Of a stretch of DNA of 64,000 bases, positions 1-64,000 are shown piece by piece. The notes under the pieces are model-generated. The model was not told the origin of the DNA. It saw only the letters and a list, made by a program, of their open reading frames with translations, and ran no database searches. The stretch is from Gluconacetobacter tumulisoli. GTDB taxonomy: Bacteria; Pseudomonadota; Alphaproteobacteria; Acetobacterales; Acetobacteraceae. Both the position numbers and the translations under genes were made by a program. How positions within the stretch are numbered: position 1 is the stretch's first letter; each line of letters opens with the position of its first letter. The DNA lies in assembly GCF_014174155.1 (NCBI RefSeq), contig NZ_JABEQM010000007.1:62001-126000 (forward strand), in the 5' to 3' direction.

Positions 1-871
1 GCGCCATGCCGACGGTGGGCTTGTTGTTGTAGTACGAGCTGACGGTGTAGCTCTGCGGCCCCAGTTCCACCCGCGCCACGTCGCGGATGCGGACCTGCGA
101 TCCGCCCTGCTGCACGCGCAGCAGGATATTGCCGAATTCCTCGGGCGAGGTCAGGCGGGTCGGACCGATGATGGTAGCGTCCAGGCGCGCGCCGGGCTTG
201 GCCGGCAGGCCGCCGATTTCGCCCGACGAGACCTGGATGTTCTGGGCCTGGATCGCCGCCTGCACGTCGCTGATGGTCAGGCCGTACTTGAACAGCTTGC
301 CGGGATCCAGCCAGATGCGCATCGCGTATTCCGAGCCGAACAGCGTATGGTCGCCCACGCCGGACACGCGGCTGATCGGGTCGGAGACGTTCGACGCCAC
401 GTAATCGGCGATGTCGAAGCCCGACATGGACCCGTCGGTCGAGATGAAGGCCAGGACCAGCATGAAGTTCCTGACCGCCTTGGTGACGGTCAGGCCCTGG
501 GCCGTGACCTCGGACGGCAGGCGCGGCTGGGCGAGCTGCAGCTTGTTCTGCACCTGGACCTGCGCGATGTCGGGATTGGTTCCCTGCTCGAACGTCAGGT
601 CGATTTCCATCTGCCCGCTGGCATAGGATTGCGCCGACACGTATTCGAGATGGTCCAGCCCGTACATCTGCTGCAGGATGGGCCGCACGACGGTGTTGTT
701 GACCGTTTCGGCCGACGCGCCGGGATAGGTGACGCTGATGGCGATCTGCGGCGGTGCGATGGACGGGTACTGCGCGATCGGCAGGCGGAAGACCGAAACG
801 GCGCCGACCAGCATGATCACAAGGCCGATGACCCATGCGAAGATGGGCCTGTCGATAAAGAAACGCGACAT
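1..871 (-). CDS. RND multidrug efflux permease (AcrB/HAE1 family), partial
   Basis: Inner-membrane proton-driven pump subunit of a tripartite efflux system. The reverse strand gives 290 residues from the ATG at 871 and runs off the left edge. The start MSRFFIDRPIFAWVI is the classic HAE1 N-terminus with the first membrane helix at about residues 10-28. The following periplasmic porter segment contains the family words PIAQYPSIAPP and VTYPGASAETV. The stop of the adaptor gene lies 6 nt upstream, so the two are cotranscribed. Substrate cannot be told from this part. The family assignment is secure; only about the first quarter of a protein of roughly 1,050 residues is visible. Confidence 0.93.
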   Translation of the reverse strand, partial: MSRFFIDRPIFAWVIGLVIMLVGAVSVFRLPIAQYPSIAPPQIAISVTYPGASAETVNNTVVRPILQQMYGLDHLEYVSAQSYASGQMEIDLTFEQGTNPDIAQVQVQNKLQLAQPRLPSEVTAQGLTVTKAVRNFMLVLAFISTDGSMSGFDIADYVASNVSDPISRVSGVGDHTLFGSEYAMRIWLDPGKLFKYGLTISDVQAAIQAQNIQVSSGEIGGLPAKPGARLDATIIGPTRLTSPEEFGNILLRVQQGGSQVRIRDVARVELGPQSYTVSSYYNNKPTVGMA

Positions 872-877
872 GGACGA

Positions 878-2047
878 TTATCCCGCCTTGCCCTGCCCCT
901 GGGGGGCATCCGTTTGCGCGACCTCGCTGGGATTGACGGTGTCGCCCGGGTGAATTTTCTGCAGGCCGCTGACGACGACCTGTTCGCCGGGCTTCAGCCC
1001 GGCGGTCACGATCCAGTCCGTGCCGACGGCGGGCCCGGTGGTGACGGGACGGATCGACACCTTCCTGTCCGTGCCGACCACCATGACGATCGGGTCGCCA
1101 TGTGGCGTGCGCGCCACCGCGACCTGCGGCACGCGCAGGGCGGTGGGATCGACGCCTTCCTGCAATTCGGCGTGCACGTACATGCCCGGCAGCAGCATGT
1201 GGTCGGGGTTGGGGAACACGGCGCGGACGACGACGGTCGCCGTCGTTTCGTCCACGTTGACCTCGGAGAATTCCAGGCGGCCCTGCGTTTCGTAGCTGCT
1301 GCCGTCCTCCAGCGTCAGGCTGACGGTCGCGGCGTCGTCGCCGGCGCGGCTCAGCCGGCCCTGCTTCAGTTCGCGCCGCAGTTCCAGCAGGCGCGTGGCG
1401 GGCAGGTTCACGTCGACATAGATCGGGTCGAGGCGGGTGACGATGGACAGGTTGGAGGTCTGGTTGACGGTCGCCAGCGCGCCCACCGTCATCAGCGACC
1501 GGCCGATCCTGCCGGAGATGGGCGACAGCACGCGCGTATAGCCCACGTCAACCGCCGCGCGGTTCATGGTGGCGCGGGCCTGGGCGATGTCGGCGTCGGC
1601 TTCCCGCGCGGTGGCCAGGGCGTCGTCGTAATCCTGCCGGCTGACGGCATGGGCGCGGGCCAGCGGGCCGTAGCGGTCCAGGCGGGCCTGTGCCGTGACG
1701 CGGGCGGCCTGGGCCCGCAGCAATTGCGCATGCGCCGAATCATAGGTGGCCTGGTACGCGGACGGGTCGATCTGATAGAGCTGCTGGCCCGCCGTCACGT
1801 CGGAGCCTTCGACGAACAGCCGCTTCTGGATGACGCCGTTCACCTGGGGGCGGACCTGCGCGATCTCCACCGCCTCGGTCCGGCCGGGCAGGTCGGTGGT
1901 GATCCCGACCGGGCTGGCGCGCAGGGTCATGACGTCCACCGCCTGCGGTGGCGGGGCGGGAGGGGCGGCCTTCCGGCCGCAGCCGGCCAGCGCCAGCGAC
2001 GCGCCGGCGGCGAGGAGGACGGCACGAGAGGGACGAGGGTACGTCAT
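878..2047 (-). CDS. RND efflux periplasmic adaptor (membrane fusion protein, lipoprotein)
   Basis: Links the RND pump to an outer-membrane channel. 389 residues from the ATG at 2047. The open frame extends to 2137, but that start lacks a signal sequence. The chosen start gives a basic N-terminus, a hydrophobic stretch and the lipobox LAGC with Cys23, so it is a lipoprotein. The biotinyl-lipoyl-like half motif VRPQVNGVIQKRLFVEGSDV and the later mate SPISGRIGRS flank a helical hairpin, as in AcrA/MexA. It is first in the operon with the permease and divergent from a TetR gene. Most likely regulated by that repressor. Confidence 0.93.
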   Translation of the reverse strand: MTYPRPSRAVLLAAGASLALAGCGRKAAPPAPPPQAVDVMTLRASPVGITTDLPGRTEAVEIAQVRPQVNGVIQKRLFVEGSDVTAGQQLYQIDPSAYQATYDSAHAQLLRAQAARVTAQARLDRYGPLARAHAVSRQDYDDALATAREADADIAQARATMNRAAVDVGYTRVLSPISGRIGRSLMTVGALATVNQTSNLSIVTRLDPIYVDVNLPATRLLELRRELKQGRLSRAGDDAATVSLTLEDGSSYETQGRLEFSEVNVDETTATVVVRAVFPNPDHMLLPGMYVHAELQEGVDPTALRVPQVAVARTPHGDPIVMVVGTDRKVSIRPVTTGPAVGTDWIVTAGLKPGEQVVVSGLQKIHPGDTVNPSEVAQTDAPQGQGKAG

Positions 2048-2153
2048 TGCGTGGTTCAACCCTGGAAAAAACGTGGTGCGGGCACGAATTGAGGCATGGG
2101 ATTTCGCGAGCCGGGCAGCCTGCCGAAAAGGACCCATGCACGACCGTCATATG

Positions 2154-2193
2154 GAAACTGCGTGGTTTTCTTGATCGGAAACTATTTCGTTTC
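2154..2193. promoter_or_regulatory. Candidate TetR operator pair
   Basis: Two similar imperfect palindromes lie 24 bp apart between the divergent efflux and tetR genes. One is GAAAC-N6-GTTTTC at 2154-2170 and the other GAAAC-N6-GTTTC at 2178-2193. The spacing and position fit a TetR-family operator controlling both directions. That they bind this regulator is inference. Confidence 0.4.
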
Positions 2194-2327
2194 TAAAATC
2201 CGGTCAATGCCCGACGGGGGGCCCGCTGCCGTGGGTCCCGCCGACCTGGAGCCCGCCGAGTGGGGCCCGCCAACCGAGCCCGCCGATCTGCGGATCTGCC
2301 GACCAGACGTTACGAGGAGAACCGGTA

Positions 2328-3062
2328 ATGCCCGACACCGGGGCCACGATACCGGCCATGCCGCCCCTGCCCGCCGACGACACCGTCGCCGCATGCCAGG
2401 AGAAGCGATGCCCGGGGCGACCGCCCGTGCTGGAGGAGGGCGAGCGCCGGGACCTGATCCTGCAGGCAGCCTGCAGGGTACTGCACGACCACGGCTATCA
2501 TTCCGCGTCGATGGACAAGCTGGCGCATGTGTCCGGCATGTCGAAGAAGACGATCTACCAGATGTTCCCGTCGAAGCACGATTTGTTTCGGAACCTGATC
2601 CGCGAGCGGCTGTTCGAGGGGAAGTACATCCCGCCCGCCGGCTGCTTTGCCACGGCGGAGGACGAGCTGGTGGCGATCCTGCTGTCGATCGCGTCCAATG
2701 TCCTGCAGCCCGACCGGATGTGCCTGGTCCGCGCGATCGTGGGCGAAATCCGGGATTCGCGCGAGATCCGCAAGATCATGGACAGCATCGAGATCAGCGG
2801 CCACAGCAACCAGGTCGAGGCTTGGCTGCTTCGCCAGCAGGCCGCCGGACATTATGCGATCGACGACGTGGTGGACCTGGGCCGGGGCCTGTTCGGCATG
2901 ACCATCGGCAAGATGATCCTGGGCGAGCTGTTCCATTGCCGCGAACCGGCCACCCCCGCGGCGACCGAGGCCAATATCCGCCGCTGGGTGCGGATCTTCC
3001 TGCGCGGCCTGGCGGCCGAGACGGAATGCGCGGCACGCCGGGCGGTGGCGATCCCGGCATGA
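2328..3062 (+). CDS. TetR/AcrR family transcriptional regulator
   Basis: Likely repressor of the divergent RND efflux operon. 244 residues. The N-terminal helix-turn-helix spans about residues 40-85 and ends in the typical TetR recognition region MSKKTIYQMFPSKHDLF. The remainder is a helical ligand-binding domain that cannot be matched to a specific inducer. The start at 2328 is supported by an AGGAG about 12 nt upstream; an alternative ATG lies ten codons in. The first 35 residues before the HTH are longer than usual. A MATE exporter follows in the same direction 208 bp downstream and may belong to the same response. Confidence 0.9.
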   Translation: MPDTGATIPAMPPLPADDTVAACQEKRCPGRPPVLEEGERRDLILQAACRVLHDHGYHSASMDKLAHVSGMSKKTIYQMFPSKHDLFRNLIRERLFEGKYIPPAGCFATAEDELVAILLSIASNVLQPDRMCLVRAIVGEIRDSREIRKIMDSIEISGHSNQVEAWLLRQQAAGHYAIDDVVDLGRGLFGMTIGKMILGELFHCREPATPAATEANIRRWVRIFLRGLAAETECAARRAVAIPA

Positions 3063-3097
3063 CATAGGCCCGCCCCGGCCCCGCGATCTTCCTTGCG

Positions 3098-3113
3098 CCG
3101 CCCGCACGGGCGG
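3098..3113. terminator. GC hairpin after tetR
   Basis: CCGCCCG at 3098-3104 and CGGGCGG at 3107-3113 are perfectly complementary and form a compact stem-loop 36 bp after the tetR stop. There is no T-run, so it may stabilise the mRNA end or assist Rho rather than act as an intrinsic terminator. Confidence 0.25.
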
Positions 3114-3270
3114 GGGCATGCACAAGCGGGCTTCCGCCCGGCGGGAAAGAGGGTATCATCCGGGCGATGACTGCAAGACACGTCCGGAAGGTCGCGATCC
3201 GGGCCGCCGGAGCGGCCGGCGGCCGGACCCGGGACAGCAAGGACAGCGGATCGACGATGGAGCCCGCGCG

Positions 3271-4737
3271 GTGACCGCCCACCCGGCGCGTTTCTGTTCG
3301 GGCGCCATCATGCGCCATGTGATCGTGATGGCCGGGACAGGCGCCATCGGCCTGATGGCGGTCTTCGCGGTCGACCTGCTGAACCTGTTCTATATCTCGC
3401 GCCTGGACGACCCGGCGCTGACGGCGGCCATCGGCTTCACCGGGGCCGTCGGCTATGTCCAGATCGCGACGTCGATCGGCATGTCGATCGGCCTGGGGGC
3501 CGTCACCGCCCGGCAGATCGGGGCCGGCCACCATGACCGGGCACGGCGGATCGCGTCATCCTTCCTGCTGGTGATGATCGTCACGACCGCCGTCCTGGGC
3601 CTGGGCACGCTGCTGTTTTCCGCCCCGATCCTGCATCTGTTCGGCGCGACGGGACGGGCGGCCGACCAGGCGGGGCGCTATATCCGCATCGTCTCGCCGG
3701 GATTGTGGCTGATCGCGGTGGGGATGGGCTGTTCCAGCCTGCTGCGTGCCGTCGGCGACGCGCGGCGGTCGATGAACGTGACGCTGGTAGGGGCGCTGGC
3801 GTCGGCGGTGCTGGACCCGCTGCTGATCTTCGGGCTGCACCTGGGGCTGGAGGGGGCGGCGGTCAGCACCGTCCTGTCGCGCGCGTTCGTCGCGGCCCTG
3901 GGGTTTCACGCCGTCCGCCGGCGCGACATGCTGGAATGGCCGACCGCGCGACATGTCCTGCCTGACGCGCGTCTGGTCGGCGGGGTGGCGATGCCGGCGA
4001 TCCTGACCAACCTGGCGACGCCGATCGGCGGGCTGTTCGTGACCCATGCGATGGCCACCTTCGGGCTGGCCGCCGTGGCGGGACAGGCGACGATCGACCG
4101 GATCGTGCCGGTCGCCTTCTCCTTCATCTTCGCGCTGACCGGGTCGGTCGGACCGATCATGTCGCAGAATCTCGGCGCCGGGCAGCTGGACCGCGTGCAC
4201 GAGACACTGGTGGCGTCGCTGAAGCTGGTGGCCCTGTGCGTCGCGGTGACCTGGCTGATCCTGCTGCCGGCCCAGAACCTGGTGGTCGCAAGCTTTTCGG
4301 CGCAGGGGACCACGGCGGCGCTGATCCGCCTGTTCTGCACCTGGACCATCGGCGGCTATGTCTTCATCGGCATGCTCTTCGTCGCCAACACGGCCTTCAA
4401 CAACCTGGGCTTTCCGCTGTACTCCACCTTGTTCAACTGGGGGCGGGCGACCCTGGGCACGATTCCGTTCGTGTGGATCGGCATGCGGTTCGGGCCATGC
4501 GGCGTGCAGGTCGGCCAGGTGCTGGGCAGCGTCGTCGTCGGAAGCTGGGCGGTGCTGAGCGCCTTTTCGGTCGTGCGCCGGCTGAAGCCGGGACGGGTGA
4601 CCCCGGGCCTGGCGACCGAACTGCCGGGCCGCACGGCCAAGAGTGCGATGATGGAACTGGACGAACTGGACGAGGAACAGCAGATCGCCGACGATCTGCC
4701 GGACCGCCCCAGGAACCGGACGGCGACGCCCGCGTGA
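3271..4737 (+). CDS. MATE family efflux transporter
   Basis: Cation-coupled exporter of the MATE/MOP superfamily in the inner membrane. The frame is open from 3118, but homology-like sequence starts near residue 52 of that frame. The GTG at 3271 with GGAG 8 nt upstream gives 488 residues beginning before the conserved segment MRHVIVMAGTGAIGL. About twelve hydrophobic helices occur in two similar halves, and the tail after residue 440 is acidic and hydrophilic (ELDELDEEQQ). Substrate unknown. It lies downstream of tetR and upstream of sodC, in a neighbourhood of export and oxidative-stress functions. Confidence 0.9.
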   Translation: MTAHPARFCSGAIMRHVIVMAGTGAIGLMAVFAVDLLNLFYISRLDDPALTAAIGFTGAVGYVQIATSIGMSIGLGAVTARQIGAGHHDRARRIASSFLLVMIVTTAVLGLGTLLFSAPILHLFGATGRAADQAGRYIRIVSPGLWLIAVGMGCSSLLRAVGDARRSMNVTLVGALASAVLDPLLIFGLHLGLEGAAVSTVLSRAFVAALGFHAVRRRDMLEWPTARHVLPDARLVGGVAMPAILTNLATPIGGLFVTHAMATFGLAAVAGQATIDRIVPVAFSFIFALTGSVGPIMSQNLGAGQLDRVHETLVASLKLVALCVAVTWLILLPAQNLVVASFSAQGTTAALIRLFCTWTIGGYVFIGMLFVANTAFNNLGFPLYSTLFNWGRATLGTIPFVWIGMRFGPCGVQVGQVLGSVVVGSWAVLSAFSVVRRLKPGRVTPGLATELPGRTAKSAMMELDELDEEQQIADDLPDRPRNRTATPA

Positions 4738-4797
4738 AGGATGCGACGCAGGCCGCGGCCAGGGTCGGCCGAACCGGATACGGAGAAGGAAATCGTG

Positions 4798-5337
4798 ATG
4801 TTCAATCCAGGCCTTAAACGGGTTGCCGTCCTTGCATGCGCGCTTGCCTCGGCCCCGTTGGCCGCATTCGCCGCCGATACGGCATCGGGCGCGCTGATCG
4901 GCGCCGACGGCGCGTCAAAAGGGACGGTCCAGGTCACCGCGGCGCCGGGCGGCGTGCTGGTGCGCATCCAGACGACCGGACTGGCGCCCGGCTGGCACGG
5001 GGTGCATTTCCATGAGAAGGGGAACTGCGCGACGCCCAAATTCACCAGCGCGGGCGCACATGTCCACGCCGTGACGCCCGTCGTGCACGGCCTGCTGAAC
5101 GCGAATGCGAATGACGCGGGCGACCTGCCCAATATCCATGTCGGGCCGGACGGTTCGGCGACCGTCGAGCTGTATTCGACGCTGGTCTCCCTCACCCCGG
5201 CGGGCAGCCATCCGCCCCTGCTGGATACCGACGGCGCGGCCCTGGTGATCCACGCCCATCCCGACGATTATCAGACCCAGCCGATCGGTGGCGCCGGCGA
5301 CCGGGTCGCCTGCGCGGTGCTCCATCCGCAGTCATGA
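4798..5337 (+). CDS. sodC: Superoxide dismutase [Cu-Zn], periplasmic
   Basis: Converts superoxide to peroxide and oxygen in the periplasm. 179 residues from the ATG at 4798, preceded by GGAGAAGGA. Residues 1-25 are a signal peptide ending AAFA. Metal-site words are visible: GWHGVHFHEKGNC (copper histidines and the disulfide Cys), SAGAHVH, GDLPNIHV, ALVIHAHPDDY, and GGAGDRVACAVL with the second disulfide Cys and an active-site Arg. The SAGAHVHAV segment departs from the more usual SAGGHFNP, a modest change in the zinc loop. It stands alone, 60 bp after the MATE gene, and is followed by a hairpin. Confidence 0.92.
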   Translation: MFNPGLKRVAVLACALASAPLAAFAADTASGALIGADGASKGTVQVTAAPGGVLVRIQTTGLAPGWHGVHFHEKGNCATPKFTSAGAHVHAVTPVVHGLLNANANDAGDLPNIHVGPDGSATVELYSTLVSLTPAGSHPPLLDTDGAALVIHAHPDDYQTQPIGGAGDRVACAVLHPQS

Positions 5338-5342
5338 TGAGG

Positions 5343-5363
5343 GCGGGGCGCCTTGTGCCCCGC
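5343..5363 (+). terminator. Hairpin after sodC
   Basis: GCGGGGC at 5343-5349 and GCCCCGC at 5357-5363 form a perfect 7-bp stem with a 7-nt loop directly after the sodC stop. No T-run follows. Confidence 0.35.
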
Positions 5364-5454
5364 TGAAGCCGGCCGCCGGCGCTCCGTACGCGAGATCAAC
5401 GGCAGCCTGTGCCATGGAATGGTATACAGGCCCGGCACAAGGGAGGCAGGGACC

Positions 5455-5658
5455 ATGTCCAGACTGACCGAGGAGGAGCGCGCGGCGCTGCCGGACACGG
5501 ATTTCGCGTTGCCCGGGCGGCGTTATCCGATTCCGGATGCGGCGCATGCGCGCGACGCGCTGGCGCGGGCCAGCGCGATGCTGAACGAGGGGCACCTGAG
5601 CCCCGAGGAGTATGAAACCGTCGTCCGCCGCGCCCGGGCGCGGCTGGGCGAAGACTGA
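5455..5658 (+). CDS. Small conserved protein, function unknown
   Basis: 67 residues, soluble, with no signal or membrane segment. The ATG at 5455 follows GGGAGG at 8 nt spacing. The sequence contains DFALPGRRYPIPDAAHARDA and then a basic helical C-terminus. This ALPG-YPI-D-HAR pattern recurs in small uncharacterised proteins from phages and bacteria, as I recall it; that is memory and not a search. It ends 30 bp before a palindromic repeat and converges on etfA. No function is proposed. Confidence 0.6.
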   Translation: MSRLTEEERAALPDTDFALPGRRYPIPDAAHARDALARASAMLNEGHLSPEEYETVVRRARARLGED

Positions 5659-5689
5659 CGGCCGGAAGGGCCGGGCCCCGCCCGAGCCG

Positions 5690-5711
5690 GCAAGGGCCGC
5701 AGCCCTTGCCT
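5690..5711. repeat. Palindromic intergenic repeat, single-hairpin copy (E)
   Basis: CAAGGGC-CGCA-GCCCTTG with short flanks lies between the convergent small gene and etfA. It matches the third hairpin of the longer elements at 38555, 50401 and 29888. A pyrimidine-rich stretch follows on the plus strand, so it may also end transcription. Confidence 0.55.
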
Positions 5712-5716
5712 TTCCC

Positions 5717-6649
5717 TTATTCCGCGCTGTCCAGCGCGGCCTCGATCTGCGGCAGGGCCTCGAACAGATCGGCGACCAGGCCGTAATCGGCGACCTGGAA
5801 GATCGGGGCCTCCGGGTCCTTGTTGATGGCGACGATCACCTTGCTGTCCTTCATGCCGGCCAGGTGCTGGATCGCGCCGGAGATGCCGACGGCGATGTAC
5901 AGCTCGGGCGCGACGATCTTGCCGGTCTGCCCGACCTGGTAGTCGTTTGGTACGAAGCCCGCATCGACGGCCGCACGGGACGCGCCGATGGCCGCCCCAA
6001 GCCGGTCGGCCAGCGGGTTGAGGAGCTTGAAATTCTCCTCGTTCTGCATGCCGCGCCCACCGGAGACGACGATTCGGGCGGAGTCCAGTTCCGGCCGCTC
6101 GGATTTCGAGCGTTCGATCGAGACGAATTCGGACAGGACCGGGGCCTCGGGCGCCGTCACGTCGCGCACCGCCGCATTGCCGCCCTCGGCCGGGGCCGGG
6201 TCGAAATGCGCGGCGCGGACCGTCAGCACCTTCTTCGCGTCCGACGATTTCACCGTCGCCAGGGCGCTGCCGGCATAGATCGGGCGGACGAAGCTGTCCG
6301 CATCGAGGATCGACACCACGTCGGGGATCGGCTGCACGTCCAGCAGGGCCGCGGCCCGCGGCAGCACGTTCTTGGCGGTGGCGCCCGATGCCGCGACGAC
6401 ATGGCTGTAATCCCCGGCCAGCGCGGCGATCAGGGCGGCCAGCGGTTCGGCCAGGTCGTGGGCGCTGCCGGCATCGGTCGCATGCAGGACCTGGGCGACG
6501 CCGGGGATCTTCGCCGCGGCGGCGGCAACGGACGCATCGCCGGTGACCAGGGCATGCACGTCGCCAAGGGTCAGCGCCGCCGTGACGGCTGACCGGGACG
6601 CCTGCCTGATCGCGCCGGCCTCATGGTCAAGCAGAACGAGTACGGTCAT
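5717..6649 (-). CDS. etfA: Electron transfer flavoprotein subunit alpha
   Basis: FAD-binding subunit of the soluble ETF heterodimer that collects electrons from acyl-CoA and related dehydrogenases. 310 residues. The C-terminal half carries the ETF-alpha signature: [17 protein letters not shown] followed by [20 protein letters not shown]. It is last of three genes in order ETF-QO, etfB, etfA; only 2 nt separate it from etfB. It converges on a small gene at 5455-5658, with a palindromic repeat between. Confidence 0.96.
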
Positions 6650-6651
6650 GA

Positions 6652-7401
6652 TCAGATCACCTTCGCTTCTTTACGCAGACGCGCCACCAGGTCGGCGGCG
6701 GAGTCGACCTTGATACCCGCCTTGCGCGCCGGGGGTTCCGCCACCGACACGACGGTCAGGCGCGGCGTCACGTCCACCCCCAGGTCGGCGGGGGCCAGGG
6801 TTTCCATCGGCTTCTTGCGCGCCTTCATGATGTTGGGCAGCGAGGCGTAGCGCGGTTCGTTCAGGCGCAGGTCGGCCGTCACGATCGCCGGCAGCGCCAG
6901 CGATACGGTTTCCAGCCCGCCGTCGACTTCACGCGTCACGGTGGCACGGCCGTCGGCGATGTCGAGCTTGCTGGCGAACGTGCCCTGCGGCCAGGCCAGC
7001 AGGCCCGCCAGCATCTGGCCGGTCGCATTCATGTCGTCGTCGATCGCCTGCTTGCCCAGGATCACCAGGTCCGGGCTTTCCTTCGCCACCAGCGCCTTCA
7101 GGGTCTTGGCGACGCCCAGGGGTTCCACCGCGACATCGGTCAGGACCAGGATCGCGCGGTCCGCGCCCATCGCCAGCGCCGTGCGCAGCGTGTCCTGCGC
7201 CTGCTGCACGCCGATCGACACGGCCACGACCTCGGTCGCGATGCCCTTTTCCTTCAGGCGTACCGCTTCCTCGACCGCGATCTCGTCGAACGGGTTCATC
7301 GACATCTTCACGCCCGCCGTCTCGACACCCGTGCCGTCCGCCTTGACGCGGGGCTTGATGTTGAAATCGATCACACGTTTTACCGGGACAAGAACCTTCA
7401 T
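6652..7401 (-). CDS. etfB: Electron transfer flavoprotein subunit beta
   Basis: AMP-binding subunit of ETF. 249 residues starting [14 protein letters not shown]. The family pattern continues with [20 protein letters not shown] and the C-terminal recognition-loop region [15 protein letters not shown]. Length and motifs are normal. It lies between ETF-QO (78 bp upstream) and etfA (2 bp downstream), so the three are cotranscribed. Confidence 0.96.
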
Positions 7402-7479
7402 TGACGTCTTTGCCTGCTGTCTTCAGAGGGAGGGGGGTGTCCGTTCAGGACGCCCCCCATACCGTATTTCACCGGAAAA

Positions 7480-9117
7480 TCACATCCCGCCCGGATAGTT
7501 CGGGCCGCCCGCGCCTTCGGGCGTGACCCAGTCGATATTCTGGGCGGGGTCCTTGATGTCGCAGGTCTTGCAGTGCACGCAGTTCTGCGCGTTGATCTGC
7601 AGGCGCGGCGCGGTGTCGGTATCGACGGCTTCATACACCGCCGCGGGACAATAGCGGCTTTCGGGCGCGCGGAACACGTCCCAGTTGACCGTCTTCCACA
7701 GGTCGGGGTTGCGCACCTTCAGATGGACCGGCTGGTCTTCCTCGTGATTCGTGGCGGAGAGGAAGACCGAGGAGAGGCGGTCGAAGGTGATCTTGCCGTC
7801 CGGCTTGGGATAGGCGATCGGCGCCGAGACGGTGGCGGATTCCAGAGTCTCGTTATCCGCATGGCGGTGATGCAGGGTCCACGGGGCGCGGCCCCGCAGC
7901 AGCATGGCGTCGATCCCGGAATAGAGCGCGCCGCCCTTCATGCCGAACCGTGCGAAGGCCGGACGGATATTGCGGACCCCGCGCAGTTCCTGCCACAGCC
8001 ACGACTGCCGCACGCGCCTGGTATAGGACGCGGGTTCGGCCTTGCCGGATTCCATCGCCTCGGCCACCGCCTCGGCCGCCAGCATGCCGGATTTCATGGC
8101 GGTGTGGGTGCCCTTGATCTTGGGCACGTTCAGGAAGCCCGCCGCGTCGCCGACCAGCGCGCCGCCGGGGAAGGTCAGGCGCGGCACCGATTGCAGCCCA
8201 CCCTCGGACAGGGCGCGCGCGCCATAGGCGATGCGCCGGCCGCCCTCGAAATAGGCGCGGAAGGAGGGATGCAGCTTCAGGCGCTGCATCTCGTCGAACG
8301 GTGACAGCCAGGTGTTGGGATAATCCAGGCCGACGACGAAGCCGTAGGATACCAGGTTCTCGCCGAAATGGTACATCCACGCGCCGCCGTAGGTCCGGTC
8401 GTCCAGCGGCCAGCCGAAGCTGTGCTGCACAAGGCCGGGGCGGTGCCGGTCCTTGGGGATTTCCCACAATTCCTTGATGCCCAGGCCGTACGTCTGCGGA
8501 TCCACGCCCTTGCGGAGGTTGTACATCGCCATCAACCGCTTGGTCAGCGAGCCGCGGCAGCCCTCGGCGAACAGGGTGTAGCGGGCGCGCAGCTCCATGC
8601 CGGGGGCATAGTTCGCGCCGGGCTGGCCGTCGCGGCCGACGCCCATGTCGCCGGTGGCGACGCCCACGACGCGGCCGTCTTCCTCCAGGATCTCGGCGCC
8701 GGCGAAGCCGGGATAGATCTCGACGCCCAGTTCCTCGGCCTGGGCCGCCAGCCAGCGGCAGACATCGCCCAGGCTGACGATGTAATTGCCGTGGTTGCGC
8801 ATGTGCGGCATCACGCGGTCCAGCATGGGCACGGCATAGCCCCGGCTTTCGGTGAGGTAGAGCATCGCCTCCTCGGTCACCGGGGTGTTCAGCGGCGCGC
8901 CGCGTTCACGCCAGTCGGGCAGCAGTTCCTCCAAGGCCCGGGGTTCGATCACCGCGCCGGAGAGGATATGGGCGCCGATCTCGCTCCCTTTCTCGATCAG
9001 GCACACTGTCGCATCGGGCGACAGCTGCCGCAGTCGGATGGCCGCCGCCAGGCCGGCCGGACCGCCGCCGACAATGACTACATCGAATTCCATCGTCTCG
9101 CGCGCGTGTTCGGTCAT
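7480..9117 (-). CDS. Electron transfer flavoprotein-ubiquinone oxidoreductase
   Basis: Membrane-associated flavoprotein that passes electrons from ETF to ubiquinone. 545 residues. Residues 12-24 hold the FAD fingerprint [13 protein letters not shown]. The ubiquinone-binding middle is present (PKIKGTHTAMKSGMLAAEA). The C-terminal ferredoxin-like part has CVHCKTCDIKDPAQNI, and an earlier Cys in RYCPAAVYE completes the 4Fe-4S ligands. An internal ATG at 9093 is an alternative start. First gene of the operon; together the three genes make the complete ETF-to-quinone route. Confidence 0.96.
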   Translation of the reverse strand: MTEHARETMEFDVVIVGGGPAGLAAAIRLRQLSPDATVCLIEKGSEIGAHILSGAVIEPRALEELLPDWRERGAPLNTPVTEEAMLYLTESRGYAVPMLDRVMPHMRNHGNYIVSLGDVCRWLAAQAEELGVEIYPGFAGAEILEEDGRVVGVATGDMGVGRDGQPGANYAPGMELRARYTLFAEGCRGSLTKRLMAMYNLRKGVDPQTYGLGIKELWEIPKDRHRPGLVQHSFGWPLDDRTYGGAWMYHFGENLVSYGFVVGLDYPNTWLSPFDEMQRLKLHPSFRAYFEGGRRIAYGARALSEGGLQSVPRLTFPGGALVGDAAGFLNVPKIKGTHTAMKSGMLAAEAVAEAMESGKAEPASYTRRVRQSWLWQELRGVRNIRPAFARFGMKGGALYSGIDAMLLRGRAPWTLHHRHADNETLESATVSAPIAYPKPDGKITFDRLSSVFLSATNHEEDQPVHLKVRNPDLWKTVNWDVFRAPESRYCPAAVYEAVDTDTAPRLQINAQNCVHCKTCDIKDPAQNIDWVTPEGAGGPNYPGGM

Positions 9118-9261
9118 ACCTCTCTCGGTCCTGCTGCGCCATGATCGGGTGGGCCACGGCCTGGGTGGAAAGTCCTGGACGCATTCCTAGAACCGAACGG
9201 GGGCGAAACGCAAAAAAAGACCATGGCATGGCCGGAGATTCGCGGGTGGCGAAAGGAAAGT

Positions 9262-9957
9262 TCAGGCCGCCGGGCCGAAGGCCAGTTCGTCCGTGGCGCG
9301 CCAGTCGGGGCCGACGAAATTGACGATCAGCGACCGGCGCAGGCCCCGGATCGGACGGCGCACGAACCCGTGCCAGCTGTCGGCGGCCGGCACGAACAGC
9401 AGGCCGGAATTGAACGCCCCGGATGCGCGGACGACCGCGCGTCCCTCGCCGGTCATCAGGTCGGTGCCCCAGTCGGCCGCCCCGGCATCGGTCGACAGCG
9501 AGACCAGCAGGGTCAGCTTCTTCGCCCCGATATCGGTATGGGGTTCCAGCCAGAACCCGTCCGTGTCCAGGCACAGTTCCAGCCGCAGCGCCGTCCCCGC
9601 CAGCCGGGCGCCGCACAGGCCGGCCAGCGCCTGCCGCGATGCGGGGGCATCGAACATGTCGGCCAGGATGGCCAGGCCGGGGACCTGCGCGCGCCGGGAA
9701 GGGGTCACGAAGACGCGGTGGCCGTTGCGGGCCTCTCGCCGGCCGCCGGTATCGCCGCCCCGGGCCGCGCGGCCGGGATCCCAGGCCAGCAGGGCCGCCA
9801 CGGCGGAGGGCGGCAGGATGTCCGCCAGCGTCCAGTGCGCGAACGGCCAGGCCGCACCACGCGCCGCATCCAGCGATGCGGCGAGGCCGGCCCGCGCGGT
9901 CGCGGTCGCATGTCCCGCGGGCTGGACCGGGGTGTCCCGTTCAGATGGCCGCGGCAT
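9262..9957 (-). CDS. 2OG-Fe(II) oxygenase family protein
   Basis: 231 residues. Iron ligands H-x-D are visible in EPHTDIGAKKLTLLVSLS, the distal His in DSWHGF and the 2-oxoglutarate-binding Arg in LRRSLIVNFVG, all within a double-stranded beta-helix pattern. Substrate unknown. The start overlaps the hemN stop by 17 bp, so it is the third gene of the ompW-hemN transcription unit. An oxygen-requiring enzyme in an operon probably switched on under low oxygen is notable; it may act as an oxygen-responsive modifier, which is inference. Confidence 0.75.
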   Translation of the reverse strand: MPRPSERDTPVQPAGHATATARAGLAASLDAARGAAWPFAHWTLADILPPSAVAALLAWDPGRAARGGDTGGRREARNGHRVFVTPSRRAQVPGLAILADMFDAPASRQALAGLCGARLAGTALRLELCLDTDGFWLEPHTDIGAKKLTLLVSLSTDAGAADWGTDLMTGEGRAVVRASGAFNSGLLFVPAADSWHGFVRRPIRGLRRSLIVNFVGPDWRATDELAFGPAA

Positions 9958-11311
9958 GCCGTGTCGTGTCGGCCGGCGTGCGGTAGGCGTCGAAGAGCGC
10001 CGCGACCGATCGCAGGAACGGCCGCCCGGCTTCGGTCACGCGGATCGTCTGGCCGTCCAGCGTCACGAACCCGTCCGCCGCCAGCCGTTCCAGCGCCGGC
10101 GCCGCGTCGGCGAAGCAATCGTCCCGGGCGGCGTGGCGGCGCGCGATCTCGCCCAGGTCCGCGCGCAGGTTGCACATCAGCGCCTCGATCACGTCCGCCC
10201 GCAGCCGGTCCCCGGCGGTGCGGCGCACGCCGCGCGCGACCGGCAGCGTGCGCCCCGGACCGGCCATCATCTGCGCATAGGCGACGGCGGTCGTCGCGTT
10301 CTGGGTCAGGCCCTGCGCGAAGGCGGAAATCGCCGACGCCCCCACGCCCACCAGCACCGTTGCCGGATCGACGGTATAGCCCTGGAAATTGCGGCGCAGC
10401 GTCCCGGCATCGGCGGCCCGGGCCAGGCCGTCGGCGGGACGCGCGTAATGGTCCAGCCCGATAGCCCGATATCCCGCCACGCGCAGCACGGCGTCGATCC
10501 GCGCGCGCTGGGCCAGGCGATCGGCCGGGCCGGGCAGGGCGTCGGCGGGCAGCAGGACCTGCCGCCGCTGCTTCCAGGGCACATGGGCGTAGCCGAACAC
10601 CGCCAGCCGGTCGGGGTTCAGCGCCGCGACCGACGCAGCGGTGGCACCGACGCCGTCCACCGTCTGGTACGGCAGGCCGTAGATCAGGTCGACATTGACC
10701 GAGCCGATGCCGGCGTCGCGCATCCGCCGGATGCAGTCCGCGGTCTGCGCGTGGCTCTGGCTCCGTCCGCAGGCGCGCTGCACCATGGGGTCGAGATCCT
10801 GCACGCCCAGGCTGGCACGATTGAATCCAAGCGCCCCCAGCAGGGCAGGATAATCGTCGGGCAGATAGCGTGGGTCGAGTTCGATGGCGATTTCGGCGCC
10901 ATCCTCGACCCGGAACAGGCGGCGGACGGTCTGCATGACCTGCCGCAGGGTGTCGGCCGGCAGGGTGGTGGGCGTCCCGCCGCCCCATTGCACGTGCGAC
11001 ACCGGCCGCCCGGGGCCCAGCCGGTCGGCCACGCGCGTCAGTTCGTCGATCAGCAGCGCGCCATAGGCCGCCCGCCCGTCGGGATCGCGCATCACGGCGG
11101 TGTTGCACCCGCAGAACAGGCACAGCGCGTCGCAGAACGGCACGTGCAGGTACAACGACAGCGCCGCCCCCGACGGAACGGCGCGCAGCCAGGCATCGGC
11201 GTCCACCGGGCCGACATGCCCGGTGAACTGCGCCGCCGTGGGGTAGCTGGTATAGCGCGGCAGGTTTCCCCCGTACCGGGACAGGAGATCGGGGGAAGCC
11301 GCCGCGGTCAC
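9941..11311 (-). CDS. hemN: Oxygen-independent coproporphyrinogen III oxidase
   Basis: Radical SAM enzyme that decarboxylates coproporphyrinogen III to protoporphyrinogen IX without oxygen. The frame is open to 11524, but that part overlaps ompW. The GTG at 11311 starts 4 nt after the ompW stop and gives 456 residues, the normal HemN length. LLSRYGGNLPRYTSYPTA is the HemN N-terminus. The cluster motif is C-x3-C-x2-C followed by GCN (FCDALCLFCGCNT). QWGGGTPT and the helical C-terminal HemN domain follow. No clear ribosome site is seen, so translation may be coupled to ompW. Likely FNR-controlled. Confidence 0.93.
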   Translation of the reverse strand: MTAAASPDLLSRYGGNLPRYTSYPTAAQFTGHVGPVDADAWLRAVPSGAALSLYLHVPFCDALCLFCGCNTAVMRDPDGRAAYGALLIDELTRVADRLGPGRPVSHVQWGGGTPTTLPADTLRQVMQTVRRLFRVEDGAEIAIELDPRYLPDDYPALLGALGFNRASLGVQDLDPMVQRACGRSQSHAQTADCIRRMRDAGIGSVNVDLIYGLPYQTVDGVGATAASVAALNPDRLAVFGYAHVPWKQRRQVLLPADALPGPADRLAQRARIDAVLRVAGYRAIGLDHYARPADGLARAADAGTLRRNFQGYTVDPATVLVGVGASAISAFAQGLTQNATTAVAYAQMMAGPGRTLPVARGVRRTAGDRLRADVIEALMCNLRADLGEIARRHAARDDCFADAAPALERLAADGFVTLDGQTIRVTEAGRPFLRSVAALFDAYRTPADTTRHAAAI

Positions 11312-11315
11312 GGGA

Positions 11316-12107
11316 TCAGAACCGGTATTCGATGCCGGCGCCGACGACCGTCGGGTCGAGCGAATCATGCGCCTTGATGAACGGTCCGTTGACGCCGCCA
11401 CGGTCGTTCGCCCAGGCATGCATGCGCATGAACATCTGCTTGACGTCGAAATTGAAGAACCAGTTGCCGACCAGCTGGTAATCGAAGCCGGCATTGACGG
11501 ACGGGCCGCCGGTGAAGCCGACATTCAGCTTCTGCGCCAGGCCGCCGGCCGGCGAGACGTTGTGGAACCAGGCCATCGTGCCGCCGACGCCCACATACGG
11601 GTTGAAACGCTTGTGCGGACGGAAATGCCAGGCGAACGTCACGGTGGGCGGCAGGACCCAGGCGCTGCCGACATCGACATGGGCGGCGCCGCCCACGCCA
11701 TCGGCCGCGACCTCGTGCCGCGAGCTGGCGGCGATCAGGTCGACCGACAGGTTGTCGGTGAAGAAATATTCGAACGTCAGTTCCGGCGTCACCTGACGGG
11801 TGGTCTTGACCCGGCCCGACACCGCGGCGCCGTTGATCCACAGCTTGCTGTCGCGGTCCTCGGGCATCACGCCCAGCGCGGACAGGCGGATCAGGAAATC
11901 GCCCTTGCCCAGGCCGATCCGTGTGCCGGCACAGGTTTCGAACAGCCCGCATCCCCCGCCATGGGACGGCGGCGCCGCGACAACCGGGGCGACGACCGGC
12001 GCATTCACGTAGGTCGAAGGGGTCGCGGACTGCGCGTATCCCGCGACGGGCGCCAGCATCGCCAGGCTGGCCGTCATCCGGAAGGCAAGGCTACGGGTCG
12101 GTTTCAT
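11316..12107 (-). CDS. ompW: OmpW family outer membrane protein
   Basis: Eight-stranded beta-barrel porin-like protein. 263 residues from the ATG at 12107, preceded by AGAGG; the frame continues upstream to 12167, but only the chosen start gives a signal peptide (cleavage near AGYA-QSA). The family words LTFEYFFTDNLSVDLIA, LPPTVTFAWHF, NPYVGVGG and the C-terminal VVGAGIEYRF ending in Phe are typical of OmpW. First gene of the unit with hemN. An FNR box sits 79-92 nt upstream of the start; ompW of E. coli is known to respond to FNR. Confidence 0.93.
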   Translation of the reverse strand: MKPTRSLAFRMTASLAMLAPVAGYAQSATPSTYVNAPVVAPVVAAPPSHGGGCGLFETCAGTRIGLGKGDFLIRLSALGVMPEDRDSKLWINGAAVSGRVKTTRQVTPELTFEYFFTDNLSVDLIAASSRHEVAADGVGGAAHVDVGSAWVLPPTVTFAWHFRPHKRFNPYVGVGGTMAWFHNVSPAGGLAQKLNVGFTGGPSVNAGFDYQLVGNWFFNFDVKQMFMRMHAWANDRGGVNGPFIKAHDSLDPTVVGAGIEYRF

Positions 12108-12185
12108 TCGTTTCGGGCCTCTATGATCTTTTCGCGATGAACACATCGTGTGGTCTGGAAAGATCACGGGCGCCCATCGGGTGCC

Positions 12186-12199
12186 TTGACATGAATCAA
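12186..12199 (-). promoter_or_regulatory. FNR box upstream of ompW-hemN
   Basis: On the minus strand this reads TTGATTCATGTCAA, 9 of 10 matches to TTGAT-N4-ATCAA and 13 of 14 identical to the box at 12742. It overlaps the stop codon of the upstream gene and lies 79-92 nt before the ompW start, a good position for activation. Confidence 0.75.
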
Positions 12200-12675
12200 G
12201 GCGTGCCGCGGCCGGGGACCGCCACCGGTCGTATCGTCACCGCGCCCGCGGGGCGGTGACCCTGCGCCGCCAGCCCGGCCAGCAGGGCAGGTGCGGTGCC
12301 CGGCATCACCGTCCGGACCGCGCCGCAGCCCGCCTGCCGCGCGATGGCGTCCAGCGCCGGGAGGAAGGCATCCAGCACCGAGCCGCCGTCGCCGAAGGTC
12401 AGGGCGATGAAATGCTCGGCCGTCAGGACCCGGCCGAAACGCATGTCTGGGTCGCAATGAAAGGATATCAGGCCGCAGGGAAAACCGCCGGCGCCATGGC
12501 GCGCCACCAGGATTCCCTGCCGCAGGCGCGGGCCGGACCGCGTCGCGCGCCGCGCCGTACGCATCCAGCAACGGCGGTCCATCGCAGGAAAGACCGACCT
12601 GACGAGGGGGTAGACCAGGGCGCTTTCGTCGGGCCGCAGCAGGTCGACCACGATACGGGAGGCATGTTCATTCAA
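12196..12675 (-). CDS. GNAT-like protein, function uncertain
   Basis: 159 residues from a TTG start at 12675. No better start is seen in frame, and the ribosome site is weak. Strand-like segments GILVARHGAGGFPCGLISF and HFIALTF suggest a compact alpha/beta acyltransferase fold, but the acetyl-CoA loop is not clear, so the GNAT call is tentative. It is divergent from the FNR-type gene, and the shared 192-bp gap holds an FNR box 67-80 nt upstream of this start. It precedes ompW in the same direction with an 88-bp gap, and its stop codon overlaps the ompW FNR box. Confidence 0.5.
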   Translation of the reverse strand: MNEHASRIVVDLLRPDESALVYPLVRSVFPAMDRRCWMRTARRATRSGPRLRQGILVARHGAGGFPCGLISFHCDPDMRFGRVLTAEHFIALTFGDGGSVLDAFLPALDAIARQAGCGAVRTVMPGTAPALLAGLAAQGHRPAGAVTIRPVAVPGRGTP

Positions 12676-12741
12676 GGGGCGACCCGGACCTTACGTGCTG
12701 TCATTACCGGGGAACGCTCGCGATCATGGCCCTTTCAGGCA

Positions 12742-12755
12742 TTGATTCAGGTCAA
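12742..12755 (+). promoter_or_regulatory. FNR box between divergent fnr-type gene and 12196-12675
   Basis: TTGATTCAGGTCAA, 9 of 10 matches to the FNR consensus. It is centred about 73 nt from the start of the leftward gene and 119 nt from the start of the fnr-type gene. It suggests autoregulation and control of the divergent gene. Confidence 0.75.
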
Positions 12756-12867
12756 CTCTGCCCGCATCCTGCGGTATTGTCGTGTCCCCGCCGGCGAACC
12801 CCGCGTCCGCCGGACCACTGGTCCCGCCACCCCGGACGGGCCCGAACCGGGAGGAGCCCGGAACATC

Positions 12868-13620
12868 ATGCCTGATCCGACCACCTGTCAGTTCGAGGGA
12901 CGGCCCCGCCGTATCGTCCTGACCGGCGCGCACCGCAGCCCCGAATATTGCCTGACCTGCGGCGTCCGTTCCCGCAGCGTGTGCAGCGCCCTGGATGACG
13001 GCGACATCGCCCGGCTGGCGGAAACGGCGGTCGAGACGCTGGTGCTGCCGGGCCGCTGCTTCATCGAGGAAGGCGGGCCGGCGACCGATTTCTTCAACAT
13101 CACCTCGGGCACCGTCAAACTGTTCAAGGCGCTGCCGGACGGACGGCGGCAGATCACCGGTTTCGCCGGGACCGGCCATTTCCTGGGGCTGGCGGTGTCC
13201 GACCATTACGCCTTCGGGGCCGAGGCCCTGGACACCGTGCGGCTGTGCCGGTTTTCGCGGGCGCGGATGCGGCACCTGCTGGACGATTTCCCCCGCATGG
13301 AACGCCGCCTGCTGGAGGAAGCATCGAACGAACTGGTCGCCGCCCAGAACCAGATGCTGCTGCTGGGCCGCAAGACCGCGCGCGAACGGGTGGCGAGCTT
13401 CCTGCTGGACCGCATGCAGGATGCCCTGGACCCCACCGGAATCGTCCCCCTGCCGATGACCCGCGCGGATATCGCCGATTATCTGGGCCTGACGATCGAG
13501 ACCGTCAGCCGGACGCTGAGCTGGCTGCGCCGCGAGGGCATGATCGCCATCGGCAAGGGCCATGCCATCCGCATCGCCGCAATGGCGCGGCTGGAAACCC
13601 TGGCCAGCGGCGACAGCTGA
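12868..13620 (+). CDS. FNR-type oxygen-sensing transcription factor (Crp/Fnr family)
   Basis: Global low-oxygen regulator. 250 residues from the ATG at 12868 with GAGGAG upstream; the frame is open far upstream but without family sequence. N-terminal cysteines C28-x2-C31-x7-C39 have the FnrN/FixK spacing. A fourth Cys at 127 (VRLCRF) completes a likely oxygen-labile 4Fe-4S site. A cyclic-nucleotide-like barrel occupies about residues 45-150. The C-terminal HTH reads DIADYLGLTIETVSRTL, with the E-x2-SR pattern that reads TTGAT half sites. Matching boxes lie upstream of this gene and of ompW-hemN. Confidence 0.92.
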   Translation: MPDPTTCQFEGRPRRIVLTGAHRSPEYCLTCGVRSRSVCSALDDGDIARLAETAVETLVLPGRCFIEEGGPATDFFNITSGTVKLFKALPDGRRQITGFAGTGHFLGLAVSDHYAFGAEALDTVRLCRFSRARMRHLLDDFPRMERRLLEEASNELVAAQNQMLLLGRKTARERVASFLLDRMQDALDPTGIVPLPMTRADIADYLGLTIETVSRTLSWLRREGMIAIGKGHAIRIAAMARLETLASGDS

Positions 13621-13660
13621 AAATCCGTCCGGGAACGCCTTTTACCGGCGGCCCGGCCGG

Positions 13661-14887
13661 TCAGTCCGCGGGTTCCTTGGCGTGGCGGGGCATCATCGCG
13701 GACTGGACCGTGCGCGGGCGCGTCGGGCCGCCGACGATATGGCCGATCGGCGTCAGCACGTCGACATGGTCGCAGATGATCTTGAAGACCGCGAGCAGCG
13801 GCACCGACAGGAACGCCCCCCACACGCCCCACAGCCAGTCCCAGAACATCAGCGACCCCATGACCAGCACCGGATTCAGGGTGAAGCGTCGGGCCAGCAC
13901 CATGGGAGTGATCGTCTCGCCTTCCATCAGGTGGATGCCCAGATAGACCGCCGGCGGCAGCAGCGCCTGCAGGGCCGAGGGATAGACGAACAGGCTGACG
14001 ACGAAATAGATCACGATGCCGGTCATCGGCCCGATGATGGGGATATAGTTCAGCAGGAACGCGACCACCCCCCACAGCAACGGGTTCGGCAGGCCGAACG
14101 CCCAGCATTGCAGCATGTTCGCCAGCCCCACCAGCACGTTGATGATCGTGATGGTGGTCAGGTAGAGCGAGACGTTGCGTTCGATCTGGTAGGCGATCTG
14201 CACCGCGCGGCGCTTGTCGGCGAAGGTCGGCATGATCTCGACGAAGCGGCGCAGCAGGCTGTCACCCTGCGCCAGCAGGAAGAACAGCATCAGCATCATA
14301 GTGAAAAGCTGCCCCACGAAGGCCCGCGTGCCCAGCAGGACGCTGGATCCGAACGTGCCCAGGCCCCCGCCGGGCGTGGAGGACGGCGCCAGCAGCACGA
14401 CCTGCCCGCTGCCGCCATGGCCACGCTGGCCGCCGACGACGGCGAAGAAATTCGCGATGCGGTCGTTGGCCGCCTGGATCATCTGGATCGGGCCATGCAG
14501 CAGCACCATGCGGGCCTGAATCGCCGACATCGTCTGCGGCGCGCGGGCGATCCAGCCGGCGGCGGGAACGGAAATCGCCGTCCCGATGGCGCCCACCACG
14601 CCGAACACGCACAGGATCAGCAGCAGCGCCGCCAGCGTCTTGGGCAGGCGCAGCCGGAAATGCAGCACGCGCATCGGCGCCGACAGCAGCAGGTTCACGA
14701 CCATCGCCAGCACGATCGGCAGGATGATCGCCGCCGCGAAATACAGGGTATAGAACACCGCCAGGACCGTCAGGACCAGGAGGCAGGTGGTCTGCACGTT
14801 CATGCGGCTGCGCCGCACGACCTCGTTCGCGCGCTGCTGCTGGTGGGCGTCGAAGGTCGCGGCGTCGATATCGGGTACAGGCGGCAT
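13661..14887 (-). CDS. AI-2E family transporter (PerM/YhhT-like membrane protein)
   Basis: 408 residues, polytopic. Two N-terminal helices (TCLLVLTVLAVFYTLYFAAA, IILPIVLAMVVNLLL), a third near residue 90, a hydrophilic middle with a Gly-rich loop (GGQRGHGGSG), then a C-terminal helical block with PLLWGVVAFLLNYIPIIGP and the final MFWDWLWGVWGAFLSVPLL, which is the family hallmark. Members export quorum signals or act as ion antiporters in different bacteria, so substrate is not assigned. It converges on the fnr-type gene with 40 bp between stops. Confidence 0.9.
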   Translation of the reverse strand: MPPVPDIDAATFDAHQQQRANEVVRRSRMNVQTTCLLVLTVLAVFYTLYFAAAIILPIVLAMVVNLLLSAPMRVLHFRLRLPKTLAALLLILCVFGVVGAIGTAISVPAAGWIARAPQTMSAIQARMVLLHGPIQMIQAANDRIANFFAVVGGQRGHGGSGQVVLLAPSSTPGGGLGTFGSSVLLGTRAFVGQLFTMMLMLFFLLAQGDSLLRRFVEIMPTFADKRRAVQIAYQIERNVSLYLTTITIINVLVGLANMLQCWAFGLPNPLLWGVVAFLLNYIPIIGPMTGIVIYFVVSLFVYPSALQALLPPAVYLGIHLMEGETITPMVLARRFTLNPVLVMGSLMFWDWLWGVWGAFLSVPLLAVFKIICDHVDVLTPIGHIVGGPTRPRTVQSAMMPRHAKEPAD

Positions 14888-15072
14888 GGCCCTGTCTCAT
14901 GGCTTGGCGCTCCGCCGGGCGGGCCGGCGCCGTGATCCGGGGTAGTCTTCCGCCACCGCGCGCGCAAGGCACAAGTGACGGCGGCATCGGTGCCCCGCGC
15001 CATGTGCAACAGCGGATCGGGTCGCAGGTCCCGTCACAGGAACGTGAGGCCACATCCCCGCATGCAGGATCG

Positions 15073-15119
15073 ATTTGCGCAAATCCGGCCTTGAAACCCG
15101 TGGCGATCGGGGCTCACAT
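15073..15119 (+). promoter_or_regulatory. Candidate pqqA promoter with upstream palindrome
   Basis: TTGAAA at 15091-15096, a 17-nt spacer and TCACAT at 15114-15119 fit a housekeeping promoter about 65 nt before pqqA. A perfect 12-bp palindrome, ATTTGCGCAAAT, lies at 15073-15084 just upstream and could be an activator site. The rest of the gap 14888-15183 shows nothing recognisable apart from a small AGGGG/CCCCT hairpin near 15136-15150. Confidence 0.4.
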
Positions 15120-15183
15120 CCCCCAAGGAAGGGGATTGTCCCCTGTACGGCCCGATACGGGCGACCGGACGATGGAGGTTATC

Positions 15184-15264
15184 ATGGCCTGGACTGCACC
15201 CAAGATCACCGAAATTCCGCTGGGCGCGGAAATCAACACCTACGTCTGCGGCGAAAAGAAATAA
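15184..15264 (+). CDS. pqqA: PQQ precursor peptide PqqA
   Basis: 26-residue substrate peptide for pyrroloquinoline quinone synthesis. The ATG at 15184 follows GGAGG at 15174. The conserved core E-x3-Y is present as Glu16 and Tyr20 in AEINTY; PqqE cross-links these two side chains and they become the cofactor skeleton. First gene of pqqABCDE. A strong hairpin follows immediately, so this short transcript should exceed the downstream genes, as expected for a peptide consumed one per cofactor. Confidence 0.95.
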   Translation: MAWTAPKITEIPLGAEINTYVCGEKK

Positions 15265-15272
15265 GCCGTGCA

Positions 15273-15302
15273 CGCCGCCCGCCTCGCGCGGGCGGCGTTT
15301 TT
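15273..15302 (+). terminator. Terminator/attenuator between pqqA and pqqB
   Basis: CGCCGCCCGC at 15273-15282 pairs perfectly with GCGGGCGGCG at 15288-15297 around a 5-nt loop and is followed by TTTTT. It is a textbook intrinsic terminator 9 bp after the pqqA stop. Partial read-through would supply pqqBCDE. Confidence 0.85.
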
Positions 15303-15320
15303 CTTCTAGACCTGTCGGCC

Positions 15321-16244
15321 ATGATCGACATCATCGTTCTCGGCGCGGCGGCGGGCGGCGGTTTCCCGCAATGGAATTCCAATGCCGCCGGCTGCAGGCG
15401 GGCTCGGGCCGGGGATCCGGCGGCGCCGGCCCGCACCCAGGCTTCCATTGCCATCAGCGGCGACGGCCGACACTGGTTCGTCGTCAATGCCTCGCCCGAC
15501 CTGCGGGCGCAGATCGGCCAGACCGAGGCCCTGCACCCGCATGAGGGCCTGCGTTCCACCCCGATCGCCGGGGTGATCCTGACCGGGGGGGAGGTCGATA
15601 CCGTCACCGGCCTGCTGACCCTGCGCGAACGCCAGCCCTTCACCCTGCTGGCGACGCGGCCGGTTCTGGACCTGCTGGATGCCAACCCGATCTTCGAGGC
15701 CCTGGACCGCGCAATCGTCGCGCGCGTGTCCCTGCCGCTGGATACCCCGTTCGCGCTGGCGCTGCCAGACGGCACGGCCGCCGGGCTGACCGTCACCGCG
15801 TTTCCGGTGCCCGGCAAGGTGCCGCTCTATGCCGAGAGCGGACCGGACCCGGCGGCGATCGTCGAGAATGGCGAGACGATCGGGCTGGCGATATCCGACG
15901 GGACGCGGCAGGCGTTCTTCATCCCCGGATGCGCGCGGATGACCGACGCCCTGCGCGCGCGCCTGCGCCACGCCGACCTGGTGTTCTTCGACGGCACGCT
16001 GTGGCGGGATGACGAAATGATCCGCGCCGGCGTCGGACAGAAGACCGGCCAGCGGATGGGACATATGTCCGTCGCCGGGGATAGCGGCACCATCGCCACG
16101 TTCGCGGATCTGGACGTCCGGCGCAAGGTGCTGATCCACATCAACAATTCGAACCCCGTCCTGCTGTCGGACAGCCCCGAGCACCGCGCGGCCCGCGATG
16201 CGGGATGGGACGTCGCCCATGATGGCATGAGGATCACGGCATGA
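15321..16244 (+). CDS. pqqB: PQQ biosynthesis protein PqqB
   Basis: Metallo-beta-lactamase-fold protein of the PQQ pathway, proposed in the literature to hydroxylate the cross-linked Tyr. 307 residues from the ATG at 15321; upstream frame (to 15075) overlaps pqqA and the terminator and is not coding. The N-terminus MIDIIVLGAAAGGGFPQWN and the segments QASIAISGDGRHWFVVNASPD, GVGQKTGQRMGHMSV and VLIHINNSNPVL are typical of PqqB. Its stop overlaps the pqqC start (ATGA). No strong ribosome site is seen at its own start. Confidence 0.95.
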   Translation: MIDIIVLGAAAGGGFPQWNSNAAGCRRARAGDPAAPARTQASIAISGDGRHWFVVNASPDLRAQIGQTEALHPHEGLRSTPIAGVILTGGEVDTVTGLLTLRERQPFTLLATRPVLDLLDANPIFEALDRAIVARVSLPLDTPFALALPDGTAAGLTVTAFPVPGKVPLYAESGPDPAAIVENGETIGLAISDGTRQAFFIPGCARMTDALRARLRHADLVFFDGTLWRDDEMIRAGVGQKTGQRMGHMSVAGDSGTIATFADLDVRRKVLIHINNSNPVLLSDSPEHRAARDAGWDVAHDGMRITA

Positions 16245-16978
16245 CCGTCCAGCCCCTTTCCCCCGACGAACTGGAAGCCGCCCTGCGCGCCATCGGCGCC
16301 GAGCGGTACCACAACCTGCATCCGTTCCATCGGGCGCTGCACGGCGGAACGCTGACCCGGCCGCAGGTGCAGGCGTGGGCGCTGAACCGCTATTACTACC
16401 AGTGCCGGATCCCGGCGAAGGACGCGACCCTGCTGGCGCGCCTGCCGACGGCGGAACTGCGGCGGGAATGGCGGCGGCGGCTGGTCGATCACGACGGCGA
16501 TGCGCCGGGCACCGGCGGCGTGGCCCGCTGGCTGAAGCTGACGGACGGACTGGGGCTGGACCGCGCCTATGTCGAGTCGCTGGACGGGCTGCTGCCGGCG
16601 ACGCGCTTCGCCGTCGATGCCTATGTCGAATTCGTCCGCGACCGGTCGATCCTGGAAGCCGTCGCGTCGTCGCTGACCGAACTGTTTTCCCCCACCATCA
16701 TCAGCGAACGCGTGTCGGGGATGCTGCGGCATTATGATTTCGTGACGCCGGAAACGCTGGCCTATTTCCAGCCCCGGCTGACGCAGGCGCCGCGCGATTC
16801 CGACTTCGCCCTGGCCTATGTCCGCGAACATGCCCGCACCGCCGAGGAACAGGCCGCGGTCCTGGACGCCCTGAAATTCAAATGCGGCGTGCTGTGGGCG
16901 ATGCTGGACGCGCTGGATTACGCCTATGTCGTGCCCGGACGCATCCCGCCCGGCGCCTTCCGGCCCGATCCCGCATGA
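16241..16978 (+). CDS. pqqC: Pyrroloquinoline-quinone synthase PqqC
   Basis: Cofactorless oxidase that carries out the last ring closure and eight-electron oxidation to PQQ. 245 residues in a seven-helix heme-oxygenase-like fold. YHNLHPFHRALHGG and WALNRYYYQCRIPAKDA hold the conserved active-site His and Tyr/Lys residues. Later HYDFVTPETLAYFQPRL and KCGVLWAMLDALDYAYV are family signatures. ATGA overlaps on both sides (pqqB and pqqD) indicate translational coupling. Confidence 0.96.
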   Translation: MTVQPLSPDELEAALRAIGAERYHNLHPFHRALHGGTLTRPQVQAWALNRYYYQCRIPAKDATLLARLPTAELRREWRRRLVDHDGDAPGTGGVARWLKLTDGLGLDRAYVESLDGLLPATRFAVDAYVEFVRDRSILEAVASSLTELFSPTIISERVSGMLRHYDFVTPETLAYFQPRLTQAPRDSDFALAYVREHARTAEEQAAVLDALKFKCGVLWAMLDALDYAYVVPGRIPPGAFRPDPA

Positions 16979-17289
16979 CCGACGTTCCCACCGCGGCGGC
17001 CGCCCCCACGGGACCGGGCCTGGCCGAGGCCGCGGTCGTGCGGTTCATGCGTGGCGTCCGCCTTCAGCATGACCGGGTGCGCGACCAGTGGGTGATCCAG
17101 GCCCCGGAGCGCGCCTTCGTCCCCGACCCGATCGCCACCGCGATCCTGCGCCTGGTGGACGGGCAGCGGCCGGTGGGGGCCATCATCGACCTGCTGGCCG
17201 GGCAGTTCGACGCCCCGCGCGCGGTCATCGCCCATGACGTGCTGGCGATGATCGCGGACCTGACCGCACGTCAGGTGCTGATACGATGA
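16975..17289 (+). CDS. pqqD: PqqA-binding chaperone PqqD
   Basis: Small RRE-type protein that presents PqqA to the radical SAM enzyme PqqE. 104 residues from the ATG at 16975; about 25 N-terminal residues, poor in structure and rich in Ala/Pro, precede the winged-helix-like domain. That domain reads [21 protein letters not shown] with a later Asn/Asp-rich turn and [12 protein letters not shown]. Start overlaps the pqqC stop, and its stop overlaps the pqqE start. Confidence 0.93.
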
Positions 17290-18389
17290 ACGCGCCCCCG
17301 CCCCCGATGAGCCTGCTGGCCGAGCTGACGCATCGCTGCCCGCTGCAATGCCCGTACTGTTCCAACCCGCTGGCGCTGGACGGGCGGGAGGCCGAGCTTT
17401 CGACCGCCGAGTGGATCGGCATCCTGGACCAGGCCGCCGAGATGGGCGTTCTACAGGTGCATTTTTCCGGCGGCGAGCCGATGGCGCGTCCCGACCTGCC
17501 GGAACTGGTGAGGCACGCGGCGGCGCGGGGGCTGTATACCAACCTGATCACCTCCGGCGTGCTGCTGACCGAGGCGACGTTCCGTCCGCTGGCCGAGGCC
17601 GGGCTGGACCATGTCCAGCTGTCGTTCCAGGACGTCGATACCGGCCCGGCCGAGCAGGTCGGCGGCATGAAGGGCGCACAGGCGAAGAAGCTGGAGGCCG
17701 CGCGGTTCGTCGTCGCGGACGGCATGCCCCTGACCCTGAATTTCGTCATCCATCGCGGCAATGCGGGGCGCGTGCCGCGCATGCTGGAGCTGGCGCGCAC
17801 CCTGGGCGCCCGCCGGGTGGAGATCGCCCATACCCAGTATTACGGCTGGGGCCTGGTGAACCGCGCCGCCCTGATGCCCAGCCGCGCCCAGCTGGACGAA
17901 GCCACGCAGGCGGTCGAGGACGCACGCGCCCGCCTGGGGTCCAGCCTGACCATCGATTATGTCACGCCGGATTATTACGCCGACCGGCCCAAGCCCTGCA
18001 TGGGCGGCTGGGGGCAGCGGTTCGTCAATATCTCGCCCGCCGGGCGGGTCCTGCCCTGCCATGCGGCCGAGACCATTCCGGGCGTGTCCTTCCCCGACAT
18101 CCGTACCGCCACCCTGGCCGACATCTGGGAGAACGCGCCGCTGTTCCGGCTGTTTCGCGGCACGGACTGGATGCCCGAACCCTGCCGGGGCTGCGACTTC
18201 CGGGAACAGGACTGGGGCGGCTGCCGGTGCCAGGCGCTGGCGCTGGTGGGCGACGCCGGGGCGACGGACCCGATCTGCTCCCGGTCGCCACATCACGACC
18301 GGGTCACGGCGATCCTGGAGGAACTGCCGGCCGAACCGCCGCCCTTTGTCTATCGCCGGTTCGGCAATGCGCCGGGGGGCGGGCGGTAA
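17286..18389 (+). CDS. pqqE: PqqA peptide cyclase PqqE (radical SAM)
   Basis: Forms the carbon-carbon bond between Glu16 and Tyr20 of PqqA. 367 residues. The SAM cluster ligands are C18, C22 and C25 ([10 protein letters not shown]). The SPASM-type C-terminal region has further cysteines in [16 protein letters not shown] and [20 protein letters not shown] for auxiliary Fe-S clusters. Last gene of the operon; no pqqF-like protease is present here, so processing of PqqA must be done by another protein. It converges on the dicarboxylate symporter with a palindromic repeat between. Confidence 0.96.
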
Positions 18390-18390
18390 T

Positions 18391-18450
18391 CGGGGCGCTG
18401 CCCCGAGCCCGGGCACAGGGCGGTCGCCCTGGGCAAACAATCCCGGGCGC
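18391..18450. repeat. Palindromic intergenic repeat (F)
   Basis: Hairpins CGGGGC-GCT-GCCCCG and CAGGGC-GGTC-GCCCTG, then AAACAAT-CCCGGG, between convergent pqqE and the symporter gene. It has the arm-loop-arm layout of the family, with different stem sequences that still pair. Confidence 0.5.
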
Positions 18451-18456
18451 TGGATT

Positions 18457-19803
18457 TCAAAGGCCTGCTGCTCCCTCGCCCTTCGGGCGCAGGACGCGGC
18501 GGGCCGTGTGGGGGTCGAACTGCCCTTCCCATGCCGCGACGGCGACGGTGGCCACGCAGTTTCCGACCAGGTTGCCCAGGGCCCGGGCGATGCCGATGAA
18601 CCAGTCGACCGACAGCACCAGCACCAGCCCGATCGGCGGGATGGACGGCACGACCGCCAGGGTCGCCGCCAGCACCACGATGCCGACGCCCGGCACCCCA
18701 TGCGCGCCCTTGGACGTCACCAGCGCCATGCCCAGGATCAGCGCCAGTTGCCCCGCCGACAACGGCGTGCCGGTCGCCTGCGCCAGAAAGAGCGTCGCCA
18801 GCCCCAGGTAGATCGACAGTGCATCCAGATTGAAGGAATAGCCTGCCGGCATGACCAGCCCCACGACGTCGGAGCGTACGCCCAGCGCCGTCAGCTTGCG
18901 CATGACCTGCGGCATCACCGCGTCGGACGAGGTGGTGGCGCAGGTGATGACCAGTTCCTCGCGGAAATAGGCCAGGAACGGCCACAGCCCGACCCCGCAC
19001 GCCCGCAGCACCCCGCCGAGGCACACCCCCACGAAGACCGCCACGATCAGGACATAGAGCAGGACGAACGACATGAGGTGGCCCAGCGATCCCAGCCCGT
19101 ACCGCGCGGTGGTGTAGGCGACCGCGCCCAGCACGCCCAGCGGCGCGAACCATGTCACCACCCCCATCATGCGGAACAGGACGGCATTGGCCGAGGCCAC
19201 GAGCACGCGGACCGGCTGGCCGGCGTCGCCGGACATCAGCAGGCAGGCGCCGAAGAGGATGGAGAAGAACAGGATTTCCAGCACGTCGTTGCGGGCGAAG
19301 GCCGCCACCGGACTGGCGGGGATCAGGTTCAGCAGGAATCCCGCGATCCCGCCCTGCCGCATCGCGTCGGCATGCCCGGCATAGGCCGTGAGCGCCGAGG
19401 GATCGAGCGTGTCGATCCGCACGCCCATGTGCCGCCCCGGCGTGAACAGCAAGGCGCCGCCCACCCCCATCAGCAGGGCCAGGGTCGTCATGCCCTCGAA
19501 ATACAGCAGGGCCTTGAGGCCGATCCGCCCCACCGCCCGCAGCGATTCCGCCCCGGCGATCCCCTGCACCACGACGCAGAACACCAGCGGCCCGACCACC
19601 ATCGAGATCAGGTGCAGGAACGCGTCGCCCAGCACGCGCAGCCCCGCCGCCCATCCGGGCGCGGCAACGCCCAGCACGGCCCCCAGCACGGTGGCCGCCA
19701 CCACCGCGAAGAACAGCCGGTGCCCCGAACCGGACCGGGACAGGGCTGGCGTGGACAGGGCTGGAGCGGACAAGGGCGGGGCGGGGGGAGCGGAGGATGT
19801 CAT
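18457..19803 (-). CDS. Dicarboxylate/amino acid:cation symporter (DctA/GltP family)
   Basis: Inner-membrane secondary importer for C4-dicarboxylates or acidic amino acids. 448 residues. The conserved transport core is visible: CATTSSDAVMPQVM (serine-rich tip), VVGLVMPAGYSFNLDALSIYL (helix 7 motif), SKGAHGVPGVGIVVLAATL (second tip) and the helix-8 region DWFIGIARALGNLVGN. The N-terminal 30 residues are Pro/Ala/Ser-rich and unusual. The start lies 7 nt after the chvG stop with an AGGA site, so it is cotranscribed with the ChvI-ChvG sensor system. Confidence 0.9.
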   Translation of the reverse strand: MTSSAPPAPPLSAPALSTPALSRSGSGHRLFFAVVAATVLGAVLGVAAPGWAAGLRVLGDAFLHLISMVVGPLVFCVVVQGIAGAESLRAVGRIGLKALLYFEGMTTLALLMGVGGALLFTPGRHMGVRIDTLDPSALTAYAGHADAMRQGGIAGFLLNLIPASPVAAFARNDVLEILFFSILFGACLLMSGDAGQPVRVLVASANAVLFRMMGVVTWFAPLGVLGAVAYTTARYGLGSLGHLMSFVLLYVLIVAVFVGVCLGGVLRACGVGLWPFLAYFREELVITCATTSSDAVMPQVMRKLTALGVRSDVVGLVMPAGYSFNLDALSIYLGLATLFLAQATGTPLSAGQLALILGMALVTSKGAHGVPGVGIVVLAATLAVVPSIPPIGLVLVLSVDWFIGIARALGNLVGNCVATVAVAAWEGQFDPHTARRVLRPKGEGAAGL

Positions 19804-19810
19804 GCGGTCC

Positions 19811-21610
19811 TTATCCCACGCGGGGCAGGGTGACGACGAAGCGCGCGCCGATGACGGTCCCGTCAGCGGCCAGGCGGTTTTCCGCCCGGATCGTGCCCTT
19901 CAGGGCCTCGACGATCTGGCGGCTGATGGACAGGCCCAGGCCCGAATGCTGGCCGAAATTCTCGCTGGTCGGGCGTTCGGAATAGAAACGGTCGAAAATG
20001 CCGTCCAGCTTGGCCGCGGGAATGCCCGGGCCCTCGTCCATCACGGCGATTTCCACCATTCCGCCGGGCGCCGGCGCGGCCGCCAGCACGATCCGCCCGT
20101 CGGGCGGCGAGAACGAGATCGCGTTGCCGATCAGGTTGCGCAGCACCTGCACCAGACGGTCTTCCACCGCCAGCACCGCCAGCGGCCGGTCGGGCGTCTC
20201 GCCGGTGCTGGTCACGCTCAGGATCGGCTGTCCGGGCGTGCGCGTCGCCTGGTGGATTTCGGTCAGCACCGCCAGGATCGGCACGACGGCGACCGGTTCG
20301 GTCCGCACGCGCGACAGTTCGGCGTCGACGCGGCTGGCGTCGGAAATGTCGGTGATCAGGCGGTCCAGCCGCCGGACATCGTCGGTGATGATCGTCAGCA
20401 GCCGCCGCTGCCGGTTCAGATCCTCGATCCGGCCCAGCGTCTCGATGGCCGAGCGGATCGACGAGAGCGGATTCTTGATTTCATGGCTGACGTCGGCCGC
20501 GAAGCGTTCGATCGCATCCATGCGCGCCCACAGCGCGCGGGTGCTGTCGCGCAGGGCGCGGGCGACCTCGCCGATTTCATCCCGGCGGGCCAGCAGGCGG
20601 ACGGGGACGGTATCCGTCCGTCCCGAGGTCTCGCGCATCACATGGGCCGAGGCCGCCAGCCGCAGCAGCGGCCGCGCGATGGTCAGCGACAGGTACCACG
20701 ACAGCAGCACGGTGATCGCCAGCGCCATCAGGAACAGCGACAGGATCGACGACCGCACGGCGAACAGCGAGCGATCGACATCCCGCGCCTGGCGCGTCAG
20801 CTGGATGATGCCGATGGTCTGGCCGTCATGCATCACCGGCTCGGCGACGGTGACGATCAGATGGTGATGCGCGGTGCGGCGGATATAGGGGGGCATTTCC
20901 GGCGCCGACTGGCCGCCGGCGCCGGTCACGGGCTGGACGCTGGGATCGGTGTCGGGCGTATCCAGCGTCACGATCCGCGCACCCGACAGGGTGGGCAGCA
21001 GCGACAGCAGCGCGTCGTAGAACCGTTCGCCGAAACCGGCGCGCGCGGGCATGTCGTCGGCCGCCCGGCCGGACTGGCGGTCGGCGTCATCGTCGCCAGC
21101 CAGCGGCGAGGGCAAGGGCTGGGCGTCGACATGCCCGCGCGTCCAGCCGTGCTGGACCGCCGCCTCCTCGACGCGGCTGTCGGCCACCACCTGCCCGTCG
21201 GGCGCGAACAGGCGGGCATGGGCGCTGGGGCTGGGTTCGGTCAGGCGCAGCAGCAGCGGGCGGGCCAGCGGCGCGTCCAGGACCGGCTGCCCGCGTCCGA
21301 AGGCGACCGCGCTCTGCCCCAGCGCGCCGGCGTAGATCCGCGCCTGCTCGCGCAATGCCGTGACCTCGGCCTCCAGCAGGCTGTTCTGGAACTGGTCGAG
21401 ATACAGCAACGTCAGCGCCAGCAGCACCAGCGGCAGCGCGTTGACAAGCAGGATCCGGCGCATCAGCGGCGAGACCAGCCGCGTGCGGTATTCCATATAG
21501 GCCGCGGCCGCGTCGCGGTTCAGGGCCTCGGTGCGCGGAACCACGATGTTGCGGAAGCGGGTGAACGGATCGGGCAGGGGCAGGACCCAGTTGCCGAGGC
21601 GCAACCTCAT
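19811..21610 (-). CDS. chvG: Sensor histidine kinase ChvG-like
   Basis: Membrane kinase of the ChvG-ChvI (ExoS) envelope/acid-stress system of alphaproteobacteria. 599 residues: first membrane helix at about residues 45-65 ([19 protein letters not shown]), a long periplasmic stimulus-sensing domain, second helix near 285-310, HAMP region, then the H-box [19 protein letters not shown] and the ATP-binding boxes [19 protein letters not shown] and [11 protein letters not shown]. The start overlaps the chvI stop by 4 bp (ATGA). Family resemblance is strong in the phosphoacceptor region. Confidence 0.9.
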
Positions 21611-22320
21611 TCCTCCTTGTAGCGGTATCCGATCCCGTACAGGGTCTCGATCTGGTTGAACTCCTCGTCCACCTGGCGGAATTTCTTGCGAACGCGCTTG
21701 ATATGGCTGTCGATGGTGCGGTCATCGACATAGATGTTCTCGCCATACGCCGCGTCGATCAGCTGGTCGCGGGACTTGACCAGCCCCGGCCGCGCCGCCA
21801 GCGCCTTGACCAGCAGGAATTCCGTCACCGTCAGCTGGATGTCCTTGCCGCGCCACAGGCACTGGTGCCGGGTCTCGTCGAGCGACAGGTCGCCGCGCAC
21901 CATGGTGCCGCCGATCGCCTGGCCGCCGGCGGCCTCGACACGGCTGGCCTCGTTCCGGCGCAGCAGGGCGCGGATGCGTTCGAGCAGCAGGCGCTGGGAA
22001 AACGGCTTGGTGATGTAATCGTCGGCCCCCAGGCGCAGGCCCATCAGCTGGTCCACTTCCTCGTCCTTCGACGACAGGAAGATCACCGGAAGCTGCGACC
22101 GGCTGCGCAGGCGCTGCAGCAGTTCCATCCCGTCCATACGCGGCATCTTGATGTCGAGGACGGCGAGGTCGACCGGGCGGCTCATGATCCCGTGCAGGGC
22201 GCTTTCACCGTCGGTGTAGGTCCGCACCGTGAATCCCTCGGCCTCCAGCGTCATCTGGACCGACGTGAGAATATTCCGGTCGTCGTCGACCAGCGCGATG
22301 GTGTGTTTCGTCGGCTCCAT
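21607..22320 (-). CDS. chvI: Response regulator ChvI-like (OmpR family)
   Basis: 237 residues from the ATG at 22320; an open extension to 22353 is possible, but the AAGGAG lies between the two starts. The receiver domain has the acidic pair at D12-D14, the phosphoacceptor D56 in [10 protein letters not shown], the Ser/Thr in FLSSK and Lys in TKPFSQR. The C-terminal winged helix ends with [35 protein letters not shown], characteristic of ChvI. First gene of chvI-chvG-symporter. Confidence 0.92.
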
Positions 22321-22591
22321 TACCGTGTTCTCGCTCCTTGCCGGCCGGTCCACGGCCTTCCCGCTCTCCGCCCGGGCGGCTGGCCGGCCCCGGGGTGGCG
22401 CGCATCATAGCGTCAGCCGCACCGCCCTGTCATGGGCGCGGATCCTGACCATCCATCCATCTTCGGCCCGGCCGGACGGGCGCGCGGCGGGCGGCGCCTG
22501 TCCGCAGGGCGGACGAAACCCGCAAATTCGTCATGCCGCGGGCGCCTGCAACGCCTTGTCCATCGGCGCGGGCTCACCTACTTCATCAGAT

Positions 22592-23215
22592 ATGAGCCAC
22601 GATACAGACCCCACACCCGTCGTCGACTCTCCGAACGGAGAGGACGGCGTCATCCCGCCGGGCCAGCCGTCCGGTACCGCAACGGACCAGGACGCCGCCG
22701 CCCCTGGCACCCCGGACGGCGAACGCCGCATCCAGGAGCTGGAGAGCGCGTTGGAGGAGATGCGCGAGAAATGGATGCGCGCCGAGGCGGAGATGCAGAA
22801 CCTGCGCACCCGCACGAAGCGCGAGATCGAGGACGCGCGCCAGTACGCGACTCAGAAATTCGCGCGCGACGTCGTCGAGGCCGCCGAGAACCTGAAGCGC
22901 GCGCTGGCCAGCCTGCCCCACGTGACCGAGGGCGAGGACAAGCTGATCGCCCGCATGCGCGAGGGGATCGAGAGCACCGAGCGCTCGTTCATCGGCATCC
23001 TGGAACGCCACGGCATCACCGCCGCCGACCCGGCCGGCACCCCGTTCGACGCGAACCATCACCAGGCGATGGCCGAGCAGCATAGCGACGAGCATCCGCA
23101 CGGCACCGTGATCCAGGCCTGGACCCCGGCCTGGACCCTGCACGGCCGCCTGCTGAAGCCCGCGATGGTCGTGGTGTCGAAGGGATCGCCCGCGCCGGAC
23201 AAGACGGACGGCTGA
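22592..23215 (+). CDS. grpE: Nucleotide exchange factor GrpE
   Basis: Releases ADP from DnaK. 207 residues from the ATG at 22592; the frame is open upstream to 22229 but that part overlaps the chvI side without family sequence. A disordered acidic start is followed by a coiled coil (RIQELESALEEMREKWMRAEAEMQNLRTR, about residues 48-80) and the C-terminal beta domain with HHQAMAEQHSDEHPHGTVIQAWTPAWTLHGRLLKPAMVVVSKG, the GrpE signature. It heads the grpE-dnaK-dnaJ cluster. Confidence 0.95.
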   Translation: MSHDTDPTPVVDSPNGEDGVIPPGQPSGTATDQDAAAPGTPDGERRIQELESALEEMREKWMRAEAEMQNLRTRTKREIEDARQYATQKFARDVVEAAENLKRALASLPHVTEGEDKLIARMREGIESTERSFIGILERHGITAADPAGTPFDANHHQAMAEQHSDEHPHGTVIQAWTPAWTLHGRLLKPAMVVVSKGSPAPDKTDG

Positions 23216-23267
23216 GGCATCCCGTCCGCGAAAGATCGCCGTCCGGGCCCTGTCCCATGAAACGCCC

Positions 23268-23295
23268 CTTGAAACGAACGGCGGGGCTGAATACA
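23268..23295 (+). promoter_or_regulatory. Candidate heat-shock (sigma-32) promoter of dnaK
   Basis: CTTGAAA at 23268-23274 is a perfect -35 element for RpoH. After 12 nt, CTGAATAC at 23287 is a loose -10. It lies about 130 bp before dnaK in the 207-bp grpE-dnaK gap. Plausible but unproven. Confidence 0.35.
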
Positions 23296-23422
23296 TGCAG
23301 GACAGGTTCGGCGGCATGGTCGCGGATGTGATGAGACAGTCCGTCCAATCCGCCAGAACAACAGGATCTAGGGTCCCATCCGGTGCTTCGGGCCGGGTCG
23401 GGCTGCTGAGAGGAGAGCATTC

Positions 23423-25333
<1,911 letters not shown>

Positions 25334-25357
25334 TCGTCGCAAGACAGCTCGATTACC

Positions 25358-25385
25358 GGCGGCGCGGGTCACATCCCGCGCCGCC
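25358..25385. terminator. Strong palindrome after dnaK
   Basis: GGCGGCGCGGG at 25358-25368 and CCCGCGCCGCC at 25375-25385 form a perfect 11-bp stem with a TCACAT loop, 24 bp after the dnaK stop. There is no T-run. It may stabilise the dnaK mRNA end. Confidence 0.45.
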
Positions 25386-25399
25386 CCCAGCGACCGAAG

Positions 25400-25432
25400 G
25401 CGCCCGCGCTTCTGTGAAGACGGGCGCTTTTT
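25400..25432 (+). terminator. Intrinsic terminator of dnaK
   Basis: GCGCCCG at 25400-25406 pairs with CGGGCGC at 25421-25427. An inner TTC/GAA stem extends it, and TTTTT follows. dnaJ starts 90 bp later, so dnaJ probably depends on read-through or its own promoter. Confidence 0.75.
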
Positions 25433-25521
25433 CCATGTATGACAGGGCCGTTCGAACCCATGGGCATCGGTGCCCATGATGGCGCGGACATTCCGGCACG
25501 GCCCCGCCAGTGAGGACCATG

Positions 25522-26649
25522 ATGGCCACCAAGCTTGATTACTACGCCGTTCTCGAAGTCTCCCGCGATGCGAATGGCGACGAGCTGAAAAGGGCGTATC
25601 GCAGGCTGGCCATGCAGTACCATCCCGACCGCAACCCGGGGGACGCTTCGGCGGAAGCGCGCTTCAAGGAGATCAGCGAGGCGTACGACGTCCTGAAGGA
25701 CGAGCAGAAGCGCGCGGCCTACGACCGGTTCGGCCATGCGGCGTTCGAGGGCGGCGGCCCGGGGGCCGGCGGGTTCGATTTCGGCGGCGGGCTGGGCGAC
25801 ATCTTCGAACAGATGTTCGGCGACATGATGGGTGGCCGTCGCGGCGGCGGGCGCCGGTCCGGCGGCGACATCCAGGTGCAGGTGACGATTTCCTTCGTCG
25901 AGGCCTTCGCCGGGGTCCGGAAGCCGATCACCGTGCCCACCCGCGTGACCTGCGAATCCTGCGACGGCACCGGCTCGGCGGACCGCGACCAGGGGGCGGA
26001 GACCTGCCCGACCTGCCATGGCGCCGGCAAGGTCCGCGCCCAGCAGGGCTTCTTCCTGGTCGAACGCGCCTGCCCGACCTGCCATGGCGCGGGCAAGGTC
26101 GTCCGCAATCCCTGTGCCGCGTGCCATGGCGCAGGCACGGTGGAAAAGGACCGCACGCTGGAGATCGCGATCCCGGCGGGGGTGGAGGACGGCACGCGCA
26201 TCCGCCTGTCCGGCGAGGGCGAGGCCGGGGGCAAGGGCGCGACCCCGGGCGACCTGTATGTCCATGTCGCGGTCGAACCGCATCCGATTTTCCAGCGCGA
26301 CGGTGCCAACATCTATTGCCGCGTACCGCTGCGCATGACGCAGGCGGCCCTGGGCACCGAGATCGAGGTCCCGGTCGTCGACGGATCCCGCGCGAAGGTG
26401 AAGATCCCTGCCGGCACCCAGACCGGCGAGAATTTCCGCCTGCGCGGCAAGGGCTTTTCTGTGCTGCGGTCGTCGGCGCGCGGCGACATGTATATCCAGG
26501 TCTCGGTCGAGACCCCGCGCCACCTGACCAAGCGGCAGCGGGAATTGCTGGAGGAATTCGAAGGCGAGGCCGGCGACCACGACCGCGCCAATCCCGATAG
26601 CGCGGGATTCTTCAGCAAGGTCCGGGACTTCTTCGAAGGCAAACTCTGA
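25522..26649 (+). CDS. dnaJ: Chaperone DnaJ (Hsp40)
   Basis: Delivers substrates to DnaK and stimulates its ATPase. 375 residues from the ATG at 25522, chosen because GAGG at 25512-25515 gives proper spacing; GTG 25510 and ATG 25519 are alternatives. J domain at residues 1-70 with the HPD motif ([10 protein letters not shown]), a Gly/Phe-rich linker, four CxxCxGxG zinc repeats ([32 protein letters not shown]) at about 145-210, then the C-terminal substrate domains. Typical length and layout. Confidence 0.97.
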
Positions 26650-26654
26650 GCCTT

Positions 26655-26675
26655 CCGGCAAACACGGTTTGCCGG
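26655..26675 (+). terminator. Hairpin after dnaJ
   Basis: CCGGCAAAC and GTTTGCCGG form a perfect 9-bp stem with a 3-nt loop just after the dnaJ stop. No T-run. A second, weaker hairpin (CCCTTTC/GAAAGGG, 26793-26816) lies in the remaining gap before dapB, which otherwise shows nothing recognisable. Confidence 0.4.
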
Positions 26676-26943
26676 CGATCCGACGCGCATTTCCTGTGCG
26701 CCGATGCGCGCGGCCACCACGGCCGCTGCGCGACACCCCCGCGCAGCAGACCGCGTTTTCAGAAGGATTTCAAAAACAGCCTCTGCCCCTCTCCCTTTCC
26801 CCTGCTGTTGAAAGGGGGGCGGGATAGCGGTAAAAAACTCCGTCCATGGTGATCCCCCCACTCGCACCGTGGATATCCAGGCGGCGCGATCCCCCGGTCG
26901 CGCCGCCTACCGTCTTTTCGGGGCATGAATCCGGGGCACGCAC

Positions 26944-27717
26944 ATGACGACACAGACGGTCCGGATCGGCATTGCCGGGATCAATGGGCGGGTCGGACGC
27001 CTGCTGCGCGAGGAGGTTACGGCCAGCGGCGCCGTGCTGGCCGGCGGCACGACGCGCGATGCCGCGCCGGCGGCCCCCGGCCTGTTCGCGACCCTGGCCG
27101 ACCTGGTCCCGCGCTGCGACGTGGCGATCGATTTCACCCATGCCGTCACAGTCCGCGACCATGCCGCGATCCTGGCGCGGGCCGGGGTGGCCTGGGTGCT
27201 GGGCACCACCGGCCTGTCGCCGGCCGACCAGGACGCGGTGCGCGACGCGGCGCGCCACATTCCCGTCGTCCAGGCGGCGAATTATTCCCCCGGGGTCACC
27301 CTGGTCACGCGCCTGGCCCGCCAGATGGCGGCGGCCCTGCCGTCCGGCAGCTATGACGCCGAGATCGTGGAAATGCATCACCGCCAGAAGGTCGATGCCC
27401 CGTCCGGCACGGCGCTTGCGATCGGGCAGGCCGTCGCCGACGGGCGCGGCATCGACCTGGCCACCCATATGGAAAGCGGCCGGACCGGCCATGCCGGCCC
27501 GCGCGGGGCGGACGCCATCGGCTTCGCCGTGCTGCGCGGCGGCCAGATCGTGGGCGAGCATACGCTGCTGTTCACCTCGGCCACCGAACAGATCGCCCTG
27601 ACCCATCGGGCGTTCGACCGGCGGGTGTTCGCAACCGGCGCCGTCCGCGCGGCCTGGTGGGTCCGCGACCGGCCACCCGGCCTGTACGACATGGAAGACG
27701 TCCTGGGGCTGGCGTGA
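26944..27717 (+). CDS. dapB: 4-hydroxy-tetrahydrodipicolinate reductase
   Basis: NAD(P)H-dependent step of lysine and diaminopimelate synthesis. 257 residues. The N-terminal nucleotide fold reads IGIAGINGRVGRLL; the substrate domain contains the active-site motif EIVEMHHRQKVDAPSGTAL with catalytic His and Lys. VLGTTGLSPADQ and ANYSPGVTL match the family. It stands between dnaJ and metK in the same direction, and the long gaps suggest a separate promoter. Confidence 0.95.
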   Translation: MTTQTVRIGIAGINGRVGRLLREEVTASGAVLAGGTTRDAAPAAPGLFATLADLVPRCDVAIDFTHAVTVRDHAAILARAGVAWVLGTTGLSPADQDAVRDAARHIPVVQAANYSPGVTLVTRLARQMAAALPSGSYDAEIVEMHHRQKVDAPSGTALAIGQAVADGRGIDLATHMESGRTGHAGPRGADAIGFAVLRGGQIVGEHTLLFTSATEQIALTHRAFDRRVFATGAVRAAWWVRDRPPGLYDMEDVLGLA

Positions 27718-27876
27718 CCGAACCGCGCGCCGGCGGCGCCTATTCCCCATGGCGGGACCGTGATATCCCGTGAAAACACTTGACGCTCTGTAGGTATTCG
27801 GCCAAACGGACCCGCCCGGACCCCGCATGCCCGGCGGCGTCATATCTTTCACCGTTTCGAGGTAGACAGGACCATC

Positions 27877-29064
27877 ATGCGTAACAAAGGCGATTTTCTG
27901 TTCACATCGGAATCGGTGTCCGAAGGCCATCCCGACAAGGTCGCCGACCGGATCAGCGATACCGTCCTGGACGCCTATCTGGCCGCCGACGGTGAATCCC
28001 GCGTCGCCTGCGAAACGCTGGTCACGACGAACCGGGTAGTCCTGGCCGGTGAGGTTCGCGGACCGTCCTCGGTCACCACCGAAAGCCTGATCGAGGGCGC
28101 GCGCGCCGCGATCCGCGACATCGGGTACGATCAGGCCGGCTTCTCGTGGAAGAACGCCAACGTCGAATGCTATCTCCATGCGCAGTCCGCCGACATCGCC
28201 GTCGGCGTCGATAGCGCTGGTGCCAAGGACGAGGGCGCGGGCGACCAGGGCATCATGTTCGGCTTCGCCACGCGCGAGACCGAGACGCTGATGCCGGCGC
28301 CGCTCTATTACGCCCATGGCATCCTGCATCGCATCCGCGACCTGCGGAAGGCCGGCGACGCCCGCGTCGCCAACCTGCAGCCCGACGCCAAGAGCCAGGT
28401 CACGCTGCGGTATGTCGACGGCCGCCCGGTCGGCGCGACCTCGGTCGTCATTTCCACCCAGCATGACGAGGGCGCGAGCCAGCCGGCGATCCGCGAGGCC
28501 CTGCGCGGGATCGTGCAGGACGTCCTGCCGGACGGCTGGATGTGCCCGGACGACGAATTCTACGCCAACCCGACCGGCGTCTTCGTGATCGGCGGACCGG
28601 ACGGCGATTGCGGCCTGACCGGGCGCAAGATCATCGTCGATACCTATGGCGGCGCGGCCCCTCATGGCGGCGGCGCGTTCTCGGGCAAGGATCCGACCAA
28701 GGTCGATCGCTCGGCGGCCTATGCCTGCCGCTATCTGGCCAAGAACGTCGTGGCGGCCGGCCTGGCCGACCGCTGCACCCTGCAGATTTCCTACGCCATC
28801 GGCGTGTCGCATCCGCTGTCGGTCTATGTCGACCTGGACGGCACCGGCAAGGACGTGGACGAGGCGAAGCTGGGCAACGTCCTGCGCGAGGTCATGAACC
28901 TGACGCCGCGCGGCATCCGCCAGCATCTGCGCCTGAACCGCCCGATCTATACCGAAACGTCCGCCTATGGGCATTTCGGCCGGACGCCGGACGCCGGACG
29001 CGACAATTTCACCTGGGAACAGACCGACCTGGTGGATGCGCTGCGCGGCGCGTTCAACCGCTGA
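27877..29064 (+). CDS. metK: S-adenosylmethionine synthase
   Basis: Makes S-adenosylmethionine from ATP and methionine. 395 residues. Motifs: [20 protein letters not shown] at the N-terminus, [12 protein letters not shown], and the P-loop-like [27 protein letters not shown] lies 5 nt before the ATG. I looked at the 158-bp leader for a SAM riboswitch and could not recognise one. trmB, a SAM-using methyltransferase, starts 19 bp after the stop. Confidence 0.97.
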
Positions 29065-29083
29065 TCCCCACGCCGAACGCGAC

Positions 29084-29872
29084 ATGACGGCAGGGCAGGA
29101 CGACGCCGCGCGGGCGACGGAGTCGCCATCTTCGGGGCCCCTGCCGGCGGCGCCCCGCGCGGGGGCGCCTCTATCCGCCACCGACGTCAAGGCGTCGCCG
29201 GATCGGCTGTACGGCCGGCACCGGGGGCATCCGCTGCGGCCCCGTCAGCAGCGCCTGCTGGACCTGACGCTGCCGCGCCTGCGCCTGGCCCCTTCCGTAC
29301 TGACCGACCCCGTGCGCGGGTTTGGCCGCGCGCCCTCCGAACTGTGGCTGGAGGTCGGGTTCGGCGGCGGCGAGCATTCGCTGGCCCAGCATGCGGCCCA
29401 TCCCGATGTCGGCTATATCGCCTGCGAAGTGTTCGAGAACGGCATGTGCTCGCTGCTGTCCCGGCTGGTGCCGGACGGGCAGGAGGACACGGCCCCGGTT
29501 CCCGAGATGCTGCGCCTGTGGGACGAGGACGCGCGCGCCTTGCTGCGCGCCCTGCCGGACCGGTCGATCGACCGGATGTTCCTGATGTTCCCCGACCCGT
29601 GGCCCAAGGCCCGACATGCCAAGCGTCGCTTCGTCCATCCCGCGACGATCCAGCTGGTCGCCCGCGTGCTGAAGCCCGGCGCCACCTGGCGTGTCGCCAG
29701 CGACGACCCGACCTACCAGGCCTGGGTGGAAGAGGTCATGGGCGCGCAGGATCTGTTCGATACCGCCCCCCCGGCCACCGAGCGGCCCGAGTGCTGGCCC
29801 CCGACCCGTTATGAGGCCAAGGCGCTGCGCGCCGGACGGCAGCCGCTGTATTGGGTGTTCACGCGGCGCTGA
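29084..29872 (+). CDS. trmB: tRNA (guanine-N7-)-methyltransferase
   Basis: Methylates G46 in the variable loop of tRNAs. 262 residues from the ATG at 29084; the frame opens inside metK. The first 40 residues are Ala/Pro-rich and dispensable-looking. The Rossmann motif is LWLEVGFGGGEH, followed by DRMFLMFPDPWPKARHAKRRFVHP, the TrmB signature containing the D-PWPK catalytic loop. Cotranscribed with metK, which supplies its SAM. It converges on the SDR gene with a palindromic repeat between. Confidence 0.94.
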   Translation: MTAGQDDAARATESPSSGPLPAAPRAGAPLSATDVKASPDRLYGRHRGHPLRPRQQRLLDLTLPRLRLAPSVLTDPVRGFGRAPSELWLEVGFGGGEHSLAQHAAHPDVGYIACEVFENGMCSLLSRLVPDGQEDTAPVPEMLRLWDEDARALLRALPDRSIDRMFLMFPDPWPKARHAKRRFVHPATIQLVARVLKPGATWRVASDDPTYQAWVEEVMGAQDLFDTAPPATERPECWPPTRYEAKALRAGRQPLYWVFTRR

Positions 29873-29887
29873 GGCCGGAGCCTGCCA

Positions 29888-29974
29888 CAAGGGCGTTGCC
29901 CTTTGGAACCCCGGAACTTCATAAACAAACGGGATGCAAGGGCTGCGGCCCTTGCCGGGTTCGGGCGGAGCCCG
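29888..29974. repeat. Palindromic intergenic repeat (C)
   Basis: Hairpin CAAGGGC-GTT-GCCCTTTG, spacer with ATAAACAAACGGGATG, hairpin CAAGGGC-TGCG-GCCCTTG, then CCGGGTTCGGGC-GGA-GCCCG. It sits between convergent trmB and SDR and matches copies A and B module by module, except that the first two hairpins appear merged. Confidence 0.7.
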
Positions 29975-30002
29975 ATCCTGAAGCTATGCCTCTTGCGCAG
30001 CC

Positions 30003-30950
30003 TTACGACAGCGCAACACCCGTCAGCCGTTCCGACACCTCCCACAGCCGCCGCGCCACCGGCAGGTTGCGGGCCTGTGGCGGCACACGGGCATCAGCGA
30101 CCCGGCCGCGCCGTTCCCCCCGGCCCGACGGGCCGTAATAGCCGCCGTCCGAGGCCTGGGTTCCGGCGGCGGCGAACAGGATCGGGCGGGCGCCGGCCTC
30201 GGCGGATTGCCCCATCAGGCGGAAGGCCGCATGGGTCAGGCGGCGCATCAGGCGTTCGGCCGCGCCCTGCGGCGCGTCGGAGCGACTGACCGCGATATCG
30301 GTCAGGGACCAGCCGGGATGAGCGGCGATGGAATGAAGCGCCCAGCCCCCGGATTGCGCCAGCCGGTCCAGTTCCAGGGCGAAGATCAGGTTGGCCAGCT
30401 TGCTCTGCCGATAGGCGCCGAACGGGGTGTAGCGGTGCCGCGACTGCAGGTCGTCGAACAGGATCCGCCCTTTCCAAGCCGCCAGGCTGGCGACGCTCAC
30501 GACGCGGCCGCCCCCCGGCGCCCGGACCAGCAGCGGCCGCAGCCGCGCGGTCAGGGCGAAATGGCCCAGATAGTTGGTTCCGAACTGAAGTTCGAACCCG
30601 TCGGCCGTTTCCTGCCGGGTCGGCGCCCCCATCAGGCCGGCGTTGTTCACCAGGATATCCAGCGACGACACCTGGTCCGCCAGGTCCCGCGCGAAGGCGG
30701 CGACCGAAGCCAGGCTGGCAAGGTCGAGCGGCATGAACCGGGCCCGTGCGTCCGGCAGCCGGCCCTGCAGGCGGGCCAGCGCTGCCGCGCCCCGGTCGGG
30801 ATTGCGCCCGGCGAGGATCACCGTCGCCCCTTTCGCCGCCAGACCGCACGCGGTTTCGTACCCCAGGCCGCCGGTTGCGCCCGTCACCACCGCGACCCGT
30901 CCGGTCAGGTCGGGCGCGCGATCGATCGTCCATTTCGCGGGTACGTTCAT
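30003..30950 (-). CDS. Short-chain dehydrogenase/reductase (retinol dehydrogenase-like)
   Basis: NAD(P)-dependent oxidoreductase, 315 residues from the ATG at 30950. The Rossmann start is AVVTGATGGLGYETA, then NNAGLMGAP. The catalytic Ser lies in SVASLAAW and the Tyr-x3-Lys in YRQSKLAN. The order TGxxxGxG-NNAG-S-YxxxK is that of classical SDRs, and the overall length resembles retinol dehydrogenase/WWOX-like members. Substrate unknown. Its start overlaps the stop of the dedA-like gene (ATGA), so the two are coupled. Confidence 0.88.
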   Translation of the reverse strand: MNVPAKWTIDRAPDLTGRVAVVTGATGGLGYETACGLAAKGATVILAGRNPDRGAAALARLQGRLPDARARFMPLDLASLASVAAFARDLADQVSSLDILVNNAGLMGAPTRQETADGFELQFGTNYLGHFALTARLRPLLVRAPGGGRVVSVASLAAWKGRILFDDLQSRHRYTPFGAYRQSKLANLIFALELDRLAQSGGWALHSIAAHPGWSLTDIAVSRSDAPQGAAERLMRRLTHAAFRLMGQSAEAGARPILFAAAGTQASDGGYYGPSGRGERRGRVADARVPPQARNLPVARRLWEVSERLTGVALS

Positions 30951-31654
30951 GCCGGTTTTTCCCCCTTCTGTTCGCGTTCGGCCGCCTGCATGGCCTCCTG
31001 GGTCAGGCGCAGCTCGTTCTTCTTGAGGAAGAGGAACCCGCCGCCGATGACAACGGCCGCGACAAGCCCCAGCGCGATTCCCACCGGCCCCGAGATCCGC
31101 AGCACCTCGTGCCCCAGGTAATAGGTGCAGAACGCATAACCCCCCGCCCAGCCGATGCCGCCGAGGGCATTGAACAGCAGGAACGTATGCCACGGCATCC
31201 GGTTCGCCCCCGCCAGCAGGGCGACGAAGACCCGCAGCACGGCGATGAAACGGCCGAAGAACACCACCTTGCCGCCATGACGGCTGAACAGATAGCGCCC
31301 CAGCATCAGGCGTTGCGGCGTCAAATAGACCTTCGAGCCGTGCCGTTCCAGCAGGCGATAGCCGAACGTCCGCCCGATCAGGTAGCCGAAATTATCCCCC
31401 ATGATCGCCCCGACGACAGCCGCCACCGCCACCCAGCCGATATCCAGCCGGTGCGTGGCCGCGCAATACAGCGCGGAGGAGATGATCAGCGTTTCGGCCG
31501 GCAGCGGCAGGCCCATGCTTTCCAGCATGACGACCACGCCGATCACGCCGTATCCGTAATGGATGAAAAGGGATTCGAACTGATGAAGCAGGGGACCGGA
31601 CCTGTCCTGTTGCGGAGAACAGGCTGAGGAACCGTCTGGCCGGCGCGGTGTCAA
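30947..31654 (-). CDS. DedA family membrane protein
   Basis: Small polytopic protein of the DedA/SNARE-associated family, members of which flip lipid carriers and keep envelope potential. Family words: VVMLESMGLPLPAETLIISSALY, MGDNFGYLIGRTFG, and FGRFIAVLRVFVALLAGANRMPWHTFLLFNALGGIGWAGGY. The start is uncertain. The frame is open to 31732, which would overlap the divergent peptidase gene. Homologous sequence begins only at about 31591, with no ATG there. TTG at 31654 is taken here; GTG 31690 or a CTG at 31591 behind AGGACAGG are alternatives. Confidence 0.85.
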   Translation of the reverse strand: MTPRRPDGSSACSPQQDRSGPLLHQFESLFIHYGYGVIGVVVMLESMGLPLPAETLIISSALYCAATHRLDIGWVAVAAVVGAIMGDNFGYLIGRTFGYRLLERHGSKVYLTPQRLMLGRYLFSRHGGKVVFFGRFIAVLRVFVALLAGANRMPWHTFLLFNALGGIGWAGGYAFCTYYLGHEVLRISGPVGIALGLVAAVVIGGGFLFLKKNELRLTQEAMQAAEREQKGEKPA

Positions 31655-31694
31655 GTCAATACGACGAACGGGACAGGCAAACAGGAGCACACAG

Positions 31695-33695
31695 ATGACA
31701 GATCCGACCGTCGCGCATGCGCCGCCCGCCACCGAGCGGCCCTATGGAACCTGGCCGTCCGCCGTCACCACCGCGCTGGTCGCGGGCAAGACGGTCGGAT
31801 TGTCGGCGTTGCAGACCGACGGCGACGCGATCTTCTGGCTGGAAACCCGCCCGTCGGAGGCCGGACGAACCGTGCTGGTCCGCTGGACGGCCCAGGGCGG
31901 CACGGTCGATGTCACCCCGCCGCCGCTGGATATCGGCACGCGGGTGCATGAATACGGCGGCGGAGCCTATGTCGTGTCGGGCGGGCGTGTCGCCTTCAGC
32001 AGCCGTACCGACGGCAGCATCTGGATCGTCGAGGCGGACGGGCCGGCACGGCCGATCAGTGCCGTCGCCGGGCTGCGCTTTGCCGATTTTGCCTTCGACC
32101 CCGCCGGCGACCGGCTGTTCTGCGTGCGCGAGGACCATCGCGCGGGGGGCGAGCCGGTCTCGACCCTCGTGGCGTTGCCGCTGGCGGCCGGCGATCCCGC
32201 GACGCAGGAGGGGCGGATCCTGGTGTCCGGCCCGGATTTCGTCAGTTCGCCCCGGCCGTCGCCGGATGGGCGGTATCTGGCATGGATCGAATGGAACCAC
32301 CCGTCGATGCCCTGGGAGGCGACACGCCTGCGCGTCGCCCGCCTGGCGCGCGACGCGAGCGGCGGATGCGCGCTGGACGATGCCCGGACGATGGCGGGCG
32401 ATGGCGAGCCGGAATCGGTCATCGAACCCGCCTGGGCGGACGCGCAGGTGCTGTACGCGGCGTCGGACCGCAGCGGCTGGTGGAACCTGCTGCGCTTCAC
32501 CCTGCCGGACGGCGCCCCCGCGCCCGTCGCCCCGATGGAGGCCGAGATCGGCCTGCCGCACTGGGTGTTCGGGCAACGCAGCTATCGCCCCCTGGCCGAC
32601 GGGTCGATCCTGGCCATCGCGATCGACCATGGCGAGGGGCGGACGATCCGCATCACGGGCGGCGCGCCGCCGTCCGTGACGGTTCGTCCCGCCAGCCTGG
32701 GCCACCCGGCGCAGTGCCCGGCCCCGCTGCCGGACGGGTCGCTGGCCTGGATCGATACCCCGCCCGACGGACCGCCGGCGGTGGTGCACGGCCATGACGG
32801 CGTGCCGCCGGACATCCTGCGCGTGGCGACAGACCTGCCGCTGGCGCCCGGCGACATCGCGCGGGCCGAGACGATCCGTTTCCCGCTGCCCGACGGGCCG
32901 GGTGGGGCGCTGCGGGGACACGCGTTCTTCTACCCCCCGGCCAACAGCCGTTTCCACGGCCCGGCGGACGAAAGGCCGCCCTTGATCGTGATGGCCCATG
33001 GCGGCCCGACCGGCCGGGCAAGCGAGGCCTTTTCCTTCAAGGTGCAATGGTGGACCAGCCGCGGCTTCGCCGTCGTCGACGTCAATTATGGCGGGTCGAC
33101 GGGCTTCGGGCGTACCTATCGCCAACGGCTGGAGGGGAAATGGGGCGAAATCGACGTGGCGGACTGCATCGCCGCCTGCCAGCATCTGATCGAGACCGGC
33201 CGCGTCGATCCGCACCGCGTCGCCATTCGCGGCAGCAGCGCCGGCGGCCTGACGGTGCTGCTGGCGCTGGCCCGGTCCAGCCTGTTCGCCGCGGGCGCCA
33301 GCCTGTACGGCGTCACCGACCTGCGCGCCCTGGCGCAGGAGACGCATAAATTCGAATCCCGCTACCTCGACAGCCTGGTCGGTCCCTATCCGGCAGCCGA
33401 GGCCACCTACCTGGCTCGCTCCCCCCTGACGCAGGCCACGGGAATTCGTGCCCCCGTATTATTCCTGCACGGGCTGGACGACGCCGTGGTCCCCCCCGGC
33501 CAGGCCCGCGCCATGGCGCACGCCCTGGCGGACAACGGGGTTCCACACGCGCATTACGAATTCCCGGGCGAAAGCCACGGTTTCCGGCGCGAAGAGACAA
33601 TCCGCCGCGCGCTGGACCTGGAACTGGATTTCTACGGCCAGATCTTCGGCTTTACGGTCCCGGACGTCAGCGAAAGGGTCGTCATGCGGTCCTGA
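31695..33695 (+). CDS. S9 family prolyl oligopeptidase-type serine peptidase
   Basis: 666 residues, cytosolic (no signal peptide). An N-terminal beta-propeller region (about 1-400, with FVSSPRPSPDGRYLAWIEWNHP typical of the DPP/AAP blades) caps an alpha/beta hydrolase domain. Catalytic Ser lies in RGSSAGGLT, Asp in HGLDDAVVPPGQA and His in GESHGFR. GGSTGFGRTYRQRL is a family signature of acylaminoacyl-peptidases and dipeptidyl aminopeptidases. Probably degrades short peptides. Divergent from dedA; a single hairpin repeat follows the stop. Confidence 0.92.
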   Translation: MTDPTVAHAPPATERPYGTWPSAVTTALVAGKTVGLSALQTDGDAIFWLETRPSEAGRTVLVRWTAQGGTVDVTPPPLDIGTRVHEYGGGAYVVSGGRVAFSSRTDGSIWIVEADGPARPISAVAGLRFADFAFDPAGDRLFCVREDHRAGGEPVSTLVALPLAAGDPATQEGRILVSGPDFVSSPRPSPDGRYLAWIEWNHPSMPWEATRLRVARLARDASGGCALDDARTMAGDGEPESVIEPAWADAQVLYAASDRSGWWNLLRFTLPDGAPAPVAPMEAEIGLPHWVFGQRSYRPLADGSILAIAIDHGEGRTIRITGGAPPSVTVRPASLGHPAQCPAPLPDGSLAWIDTPPDGPPAVVHGHDGVPPDILRVATDLPLAPGDIARAETIRFPLPDGPGGALRGHAFFYPPANSRFHGPADERPPLIVMAHGGPTGRASEAFSFKVQWWTSRGFAVVDVNYGGSTGFGRTYRQRLEGKWGEIDVADCIAACQHLIETGRVDPHRVAIRGSSAGGLTVLLALARSSLFAAGASLYGVTDLRALAQETHKFESRYLDSLVGPYPAAEATYLARSPLTQATGIRAPVLFLHGLDDAVVPPGQARAMAHALADNGVPHAHYEFPGESHGFRREETIRRALDLELDFYGQIFGFTVPDVSERVVMRS

Positions 33696-33719
33696 CGCGA
33701 GGCCCTGCCCCGCACCCCG

Positions 33720-33739
33720 CCAAAGGCGGTCGCCTTTGG
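33720..33739. repeat. Palindromic intergenic repeat, single-hairpin copy (H)
   Basis: CCAAAGGC-GGTC-GCCTTTGG followed by AAA, 25 bp after the S9 peptidase stop. It corresponds to the second hairpin of copies A and B. Confidence 0.5.
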
Positions 33740-34247
33740 AAATCATGTGTTGAGGACGACGATATCTTTGCGAACATCGCTTGTATTGCTCCAAGCCAGT
33801 CACCTGACGAGGACCTACAATTCGAGAGTGGACTTTCCATGACGACTTCTATGATCCCCTCTCGAACATTCAATATAGGGGAAGGGTTTTTTGGAAACGC
33901 ACATCGGTTCGGCAGGACAGAAGATCGGAATTGTCGGGAAAACGGTTGGTCTGCTTTTAGTCAGACACTGTGCAAATCGGACATTCGCACGGTTGAATCG
34001 ACGTCCGGTGCGCGCGCATTGGTGCCCGAGACCATACCCGGTTTCCGGAGGCCATGGCTGCATTACGGCCTACCCCCTTGGGAGCATAGCGCATGCCTAT
34101 TTTGACTGGCGCCCGAACCGATGACGGATCTTCGTTCTGATGGAGGTTACGGCCGGACTGGGTGCCTTTGCATTCGCCAGAATCGGTAAAACCGGCGGAG
34201 GGTAAAGACCTTTCGTGACCCATCCGCCAGCCTGATCAGACGTCCTC
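33740..34247. other. Low-GC intergenic stretch without a confident gene
   Basis: About 500 bp, clearly less GC-rich than the flanks. One plus-strand frame stays open from about 33754 to 34105 (an ATG-started part at 33839-34105, 88 codons), but its start is unclear and the sequence is unfamiliar. No promoter, RNA gene or IS end is recognised. It may be eroded foreign DNA. Confidence 0.4.
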
Positions 34248-35528
34248 TCAAACCGCCCTGGCCGCTGCCCGCGCAGCCATCTTCTCTTCCTCGGTCCAGA
34301 CTTTGCGCTCCCGCTTCTTCTGCGGCTTGATTTCCTTGGCCGGCGCACCGCCCAGAACGGGTGGGCGCATGGTCGAGTTCCGCGCCGCCTCCGAATGCCA
34401 CTGGTGATCGGCTTGAACGATCAGAGTGCGGCCGATTTCCCGCTCGACATCGCGCAGCCAGGCGCGCTGCTCGGCATCGCAGAGCGTGATGGCGAAGCCG
34501 TTGCGGCCAGCGCGGCCGGTGCGGCCTATGCGGTGGACATAGCTTTCCGGAAGGCTCGGCAGGTCATGGTTGAAAACATGGGTTACCGTGTCGACGTCGA
34601 TGCCGCGTGCTGCGATATCCGTCGCCACCAGGACCTGCGCGGTTCCGGAACGGAAGGCGTCCAGCGCGCGTTCCCGCTGGCCCTGCGACTTGTTGCCGTG
34701 CAGAGCCTCGGCCGTGATGCCCGCCTCGGTGATGAAGGCGCAGACTTCGTTGGCAATGTTCTTCTGCAAAGTGAAGACCACGGCCTGGCCGATCCCCGGC
34801 GTTCGCAGCAGCGCCAGGAGCGCCGCCTTCTTGTCGGCCGCATCGACGAACATGACCGACTGCTCGATCCGGTCGACGGTGGTTGAGGGCGGGGCGATCT
34901 CGACCTTCGCCGGATCGCGCAGGAGGCTCTCGGCCAGCGAGGCGATGGATTTCGGCATCGTTGCCGAAAACAGCAGGGTATGCCGATCCTTCGGCAGCGT
35001 CGCAACGATGCGCTCGATCGGCTTGGCGAAGCCCATGTCGAGCATCTGGTCGGCCTCGTCCAGCACCAGCGCCTCAAGCTGCGACAGGTCGCAGAGGCCC
35101 TGGTTGATCAGATCCAGCAACCGCCCCGGCGTGGCCACGATGATGTCTACGCCAGCCTTGAGCGCATTCACCTGGTGAAACTGACTGACGCCGCCGAAAA
35201 TCGTTGTCACGCTGGGCTGCAGATGGCGACCGAAGCTCTCGAAGCCGTCGGCGATCTGGGAAACCAGTTCGCGCGTGGGCGCGAGGACTAGGACACGGGC
35301 ACCGCCCTTGGGCGCCGGGCGGGGCGTCATGGCAAGGCGATGCAACAGCGGCAGCGCGAAAGCGGCGGTCTTGCCCGTGCCGGTCTGAGCCATGCCCAGC
35401 AGGTCGCGGCCTTCCAGCAGCATCGGGATGGACTGGGCCTGGATCGGGGTGGGATTGGCATACCCTTCCTCGGCCAGTGCGCGTAGCAGGGTCGGCGCCA
35501 GGGAGAGGTCGGCGAAAGTCATGGACAT
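34248..35528 (-). CDS. DEAD-box RNA helicase (RhlE-like)
   Basis: ATP-dependent RNA unwinding, often in ribosome assembly or cold response. 426 residues from the ATG at 35528; TTG 35534 and ATG 35522 are alternatives. All helicase motifs are visible in order: Q motif NPTPIQAQSIP, AQTGTGKT, PTRELVSQI, VATPGRL, LDEADQMLD, FSATMP, ATDIAARGID and HRIGRTGRAGRNG. The tail is basic (KEIKPQKKRERKVWTEEEK). Its base composition is a little less GC-biased than most neighbours, and it borders a low-GC region on each side. Confidence 0.95.
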   Translation of the reverse strand: MSMTFADLSLAPTLLRALAEEGYANPTPIQAQSIPMLLEGRDLLGMAQTGTGKTAAFALPLLHRLAMTPRPAPKGGARVLVLAPTRELVSQIADGFESFGRHLQPSVTTIFGGVSQFHQVNALKAGVDIIVATPGRLLDLINQGLCDLSQLEALVLDEADQMLDMGFAKPIERIVATLPKDRHTLLFSATMPKSIASLAESLLRDPAKVEIAPPSTTVDRIEQSVMFVDAADKKAALLALLRTPGIGQAVVFTLQKNIANEVCAFITEAGITAEALHGNKSQGQRERALDAFRSGTAQVLVATDIAARGIDVDTVTHVFNHDLPSLPESYVHRIGRTGRAGRNGFAITLCDAEQRAWLRDVEREIGRTLIVQADHQWHSEAARNSTMRPPVLGGAPAKEIKPQKKRERKVWTEEEKMAARAAARAV

Positions 35529-35713
35529 GGTCAAGCGGCGCCTCCGGCGCTGAATAAGGCTGCGCCTGTTCGGGCTTCGCTGGTTCGGGACGCGGACTTT
35601 TACGGGTGATGCTACATCCCGTCAACGCGGAGAAAAGGGACGCGTGGTGGTTTTCCCCTCCACCCGCGCCTGTCCCACACTCCACCCGCTGAACCGCCGC
35701 GCCCACTGTCGGC

Positions 35714-35790
35714 GCAGTATATATCGAACGCATGTTCGGCTGCATGAAGGACTGGCAGCAGACTGCCATACGTCACGACTGCCTCGGTGA
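35714..35790 (+). pseudogene. Relic of an IS5-family transposase C-terminus
   Basis: The plus-strand frame reads YIERMFGCMKDWQQTAIRHDCLGE and then stops. This matches the IERMF-x-(K/L)KDW-x3-AT/IR-D segment around the catalytic Glu of IS5/IS1031-type DDE transposases from memory of that family. Only about 25 codons survive, with no terminal repeats visible, so it is a fragment of an old insertion. The remaining gap 35529-35838 shows no gene. Confidence 0.6.
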
Positions 35791-35838
35791 GTAAGCGGAG
35801 GGTCCGCTATAGAGTGAACGGCTTCAGTGGCGAGCACA

Positions 35839-36387
35839 TCAACCATGTCTACCATGACCGACCGACTCCGAACCGACCGGTTTCGGGGGACAATCCACGG
35901 TCAGCATGCTGACTTCTAACGCTGGAAAGGTCATTTGGGATGACCGTCTCTCCAACTCGATTCTGTCCAGGCAGGTTTGCCCGAGTTCTCGTTGGGCCAA
36001 TTGGGGCGAGGTCTCATTCAGCACGTACCTGTCATGCTGAGGCCGGAGGTTGCCAGCCCAATGATAGGGAGCTCCCCGATACAGAATGGCATCACATCGT
36101 TCAGCAAGCGTACGATAAAGACTGTTGTCGGACCCGCAACTGTAAAGCAAAGCTACGTTGATCTGCTTCTCCCCGCATGAAGCGGTTACCGTCATAAACA
36201 ATGCCGCGTCGTCGGGCTCGGTTACTGTGACGCTCCACCCTGCATCGCGGAGCGGTCTCACAAGATCACGCATGCAGTCTTCAGCAAGCACGGCTTTGCG
36301 CAAGGTCACCCCATTGTCGGTCGGCAATTCAGTTACAAGCCGACCATTTTTCTGGTAAATGTCCTGCTCAATCAAATTCATTTGCAT
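35839..36387 (-). CDS. Unknown protein, partner of HEPN-like gene
   Basis: 182 residues from the ATG at 36387 (AGGTG just upstream; TTG 36408 and ATG 36381 also possible). I do not recognise the family. The visible pattern is alpha/beta: helix LRKAVLAEDCMRDLVRPLRDAG, strand WSVTVTE, strands LFMTVTASCGEKQINVALLY, then LAERCDAILYRGAPYH and a basic helical tail. No signal or membrane segment. Overlaps the upstream gene by 20 bp, so the two form one unit. Less GC-rich than the surroundings, which suggests transfer. A paired factor for the upstream protein is a reasonable guess only. Confidence 0.6.
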   Translation of the reverse strand: MQMNLIEQDIYQKNGRLVTELPTDNGVTLRKAVLAEDCMRDLVRPLRDAGWSVTVTEPDDAALFMTVTASCGEKQINVALLYSCGSDNSLYRTLAERCDAILYRGAPYHWAGNLRPQHDRYVLNETSPQLAQRELGQTCLDRIELERRSSQMTFPALEVSMLTVDCPPKPVGSESVGHGRHG

Positions 36388-36880
36388 CTGCACCTGACCG
36401 CGAAACAATGCCTGCTGCCAGAAGCTTGCTGGCGTCGTTCATCTCCGGAAGCATGAATGAAACGTGATGACTCGCGTCATACCAAGATTCTATGGCAGAC
36501 AGAGTCGCCAACGCTACGATCAAACGACTGAAATTTCTCGGCTGCTGCCAGGACGACGCCGTGCCGTGAGCGAACATGTGCCGATTGAGCCATGTTAGTC
36601 CTCTATAATCGGCAGTGTTGCAAAAGAAGTGACTTTTAAGCCAGCGGCGAAAGGTCTCGAACGCAAAAACGCACTCATCCTGTCCAAAAAGATAGTCCGT
36701 GGTCTTGTAGGCGTCGGGAACCCACATACCAACATCGCGTGCGACGGTGATCGGATCAGCCACCCCTTTTTCGCTTGCCCAACTGGCTATGCGATCGGGC
36801 GTCAATGCTTGAAGCGACGGCTCCTTCAGTGCCCGCTGCCAGATCCCCTTGAACAGGCGCAGGGAGTCAGGTGAAACCAT
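36368..36880 (-). CDS. Unknown helical protein with HEPN-like R-x4-H-G motif
   Basis: 170 residues, mostly helical, rich in Trp and Phe. Residues 98-106 read LNRHMFAHG. An Arg (100) four residues before a His (105) and then Gly is the pattern of HEPN ribonucleases and of RNA-linked HEPN relatives, and it is followed by a helix NFSRLIVALATLSAIESWYD, as in such domains. The assignment is inference from this motif and the helical context. ATG at 36880 with AAGGA at 5 nt. First gene of a two-gene unit; a TATAAT lies just upstream. Composition differs from core genes. Confidence 0.6.
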   Translation of the reverse strand: MVSPDSLRLFKGIWQRALKEPSLQALTPDRIASWASEKGVADPITVARDVGMWVPDAYKTTDYLFGQDECVFAFETFRRWLKSHFFCNTADYRGLTWLNRHMFAHGTASSWQQPRNFSRLIVALATLSAIESWYDASHHVSFMLPEMNDASKLLAAGIVSRSGADANEFD

Positions 36881-36907
36881 GGCGTCCTTACAAAGCCGGC
36901 AAGATCA

Positions 36908-36913
36908 ATTATA
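36908..36913 (-). promoter_or_regulatory. Candidate -10 element of the HEPN-like pair
   Basis: On the minus strand TATAAT, a perfect -10 box, ends 28 nt before the ATG at 36880. The -35 region is weak. A run of AT-rich sequence like this is rare in the window. Confidence 0.45.
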
Positions 36914-37228
36914 GTGCTACGCTAGCCGGAAAGATTTTCGCGACAATCTCCCAGCGTCTAACGAATGAGCTATCATCGTTGGATATCCGGTTTCGGACGT
37001 GAGATCGGACTGCCCGAACGTCTGAAAATAGAGGCGGTAGCGGCCAGTCGTCCTTGTTCGGGTTCGGTCCGCTTTTTCATTATATCTTTCCGAAAGTCGC
37101 CAGTCCGTATCCGGCCGATCATGCCATGGCGAATGCCGGTTTGTTCGCAATCCCATTTCAGACGAACAGACCGTAAGCCATCTCTCGTGGCCGTGGCCGC
37201 GCGGGCATAATCGCTGCGATCTACGCAT
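36914..37228. other. Gap between thiolase 3' end and HEPN-like pair
   Basis: About 315 bp of reduced GC. Several short frames are open on both strands, including one continuing past the thiolase stop in another frame, but none has a start, ribosome site or recognisable sequence. I see nothing further in it. Confidence 0.35.
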
Positions 37229-37273
37229 GGGATCAAAGGGCCGAGGCCCTTTGCGGGTTCGGGCAGCGCCCGA
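37229..37273. repeat. Palindromic intergenic repeat (D)
   Basis: GGGATC, hairpin CAAAGGGC-CGAG-GCCCTTTG, then CGGGTTCGGGC-AGC-GCCCG, ending 3 bp before the thiolase stop codon. It corresponds to the last two modules of copies A-C. Confidence 0.65.
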
Positions 37274-37276
37274 GCG

Positions 37277-38458
37277 TCACACCCGTTCGAAGATCGCGGC
37301 GATGCCCTGTCCGCCGCCGATGCACAGGCTGACCAGGCCGGTCTGAGCGCCGGTGCGGGCCAGTTCGTGGACCAGGCGGACGGTGGCGATGGCGCCGCTG
37401 GCGCCGATCGGGTGGCCGAGGGAGATGCCGCTGCCGTTCGGATTGACCCGCGCGGGGTCCAGGTCCAGGACGCGGCTGACGGCGCAGGCCTGGGCGGCGA
37501 AGGCCTCGTTGATTTCCAGGATGTCGAGGTCCGCGATGCCCAGGCCTGCGCGGTCCAGCGCGGCGCGGGTGGCGGGTACGGGGCCCATGCCCATGTGCGA
37601 GGGTTCCACCCCCGCGTGGCCGTAGGCGACGAGGCGCGCCAGCGGTGCCAGGCCCAGGCGGCGCACCGCGTCTTCGGATGCCAGCACGACCATGGCCGCG
37701 CCGTCATTGATCCCCGACGCGTTGCCCGCCGTGACCGTGCCGCCGTCCTTGAGGAAGGCAGGGCGTAATGCGTCGAAATCGGCCCGGACGGCATCGTGGC
37801 GCACATGTTCGTCACGGTCGAACAGGGTGGTGCGGCCGCCGGCGCGGATTTCGATGGGAACGATCTGATCGTCGAAATAGCCGGCGCGGATGGCCGCCGA
37901 GGCCCGGTGGTGGCTTTCTAATGCCAGATCATCCTGCATGGCGCGGGTAATGCCGTGGCGGCGGGCGACATTTTCCGCCGTCATCCCCATATGGACATCG
38001 TCGAACGGGTCCGTCAGCGCGCCCACCAGCAGGTCCAGCAGGGTCTGGTTGCCCAGCCGCCGGCCGAAACGGGCGTCGGTCGCCAGTTGGGGGGCGCGGC
38101 TCATGATTTCGACGCCGCCGGCCACGGCGATATCGGCGTCACCCAGGCGGATGGCCTGCGCGGCCGAGACGATGGCCTGCAGGCCCGAACCGCAGATCCG
38201 GTTGACGTTCATCGCCACCGTGCCCACCGGCAGCCCCGCCCGCACCGCCGCGTGACGCGAAAGATACAAATCGGTCGGTTCGGTCGGGATCACCTGCCCC
38301 AGCACGACCTGCCCCACCGCATCCGCCGGAAGGCCGGCCCGCGCGACGGCGGCGGCGATCAGCCGTGCCGCCAGCGCCGACGGGGCGGTGCCGCGCAGGG
38401 CGCCCCCGAAACCGCCGATCGCACTGCGCACGGCCGAGACGACGAAGATGCTGGTCAT
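37277..38458 (-). CDS. Thiolase (acetyl-CoA C-acetyltransferase family)
   Basis: Condenses or cleaves acyl-CoA thioesters. 393 residues from the ATG at 38458; the frame extends to 38509 without family sequence. The nucleophilic Cys89 lies in VNRICGSGLQAI. The second-half motifs NEAFAAQA, NPNGSGISLGHPIGASGA (His) and CIGGGQGIA (second Cys) are all present. This is the biosynthetic-type thiolase layout, but a beta-ketoadipyl-CoA thiolase cannot be excluded. No dehydrogenase or hydratase is adjacent; a sugar porter lies upstream. Confidence 0.93.
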   Translation of the reverse strand: MTSIFVVSAVRSAIGGFGGALRGTAPSALAARLIAAAVARAGLPADAVGQVVLGQVIPTEPTDLYLSRHAAVRAGLPVGTVAMNVNRICGSGLQAIVSAAQAIRLGDADIAVAGGVEIMSRAPQLATDARFGRRLGNQTLLDLLVGALTDPFDDVHMGMTAENVARRHGITRAMQDDLALESHHRASAAIRAGYFDDQIVPIEIRAGGRTTLFDRDEHVRHDAVRADFDALRPAFLKDGGTVTAGNASGINDGAAMVVLASEDAVRRLGLAPLARLVAYGHAGVEPSHMGMGPVPATRAALDRAGLGIADLDILEINEAFAAQACAVSRVLDLDPARVNPNGSGISLGHPIGASGAIATVRLVHELARTGAQTGLVSLCIGGGQGIAAIFERV

Positions 38459-38554
38459 GACCGAGGGATCCGGACGATATGTTGGTTTTTGTTGACGGCA
38501 TGATGGCATGTTTCATGCGGCCGCTCCACTCCCGAGGCAGGAGGGAGGAGAAGG

Positions 38555-38666
38555 CAAGGGCTCTGCCCTTGACCCACCAAAGGGCTTAGCCCTTTGGAAA
38601 GCCTAGATTTTGTAAAACAAATGGGATGCAAGGGCCGAGGCCCTTGCCGGGTTCGGACAGAGCCCC
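38555..38666. repeat. Palindromic intergenic repeat, full copy (A)
   Basis: Four modules in order: CAAGGGC-TCT-GCCCTTG plus ACCCACC; CAAAGGGC-TTA-GCCCTTTGGAAA; an AT-rich hairpin around ATTTTGTAAAACAAAT; and GCAAGGGC-CGAG-GCCCTTGC followed by CGGGTTCGGAC-AGAGCCC. It fills the gap between the thiolase start and the sugar-porter stop. Confidence 0.8.
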
Positions 38667-38675
38667 ACCTTGATA

Positions 38676-40124
38676 TCAGGCCTCCACGATCGCGGTGTGG
38701 CCGCGGGTGGGACGGAAGCGTCCCTCGTGCAGGGCGGTTTCGATGTCTTCGAGGGACGCGCCCCGCGTTTCGGGCACGAGGAAGAAGATGAACACGACCG
38801 ACGCCAGATTGACCCCGGCATAGAACCACATCGTCCCGCCCAGCGAGATCAGATTCACCAGGGTCAGCGCCGTGCTGGTCACCAGCAGGTCACTGCCCCA
38901 CAGGGTGGCGGCATGCAGGCTGGTCGCGGTGCCGCGCATCGACAGCGGGAACATTTCGGCCCCCAGCAGCCAGCCGACCACCTGGATGCCGCCGGAATTG
39001 AACATCATGAACATCAGCAGGAACACGATGATCATCCAGCTGCCGACGCTGCCCTTGTCGGGATGGAGGGCGAACATCAGGCCCAGCCCCAGCAGGCTGA
39101 CGACCGACCCCGGCCCCATGATCAGCATCAGGCGACGCCGGCCGACATGATCGACGATCGCCGACCCCAGCATCGTCATCACCAGATAGACCACCGAGAC
39201 GCCCAGGCTGGCCAGCAGGGCGGAGGAATGACCGAAGCCCGCATCCGACAGGAAGGTCGGCGCATAGTAGATCATCATCTCCAGCCCGCCGCACTGGGTG
39301 AAGAAGGCGACGCCCAGCGCCGCGACCAGGGCCGGCCGCACCCAGGGCTGCCGCAGGCCGCGCCAGCCGCGATTTTCGTCGGCGACGTTATCCGATGCTT
39401 CCTGAATCTTCCTGATTTCCTTACGGATTTCCTTGCGCGAGGTCCGCACGCGCGTCAGTTGCGCGATCGCGGAGTCCAGTCCCTCGTTCTCCGCCGTCCA
39501 GCGCGGGCTCTTGGGCAGGAAGAACATCGACACGAACACGAAGGCCGCCGGCAGGGCCGCGATGGCGATCATGGGGCGCCAGCCCCAGGCGTCACGCGCG
39601 GAGAAGCCGATGATGTTGGCCAGGAAGATGCCGATGCCGATCGCGACGTTGAACAGCGTGACCAGCTTGCCGCGCCGGGCCGCGGGCGCCAGTTCCGAGA
39701 TGTACATGGGGACCACCTGCGTCGATCCGCCGACGCCGAGGCCCAGATAGACACGCGCCGCGATCAGCATGCCGACATCCGGGGCGGCGGCGCAGGCCAG
39801 CGCGCCGGTCACGAATACGGCGGTGACGATCATGACCGAGGCGCGACGGCCATAGCGTTCAGACAGCCACCCCGTGCCGACGGCCCCCACCACCGCACCC
39901 GCCAGGATCGCGGAGGCGACGAGTTCCTGGTACAGGCTGCCGAGATGGAAATCCTGCGTGATCAGCAGCAACGCGCCCGAGATGATGCCGGTGTCGTAGC
40001 CGTAGAGGCCGCCACATATGGCGGCCACGGCGGCTGCGAGCCAGAGAGTGCGCCCCGCGTTGTCCGAAACCTCGAAATCGGACAGCGCGGGAAGGGCGGG
40101 GGCCTGCGGCGAGAAATTCTGCAT
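38676..40124 (-). CDS. Sugar porter family MFS transporter
   Basis: 482 residues, twelve membrane helices. Sugar porter marks: GYDTGIISGALLLI in helix 1, SERYGRRASVM after helix 2, RVYLGLGVGGSTQVVPMYISELAP (helix 4-5), LPKSPRW ending the first half, GRRRLM in the second half and the C-terminal LVPETRGASLEDIE. The middle loop is strongly charged (RKEIRKEIRKI). Proton-coupled sugar uptake is the usual role; substrate unknown. A second porter of the family lies at 48945-50333. Confidence 0.93.
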   Translation of the reverse strand: MQNFSPQAPALPALSDFEVSDNAGRTLWLAAAVAAICGGLYGYDTGIISGALLLITQDFHLGSLYQELVASAILAGAVVGAVGTGWLSERYGRRASVMIVTAVFVTGALACAAAPDVGMLIAARVYLGLGVGGSTQVVPMYISELAPAARRGKLVTLFNVAIGIGIFLANIIGFSARDAWGWRPMIAIAALPAAFVFVSMFFLPKSPRWTAENEGLDSAIAQLTRVRTSRKEIRKEIRKIQEASDNVADENRGWRGLRQPWVRPALVAALGVAFFTQCGGLEMMIYYAPTFLSDAGFGHSSALLASLGVSVVYLVMTMLGSAIVDHVGRRRLMLIMGPGSVVSLLGLGLMFALHPDKGSVGSWMIIVFLLMFMMFNSGGIQVVGWLLGAEMFPLSMRGTATSLHAATLWGSDLLVTSTALTLVNLISLGGTMWFYAGVNLASVVFIFFLVPETRGASLEDIETALHEGRFRPTRGHTAIVEA

Positions 40125-40210
40125 CCTGTTCTCCCTCTTCGGAAAAAAGCTTCAGTCTCCTGCCATGTTGCGGGGCTTCGCGGGGATGCCCATCCTGGCG
40201 GGCGAACGTT

Positions 40211-41632
40211 TCAGGCCGATCGTGGAGACAGGGCCGCCTTCATGTCCCCGATCGTGGAGAGCGTGTCGTGCAACGTGCTCCAATCGTCCCGGGTTGCAAT
40301 CGGCTGCCATATCTTCTCCACCGTTTCGACCAGCATCGTGCAGGGCACGGTCCGCGAAAAATAGGGATCGGAAAGATCCAGACCCGGCCGGGGAGAATGG
40401 GCCTCGATCCGCTGTCGCAACGGCTCGAAATCCGCACTCTCGTAGAGGCGGGCATTGGGACTGTTCGCTGCGCGATGCCTGCTCTGCGTTCCACCATACC
40501 AGTCGAAGAACAAAAATTCAAACCCTATGGCCGATCGTTCGAGAAATCGCCACGTCTCGGCCGCCAGCGCGCGGTCGTCCGTTTCGGAAAGGGACGACAG
40601 GCCAAGGCGTTTCACGATGACGCCGTTCATCTCCCTTCCATAACGATCCGGGAAATCGTCGAAGATCTTCTGCAGATCATCAACATTCGCCAGCGGAATC
40701 AGGCATTCCGCCAGCCGGGCCAGGTTCCACAGCAGGGCCTCGGGCTGGCGTCCGAAGGCGTACAGGCCCGAATGGTCGAAATAGGCGGCGGTGAAGGCCG
40801 GGTCGTAGCGCGGCAGGAAACGCCATGGACCGTAATCGAAGCTTTCGCCCGTGACGTTTATGTTGTCGGTGTTCAGCACGCCGTGGACGAACCCCGCACC
40901 CATCCATTGCGCGCCCATCCGCGCGACCCGCGCGCAGACGATGTCGAACAGCGCCACCGCCGCATCGCCCGCGCCCGCCCGGTCGGGGAAGTAGGTGTCC
41001 ATCACATAGGCGACCAGCCGCGCCAGGCTGGCCCGGTCGTCCAGCGCCGCCAGACGCTGGAACGTGCCGATGCGAATATGGGAGTGGCTGAGGCGCGCCA
41101 GCACGCATGACCGGGTGGGCGAGGGTTCGTCCCCGCGCTGCAGATTCTCGCCCGTCTCGATGACGCTGAGGGTGCGCGACGTCTCGACGCCCAGGGCCTC
41201 CAGCATTTCGGTGGCCAGGATCTCGCGCACGCCGCCCTTCAGCGTCAGCCGCCCGTCGGCGCCGCGCGACCAGGGCGTACGGCCGCTGCCCTTGGTCCCG
41301 ATATCCAGAAGCCGCCCGTCACGGACGTCGCGCAACTGCGCGAACAGAAAGCCCCGCCCGTCGCCCAGCTCGGGGTTGTAGGACCGGAACTGATGCCCGT
41401 GATAGCGCAGGGCCAGGGGCGTGGGCAGCCCGTCCGGCAGCGGGACGAAGCGGCCGAAATGGGCGATCCATTCGTCGTCGGTCAGGCTGTCCAGCCCGAT
41501 TTCGGCCGCCGCCGCCTGGTTGCGGAACCGCAGGATGTGCGCGGGGAACGACGCCGCCGCGACCGGGTCGTAGAAGGCGTCGCCGAGACGCAGATGATCG
41601 CAGGCCGGACGGTAGGAGGCGGAAACGGGCAT
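40211..41632 (-). CDS. Protein adenylyltransferase SelO family (YdiU)
   Basis: Pseudokinase-fold enzyme that transfers AMP to protein hydroxyls, linked to redox stress. 473 residues from the ATG at 41632 (AAGGA upstream); the frame is open to 41734. Family words: YRPACDHLRLGDAFYDPV, YHGHQFRSYNPELGDGRG, DIGTKGSGRTPWSRGADGRL, HGVLNTDNINVTGESFDYGPW (metal and nucleotide residues). The C-terminus ends KAALSPRSA and lacks the Cys-rich or selenocysteine C-terminal motif found in many SelO proteins. Confidence 0.93.
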   Translation of the reverse strand: MPVSASYRPACDHLRLGDAFYDPVAAASFPAHILRFRNQAAAAEIGLDSLTDDEWIAHFGRFVPLPDGLPTPLALRYHGHQFRSYNPELGDGRGFLFAQLRDVRDGRLLDIGTKGSGRTPWSRGADGRLTLKGGVREILATEMLEALGVETSRTLSVIETGENLQRGDEPSPTRSCVLARLSHSHIRIGTFQRLAALDDRASLARLVAYVMDTYFPDRAGAGDAAVALFDIVCARVARMGAQWMGAGFVHGVLNTDNINVTGESFDYGPWRFLPRYDPAFTAAYFDHSGLYAFGRQPEALLWNLARLAECLIPLANVDDLQKIFDDFPDRYGREMNGVIVKRLGLSSLSETDDRALAAETWRFLERSAIGFEFLFFDWYGGTQSRHRAANSPNARLYESADFEPLRQRIEAHSPRPGLDLSDPYFSRTVPCTMLVETVEKIWQPIATRDDWSTLHDTLSTIGDMKAALSPRSA

Positions 41633-41648
41633 GAGGCAGCTCCTTGAA

Positions 41649-41754
41649 GGCTGTTTGAAATGCACGCGGGCGGCGGATCCGGCGTGCGTTTCTGCGCGCC
41701 GTGCCGGGTGGCCCGGAAGGCCGCCCCTACGCACCGGCGCGTTTCCAAACAGCC
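41649..41754. repeat. MITE-like inverted repeat
   Basis: GGCTGTTTG at 41649-41657 and CAAACAGCC at 41746-41754 are perfect complements, and similarity continues inward for about 18 bp (AAATGCACGC against GCGCGTTTC). The roughly 106-bp element lies just upstream of the SelO gene. A single end-like sequence recurs at 60338. Confidence 0.5.
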
Positions 41755-41768
41755 CCTTATATCATCTG

Positions 41769-41846
41769 GCCGGGCAGGCCGGGCCCCTGCCCGATCCCCC
41801 GATTGATAAACAAATCGGTTTCCCGGGGCCCCTGGCCTTTGGCGGA
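41769..41846. repeat. Palindromic intergenic repeat, inverted copy (I)
   Basis: Read on the minus strand it aligns with copy B: CCAAAGGCCAGGGGCC, CCGATT-TGTTTAT-CAATCGG, GGGATCGGGCAGGGGCCCGGCCTGCCCG. Stem sequences differ from other copies, but both arms change together. It abuts the stop of the enoyl-CoA hydratase family gene. Confidence 0.5.
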
Positions 41847-41848
41847 TG

Positions 41849-42889
41849 TCAGGGCGCCGGGAAGATCGGCAGGTCCAGCGAGTCCGCACGCGGAGCGAAG
41901 CAGGCCTCGATATCGGCGGCGGTTGCCGTCGCGGCGTCGGCCCAGCGCGGCGCGTTGTCCTTGTCCAGGATCTTGGCGCGCACGCCCTCGGCGAAATCGG
42001 GATGGCGGATCAGGCTGGCGATCAGGCGATATTCCTGTTCCAGCACCGTATTCAGGTCCGGCAGCCGACGGGCGGTGTGATACGCCCGGAAGGTGACGCG
42101 CAGCGCGAAGGGCGAGGCCTGGCCCAGCGCACGCAGGTCCTCGGCCGCCCAGGGGTCGGGGCAGGCGGCCAGGCGATCCATGATGGCCTCGACGCCCGGG
42201 GCGTCATAGATGGCGTTCACGCTGTCGGGACGCGGCATGTCCGGCCGGTCGACCGGCCGGGCCATGTCGACGACCTGCCCCGCCGGCTGGGCGGCGAGAC
42301 GATCCACCAGGTCGGGCAGGGCGGCGGACGGCAGCATCCGGTCGGCGAAACCCGCCGCCACGGCCTCGGCGCCCTGCATGCGGCCGCCCGTCAAGGCCAT
42401 CCGCAGGCCATACAGGCCGGGCGCGCGCGACAGGATGTACGACCCGCCGGCATCCGGGGTCAGGCCGATCGCGGTCTCGGGCATCGCCACCACGCTGCGT
42501 TCGGTCACGATCCGGTGCCGCACATGGCCGCCCAGCCCGACGCCGCCGCCCATGGCGATGCCGTCCATGAAGGACACCACCGGCTTGGGAAAATGCGCCA
42601 GCACCGATGCCAGGCGGTAGCCGTCGCGGAAGATCGCGGCGGCGGCGTCCGGGCCGTGCGCCGCCAGCGCCGCGCGGATGGCCCGCAGGTCGCCGCCGGC
42701 GCAGAAGGCGCGGGGGCTGGTGCTGTCGATCAGGATCGTCTCGATCCCCGGATCGTCGCGCCAGGCCTCAAGGCAGGCGGCGATCCGGTAAAACAGCGGA
42801 CGGTCGAGCGCATTGAGCGCCTTCGGACGGTTGAGGGTCAGCCGCCCGAGGCGGCCCTGCCGCGCGGTCAACAGCGTGTCGGCATCCAT
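41849..42889 (-). CDS. Enoyl-CoA hydratase/isomerase family protein (3-hydroxyisobutyryl-CoA hydrolase type)
   Basis: 346 residues from the ATG at 42889 with AGGAGG upstream. The crotonase core is clear: LNRPKALNALD, FCAGGDLRAI (oxyanion hole), MDGIAMGGGVGLGGH, and ETAIGLTPDAGGSYILSR. The length near 350 and the C-terminal part (ALGQASPFALRVTFRAYH, EYRLIASLIRHPDFAEGVRAKILDKDNAPRW) are those of the HIBYL-CoA hydrolase subgroup acting in valine breakdown, and not of 260-residue hydratases. Divergent from the flavin reductase. Confidence 0.9.
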   Translation of the reverse strand: MDADTLLTARQGRLGRLTLNRPKALNALDRPLFYRIAACLEAWRDDPGIETILIDSTSPRAFCAGGDLRAIRAALAAHGPDAAAAIFRDGYRLASVLAHFPKPVVSFMDGIAMGGGVGLGGHVRHRIVTERSVVAMPETAIGLTPDAGGSYILSRAPGLYGLRMALTGGRMQGAEAVAAGFADRMLPSAALPDLVDRLAAQPAGQVVDMARPVDRPDMPRPDSVNAIYDAPGVEAIMDRLAACPDPWAAEDLRALGQASPFALRVTFRAYHTARRLPDLNTVLEQEYRLIASLIRHPDFAEGVRAKILDKDNAPRWADAATATAADIEACFAPRADSLDLPIFPAP

Positions 42890-42993
42890 GTTGGTGGTTT
42901 CCTCCTGTTTTCCCCTGAGTGATAATATGACAGAAGATGCACGGAGCGGGGTATCGGCCGACAGGGTCGGACACCGGCAGGAAAGGTGCAAGA

Positions 42994-43503
42994 ATGGCGG
43001 TTGATTCCCAGACCTACCGGGATGCGATGGCGCGGCTGGGCGCCGCGGTCAACGTCGTCACGACGGGGACGCGCGACGATCCGGTCGGCTTCACCGCATC
43101 CGCCGTCTGTTCGGTCACCGACGCGCCGCCCACCCTGCTGGTCTGCATGAACCGGGAATCCCGCGCCCGTCCGGCCTTTCACGCCGGCGGCCCGCTCTGC
43201 ATCAACGTGCTGTCGGCCGGGCAGCGGGACATTTCCGGCGCGTTCGCCGGGAAGCTGGACATGTACGAACGCTTCACCTTCGGCCACTGGACGACGATGA
43301 CCACCGGCGCCCCGGTACTGGAGGAAGCCGTGACCTCGTTCGATTGCCGGATCGAGCGCATCGTCGAGATCGGGACCCACAGCGTCATGTTCGGCCTGGT
43401 CGAATCCATCCGGATCGGCGACGCGCTGGGCGGGCTGGTCTATTTCAACCGGGCCTATCATGCCCTGCCGCATGAGGGGCAGGGCACGCAGGAGGGCGCA
43501 TGA
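42994..43503 (+). CDS. Flavin reductase family protein (RutF/HpaC-like)
   Basis: NAD(P)H:flavin oxidoreductase, usually feeding reduced FMN or FAD to a monooxygenase. 169 residues from the ATG at 42994. Family words: GAAVNVVTTG, VGFTASAVCSVTDAPPTLLVCMNRESR (flavin-binding), INVLSAGQRDISGAFAG, and GGLVYFNRAYH at the C-terminus. No partner monooxygenase is adjacent. Its stop overlaps the start of a 44-residue membrane peptide. Divergent from the enoyl-CoA hydratase family gene with a 104-bp gap. Confidence 0.9.
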   Translation: MAVDSQTYRDAMARLGAAVNVVTTGTRDDPVGFTASAVCSVTDAPPTLLVCMNRESRARPAFHAGGPLCINVLSAGQRDISGAFAGKLDMYERFTFGHWTTMTTGAPVLEEAVTSFDCRIERIVEIGTHSVMFGLVESIRIGDALGGLVYFNRAYHALPHEGQGTQEGA

Positions 43504-43634
43504 TGGCCGCATCCCGACGCCGTTCCGGCGGCATGCCGCCGGTCATCGACGGACGCACGCTGGTCGCGCTGCATGTCGGGCTGGCACTGTTCATCGGCCT
43601 GATGGCGTGGTGGACCTGGTCGCTGCCGACCTGA
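43500..43634 (+). CDS. Small single-pass membrane peptide, function unknown
   Basis: 44 residues (ATG 43500, or ATG 43503). Basic N-terminus (MMAASRRRSGG), then a single hydrophobic helix from about residue 22 (VALHVGLALFIGLMAWWTW) and a short end. It overlaps the flavin reductase stop as ATGA, a translation-coupled arrangement that argues for a real gene. N-terminus likely inside. No family recognised. Confidence 0.55.
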   Translation: MMAASRRRSGGMPPVIDGRTLVALHVGLALFIGLMAWWTWSLPT

Positions 43635-43685
43635 ACAGGTCGGGCCTTGCCCGAACCCGCCGGGAGCGCCTGAGGCGTGCGCCAG

Positions 43686-44501
43686 TCAGGCGGCGGCCCG
43701 CGTCTTCAGGCGGCGCCTGACACCCGGCAGGCAGGCCAGCAGATAGGACAGGGTGCTTAACGCGCTGATCCAGAACGAGGTCGGGCAGTCGGTCCACCAC
43801 GACAGCGCCAGCCCGCCCCAGCCCTCGGCCACCGCAAGCACGATCGACAGCACGACCCCCCGTCCCGGCGAAGCCGTCAGGCGCTGCGCCGTGGCGGCGG
43901 GCCCGACCATCAGGGCGAAGACCAGCAGCACGCCCGTCACCTGCACGCATTCCGCCGTCGCGACCGCGACGATGGCCAGGAACGCGGTGGACACCGCGCG
44001 CATCGGCACGCCCCGGGCCTCGGCGGCCTCGGGCTGGAGGCTGGCGAACAGCAGCGGCCGCGACAGCACGGCCATCGCGGCGCCGCACGCCGCGCCGAAC
44101 AGCGCCAGCCAGCCCAGCATGGCCCGGTCGACCCCCAGCACGTTGCCGAACAGCAGCGCGGTGGCGCGGGTGGCGGACGTCGTCAGGAAATGCAGGAACA
44201 GCAGGCCGAAGCCCAGCGTGCAGGACAGGACCAGCCCGATGGCGACGTCCCTGCCCTGCGTCGTGCCGCGACCGCCCAGGCCCATCGCCAGCCCGGCCGC
44301 CACCGTCAGCACCAGCAGTCCCCACAGCGGCGGCACGCCCAGCAGCAGCGCGCCCGTCGCGCCGGCGAAGCCGACGTGCGACAGGGCGTGGCCGGCGAAG
44401 CTTTCCCCCCGCAGGACCATGAAATAGCCGACCAGGCCGGACAGGACCGCGACGATCCCGGTCGCGGCGAAGGCGTGGCGCATGAATTCGAAGGCGAACA
44501 T
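43686..44501 (-). CDS. znuB: Zinc ABC transporter permease
   Basis: Membrane subunit of a high-affinity zinc importer. 271 residues, about eight helices. The ABC-3 family start FMRHAFAATGIVAVLSGLVGYFMVLRGESFAGHALSHVGFAGA is clear, as is the mid-protein LGFGLLFLHFL. It is third after znuA and znuC on the minus strand with a 22-bp gap to znuC. Assignment to zinc rather than manganese rests on the adjacent Zur-type regulator and operator. Confidence 0.9.
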   Translation of the reverse strand: MFAFEFMRHAFAATGIVAVLSGLVGYFMVLRGESFAGHALSHVGFAGATGALLLGVPPLWGLLVLTVAAGLAMGLGGRGTTQGRDVAIGLVLSCTLGFGLLFLHFLTTSATRATALLFGNVLGVDRAMLGWLALFGAACGAAMAVLSRPLLFASLQPEAAEARGVPMRAVSTAFLAIVAVATAECVQVTGVLLVFALMVGPAATAQRLTASPGRGVVLSIVLAVAEGWGGLALSWWTDCPTSFWISALSTLSYLLACLPGVRRRLKTRAAA

Positions 44502-44523
44502 GATCGGGATGCTACCGGCCGGG

Positions 44524-45348
44524 TCAGGTGTCGGCGACGACGAAGATGCGTCCGCCGGCGCGGATCACCTCGACCGGCGTGCCATACAGGGCGGACAGGA
44601 CGGGACCGGTCGCGACCTCGTCCACCGGGCCCAGGCGCGCGGCGCCGCGCCCGACATACAGGACCTCGTCCATCACGCCCAGCAGCGGATTGAGGTCGTG
44701 GGTGGAAAACAGGACCGCGATGCCCAGCTGGCGCCGGATGTCGTTCACCAGGGCCACGACCTCGCGCTGGCGATGGGGGTCGAGGCTGGCCAGCGGTTCG
44801 TCCAGCAGCAGCAGCCGGGGCCGCCCCAGCAGCGCCTGCGCCAGCAGCAGGCGCTGGCGTTCGCCGCCCGACAACTGGTGGATCGGCCGTTCGGCCAGGT
44901 GCGTGGCGCGGACCAGGGCCAGGACGCGATCGACCTCGGCCGCGTCATGGCGGCGGTGGCGGCCCCAGCGCCAGTCGCACGGCAGGCCCCAGCGTTCGCC
45001 ATGCAGGGCGGCGGCGATGAAGCTGCGCCCGTCCAGGCGGGGCACGACGCGGCCGTGGAACTGCGGCATGTAGCCGATATCGTGATTGCCGCGCCCGACC
45101 GGACGGCCGAAGACCGAAATATGCCCCGCCGCCACCGGCACGATGCCCAGGATCGCGCGCATCAGGCTGGTCTTGCCCGCCCCATTGGGGCCCAGCACGC
45201 CGACGAACGCCCCTTCGGACACGGTCAGGCTGGCATCGGACAGGATGGTCCGGCCGCCGATGCGGATGGTCGCGCGATCCAGGCGGACCGGCGGCGCGGC
45301 CGGGCCGGCGGGCGCGGGGACGGTCGCGTCGCAGCACGTCCCCGTCAT
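44524..45348 (-). CDS. znuC: Zinc ABC transporter ATP-binding protein
   Basis: ATPase of the zinc importer, 274 residues. Walker A LGPNGAGKTSLMRAI, signature LSGGERQRLLLAQALL, Walker B LLLLDEPLASLD and the switch His in FSTHDLNPL. MPQFHGRV (Q loop) is normal. Lies between znuA and znuB; 28-bp gap to znuA. The N-terminus is Pro/Ala-rich for about 20 residues. Confidence 0.92.
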   Translation of the reverse strand: MTGTCCDATVPAPAGPAAPPVRLDRATIRIGGRTILSDASLTVSEGAFVGVLGPNGAGKTSLMRAILGIVPVAAGHISVFGRPVGRGNHDIGYMPQFHGRVVPRLDGRSFIAAALHGERWGLPCDWRWGRHRRHDAAEVDRVLALVRATHLAERPIHQLSGGERQRLLLAQALLGRPRLLLLDEPLASLDPHRQREVVALVNDIRRQLGIAVLFSTHDLNPLLGVMDEVLYVGRGAARLGPVDEVATGPVLSALYGTPVEVIRAGGRIFVVADT

Positions 45349-45376
45349 GGATGGTCCCCGGTCACTTCATGCGCTG

Positions 45377-46279
45377 TCATGGCACGCCCCGGGACAGGGC
45401 CTGCGAAAGGCGATCGAGCGTGCCGGCGATCCAGTCCTGGTAGCGCATGCCGGGCGGCAGGCTTTCACCGACGCGCAGGACGGGGATTCCCGCCGCCCGC
45501 GCCAGCCCGTCCAGCCGGTCGGTCGCCGGGCCGGCCGTCTGGTCGTTCACGATCAGCACGCGCACATGGCGGCCGGTCAGGTTGCCCTCGAACCGGGCCA
45601 CGTCGGACGGGGCGGGATCGGTGCCGTTCATGACCGCACGCTGGAACGCCTCGTCCTGCATCGCAAGGCCCGCGGCGCGCGCCATGTCGCCGAAGACGGG
45701 TTCCGAGGCGGTGACCGGCACGCCGGCATAATGCGCCCGCAGGGCGTCGATCCGCGCCTGCAACGGGTCCAGGGACGCCAGGAACGCATGCAGCCTGTCC
45801 TGCAGCGCGGCGCGGCGGTCGGGCATCAGGTCCGCGCACGCCCCGGCGAAGGCGGTGGCGAGGGTCCGGACATCCGCCAGATCATACCAGAAATGCGCGT
45901 TGTCGCCGTCGTGCCAGCCCACCAGCCCGGCCACGACCAGCAGCACGGGGCGGGTGCGCGCATCCGCGTCCGCCAGCCGGTCGAGCCAGCCGTCATAGCC
46001 CCCGCCGTTGGCGATGACGATCCGCGCCCCGCCCACGATGCGGCCATCGGACGGGCTGGCCTCGAACAGATGCGGGTCGGTCGCCGGGTTGGTCAGGATG
46101 CTGGCAACCGCGACATCCGGGCCGCCGACCTGCCGCGCGATGTCCCCCCATACCGTCTCGGCCGCGACGACGGGAAGCGGCGCCGCCCGCGCCGGACCGG
46201 CCAGCAGGCCAAGGGCCGCCAGCAGGACGAGGATCAGGACAGGTGATGGACGATAGCGGCAGAATGCCGGGCAGGGCAT
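45377..46279 (-). CDS. znuA: Zinc ABC transporter substrate-binding protein
   Basis: Periplasmic metal receptor. 300 residues from the ATG at 46279, which gives a signal peptide ending GPARA-AP; upstream frame to 46399 runs across the operator. Metal ligands appear in TDPHLFEASPSD and DNAHFWYDLADV, with further family text ASEPVFGDMARAAGLAM. The usual His-rich loop of zinc-specific ZnuA is absent: the corresponding region has only GLVGWHDGDNAH. First gene of znuACB, divergent from zur. Confidence 0.88.
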   Translation of the reverse strand: MPCPAFCRYRPSPVLILVLLAALGLLAGPARAAPLPVVAAETVWGDIARQVGGPDVAVASILTNPATDPHLFEASPSDGRIVGGARIVIANGGGYDGWLDRLADADARTRPVLLVVAGLVGWHDGDNAHFWYDLADVRTLATAFAGACADLMPDRRAALQDRLHAFLASLDPLQARIDALRAHYAGVPVTASEPVFGDMARAAGLAMQDEAFQRAVMNGTDPAPSDVARFEGNLTGRHVRVLIVNDQTAGPATDRLDGLARAAGIPVLRVGESLPPGMRYQDWIAGTLDRLSQALSRGVP

Positions 46280-46317
46280 GGCGGGACGATCCGGAGTGAG
46301 CGCGGGCAAGCACTGTA

Positions 46318-46332
46318 TGTTATAATATAACA
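46318..46332. promoter_or_regulatory. Zur operator palindrome
   Basis: TGTTATA-A-TATAACA, a perfect 15-bp palindrome centred between znuA and zur. Zur/Fur sites of this AT-rich type are typical. The TATAAT inside it (46321-46326) could serve as a -10 box for zur, so binding would block both directions. Confidence 0.8.
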
Positions 46333-46443
46333 AATATCGACCCTTCATATAGCGCGCTTTCCGGCGTATGGAAACCGGGGTTGGGCTGCCCCGTGGCATC
46401 GCCGCGCGGGACGGGCGACAGGGAGGGCAGGCGGAAGGCCGGC

Positions 46444-46974
46444 ATGACAGGACACATGTTCACCGACAGGACCGGGGCATTGCTGGACAACGCGGAACGG
46501 CTGTGCGTGGCGCGCGGATCCCGGCTGACCGAACTGCGGCGCCAGGTCCTGGGCCTGGTGCTGGATGCCGGGCGGCCGGTCGGGGCCTACGACCTGCTGG
46601 ACGGGTTGCGCGCCGACAAGAAGGGCGCGGCCCCGCCGACGGTCTACCGGGCGCTGGATTTCCTGCTGGAACAGGGCCTGATCCACAAGATCGAACGCCT
46701 GTCGGCCTTCGTCGGCTGCACCCACGCGCTGGACCGGTCGCATGGCGACCACGCCCATGAAGGCGGGTGCCATCCGCACGCGGCGCAGTTCCTGATCTGC
46801 ACCGGGTGCGGGCAGGTGACGGAACTGGACGACCGGAACATCGTCCACGCGCTGGTCGACGCGACGCGGGGCATCGGCTTCACGGTGCGTCAGTCGACGG
46901 TCGAGGCCGAGGGCCTGTGCGGCGCCTGCGGAACAGGCGCGATCCCCCCGGCCCACGCGCATGGCAGGCCGTGA
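46444..46974 (+). CDS. zur: Zinc uptake regulator (Fur family)
   Basis: Zinc-sensing repressor. 176 residues from the ATG at 46444 with GGAAGG upstream; frame is open to 46381. The winged helix contains RGSRLTELRRQVLGLVL and PPTVYRALDFLLEQGLIHKIE (the Fur TVYRxLxxL motif). The structural zinc site is C-x2-C in ICTGCGQ with C-x2-C near the end (LCGACG). The sensory His-rich loop is SHGDHAHEGGCHPHAAQF. Divergent from znuACB across a perfect palindrome. Confidence 0.93.
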   Translation: MTGHMFTDRTGALLDNAERLCVARGSRLTELRRQVLGLVLDAGRPVGAYDLLDGLRADKKGAAPPTVYRALDFLLEQGLIHKIERLSAFVGCTHALDRSHGDHAHEGGCHPHAAQFLICTGCGQVTELDDRNIVHALVDATRGIGFTVRQSTVEAEGLCGACGTGAIPPAHAHGRP

Positions 46975-47046
46975 TTTCGGCATCGCCGCGTTCGAAAAAC
47001 ACGCCCGCCGGATGACATCCCGCCAGATCGCGATACAATCGAGGCC

Positions 47047-47850
47047 ATGGAGAAGAACGGATTCAAGGTCAGGCCGGCCGGTCTGACGGACCGGCGGACG
47101 GGACGGACGCCATTCCGGATCGAGGACGCGCAGGGCCGGCAGGTGGCGCGGATCGCGGCATCCCATGAGGCACGGGCCCTGGCCCTGTACTGGCGGGAGC
47201 GCGGCTGTCGCGACCTTGCCGGCATCCTGCCGGGATATGGACCCGACGACCGTCTGCGGCGGAGTATCGACATGGCGCGTTCCCGCCTTTCTTCGGACGA
47301 GATGAGCGAACTGCCGCTGCCCCGCGGAGACGCCGGCCCGCAGTCCCCGCGTCCCCGCGTGTCCCGTGCCCCGCGCCGCCCGGCGGCCGGAACCGAGATC
47401 GGGAACGGGCAGCAGGACCTGTTCCATGCCCGCGCCCCGGCAACGGCGCCCGAGCCGGCGCCCGTCCCCCCGCCGGCCCCGCCCCGCCGGCAGGTCGCCC
47501 ATCTGGACGCGGCCGAGATCCAGCTGGCGCGGGTCCATTATCGCGGCCTTCAGCCTTCGGATCCGCCGGACAGCTACCTCTATCACATCGCCACGGCACG
47601 CGATGCGGAGCACATGCTGCGCGAGGGGCTGGACCTGAGCCCGCGGCAGCCGCTGCTGCTGACCGAACGGGGCGGCGTTCCGTACTGGCTGTCCTTGCTG
47701 GTGGATGACGCCGACCTGCAGGCAGAGGGGCCGGAGGACGATATCGCCGTCCTGCGCCTGAAGCGGTTCATGGTCGACGACCTGATCGAGGACGACCCGG
47801 ATTCCACGCGCAGTTCCGGCACCCCCTGCTATTTCCTGACCGGCGGCTGA
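47047..47850 (+). CDS. Conserved unknown protein with possible ART-like C-terminus
   Basis: 267 residues, no signal. The N-terminal 90 residues form a small mixed domain, followed by a Pro/Ala/Arg-rich linker (about 95-150). The C-terminal part starts SYLYHIATARDAEHMLREGLDLS (175-197), then PLLLTERGGVPYWLSLL. A strand with Y-H at its end, a helix ending in GL and a later TER-x-GV-x-YW resemble ADP-ribosyltransferase/KptA/DarT-like folds. That is pattern inference, not recognition. GAGG stands just before the ATG. Unlinked in function to the asparaginase 32 bp downstream. Confidence 0.6.
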   Translation: MEKNGFKVRPAGLTDRRTGRTPFRIEDAQGRQVARIAASHEARALALYWRERGCRDLAGILPGYGPDDRLRRSIDMARSRLSSDEMSELPLPRGDAGPQSPRPRVSRAPRRPAAGTEIGNGQQDLFHARAPATAPEPAPVPPPAPPRRQVAHLDAAEIQLARVHYRGLQPSDPPDSYLYHIATARDAEHMLREGLDLSPRQPLLLTERGGVPYWLSLLVDDADLQAEGPEDDIAVLRLKRFMVDDLIEDDPDSTRSSGTPCYFLTGG

Positions 47851-47882
47851 TCCCGCCACCCACACCGAGGACGCGCCCGCCC

Positions 47883-48881
47883 ATGGACACAGCAATCGCG
47901 GAAGTCGAACGCGGCGGCCGCGTGGAATCACGCCATGCCGGCACCGCCGTAGTGGTGGATGCCGCCGGGGACGTGGTCTTCGCGCTGGGGGACATCGATC
48001 GCCCGACCTTCCCGCGTTCGGCCGTCAAGGCGTTCCTGGCCCTGCCGCTGGTGGAAAGCGGCGCCGCCGACCGGCTGGGCCTGGGCGACGAGGAACTGGC
48101 CCTGGCCTGCGCGTCGCATACCGGCGAGCCCGCGCATGTCGCCGTCGCCGCGCGGATGCTGGCGCGGGCCGGTCGCGATGCCGGCTGCCTGGAATGCGGC
48201 ACGCACTGGCCGGTGGACGACGCCGCGGCGCGCGACCTGGCGCGGACGGGCGGCGCGCCGTCCGCCCTGCATAACAATTGTTCGGGCAAGCATGCGGGCT
48301 TCATCTGCCTGGCCTGCGACCGGGGCGAGGCGCCGGGCGGCTATGTCGATCCCGGCCATCCCGTCATGCGCGAGGTCACGGCGGCGCTGGCCGACGTCAC
48401 CGGCGCCGCGCATGGGGCGGACAACCGGGGCATCGACGGCTGTTCGATCCCGACCTACGCCATTCCGCTGCGCGCGCTGGCCCATGGGTTCGCACGCTTC
48501 GGCACCGGCCATGGGCTGGGGGCCGAGCGGGCGCGGGCGGCGGCACGCCTGCGCGCCGCCGTGGCCGCGTCGCCGTTCATGGTCGCCGGCACCGGCCGGT
48601 TCGACACGCGCCTGATGCAGGCGCTGGGCCCCCGGGTCTTCAGCAAGATGGGGGCCGAGGGCATCATGGCCGCCAGCCTGCCGGAGCAGGGCCTGGGCAT
48701 CGCCGTCAAATGCCATGACGGCGCGCCCCGCGCGGCCGAAGTCGCGATGGCCGCCCTGCTGATCCGCTTCCTGGGTCCCCATTGCGAAGGCGATCCGATT
48801 CTGGGCACACTGGCCCGGTACGACCTGAGAAACTGGAACGGACTCAAGGTCGGGGAAGTGCGCGCCAGCGGGATGATCTGA
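47883..48881 (+). CDS. L-asparaginase II family protein (rhizobial type)
   Basis: Hydrolyses asparagine to aspartate and ammonia. 332 residues. This is the thermolabile rhizobial-type asparaginase family and not the classical type I/II fold. Marks: FPRSAVKAFLALPLVESGA (Ser-x2-Lys), ACASHTGEP, NNCSGKHAGFICLA with Cys and Lys, DGCSIPTYAIPL, and GRFDTRLM followed by KMGAEGI. No signal peptide, so cytosolic. A separate sugar porter follows. Confidence 0.88.
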   Translation: MDTAIAEVERGGRVESRHAGTAVVVDAAGDVVFALGDIDRPTFPRSAVKAFLALPLVESGAADRLGLGDEELALACASHTGEPAHVAVAARMLARAGRDAGCLECGTHWPVDDAAARDLARTGGAPSALHNNCSGKHAGFICLACDRGEAPGGYVDPGHPVMREVTAALADVTGAAHGADNRGIDGCSIPTYAIPLRALAHGFARFGTGHGLGAERARAAARLRAAVAASPFMVAGTGRFDTRLMQALGPRVFSKMGAEGIMAASLPEQGLGIAVKCHDGAPRAAEVAMAALLIRFLGPHCEGDPILGTLARYDLRNWNGLKVGEVRASGMI

Positions 48882-48944
48882 CCCGACCCTGCCCGACGCC
48901 GTCCGGACCTGAAAAACAAAACAACAAAAAACAAGGCTCCGCCC

Positions 48945-50333
48945 ATGAATGCACTCTCTCCACCCGTCAGCGACTCCATTCACCTGCGTTCGATCGTCAT
49001 CGGCTGCCTCGCGGCGCTGGCCGGCCTGATGTCCGGCCTGGATATCGGCGTCATTTCGGGCGCGCTGGATTTCGTCGCCCGGGATTTCCACGCCTCGACC
49101 CTGGCACAGGAATGGATCGTCAGCGCCATGATGGCGGGGGCGGCGGTCGGCGCGCTGCTCGCGGGCTGGATGTCGCACCATCTGGGGCGCAAGCGGTCGC
49201 TGGTGATCGGGGCCGCGATCTTCATGGCCGGGTCGCTGGGCTGCGCGTTCGCCTGGTCCACGCCCAGCATCATCGCCGGCCGGGTGGTCATGGGGCTGGC
49301 CATCGGAATCGCCGCGTTCACCGCGCCGCTGTACCTGTCCGAAATCGCCAACGAGCGCGTGCGCGGGGCGATGATCTCGACCTACCAGCTGATGATCACC
49401 GTGGGCATCTTCATGGCGTTCGTCAGCGACACGCTGTTCAGCTACAGCGGCAACTGGCGCTGGATGTTCGGGGTCGCGGCCATTCCGGCGGGGCTGTTCC
49501 TGATCGGGGTGCTGTTCCTGCCCTACAGCCCCCGCTGGCTGATGATGAAGGGCCGGCGGCAGGAAGCGCTGGAGGTCCTGCGCACCCTGCGCGCCAGCCC
49601 GCAGGACGCCTCGCGGGAAATCCGCGACATCAGCGCGCAGCTCCAGCAGAAGCAGCACGGGTTCGCGCTGCTGCGCCGCAGCCGGAATTTCCGCCGGTCG
49701 ATCCTGCTGGGCATCCTGCTGCAGATCATGCAGCAGCTGGCGGGGATCAACGTCGTGATGTACTACGCGCCGAAGATCTTCGCCCTGGCAGGCTATGTCG
49801 GCCCGGCGCAATTGTGGTGCACCGCCATCGTCGGGCTGGTGAACATGCTGGCGACCTTCGTGGCCGTGGGGCTGGTCGACCGGTGGGGACGCAAGCCGAT
49901 CCTGTATACCGGCTTCGTGGTCATGACCTTCGGCATGGGCGCGCTGGGCCTGATCATCGATCGCGGGGTCGCCAGCCAGACGACGCAGATCCTGTCGGTG
50001 TTCCTGCTGCTGGTCTACATCACCGGCTTCGCCATGTCGGCCGGGCCGCTGATCTGGGTCCTGTGTTCCGAGGTCCAGCCGCTGACGGGCCGCGACCTGG
50101 GCATCGCCATTTCGACCCTGACCAACTGGCTGAGCAACATGGCCGTGGGCGCGACGTTCCTGACCCTGCTGCAGACGCTGGGCAACGGGCCGACCTTCTG
50201 GCTGTTCGCGGGCTTCAACGCCCTGTTCATCGTGCTGACCTGGCTGTTCGTGCCGGAAACCAAGGGCATGTCGCTGGAAGCGATCGAACATCGCCTGATG
50301 GCCGGCGTCCGCCTGCGCGACATCGGCCGGTGA
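48945..50333 (+). CDS. Sugar:proton symporter (MFS, GalP/AraE-like)
   Basis: 462 residues, twelve helices. LAGLMSGLDIGVISGALDFVARDF in helix 1 is the GalP/XylE signature. LGRKRSLVI, RVVMGLAIGIAAFTAPLYLSEIANERVRG, LPYSPRWLMMKGR, QLAGINVVMYYAPKIF, RWGRKPIL and FVPETKGMSLEAIE complete the sugar-porter set. E. coli GalP-like proteins take up galactose, glucose or arabinose with protons. Closer to GalP than the porter at 38676, with which it shares only family motifs. Confidence 0.93.
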   Translation: MNALSPPVSDSIHLRSIVIGCLAALAGLMSGLDIGVISGALDFVARDFHASTLAQEWIVSAMMAGAAVGALLAGWMSHHLGRKRSLVIGAAIFMAGSLGCAFAWSTPSIIAGRVVMGLAIGIAAFTAPLYLSEIANERVRGAMISTYQLMITVGIFMAFVSDTLFSYSGNWRWMFGVAAIPAGLFLIGVLFLPYSPRWLMMKGRRQEALEVLRTLRASPQDASREIRDISAQLQQKQHGFALLRRSRNFRRSILLGILLQIMQQLAGINVVMYYAPKIFALAGYVGPAQLWCTAIVGLVNMLATFVAVGLVDRWGRKPILYTGFVVMTFGMGALGLIIDRGVASQTTQILSVFLLLVYITGFAMSAGPLIWVLCSEVQPLTGRDLGIAISTLTNWLSNMAVGATFLTLLQTLGNGPTFWLFAGFNALFIVLTWLFVPETKGMSLEAIEHRLMAGVRLRDIGR

Positions 50334-50342
50334 GGCAGGTTC

Positions 50343-50360
50343 GAGGGGCCTTGGCCCCTC
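50343..50360 (+). terminator. Hairpin after the sugar symporter
   Basis: GAGGGGCC-TT-GGCCCCTC, perfect 8-bp arms, 10 bp after the stop. No T-run. Confidence 0.4.
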
Positions 50361-50400
50361 ATACCAACTTTCCATGGACTGACGCATGAGATGTCCCCGC

Positions 50401-50514
50401 CAAGGGCGTTGCCCTTGACCCACCAAAGGGCAGTCGCCCTTTGGAAACCCGTTCGTTGTCAAACGATCGGGGTGCAGGGCCTCGGGCCCTGCCGGGTCCA
50501 GGGCAGAGCCCTGG
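50401..50514. repeat. Palindromic intergenic repeat, full copy (B)
   Basis: CAAGGGC-GTT-GCCCTTG plus ACCCACC; CAAAGGGC-AGTC-GCCCTTTGGAAA; a middle CGTTCGTTGTCAAACG; GCAGGGC-CTCG-GGCCCTGC; then CCAGGGC-AGA-GCCCTGG. Same module order as copy A, with altered but paired stems. It lies between the convergent symporter and nucleoside hydrolase genes. Confidence 0.8.
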
Positions 50515-50543
50515 TCATACGTCGATCCCAAGGCGACTTGGTA

Positions 50544-51506
50544 TCAGGCCAGGAACGTGTCCGCGTACAAGGCCAGCACGGCGGCCGTGTCGACATCGAC
50601 CGCCACTGACTGGGACGGGTAGGGGTCCCAGGCGGGCGAGGGCGGACAGAGCGCGCCCTCGGGCTTCTGGATGGTCTGGCCGTCGGCGATGCCGCCGCAC
50701 ACCACCCGCACCGGGCCACGTCGCCGGGTGAACAGCTCCGGGGCCATGACATTGACCACTGCCAGGCTGTCATGGGCGAAGATCCCCGCGAACCCGCGCG
50801 AGCGTTCGTGGAAATCCTGGTAGAATCGCGACACCGCGCGCAGGAACACCCCGTCCGCGCCGCCGTGCGCGCCCAGCCGGTCCAGGTAGGCCGCCTGCAT
50901 CACGACCTCCTGCGTGACGTCCAGGCCCAGCAGCGTCACCGGCCAGGCCGCCGTCAGCACGGCGTCGGCGGCCTCGGGGTCCGCCAGGATGTTGGCCTCG
51001 GCCACCGGGGTCACGTTGCCGGCATGGCCGCGCGTGCCGAACGCGCCGCCCATGATGCTGACGCCGGCGACCAAGCCGGCGATCGCCGGATCGTGCCGCA
51101 GGGCCAGCGCCAGATTGGTCAGCGGCCCCACGGCGATCAGCGTGACCTCGCCCGGATGGGCCCGCACCAGGTCGACGATCACCTGCCAGGCCGGGCGCGG
51201 GTCGGGCGTGCGCGCCACCTGGTCAGGCAGCGTCAGGTCGCCGATACCGTTCGCCCCATGGACATGCGGCGCCCCCGTTCCCGCCGGCCGGTCCAGCGGT
51301 GTCGCCGCCCCGCGCGCGACCGGCGCGGACAGGCCCATCCAGTCGGCCAGCCACAGCGCGTTGCGGGTGACCGTATCGATATCGAGGTTGCCGTGCACGG
51401 TGGTGATCGCCAGCAGATCGAATTCCGGACGGCGCGTCAGGAAGCGCAGCGCCATGGCGTCGTCCACGCCGGGATCGGTATCGAAGATGACTTTGTATCG
51501 CGGCAA
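50544..51506 (-). CDS. Nucleoside hydrolase (IUNH family)
   Basis: Cleaves the N-glycosidic bond of ribonucleosides for base salvage. 320 residues. The calcium-binding Asp cluster is IFDTDPGVDDAMAL. TTVHGNLDIDTVTRNAL, GPLTNLALALR and SIMGGAF follow, and EANILADPEAADAVL contributes further ligands. The C-terminal His region is FAHDSLAVVNVM. Specificity for purine or pyrimidine nucleosides cannot be read. A palindromic repeat lies on each side of the gene. Confidence 0.93.
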   Translation of the reverse strand: MPRYKVIFDTDPGVDDAMALRFLTRRPEFDLLAITTVHGNLDIDTVTRNALWLADWMGLSAPVARGAATPLDRPAGTGAPHVHGANGIGDLTLPDQVARTPDPRPAWQVIVDLVRAHPGEVTLIAVGPLTNLALALRHDPAIAGLVAGVSIMGGAFGTRGHAGNVTPVAEANILADPEAADAVLTAAWPVTLLGLDVTQEVVMQAAYLDRLGAHGGADGVFLRAVSRFYQDFHERSRGFAGIFAHDSLAVVNVMAPELFTRRRGPVRVVCGGIADGQTIQKPEGALCPPSPAWDPYPSQSVAVDVDTAAVLALYADTFLA

Positions 51507-51564
51507 GATGATCTCCCCTGCGGCATTACGCAGAGCGCTGCCCTTCCCCCCAAATCCCGGGTTT

Positions 51565-51608
51565 GCAAAGGGCGACCGCCCTTTGCCGGGGCTTGAGGCA
51601 GCGCCCCG
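51565..51608. repeat. Palindromic intergenic repeat (G)
   Basis: GCAAAGGGC-GACC-GCCCTTTGC, then CGGGGC-x8-GCGCCCCG, between the nucleoside hydrolase start and the folC stop. It matches the last two modules of the longer copies. Confidence 0.6.
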
Positions 51609-51611
51609 AAC

Positions 51612-52931
51612 TTAACTGGCGGTCCACCCGTCCTGCGCCAGCGCCACCCCCGCCAGGTACAGGCTGCCGCAGATCACGACCCGGGCCGGCGGGCCGGACG
51701 CGCCGTCTGCCAGTCGCGCCAGTGCGTCGCGCACCGTCGGCCCGGGGGTCGCCCGGCCCGCCGATGCGGCGATGATGGCCTCGACCGGCAGGGCCAGATG
51801 CTGGCCGGGTTCCGCCACCGCCTGGACGCTGGCGGCATGCGGCAGCATCGGCGACAGGAAACCCGAGGCATCCTTGGTCTGCTTCATGCCGACCACCAGA
51901 TGGACCGGACGGTCCGCCCAGCGCCCCAGCATGTCCGCCAGCGCCTGTCCCGCCCCGGGATTGTGGCCGCCATCCAGCCACAATTCCCACCCCGGCGGCA
52001 GCATCGCGGCCAGGTCGCCGGTCAGGCGTTGCAGGCGGGCGGGCCATGTCGTGCGGGCGATCCCGGCCCACCCCGTGTCGGGCACCGGCAGGCCGGCCGC
52101 CCGCAGCGCCGCGACGGCCAGGCCCGCATTGTCGACCTGATGCGTGCCCGCCAGCGACGGCGGCGGCAGGTCCAGCACCCCGTGCGCGTCGGCATAGCGC
52201 AGGCCGCCCGCGACGGGTTCGATCGTCCAGTCCACGTCGCGCACCAGCAGGGGTGCGCCGCGCCGCGCGGCGGTGTCCCGCAGCACGGCCATCGCCTCGT
52301 CCGCCTGCCGGCCGGTCGCGACGGGCACGCCGGGCTTCATGATCCCGGCCTTCTCGCCCGCGATGACGGCCAGGCTGTCGCCCAGGAACGCCTCGTGATC
52401 CATGGAAATCGACGCGATCGCGCAGGCGGCCGGCCGTTCCAGCACGTTGGTGGCGTCATAGCGCCCGCCCAGCCCGACCTCGATCACCGCCAGTTCGGCA
52501 GGATGGCGGGCGAACAGCACGAAACCGGCGGCGGTCAGGACCTCGAACACCGTGATCGGCGCGCCGCCATTGACGCGCTCGACCTCCTCCAGCACCGCGA
52601 CCAGATCGTCGGTCGAGACGATGCGGCCGGCGACGCGGAAGCGTTCGGTGACGTCGACCAGATGCGGCGAGGTCATGACATGCACCCGCCAGCCCGCCGC
52701 CTCGCCGATCGCGCGCAGGGTGGCGCAGGTGCTGCCCTTGCCGTTGGTGCCGGCGACATGGATCACCGGCGGCAGATGCCGTTCCGGATGGCCCAGCCGC
52801 GCCAGCAGGCCCTCCAGCCGGCCGAGCGACAGGTCGATCAGGGCGGGATAGAGCCGGTTCAGCCGTTCCAGGACGGCCCCGGCGCGCCCGACGAATTCCG
52901 GCCCCAGCGTGGACGCGCGCGCAGTCGACAT
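51612..52931 (-). CDS. folC: Bifunctional dihydrofolate/folylpolyglutamate synthase
   Basis: Adds glutamate to dihydropteroate and to tetrahydrofolate. 439 residues. Mur-ligase fold: YPALIDLSLGRLEGLLARLG, P-loop HVAGTNGKGSTCATL, the omega region MTSPHLVDVTERFRV, VEVGLGGRYDATNV, SISMDHEAFLGDSLAVIAGEKAGIMKPGVP and LDGGHNPGA. 10 bp downstream of accD on the minus strand and hence in the trpB-trpA-accD-folC series, an arrangement common in alphaproteobacteria. Confidence 0.95.
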   Translation of the reverse strand: MSTARASTLGPEFVGRAGAVLERLNRLYPALIDLSLGRLEGLLARLGHPERHLPPVIHVAGTNGKGSTCATLRAIGEAAGWRVHVMTSPHLVDVTERFRVAGRIVSTDDLVAVLEEVERVNGGAPITVFEVLTAAGFVLFARHPAELAVIEVGLGGRYDATNVLERPAACAIASISMDHEAFLGDSLAVIAGEKAGIMKPGVPVATGRQADEAMAVLRDTAARRGAPLLVRDVDWTIEPVAGGLRYADAHGVLDLPPPSLAGTHQVDNAGLAVAALRAAGLPVPDTGWAGIARTTWPARLQRLTGDLAAMLPPGWELWLDGGHNPGAGQALADMLGRWADRPVHLVVGMKQTKDASGFLSPMLPHAASVQAVAEPGQHLALPVEAIIAASAGRATPGPTVRDALARLADGASGPPARVVICGSLYLAGVALAQDGWTAS

Positions 52932-52941
52932 GGCGGCGCGG

Positions 52942-53817
52942 TCAGGCCGCCGGACGCAGGGCGGCCGTGATCTGCCGATGGTTCAGCAGGCCGATCAGGC
53001 GGCCCAGCATCTCCGGCAGGTCGGGGCGCTTGACGACCATGTCCACCATGCCGTGGTCCAGCAGATATTCCGCACGCTGGAAGCCTTCGGGCAGTTTCTC
53101 GCGCACCGTGTCCTCGATCACGCGCTGGCCGGCGAAGCCGATCAGAGCGTTGGGTTCGCTGATCTGCACGTCGCCCAGCATGGCGAAGGACGCGGTGACG
53201 CCGCCGGTCGTCGGGTTGGTCAGCACGACCATGTACGGCAGCCCGGCCTCGCGCAGCATCTGCACGGCCGCCGTGGTGCGCGGCATCTGCATCAGGCTGA
53301 TCATGCCTTCCTGCATGCGCGCCCCGCCCGAGGCGGTGAAGACCACCAGCGGCGCCTTCTGCAGGATCGCCAGCCGCGCCGCCGCCACGAAGGCCTCGCC
53401 CAGGGCGGCGCCCATCGTGCCGGCGATGAATTCGAACGCCATCACCGCCACGACGGCGTCATGGCCGCCGATCTTGCCGTGCGCCACGGCCATGGATTCG
53501 TCGAGCTGCGACTTCGCGCGCTCGTCCTTCAGGCGCTCGGTATAGCGCTTGCGGTCGCGGAACGAGAGCGGATCGACCGCCACCTTCGGCAGGTCGATCT
53601 GGGTGTATGCGCCGTTGTCGAAGGTCCAGCCGAACCGCTCGGCCACCGAGGCGCGCATGTGATGGCCGCAATGCGGGCAGACATTCATCGCCTTGTGCAG
53701 ATCCTTGACCAGGATCATCTGGCTGCAGGATTCGCAGTTCGTCCACAGGTTGTCCGGCACCTCGCGCTTGAGCAGACCGCGGATCTTGGGGCGGACGTAC
53801 TCGGTCAGCCAGCTCAT
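52942..53817 (-). CDS. accD: Acetyl-CoA carboxylase carboxyltransferase subunit beta
   Basis: Transfers the carboxyl group from biotin to acetyl-CoA in fatty acid synthesis. 291 residues from the ATG at 53817; GGAGA gives 7-nt spacing there, while the GTG three bases upstream is too close. The N-terminal zinc ribbon is C-x2-C ... C-x2-C (NCESCSQMI, NVCPHCGHH). The crotonase-like core has VVFTASGGARMQEGMISLMQM and TNPTTGGVTASFAMLGD. Between trpA (129-bp gap) and folC (10 bp). Confidence 0.96.
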   Translation of the reverse strand: MSWLTEYVRPKIRGLLKREVPDNLWTNCESCSQMILVKDLHKAMNVCPHCGHHMRASVAERFGWTFDNGAYTQIDLPKVAVDPLSFRDRKRYTERLKDERAKSQLDESMAVAHGKIGGHDAVVAVMAFEFIAGTMGAALGEAFVAAARLAILQKAPLVVFTASGGARMQEGMISLMQMPRTTAAVQMLREAGLPYMVVLTNPTTGGVTASFAMLGDVQISEPNALIGFAGQRVIEDTVREKLPEGFQRAEYLLDHGMVDMVVKRPDLPEMLGRLIGLLNHRQITAALRPAA

Positions 53818-53946
53818 CACATCTCTCCATGACGCAGGGCGCGATCGCCCCCGAAACCTGCCTCATTACAGGCTGGCGCCCGGGAACGCCAGATCTGCCG
53901 TCCGGCCGGACGGTCCCAGGGGGCAGGCCGGGGAAGACCGGCGCGA

Positions 53947-54795
53947 TTACTTCCGGGCGGCGCGCACCGCGCGGGACAGGTCGCCCAGCTGCCCCAGCAC
54001 GCGGGGCAGCGTGTCGGCGGTCGCCCGCCCGTCTTCGTCCAGCGAATCCTCGAGCGTCGCGATCAGGGCCGAGGCCACGACCGCCGCGTCGGCGACCCGC
54101 ACCGCCGCCGCCGCCTGGTCGGGCGTGCGGATGCCGAAGCCGATGGCCACCGGCAGGTCGGTCGCGGCCCGCAGGCGCGGCAGGGCGGCGGCCAGTTCGT
54201 CGCTGCTGGCGGTGCGCGTGCCCGTCACGCCGGTGATGCTGACATAGTAGATGAAGCCCGACGCATGGTCGAAGACCACCGGCAGGCGCGCATCCGTCGT
54301 GGTGGGCGCCACCAGCCGGACGAGGTCCAGCCCGTTCGCGGCGGCCGGGCCCTCCAGCAGGTCGGCCTCCTCGGGCGGCAGGTCGACGACGATCAGCCCG
54401 TCCACCCCGGCCCGCGCGGCGTCGGCGCAGAACCGTTCCACCCCGTAGGCCTCGATCGGGTTCAGGTAGCCCATCAGGACGATGGGGGTATCGGACTCGC
54501 CCTCGCGGAAGCGGGCCACCATTTCCAGCACCCTGCCGACCGTCGAGCCCCCCTTCAGGCCCCGGCGGGCGGCGGCCTGGATGATCGGCCCGTCGGCGCT
54601 GGGGTCGCTGAAGGGCACGCCGATCTCGATCAGGTCGGCGCCGGCACCGGGCATGGCGCGCAGCAGCGCCAGCGAGGTGTCGTAATCGGGGTCGCAGGCC
54701 TGCAGGTAGGGGACAAGGGCGCCGCGTCCCTCTTCCTTCAGTGCGGCGAAGCGCCGGGCGATGCGGCTCGAGGGGCGGCCTGAAGCAGGGCTCAC
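53947..54795 (-). CDS. trpA: Tryptophan synthase alpha chain
   Basis: Cleaves indole-glycerol phosphate to indole. 282 residues from a GTG at 54795 that overlaps the trpB stop (GTGA). TIM barrel with [24 protein letters not shown] (catalytic Glu and Asp), [44 protein letters not shown] (catalytic Tyr region) and [13 protein letters not shown]. Indole is channelled to TrpB. Confidence 0.96.
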
Positions 54796-56075
54796 AATGT
54801 CACTCCCAGATGTGCGGCGACGGTGAAGATGTCCTTGTCACCCCGGCCGGACACGTTCAGCACGATCAGGGTTTCCGGATCCAGCGTGGGCGCGAGCTTG
54901 GCCACATGCGCCAGCGCGTGCGCGCATTCCAGCGCCGGGATGATGCCCTCGGTCCGGGTGCAGAGCTGGAAGGCGGCCAGGGCCTCGTCGTCGGTCGCGC
55001 CGACATATTCCGCGCGCCCGATCTCGTGCAGCCAGGAATGTTCCGGCCCGATGCCGGGATAATCCAGGCCGGCGCTGATGGAATGGGCCTCGTCGATCTG
55101 GCCGTCGGCATCCTGCAGCAGGTAGGTGCGGTTGCCGTGCAGCACGCCAGGCCGCCCCCGCTGGATCGAGGCTGCGGTCTCGCCGCTGTCCAGGCCGCGG
55201 CCGGCTGCCTCGACGCCGATCAGGCGCACCGACGCATCGTCCAGGAACGGGTGGAAGATCCCCATGGCGTTGGAGCCGCCGCCGATGGCCGCGACGATGA
55301 TGTCGGGCAGGCGCCCCTCGGCCGCGTGCATCTGTTCGCGCGTCTCCTCGCCGATCACCGACTGGAAATCGCGGACCATCTCGGGATAGGGGTGCGGGCC
55401 CGCCACCGTGCCGACCAGGAAATAGGTGTCGCGGACATTGGTGACCCAGTCGCGCATCGCCTCGTTCATCGCATCCTTCAGCGTGCCGGCGCCCGAGGTC
55501 ACGGGCACGACCTCGGCGCCCAGCAGGCGCATGCGGAACACGTTGGGCTTCTGCCGTTCGACGTCGGTGGCGCCCATGTAGATGACGCATTTCAGGCCGA
55601 AGAGGGCGCAGACCGTGGCGGTGGCGACCCCGTGCTGGCCGGCGCCGGTTTCGGCGACGATGCGGGTGCGGCCCATCCGGCGGGCCAGCAGGATCTGGCC
55701 CATGACGTTGTTGAGCTTGTGCGAGCCGGTGTGGTTCAGCTCCTCGCGCTTCATGTAGATCTTCGCGCCGCCCAGTTCCCGGGTCAGGCGGCGGGCGAAC
55801 CAGAGCGGGCTGGGACGGCCGACGTAATCCTTGAGGTAGTAGTCCAGTTCCCGCCGGAAGGCCGGGTCGGCCTTTGCCTCGGCATAGGCATGGTCCAGTT
55901 CCAGCACCAGCGGCATCAGCGTCTCGGCCACGAAGCGGCCGCCGAAGATGCCGAAGCGGCCCCGCGCGTCCGGCCCGCTGCGCAGGCTGTTGGGCCGGGG
56001 CTGTGTGTCCCCGGCCTGCGCGTTCCCTGCCGACGGCCCGTCCGGCTGCGTTCCCTGCATGTCTGCTGCGCTCAC
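54792..56075 (-). CDS. trpB: Tryptophan synthase beta chain
   Basis: PLP enzyme that condenses indole with serine. 427 residues from the GTG at 56075, chosen because GGGAGA lies 5 nt upstream; ATG at 56060 is the alternative. The frame extends to 56549 but overlaps the corA region. [16 protein letters not shown] starts the conserved part. The PLP lysine lies in [10 protein letters not shown], glutamate in AETGAGQHG, and the phosphate loop in GGGSNAMG. trpF is not adjacent upstream; corA is divergent instead. Confidence 0.96.
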
Positions 56076-56231
56076 GTCGTTCTCCCGAAGCCTTGGATGC
56101 GGGCGGGATCCCCCGCCGTCCGCCGGTGCGCCCCCGCGCGACGGCGTAGGGTGTTCTGGACCGAGCGCCGGAAAATTACCAGTCTCGTATCTGCCGCCCA
56201 GAAGGAGCCGGGCGCCCCGGCCGGGCGTCAT

Positions 56232-56260
56232 TTGACAGGCGCGCCACGGCACCGGATACC
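56232..56260 (+). promoter_or_regulatory. Candidate corA promoter
   Basis: TTGACA, a perfect -35 at 56232-56237, a 17-nt spacer, then GATACC at 56255. The -10 is weak. It lies about 100 bp upstream of corA and could equally be marginal. Confidence 0.4.
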
Positions 56261-56358
56261 TTGGTCCAGCCTTGGGGCCTTGCCTTGGGATGTGACCCTC
56301 GGGGCTGGCCCGGGGGGCAGGTCCCCGGGTCTGGCCGGAACGGAGGGATAAGGACGGC

Positions 56359-57330
56359 ATGTTTCTTGCGCACAGGCCCGGCGCGCCTGCGCTGACCATC
56401 AAGGACGAGGCCGACGCGGCCGACAGCCCGTGGCTGGACCTGCTGGACCCGACGCCCGACGAGCAGGCCCTGGCCGCCCGCATTACCGGACAGCGCATTC
56501 CGTCCCGCGACAAGCTGGAAGAAATCGAGAGTTCCTCGCGGCTCTTCATGGAAGACGACGCCGTCTACCTGTCCACGCCGCTGGTCCGGCGGATGCAGGA
56601 CAATTTCTTCGTCTCGCCCGTCGGCTTCATCCTGTCGCGCAACCGGCTGCTGACGATCCGCTTCACCGCCTTCTCGGCCTTCGACGTGGTGGCCCGCCAG
56701 ATCGCCGATCGCCAGGACAAGCTGAGCGGCGACGAGGTCTCGGTCCTGATCATGGAGGCGGTCGTGGACCGCCTGGCCGACATCCTGGAACATCTGGGCC
56801 AGTCGCTGGACACCCTGTCGCGCGAAGTGTTCCGGGCCGACCAGCCGAGTGCGGGGAAGGGCGACCTGATCCTGCGGTCGCTGCTGCGGCGGGTCGGGCA
56901 GTCCGGCGACCTGGCGTCGTCGGTGCGCGACAGCCTGCTGGGGATGGAGCGGATCGCGATCTTCGTCAGCGAGAACAAGAAGCACGACCTGTCCGAACGG
57001 CTGCGCGCGCGCCTGGCCACCGTCGCGCGGGATATCGGATCGCTGAACGATTTCGTGTCCCAGACGTCGAACAAGGTGCAGTTCCTGCTGGACGCCACGC
57101 TGGGTTTCATCAGCATCGAGCAGAATAACGGCATGAAGATCCTGACCGTCGTCAGCTTCATCGGCGTCGCGCCGACGCTGGTGGCCGGAATCTACGGCAT
57201 GAATTTCCATGATATTCCCGAGCTCGGCTGGCGCTACGGCTACTGGTATTCGCTGGCGCTGATGGCGGCGACGGTCATCCTGCCGCTGCTGTGGTTCTGG
57301 AAGCGGGGATGGCTGGGCACCGGCCGCTGA
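56359..57330 (+). CDS. corA: CorA-type magnesium/divalent cation channel
   Basis: Inner-membrane pentameric magnesium channel. 323 residues: a large cytosolic domain, long stalk helix, and two C-terminal helices, the first ending in the invariant GMN ([16 protein letters not shown]) and the second [45 protein letters not shown] and the stalk region before residue 260 agree with the family. Divergent from trpB with a 283-bp gap. A perfect palindrome spans the stop codon. Confidence 0.94.
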
Positions 57331-57339
57331 GCGGCCGGT
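57319..57339. terminator. Palindrome over the corA stop
   Basis: ACCGGCCGCT at 57319-57328, a single G, then AGCGGCCGGT at 57330-57339. Perfect arms overlapping the corA stop codon, followed by CAAAA. Possible terminator or mRNA end structure. Confidence 0.35.
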
Positions 57340-57417
57340 TCAAAAACTCCCTTCGGAAAACCCGTTTCCCGCGACGCGGCCACGCGCAGGCGTGAACGCG
57401 CCGCCCCCGCACCGGAC

Positions 57418-57446
57418 TTGACCTTTCGGACAGGCATCCCTACTGT
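57418..57446 (+). promoter_or_regulatory. Candidate rho promoter
   Basis: TTGACC at 57418-57423, a 17-nt spacer, TACTGT at 57441-57446. Predicted start leaves a leader of about 155 nt before rho, as for rho genes whose leaders are autoregulated. The leader contains GC-rich stems but no convincing leader peptide. Confidence 0.5.
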
Positions 57447-57608
57447 CGCCGTCATCGCTGACGGACTTCACCCGTTACGCGCCCCCTCCGTGTGGAACGA
57501 TGTTGACCGGGTTCCGGTTTGTCCGGGCGTCTGGCTGGTGCCGGTGCACCTCCTTCGGGTCAACCTGTTCTCTCCCCGATCGTGACCTGCCCATTCAAGG
57601 CATCCTGA

Positions 57609-58910
57609 ATGCATCTCGCCGAACTCAAGGCCAAAACGCCCGCGGACCTTCTGGCCTACGCCGAAAGCCTGCAGATCGAAAACGCATCGTCCCTGCGCAA
57701 GCAGGACATGCTGTTCGCCATCCTCAAGACCCTTGCCGACAATGACCAGGCGATCCACGGCGAGGGCACGCTGGAAATCCTGCCCGACGGCTTCGGCTTC
57801 CTGCGCTCGCCGGAAGCCAATTACCTGCCGGGTCCGGACGATATCTATATCTCCCCCAGCCAGGTGCGGCGTTTCGGCCTGCGGACCGGCGACACCGTCG
57901 AGGGGCAGATCCGCGCCCCGCGCGACGGCGAGCGGTACTTCGCGCTGCTGAAAGTCAACACGATCAATTTCGAGCCGCCCGAGGCTGTCCGCCACCGGAT
58001 CAATTTCGACAATCTGACGCCGCTCTACCCCGAGCGCCGGCTGAAGATGGAGGTCGAGGCCAACGCCGTCGGCGGTGAACCCGAAAAGGGCACCAAGGGC
58101 AACAAGGGCCAGACCAAGGATTTCACGCCCCGCGTCATCGACCTGGTCTCGCCGATCGGCATGGGCCAGCGCGCCCTGATCGTGGCCCCGCCGCGCACCG
58201 GCAAGACCGTGATGCTGCAGAGCATCGCCTCGTCGATTTCCGCCAACCATCCCGAAGTCTTCCTGATCGTCCTGCTGATCGACGAACGGCCGGAAGAGGT
58301 CACGGACATGGCGCGCTCGGTCCGGGGCGAGGTCGTGTCCTCGACCTTCGACGAACCGGCGACCCGCCACGTCCAGGTGACCGAGATGGTGCTGGAAAAG
58401 GCCAAGCGCCTGGTCGAGCACAAGCGCGACGTCGTCATCCTGCTGGATTCCATCACCCGCCTGGCCCGCGCCTACAACACCGTCGTGCCGTCATCGGGCA
58501 AGGTGCTGACCGGCGGCGTGGACGCCAACGCCCTGCAGCGGCCCAAGCGCTTCTTCGGCGCGGCCCGCAATATCGAGGAAGGCGGATCGCTGACGATCAT
58601 CGCCACCGCGCTGATCGATACCGGCAGCCGCATGGACGAGGTCATCTTCGAGGAATTCAAGGGCACCGGCAACTCGGAACTCATCCTCGACCGCAAGCTG
58701 GCGGACAAGCGCACCTTCCCCGCGATCGACATCACCAAGAGCGGCACCCGCAAGGAAGAGCTTCTGGTCGAACGGTCCGAACTGTCGAAGATGTGGGTCC
58801 TGCGCCGCATCCTGGCCCCGATGGGGACGATGGATGCGATGGACTTCCTGCTGGACAAGCTGAAATACAGCAAGACCAATCGCGATTTCTTCGACGCGAT
58901 GAATACCTGA
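57609..58910 (+). CDS. rho: Transcription termination factor Rho
   Basis: Hexameric RNA-dependent ATPase. 433 residues. Rho N-domain ([21 protein letters not shown]), the RNA-binding cold-shock fold ([45 protein letters not shown]), P-loop [15 protein letters not shown], the Q loop [14 protein letters not shown] and R loop [31 protein letters not shown] strong terminator follows. Expected near mnmE and the origin in alphaproteobacteria. Confidence 0.98.
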
Positions 58911-58943
58911 TCGCCGGCCGGCATTACTCCGCCAATATGAAAA

Positions 58944-58976
58944 CCCCGGTACCGGACCACGGTGCCGGGGTTTTTT
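58944..58976 (+). terminator. Intrinsic terminator of rho
   Basis: CCCCGGTACC pairs with GGTGCCGGGG (one T-G wobble) around a 7-nt loop and is followed by TTTTTT, 34 bp after the rho stop. AAAA before the stem makes it partly bidirectional for the opposing gene at 59011. Confidence 0.85.
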
Positions 58977-59010
58977 CATGGCCGATCCGGCACAGCCAGG
59001 GGCCCGCCTG

Positions 59011-59463
59011 TCAGCGGGCGGCAAACGCAAGGACCATGCTGCCGCCAATGGGTAACGCCGCCCACCGGATGGCCAGATCGTCGACCTCCCGACGGATCGC
59101 CGCGACCTCGACCTCCGACACGTCGAATGCGGCATGGCCCCGGGCCGCGCAGGACAGCCGATACAGCGCAATCAGTTCGGCGGCCGCGCCGCGCCCCGAC
59201 CAGAGCTCGGCCTGGATGCATTCGACCAGCCGCTCGACCGCCTCGGCCTCCCCCTCATGCGCCATCGCGTAGCCCGGGACCTCGTCCGCCGCCACCCTGG
59301 ACAGGAAGCCGCGCCGGGCGATATTTTTCTCCACGGCATAATGGATCATGTCATGCGCGATGACCCCCTGCTTGGGACAGAGGATGTCCTCTACCGGGAC
59401 GCACGTTCCTTCGATCCGCAACATGTCGTATTTCCCGGGATTTTTCATAAAGACCAGTTTCAT
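59011..59463 (-). CDS. Conserved unknown protein
   Basis: 150 residues from the ATG at 59463; the frame is open to 59670 but without a plausible start. Cytosolic. The protein opens with KLVFMKNPGKYDMLRIEG, then CPKQGVIAHDMIHYAVEKNIARRGFLSRV and a helical C-terminus. The H-D-x2-H segment in AHDMIHYAVE could bind metal, though this is inference. I do not recognise a family. Faces rho across a terminator and is divergent from a YitT gene. Confidence 0.6.
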   Translation of the reverse strand: MKLVFMKNPGKYDMLRIEGTCVPVEDILCPKQGVIAHDMIHYAVEKNIARRGFLSRVAADEVPGYAMAHEGEAEAVERLVECIQAELWSGRGAAAELIALYRLSCAARGHAAFDVSEVEVAAIRREVDDLAIRWAALPIGGSMVLAFAAR

Positions 59464-59636
59464 CGGTCGGTCCCGTTCCAAAAAAGGGCCGGCGGCCCGG
59501 CCGGGGTCTCGCGTGACAGGGTGCCGGGCTGACCGGACCCGACGGCCATGGAAAATCGCGCCAGCATGCAGTACTCCATGCGACGGAACCACCATCCCCG
59601 CAGGGGACGTGACGTTGAGAAGGCAGCAGACCATCC

Positions 59637-60263
59637 ATGGCAGACATGTCAAGCGCGGGCGTGACGACACCCCGCCCGCACAGCCGGGCCGAGGATATCT
59701 ATGCCCTGATGGTGGGCTGCACGCTGATCGTCCTGGGGCTGCTGCTGCTGAAGACGGCCGGGCTGGTCACCGCGGGCACGGCCGGAATCGCGCTGCTGCT
59801 GTCCTATACGGTGCATCTTCCGGTCGGGCTTCTGTTCACCCTGGTCAATCTGCCGTTCTTCCTGTTTGCCGCACGGGCGATGAGCCGGACGTTCGCCTTC
59901 AAATCGTTCCTGGTGAATATCCTGATCTCGCTGTCGTCATTCGTGACGGCGCGGGCCATCCATATCGCCTGGGTGCATCCGGCCTTCGCGGCGGTGGCGG
60001 GCGGGACGGCGATCGGCATGGGGATTCTCGCCCTGGCGCGGCATGGCGCGGGCGTCGGCGGGACCGGTGTCCTGGCGCTGTGGCTCTATCGGCAGCGGGG
60101 ATGGAATGCAGGCCTGGTGTCGCTGGCGTTCGACGTGGTGATCCTGACGGTCTCGGGCCTGCTGCTGGGGGCGGGTGGCCTGATCTGGTCGAGCTGCAGC
60201 GTGCTGGCCATCCACGGCATCCTGTTCACCTGGCACCGGCCGGGCCGCTACACCGGCTATTGA
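59637..60263 (+). CDS. YitT family membrane protein
   Basis: 208 residues, about five helices, of the YitT/DUF161 group of uncharacterised inner-membrane proteins. The first helix reads MVGCTLIVLGLLLLKTAGLVTAGTAGIALLLSY, the typical TxGTxGIA stretch. TAIGMGILALARHGAGVGGTGVLALWLY is a repeat-like second half. No cytosolic C-terminal DUF2179 domain, so a short member. Starts 173 bp from the divergent unknown gene. Confidence 0.85.
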   Translation: MADMSSAGVTTPRPHSRAEDIYALMVGCTLIVLGLLLLKTAGLVTAGTAGIALLLSYTVHLPVGLLFTLVNLPFFLFAARAMSRTFAFKSFLVNILISLSSFVTARAIHIAWVHPAFAAVAGGTAIGMGILALARHGAGVGGTGVLALWLYRQRGWNAGLVSLAFDVVILTVSGLLLGAGGLIWSSCSVLAIHGILFTWHRPGRYTGY

Positions 60264-60337
60264 GGGCCTGGCTGTCTGCCTCCGGAGGCCCGAAACGCCC
60301 CAGGGCCACCGCCCATGATCGGGGCCCAGGGCCTCAG

Positions 60338-60380
60338 AGCCTGTTTGGAAATGCGCGCTGGTGGGTTCGGGCGACGCCCG
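60338..60380. repeat. Palindromic repeat with CTGTTTGGAAATGCGCGC
   Basis: AGCCTGTTTGGAAATGCGCGC followed by TTCGGGC-GAC-GCCCGA. The first part resembles one end of the element at 41649; the second matches the last hairpin of the intergenic repeat family. It lies between convergent yitT and the quinone oxidoreductase gene. Confidence 0.45.
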
Positions 60381-60390
60381 ACCTCACCCA

Positions 60391-61362
60391 TCAGGGCAGC
60401 AGGATCGTACTGCCGGTCGTCAGCCGTGCCTCCAGGGCGCGCTGGGCGTCGGCGGCGTCGGCCAGGGGAAAGCGCTGGCCGATCCGCACCGACAGCACGC
60501 CCTGGCCGATCAGGCCGAACAGTTCCTCGGTCCCCTTCAGCAGGGCCGAACGCTGGGCGATATAGGTCGTCAGGCCGGGACGGGTCAGGTACAGGCTGCC
60601 GCGCGTGGCCAGCATTCCCACCGACACCCCCGTGACCTCGCCGGACGCATTGCCGTAGCTGACCATCAGCCCGCGCGGCGCCAGGCAGTCCAGGCTGGCC
60701 ACGAACGTATCCTTGCCGATGCTGTCATAGACCACGGGCACCATCGCCCCGTCCGTCAGCTTGCGCACGCGCGCGGGCAGGTTGTCATGCCCGATCAGGA
60801 TGTCGGACGCGCCGTTCTGCCGGGCCAGTTCGGCCTTTTCCTCGGTCGAGACCACGCCGATGACCCGTGCGCCCAGATGCCGTCCCCACTGGCACATCAG
60901 CAGCCCGACCCCGCCGGCGGCGGCGTAGACCAGGATCGTCTCGCCCGGCTTGACCTCATGCACCTCGCGCAGCAGGGCATGCACCGTCAGTCCGCGCAGC
61001 ATGACGGCCGCCGCGACCTCCGATGAAATGAAGGGCGGCAGGGGCACGACGCGATCGGCGGCGATCGTCCGGACCTCCGCATATCCTCCCAGGGCCGTGG
61101 GATAGGCGACACGGTCGCCGGGGGCCATGTCGGTCACGTCCGCGCCGATGGCCTCGATCACGCCGGCGCCTTCCATGCCCAGGATGGCCGGCAGGGTCGG
61201 CAGCTTGTACAGGCCCTTGCGGAAATAGGTATCGATGAAATTGACGCCCATCGCCTCCTGCCGGATCAGGATTTCCCCCCGGCCGGGCACGGGCGTGGGC
61301 AGCGTTTCCAGCTTCAGGACCTCGGGACCGCCGTAATCGTGGATGCGAATTGCCCTGAACAT
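60391..61362 (-). CDS. NADPH:quinone oxidoreductase (zinc-independent MDR)
   Basis: 323 residues from the ATG at 61362; frame is open to 61467. Medium-chain reductase of the QOR group. Family words: AIRIHDYGGPEVLKLE, GVNFIDTYFRKGLYKLPTLPAILGMEGAGVIEAIG, MLRGLTVHALL, and nucleotide loop VYAAAGGVGLLMCQWGRHLGA. No zinc ligand cysteines. DSIGKDTFVASLDCLAPRGLMVSYGNASG is typical of Qor. Sits directly downstream of ogt, probably cotranscribed. Confidence 0.93.
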   Translation of the reverse strand: MFRAIRIHDYGGPEVLKLETLPTPVPGRGEILIRQEAMGVNFIDTYFRKGLYKLPTLPAILGMEGAGVIEAIGADVTDMAPGDRVAYPTALGGYAEVRTIAADRVVPLPPFISSEVAAAVMLRGLTVHALLREVHEVKPGETILVYAAAGGVGLLMCQWGRHLGARVIGVVSTEEKAELARQNGASDILIGHDNLPARVRKLTDGAMVPVVYDSIGKDTFVASLDCLAPRGLMVSYGNASGEVTGVSVGMLATRGSLYLTRPGLTTYIAQRSALLKGTEELFGLIGQGVLSVRIGQRFPLADAADAQRALEARLTTGSTILLP

Positions 61363-61396
61363 GGCGTTTTCTCCGTTGGTTCTTGTGGCGTCTCTA

Positions 61397-61858
61397 TCAG
61401 ACCAGGGACGGGACGGCAGCGCCTTCCAGCCCCAGCAGGAACTGCTTGTCGGCCAACCCGCCGTCACCGGAGTAGCCGCCCAGCCCCAGGGCGGCGACGA
61501 CGCGATGACAGGGGATCAGGATCGGAATCGGATTGACGCTGTTGGCCTGCCCGACCGAACGGGGCGACCCGCCGGCCGTCCGCGCGATATCGCGATAGGT
61601 CCGTGTCTGCCCCACCGGAATGGCGCGCAGGGCCTGCCAGACCTTCTGCTGGTAGGCCGTGCCGTACGGCGCCAGGGGCAGGTCGTCGAACGGATCGGCC
61701 GCCCCGTCGAAATAGGCGTCCAGACGGTCGCGGACGGCCCGCAGCAGGGGCGTTTCGTCCTGGTCGCGGCCCCAGCCCCAGTCCAGCGCCACGATCGCGC
61801 CGTCGTCTTCCGACAGGGTCAGGCCGCCCAGCGGCGAGTGCATCGAGAGTTGCGGCAT
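61397..61858 (-). CDS. ogt: Methylated-DNA--protein-cysteine methyltransferase
   Basis: Repairs O6-alkylguanine by a one-time transfer to its own Cys. 153 residues. The catalytic PCHR lies in NPIPILIPCHRVVAALG, preceded by the DNA-binding wing YQQKVWQALRAIPVGQTRTYRDIA. The N-terminal domain is short, as in Ogt-type proteins. In the family the segment before NP is usually SxRAVGxAN; here it reads PRSVGQAN. Upstream of the quinone reductase by 34 bp and divergent from mnmE. Confidence 0.93.
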   Translation of the reverse strand: MPQLSMHSPLGGLTLSEDDGAIVALDWGWGRDQDETPLLRAVRDRLDAYFDGAADPFDDLPLAPYGTAYQQKVWQALRAIPVGQTRTYRDIARTAGGSPRSVGQANSVNPIPILIPCHRVVAALGLGGYSGDGGLADKQFLLGLEGAAVPSLV

Positions 61859-62019
61859 TCCCTTGTCCCAGGATCATCCATCCATGCCCGGCGAACCCAT
61901 ATCCGCCGGAGGGAGGAAATTCTGTACTCTTCCGCCGGATGACGCCACATGCAAGAGGATAGCGCAGGATCACCCGCCAGCGGTGAACCCACGAACGGGG
62001 CAGGGACGGACATATACCC

Positions 62020-63327
62020 ATGACGGCACGGGCAGGACATACGCCGATCTTCGCGCTGGCGACCGGTGCCGGACGGGCGGCGATCGCGGTCATGCGCCTG
62101 AGCGGGGCAGGCTGCGACGACATCCTGCGCAGCCTGTGCGGCGGGCTGCCTGCCCCCCGGCAGGCGTCGCTGCGCGGCCTGTGGCGTCGGGACGATCCCG
62201 TCGCCCCCGTCCTGCTGGACCGGGCGCTGGTGCTGTGGTTCCCCGGTCCGCGCAGCTATACCGGCGAGGACAGCGCGGAACTGCATCTGCATGCCGGGCC
62301 GGCGGTGATCGCGGCCGTGGCCGACGCCCTGGTGGCGCTGGGGGCGCGCCCGGCCGAACCGGGGGAGTTCACCCGCCGCGCCTTCGCCAACGGCCGGATG
62401 GACCTGGTCGAGGCCGAAGGGATCGCCGACCTGATCGAAGCCGAGACCGAGGCCCAGCGGCGTCAGGCGCTGGACCAGTCGGACGGGATGCTGAGCCGCC
62501 TGTATGACGGGTGGGCGGCGCGCCTGCGGGTTCTGCTGGCGCATCAGGAAGCGCTGATCGACTTCCCCGACGAGGATCTGCCGCCCGAGATCGAACGGGC
62601 GCTGCTGGGCGATCTGGCCGCCCTGCGGCAGGAGATGCAGGCCCATCTGGATGATGGCGGGCGGGGGGAGAAGCTGCGCCGTGGCCTGACATTCGCGATC
62701 GTCGGTGCGCCGAATGTCGGGAAATCGAGCCTGCTGAACGCGCTGGCCGAGCGCGAGGCCGCCATCGTGTCGTCCATCGCGGGAACGACGCGCGATGCGA
62801 TCGAGGTGCGGGTGGTGCTGGGCGACGTGCCGGTGACCCTGATCGACACCGCCGGCCTGCGCGAGACGCATGACGAGATCGAAGCCGAGGGAGTACGGCG
62901 GGCGCTGTTTCACGTGAAACACGCCGATTGCGTGATCGCGATGTTCGACGGCGATGCGCCGCCCGACGATGTGGCGGCAGGGGCGATCCTGATCCGCAAC
63001 AAGATCGACCTGGGGCCGGCGCCAGACGGCGCGATCGGGATCAGCGTGCATCACGGCCAGGGGATGGATATGTTGCGCGCCGCCCTGGCCGAGCGGGCAC
63101 GGGCATTGACCGCGGCATCGGCCGGCCCGCCGCTGACCCGGGCACGCCATCGCGCGGCGATCGAAGAAACCGCTTCCCATCTGGCCACCGCACTGGATAT
63201 GGACTGGCCCGAGATGCGCGGCGAGGACATGCGCCAAGCCATGCGGGCGCTGGGCCGCCTGACCGGCGCGGTCGGGGTCGAGGACCTGCTGGATACGGTC
63301 TTCGGCCAGTTCTGCATCGGCAAGTAG
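62020..63327 (+). CDS. mnmE: tRNA modification GTPase MnmE
   Basis: With MnmG forms the 5-(carboxymethyl)aminomethyl group at wobble U34 of several tRNAs. 435 residues. N-terminal folate-binding domain ([21 protein letters not shown]), helical domain, inserted G domain with [23 protein letters not shown] and RNKIDLG, then the C-terminal CIGK ending with the Cys that contacts the modification. The G domain is compact. A perfect parS site overlaps codons for LFHVKHAD after G3. mnmG follows by 16 bp. Confidence 0.96.
62906..62921. other. parS centromere site inside mnmE
   Basis: TGTTTCACGTGAAACA, a perfect 16-bp palindrome and exact match to the ParB-binding parS consensus. It lies within the coding sequence of mnmE. 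ParB loads here for chromosome segregation; parA, parB and the origin are expected a short distance to the right, beyond mnmG. Confidence 0.92.
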
Positions 63328-63343
63328 GAAGGGGAATTCTCGG

Positions 63344-64000
63344 GTGAAGGGCGAGCACGACGTCATCGTCATCGGGGGCGGCCATGCGGGATGTGAGGCC
63401 GCCGCCGCCGCCGCGCGCTGCGGGGCACGGACGCTGCTGCTGACGCACCGGCTGGATACGATCGGCGCCATGTCCTGCAACCCGGCGATCGGCGGCATCG
63501 GCAAGGGCCACCTGGTGCGCGAGATCGATGCGCTGGACGGGCTGATGGGGCAGGCGGCCGACCGCGCCGGCATCCATTTCAAGCTGCTGAACCGCTCGAA
63601 AGGGCCGGCGGTGCACGGGCCGCGCGCCCAGGCCGACCGGTCGCTCTATCGCCAGGCCATCCGCGACCTTCTGGCCGAAACCCCGAACCTGGATATCGCG
63701 GAAGGGGCCGCCGGCGACCTGGTCCTGGATGCCGCCGGCCACGCGGCCGGCGTGGTGTGCGAGGACGGGCGGCATCTGCGCGCCGGCGCCGTGGTGCTGA
63801 CGGCGGGGACCTTCCTGCGCGGCGTGATCCATATCGGGCATGACAGCACCCCCGCCGGACGGGTTGGCGAGGCACCGGCCCAGGCCCTGGGCCAGCGGTT
63901 GCAGGCGCTGGGCCTGACGATGGGGCGGCTGAAGACCGGCACGCCCGCGCGCCTGGATCGCGCGACCATCGACTGGGACAATCTGGCCGAAGACCCGGGC
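63344..64000 (+). CDS. mnmG: tRNA U34 modification enzyme MnmG (partial)
   Basis: FAD-dependent partner of MnmE. The GTG at 63344, with GGAAGGGG upstream, opens 219 codons and the gene runs off the right edge. The dinucleotide fold is [14 protein letters not shown], then the family signature [26 protein letters not shown], and [26 protein letters not shown] lies near the end. Cotranscribed with mnmE, 16 bp downstream. About one third of the protein is visible. Confidence 0.96.

Follow-up and report, generated by a model that had tools for sequence, protein, structure and literature searches.

A dispersed family of four-hairpin palindromic elements lying close behind stop codons in Gluconacetobacter and related bacteria

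The window is a 64,000-nucleotide stretch of a Gluconacetobacter tumulisoli contig and comes from a genome of 3.96 Mb in 49 contigs with 68.6% GC. A full four-hairpin palindromic element of 116 bases lies on its plus strand (38553..38668), in the gap separating two minus-strand genes. The first of these is a sugar-porter MFS transporter gene (38676..40124; gene call, above the NCBIfam TIGR00879 cut-off), and its stop codon is 7 nt from the element. On the opposite side, a beta-ketothiolase (BktB-like) gene (37277..38509; above the NCBIfam NF006552 cut-off, with a gene call that starts at 38458) has its start pointing towards the element.

All parts of this copy are read on the plus strand. Hairpin 1 (CAAGGGC-TCT-GCCCTTG, 38555..38571) has a stem that covaries family-wide. 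It is followed by the linker ACCCACC (38572..38578), whose CCC is able to pair with GGG in the right-hand linker. Hairpin 2 (CCAAAGGGC-TTA-GCCCTTTGG, then AAA; 38577..38597) is identified from the sequence and the covariation count. An AT-rich centre with flanking GCC and GGG (38601..38625) joins the half-units, and GGGATGC stands between this centre and hairpin 3 (GCAAGGGC-CGAG-GCCCTTGC, then CGGGT; 38628..38647). Hairpin 4 (TCGGAC-AGA-GCCCCA, 38653..38667) is imperfect, with two mismatched pairs; in many other copies it reads TCGGGC-AGA-GCCCGA. The RNA fold of the element has a z score of -6.7, and none of 200 shuffles is equally stable. The element scores 125.8 bits against R1, a covariance model derived from 15 full copies in the same genome, this one included.

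An earlier note had listed nine positions in the window as copies of a modular palindromic repeat family. Seven of the nine are matched by R1 at E<=0.001, and 18391 and 41769 are unmatched. Five of the seven matched positions are independent of R1, because 38555 and 50401 are among its 15 copies. By eye, these two are the only listed copies with all four hairpins; the copy at 29888 is a full element with fused hairpins, and the remainder are half-units or fragments. The second full copy (50399..50514, plus strand, 100.2 bits) belongs to another subfamily, has convergent genes on either side, and folds with a z score of -8.4 (0 of 200 shuffles equally stable). About 40 bases ahead of it (50357-50398) are shared with a copy in relative G002 (L218 11129-11171), with 93% identity over 159 bases, and thus flanking DNA may have travelled along with some copies when they moved or were duplicated. 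In the copy at 29888 (29862..29976, plus strand, 79.4 bits, fold z -3.3), hairpins 1 and 2 appear fused by deletion when aligned to relative G009, where both hairpins are present.

The other matched positions are partial, and their folds are only modestly above shuffles (z -1.7 to -2.4). The match at 37184..37274 (plus strand, 46.4 bits) has a right half-unit, hairpins 3 and 4, as its recognisable part and lies 2 nt from the thiolase gene stop. The match at 33697..33809 is on the minus strand (30.1 bits), and its recognisable part is a plus-strand half-unit at about 33697-33745, 1 nt behind a stop. A half-unit at 51530..51611 (minus strand, 31.2 bits) adjoins the stop of folC (51612-52931), and a fragment at 5670..5765 (minus strand, 34.3 bits) has convergent genes on either side and a 49-base overlap with a called gene. 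The two unmatched positions are a possible degenerate half-unit (18391..18440, plus strand, fold z -1.24), which resembles a half-unit by eye, and a possible degenerate copy (41769..41850, minus strand, fold z -1.34). Their folds are little better than shuffles.

When 83 copies are placed side by side, the unit of about 115 bp consists of two inverted half-units that meet at the AT-rich centre. Each half-unit has the order hairpin, ACCC(A/G)CC, hairpin, GGAAACC, and these two motifs are the conserved feet of the consensus. R1 matches both strands at many places because the half-units are inverted. The modular design described earlier is thereby confirmed and made sharper. The stem of hairpin 1 occurs in sets (CAAGGGC, TCAGGGC, GCGGGGC and others), and the linkers and the order of parts are constant across subfamilies. 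Hybrids are seen by eye, in which half of one subfamily is joined to half, sometimes inverted, of another. In other genera the stems differ again, and the four hairpins remain in most copies read.

The family is widespread in the genome and in the genus. A blastn search of the same genome with the named copy gives at least 41 matches (40 of 77 candidates scored), and identity to the 40 other matches is 71-94%. R1 gives at least 123 matches there, which correspond to at least 105 distinct places with strands merged (150 of 2657 candidates scored). All 14 genus genomes have R1 matches, at least 8 to at least 147 each with both strands counted (up to 150 candidates scored). The earlier note had turned on whether further copies exist in the genome and its relatives and on whether paired changes exceed chance; both are found, the latter as described below. 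The repeat family that it observed is confirmed as real.

Outside the genus, eight of 16 chosen genomes are matched by R1: seven of nine from the same family and one, G285, from a further family. Four of the nine family genomes (G014, G016, G017 and G357) and G285 had been picked after an earlier match; among the five without one (G015, G018, G019, G021 and G023), three are matched, and the match in G023 is single and weak. None of the six genomes from six other families of the class is matched by R1. With the named copy, blastn matches 17 of 40 relatives. An exact half-unit pattern has 15 matches in the window's own genome, and its mirror control has none. Among 385 genomes of the class, the same pattern is present in three (the window's own, G357 and G285), with no match to the mirror control. 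The 18 R1 matches in G285 (L261 and further places; those listed are 132-164 bases long) have different stems, and therefore the design reaches beyond one family. In G016, a member of another genus of the family, R1 gives at least 149 matches (L262; 150 of 4793 candidates scored, and both strands may count). Many of these have other stems and a length of about 140 bases, and the genome of G016 may be much richer in copies than the window's own. No plasmid or phage record has a blastn match to the named element at E 1e-5. A known Rfam RNA family is ruled out as the identity of the element, as nothing in the whole window matches at the gathering score.

The position of the copies relative to genes was determined for 133 copies that score 32.7 bits or more and lie within 1.29 Mb taken from three genomes, with genes from a simple codon-usage caller. 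These are best-strand matches merged by hand; weaker matches (those at 51530 and 33697 included) and L219-L223 are left out. Convergent gaps hold 67 copies, tandem gaps 53 and divergent gaps 7; four copies are in genes and two at an edge. The median distance from copy to stop is 7 nt, with quartiles of -1 and 15 (n=120), and in each of four score classes 71-94% of copies are within 20 nt of a stop. The placement at 3' ends and between convergent genes given in the earlier note is thus borne out and can be narrowed to positions close behind stop codons. Relative to tandem genes, the strand of the copies is even (25 same, 28 opposite), as would be expected of a two-way structure.

Some of the stretches had been chosen for holding copies, and four long stretches were therefore taken as a fairer base (0.96 Mb, 86 copies; these contigs too were known beforehand to hold copies). 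In these, a copy is present in 42 of 134 convergent gaps, 34 of 570 tandem gaps and 5 of 134 divergent gaps (convergent versus divergent, p=1.2e-9). Room of 60 nt or more is available in 40 tandem gaps; 26 of the copies there are no more than 20 nt from the upstream stop, as against 5.2 expected, and no copy comes that close to the next start. A T-rich tract is present outside either end of 10 of the 133 copies and at 22 of 682 random intergenic points (p=0.027). Such tails are rare yet above random, which leaves room for some terminators. Canonical terminators are not in excess in window positions 28000-47999, where 8 are found and shuffles give 10.3 +/- 3.3.

Pairing was assessed on 18 copies chosen for diversity, in a MAFFT alignment fitted to no structure, with pairs taken from RNAalifold. 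Four of the 18 rows (L157, L165, L257 and L259) entered on the strand opposite their best match; the element being quasi-palindromic, they aligned and were counted. The 30 pairs recovered form the four hairpins and a CCC-GGG junction helix, and 17 of the 30 have changes on both sides, compared with 11.2 in shuffles. Both-side stem changes occupy 75 cells versus 24.2 +/- 3.8 in shuffles, 95.0% of cells are paired versus 81.0, and the covariation score is 0.392 versus 0.141. For each of these four measures, none of 500 shuffles is as high; related sequences can beat shuffles, and the structure came from the same alignment, which favours itself. The number of further pair types is unexceptional (30 versus 26.6, with 45 of 500 shuffles as high). 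Slid registers give at most 19 both-side cells, as against the 75 observed, and a separate count on best-pairing arms agrees, with a method that is biased towards pairing. The earlier statement that both arms change together therefore holds.

The three junction pairs are intact in 54 of 54 cells over the 18 copies, with one C-to-U change only. The junction helix hardly varies, so covariation gives no test of its pairing; a CCC-GGG junction is compatible with the data rather than proven by them. On the transcribed strand of 34 tandem copies, 43 G-U and 26 A-C combinations are present (p=0.053). In convergent gaps, where transcription may cover both strands, G-T and A-C occur about equally often (29 versus 25). 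The G-U excess is faintly suggestive of structure at the RNA level.

Orthologous copies, which occupy the same gap in two genomes, number 33 pairs, and 20 of these were labelled and aligned without structure. The 13 pairs omitted comprise three in opposite orientation and ten with a member outside alignment A2. Divergence counts use 19 of the 20 pairs, as one fell under 75% identity. In these 19 pairs, differences are present at 84 of 1206 stem positions (7.0%), 37 of 329 linker positions (11%), 66 of 302 positions of the AT-rich centre (22%) and 73 of 207 hairpin loop positions (35%). Stem change is below loop change in all 19 pairs, which share genomes and are not independent, and whose stem labels are taken from the model. 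For comparison, orthologous genes from these genomes differ at 10.6-17% of their fourfold sites. When the alignment is fitted to the model and all unpaired positions are pooled, the stems are slower in 17 of 20 pairs and not in the other three. The low stem change would reflect selection at single sites or conversion between copies, two causes that these counts do not fully separate.

Presence at a given site differs between species. The comparison covers 55 copies scoring 60 bits or more for which both flanks could be located in another of the three genomes; it is unrooted and gives no direction of gain or loss. The 83 comparisons comprise 48 with a copy, 25 with a clearly shorter gap and no copy, and 10 with a similar or longer gap and no model match. 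At the site of the named element, hairpin 3 alone is present in G009, the element is absent from G004, and the copy in G002 belongs to another subfamily. The site of the 50401 copy holds a solo half-unit in G009, and by eye several element-free orthologous sites still hold a single hairpin or a solo half-unit. Among the 30 copies that reach 100 bits, 16 have their closest relative within this set at a different site of another genome, 11 have it in their own genome and three at the orthologous site; many orthologues score below 100 bits and are hence outside the set. In the window's own genome, two R1 matches about 25 bases apart and in the same orientation (C2:312641-312862) are a possible tandem pair.

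The earlier note suggested a link to a RAYT-type transposase. The Y1 transposase model PF01797, which we take to cover RAYT transposases, has no match in the 14 genus genomes or in four further family genomes, and its control is positive in five of 14 named genomes, E. coli included. A second search with a positive control finds no match in 12 of 13 genomes; two of the 13 were also in the first search. Eight tested element-bearing genomes outside the genus (G014, G016, G017, G019, G021, G023, G357 and G285) likewise have no Y1 transposase match. The exception in the second search, the family member G049, has two 143-residue Y1 transposase matches (L266 and L267) and no match to the half-unit pattern; the two are presumably an ordinary IS200-type element. 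The suggested RAYT link is thus not upheld in the genus or in these eight genomes, and a RAYT-linked REP is rejected as the identity of the element, with no RAYT found and no GTAG/CGTC tag in the consensus. Neighbouring genes give no other partner: among 261 neighbours of copies, no within-genome protein cluster has three or more members, and in four neighbourhoods of close copies the genes are ordinary by eye, with none transposase-like.

Target-site duplications of 3-8 bp at a fixed offset are absent from 39 copies. Over 144 offset pairs, the best agreement is 5 of 39 for 3-mers and 1 of 39 for 6-mers. A MITE with target duplications is rejected as the identity of the element on this result. 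The ends of subfamily A are imperfectly inverted (GAAGGC and GACCTTC), and other subfamilies end differently.

No description of the present family was met in the accessible portions of the open-access literature on palindromic repeats and stem-loops. RIME is, like ERIC, an intergenic palindrome of similar size (100-130 bp); both differ from the present family in layout and sequence and are set apart from it by description, not by alignment. ERIC shares with the family a size of 100-130 bp, an intergenic place and palindromes, as far as the relevant part of PMC10969869 goes. REPIN and REP sequences with RAYT in Pseudomonas and E. coli are likewise short extragenic palindromes in many copies, with inverted pairs around a short spacer, solo halves as remnants, and hairpin or clover folds (PMC3116915, in part). 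Unlike these, the half-unit here has two hairpins and an ACCC(A/G)CC linker, and no Y1 transposase is found in the genus. REP doublets are described in the same portion of PMC3116915 as randomly distributed in extragenic space, whereas copies here lie close behind stop codons. The REP superfamilies tagged with GTAG/CGTC are also dispersed intergenic palindromes, and CGTC repeats are given as missing in several Alphaproteobacteria, the Acetobacteraceae among these (PMC3733652, in part). The consensus here, unlike them, has no such tag at the palindrome foot.

The relevant passages of PMC1590033 state that stable intergenic stem-loops occur preferentially in the first 50 bp after stop codons and avoid divergent gaps, and take the stop-codon preference as a sign that the stem-loops are transcribed. 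The stop-codon placement of the present family is, on that account, an already known general trend of stable stem-loops. Unlike those general stem-loops, as that source presents them, the copies here form a single family, in which the linkers are conserved and the design has four hairpins. A strong structure a few nucleotides behind the stop is also a feature of those E. coli REPs that lie no further than 15 nt from a stop codon, which are associated with ribosome stalling; such REPs number 446 of 4,072, and 260 of 496 in a study cited there (PMC12306157, in part). Unlike these REPs, which are short single palindromes, the family here has 71-94% of copies per score class within 20 nt of a stop. 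Lichenicola cladoniae, of the Alphaproteobacteria, is placed in the Acetobacteraceae. Putative REPs in this species number 1,369 in the text and 6,569 in Table 3 of the RepRanger survey; its counts are of single hairpins, and a four-hairpin architecture is not described in the accessible part (PMC12306157). In the portions seen of the remaining sources, PMC5756330 concerns 5'-UTRs, not 3' ends, and the palindromic repeats in PMC4686929, PMC3751514 and PMC6528568 are CRISPRs or a general list.

The preferred reading, with a probability of about 0.5, is that the family is a REPIN-like dispersed element without a RAYT, kept as a bidirectional structured mRNA 3' end. Such an element would be a dispersed, non-coding palindrome that through CCC-GGG pairing of its linkers could fold, on either strand, into a clover of hairpins. 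It would have multiplied and been remodelled in a lineage without a RAYT-type transposase, spread by another enzyme or by recombination, with exchange, fusion and loss of halves. Its position directly after stop codons is also where E. coli REPs are said to act. Copies that follow a stop codon would be transcribed and retained as a two-way structured 3' end. The first hairpin, formed a few nucleotides past the stop codon, would be expected to block 3'-5' exonucleases, to obstruct read-through into a convergent neighbour, or both. The 3'-end role is less secure because low stem change could also come from conversion between copies, and the seven of 133 copies in divergent gaps count against it. 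The interpretation in the earlier note is partly supported.

The element may instead be purely selfish DNA, with stems that serve only its spread as folded single-stranded DNA and with 3' positions that mark the survivors of a purge from genes and promoters. This is possible but doubtful. The REPIN-like inverted design, the mostly non-orthologous nearest relatives and the range of copy numbers among the genus genomes are in its favour, but promoter avoidance alone leaves the clustering behind stops in roomy tandem gaps unexplained, stem change is low against loops and fourfold sites, and no Y1 transposase is found. A MITE of a DDE transposase, with the GAAGG...CCTTC ends of one subfamily as terminal inverted repeats, would account for those imperfect inverted ends and for the presence and absence of copies between species. 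It is unlikely, given the different ends of other subfamilies, the 39 copies with no fixed-offset duplication and the lack of any protein family of three or more members among the neighbours.

The covariation might also arise without selection at the sites, if template switching within a hairpin or conversion between copies rewrites both arms. The stem types do fall into a few discrete sets, and the hybrid copies seen by eye suggest exchange between subfamilies. By reasoning, template switching should raise stem change relative to loop change, the reverse of the 7.0% and 35% observed, and other genera hold the same design with different stems; this explanation is decidedly unlikely. Ordinary intrinsic (Rho-independent) terminators that share sequence by descent would fit the positions behind stops and in convergent gaps, and the T-rich tails are somewhat above random points. 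They are a very unlikely identity for the family: a T-rich tract is missing beyond both ends in 123 of the 133 copies, the tested part of the window has no excess of canonical terminators, and four hairpins with conserved linkers are more than a terminator needs.

A wider reading is speculative. The repeats might form a large, family-wide class of mobile double-hairpin elements that spread by a non-RAYT route and are targeted to, or retained at, the few nucleotides behind stop codons. Where genes converge, they might have replaced T-tract terminators as the commonest means by which this lineage ends or caps its mRNAs, with each species evolving a stem code of its own under covariation.

RAYT transposases are the usual explanation for REP-type repeats, and a 3'-end role of such repeats has been argued from E. 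coli. Here a REP-like logic, with inverted palindromic units behind stops, is present in genomes where no RAYT was found. The natural variation of the family (subfamilies, solo halves, differences at orthologous sites and 14 genus genomes) offers a test of what spreads such repeats, and the family allows a test of whether a dispersed hairpin becomes a functional mRNA end. For annotators, it means that many 3' hairpins in this bacterial family stem from one repeat family.
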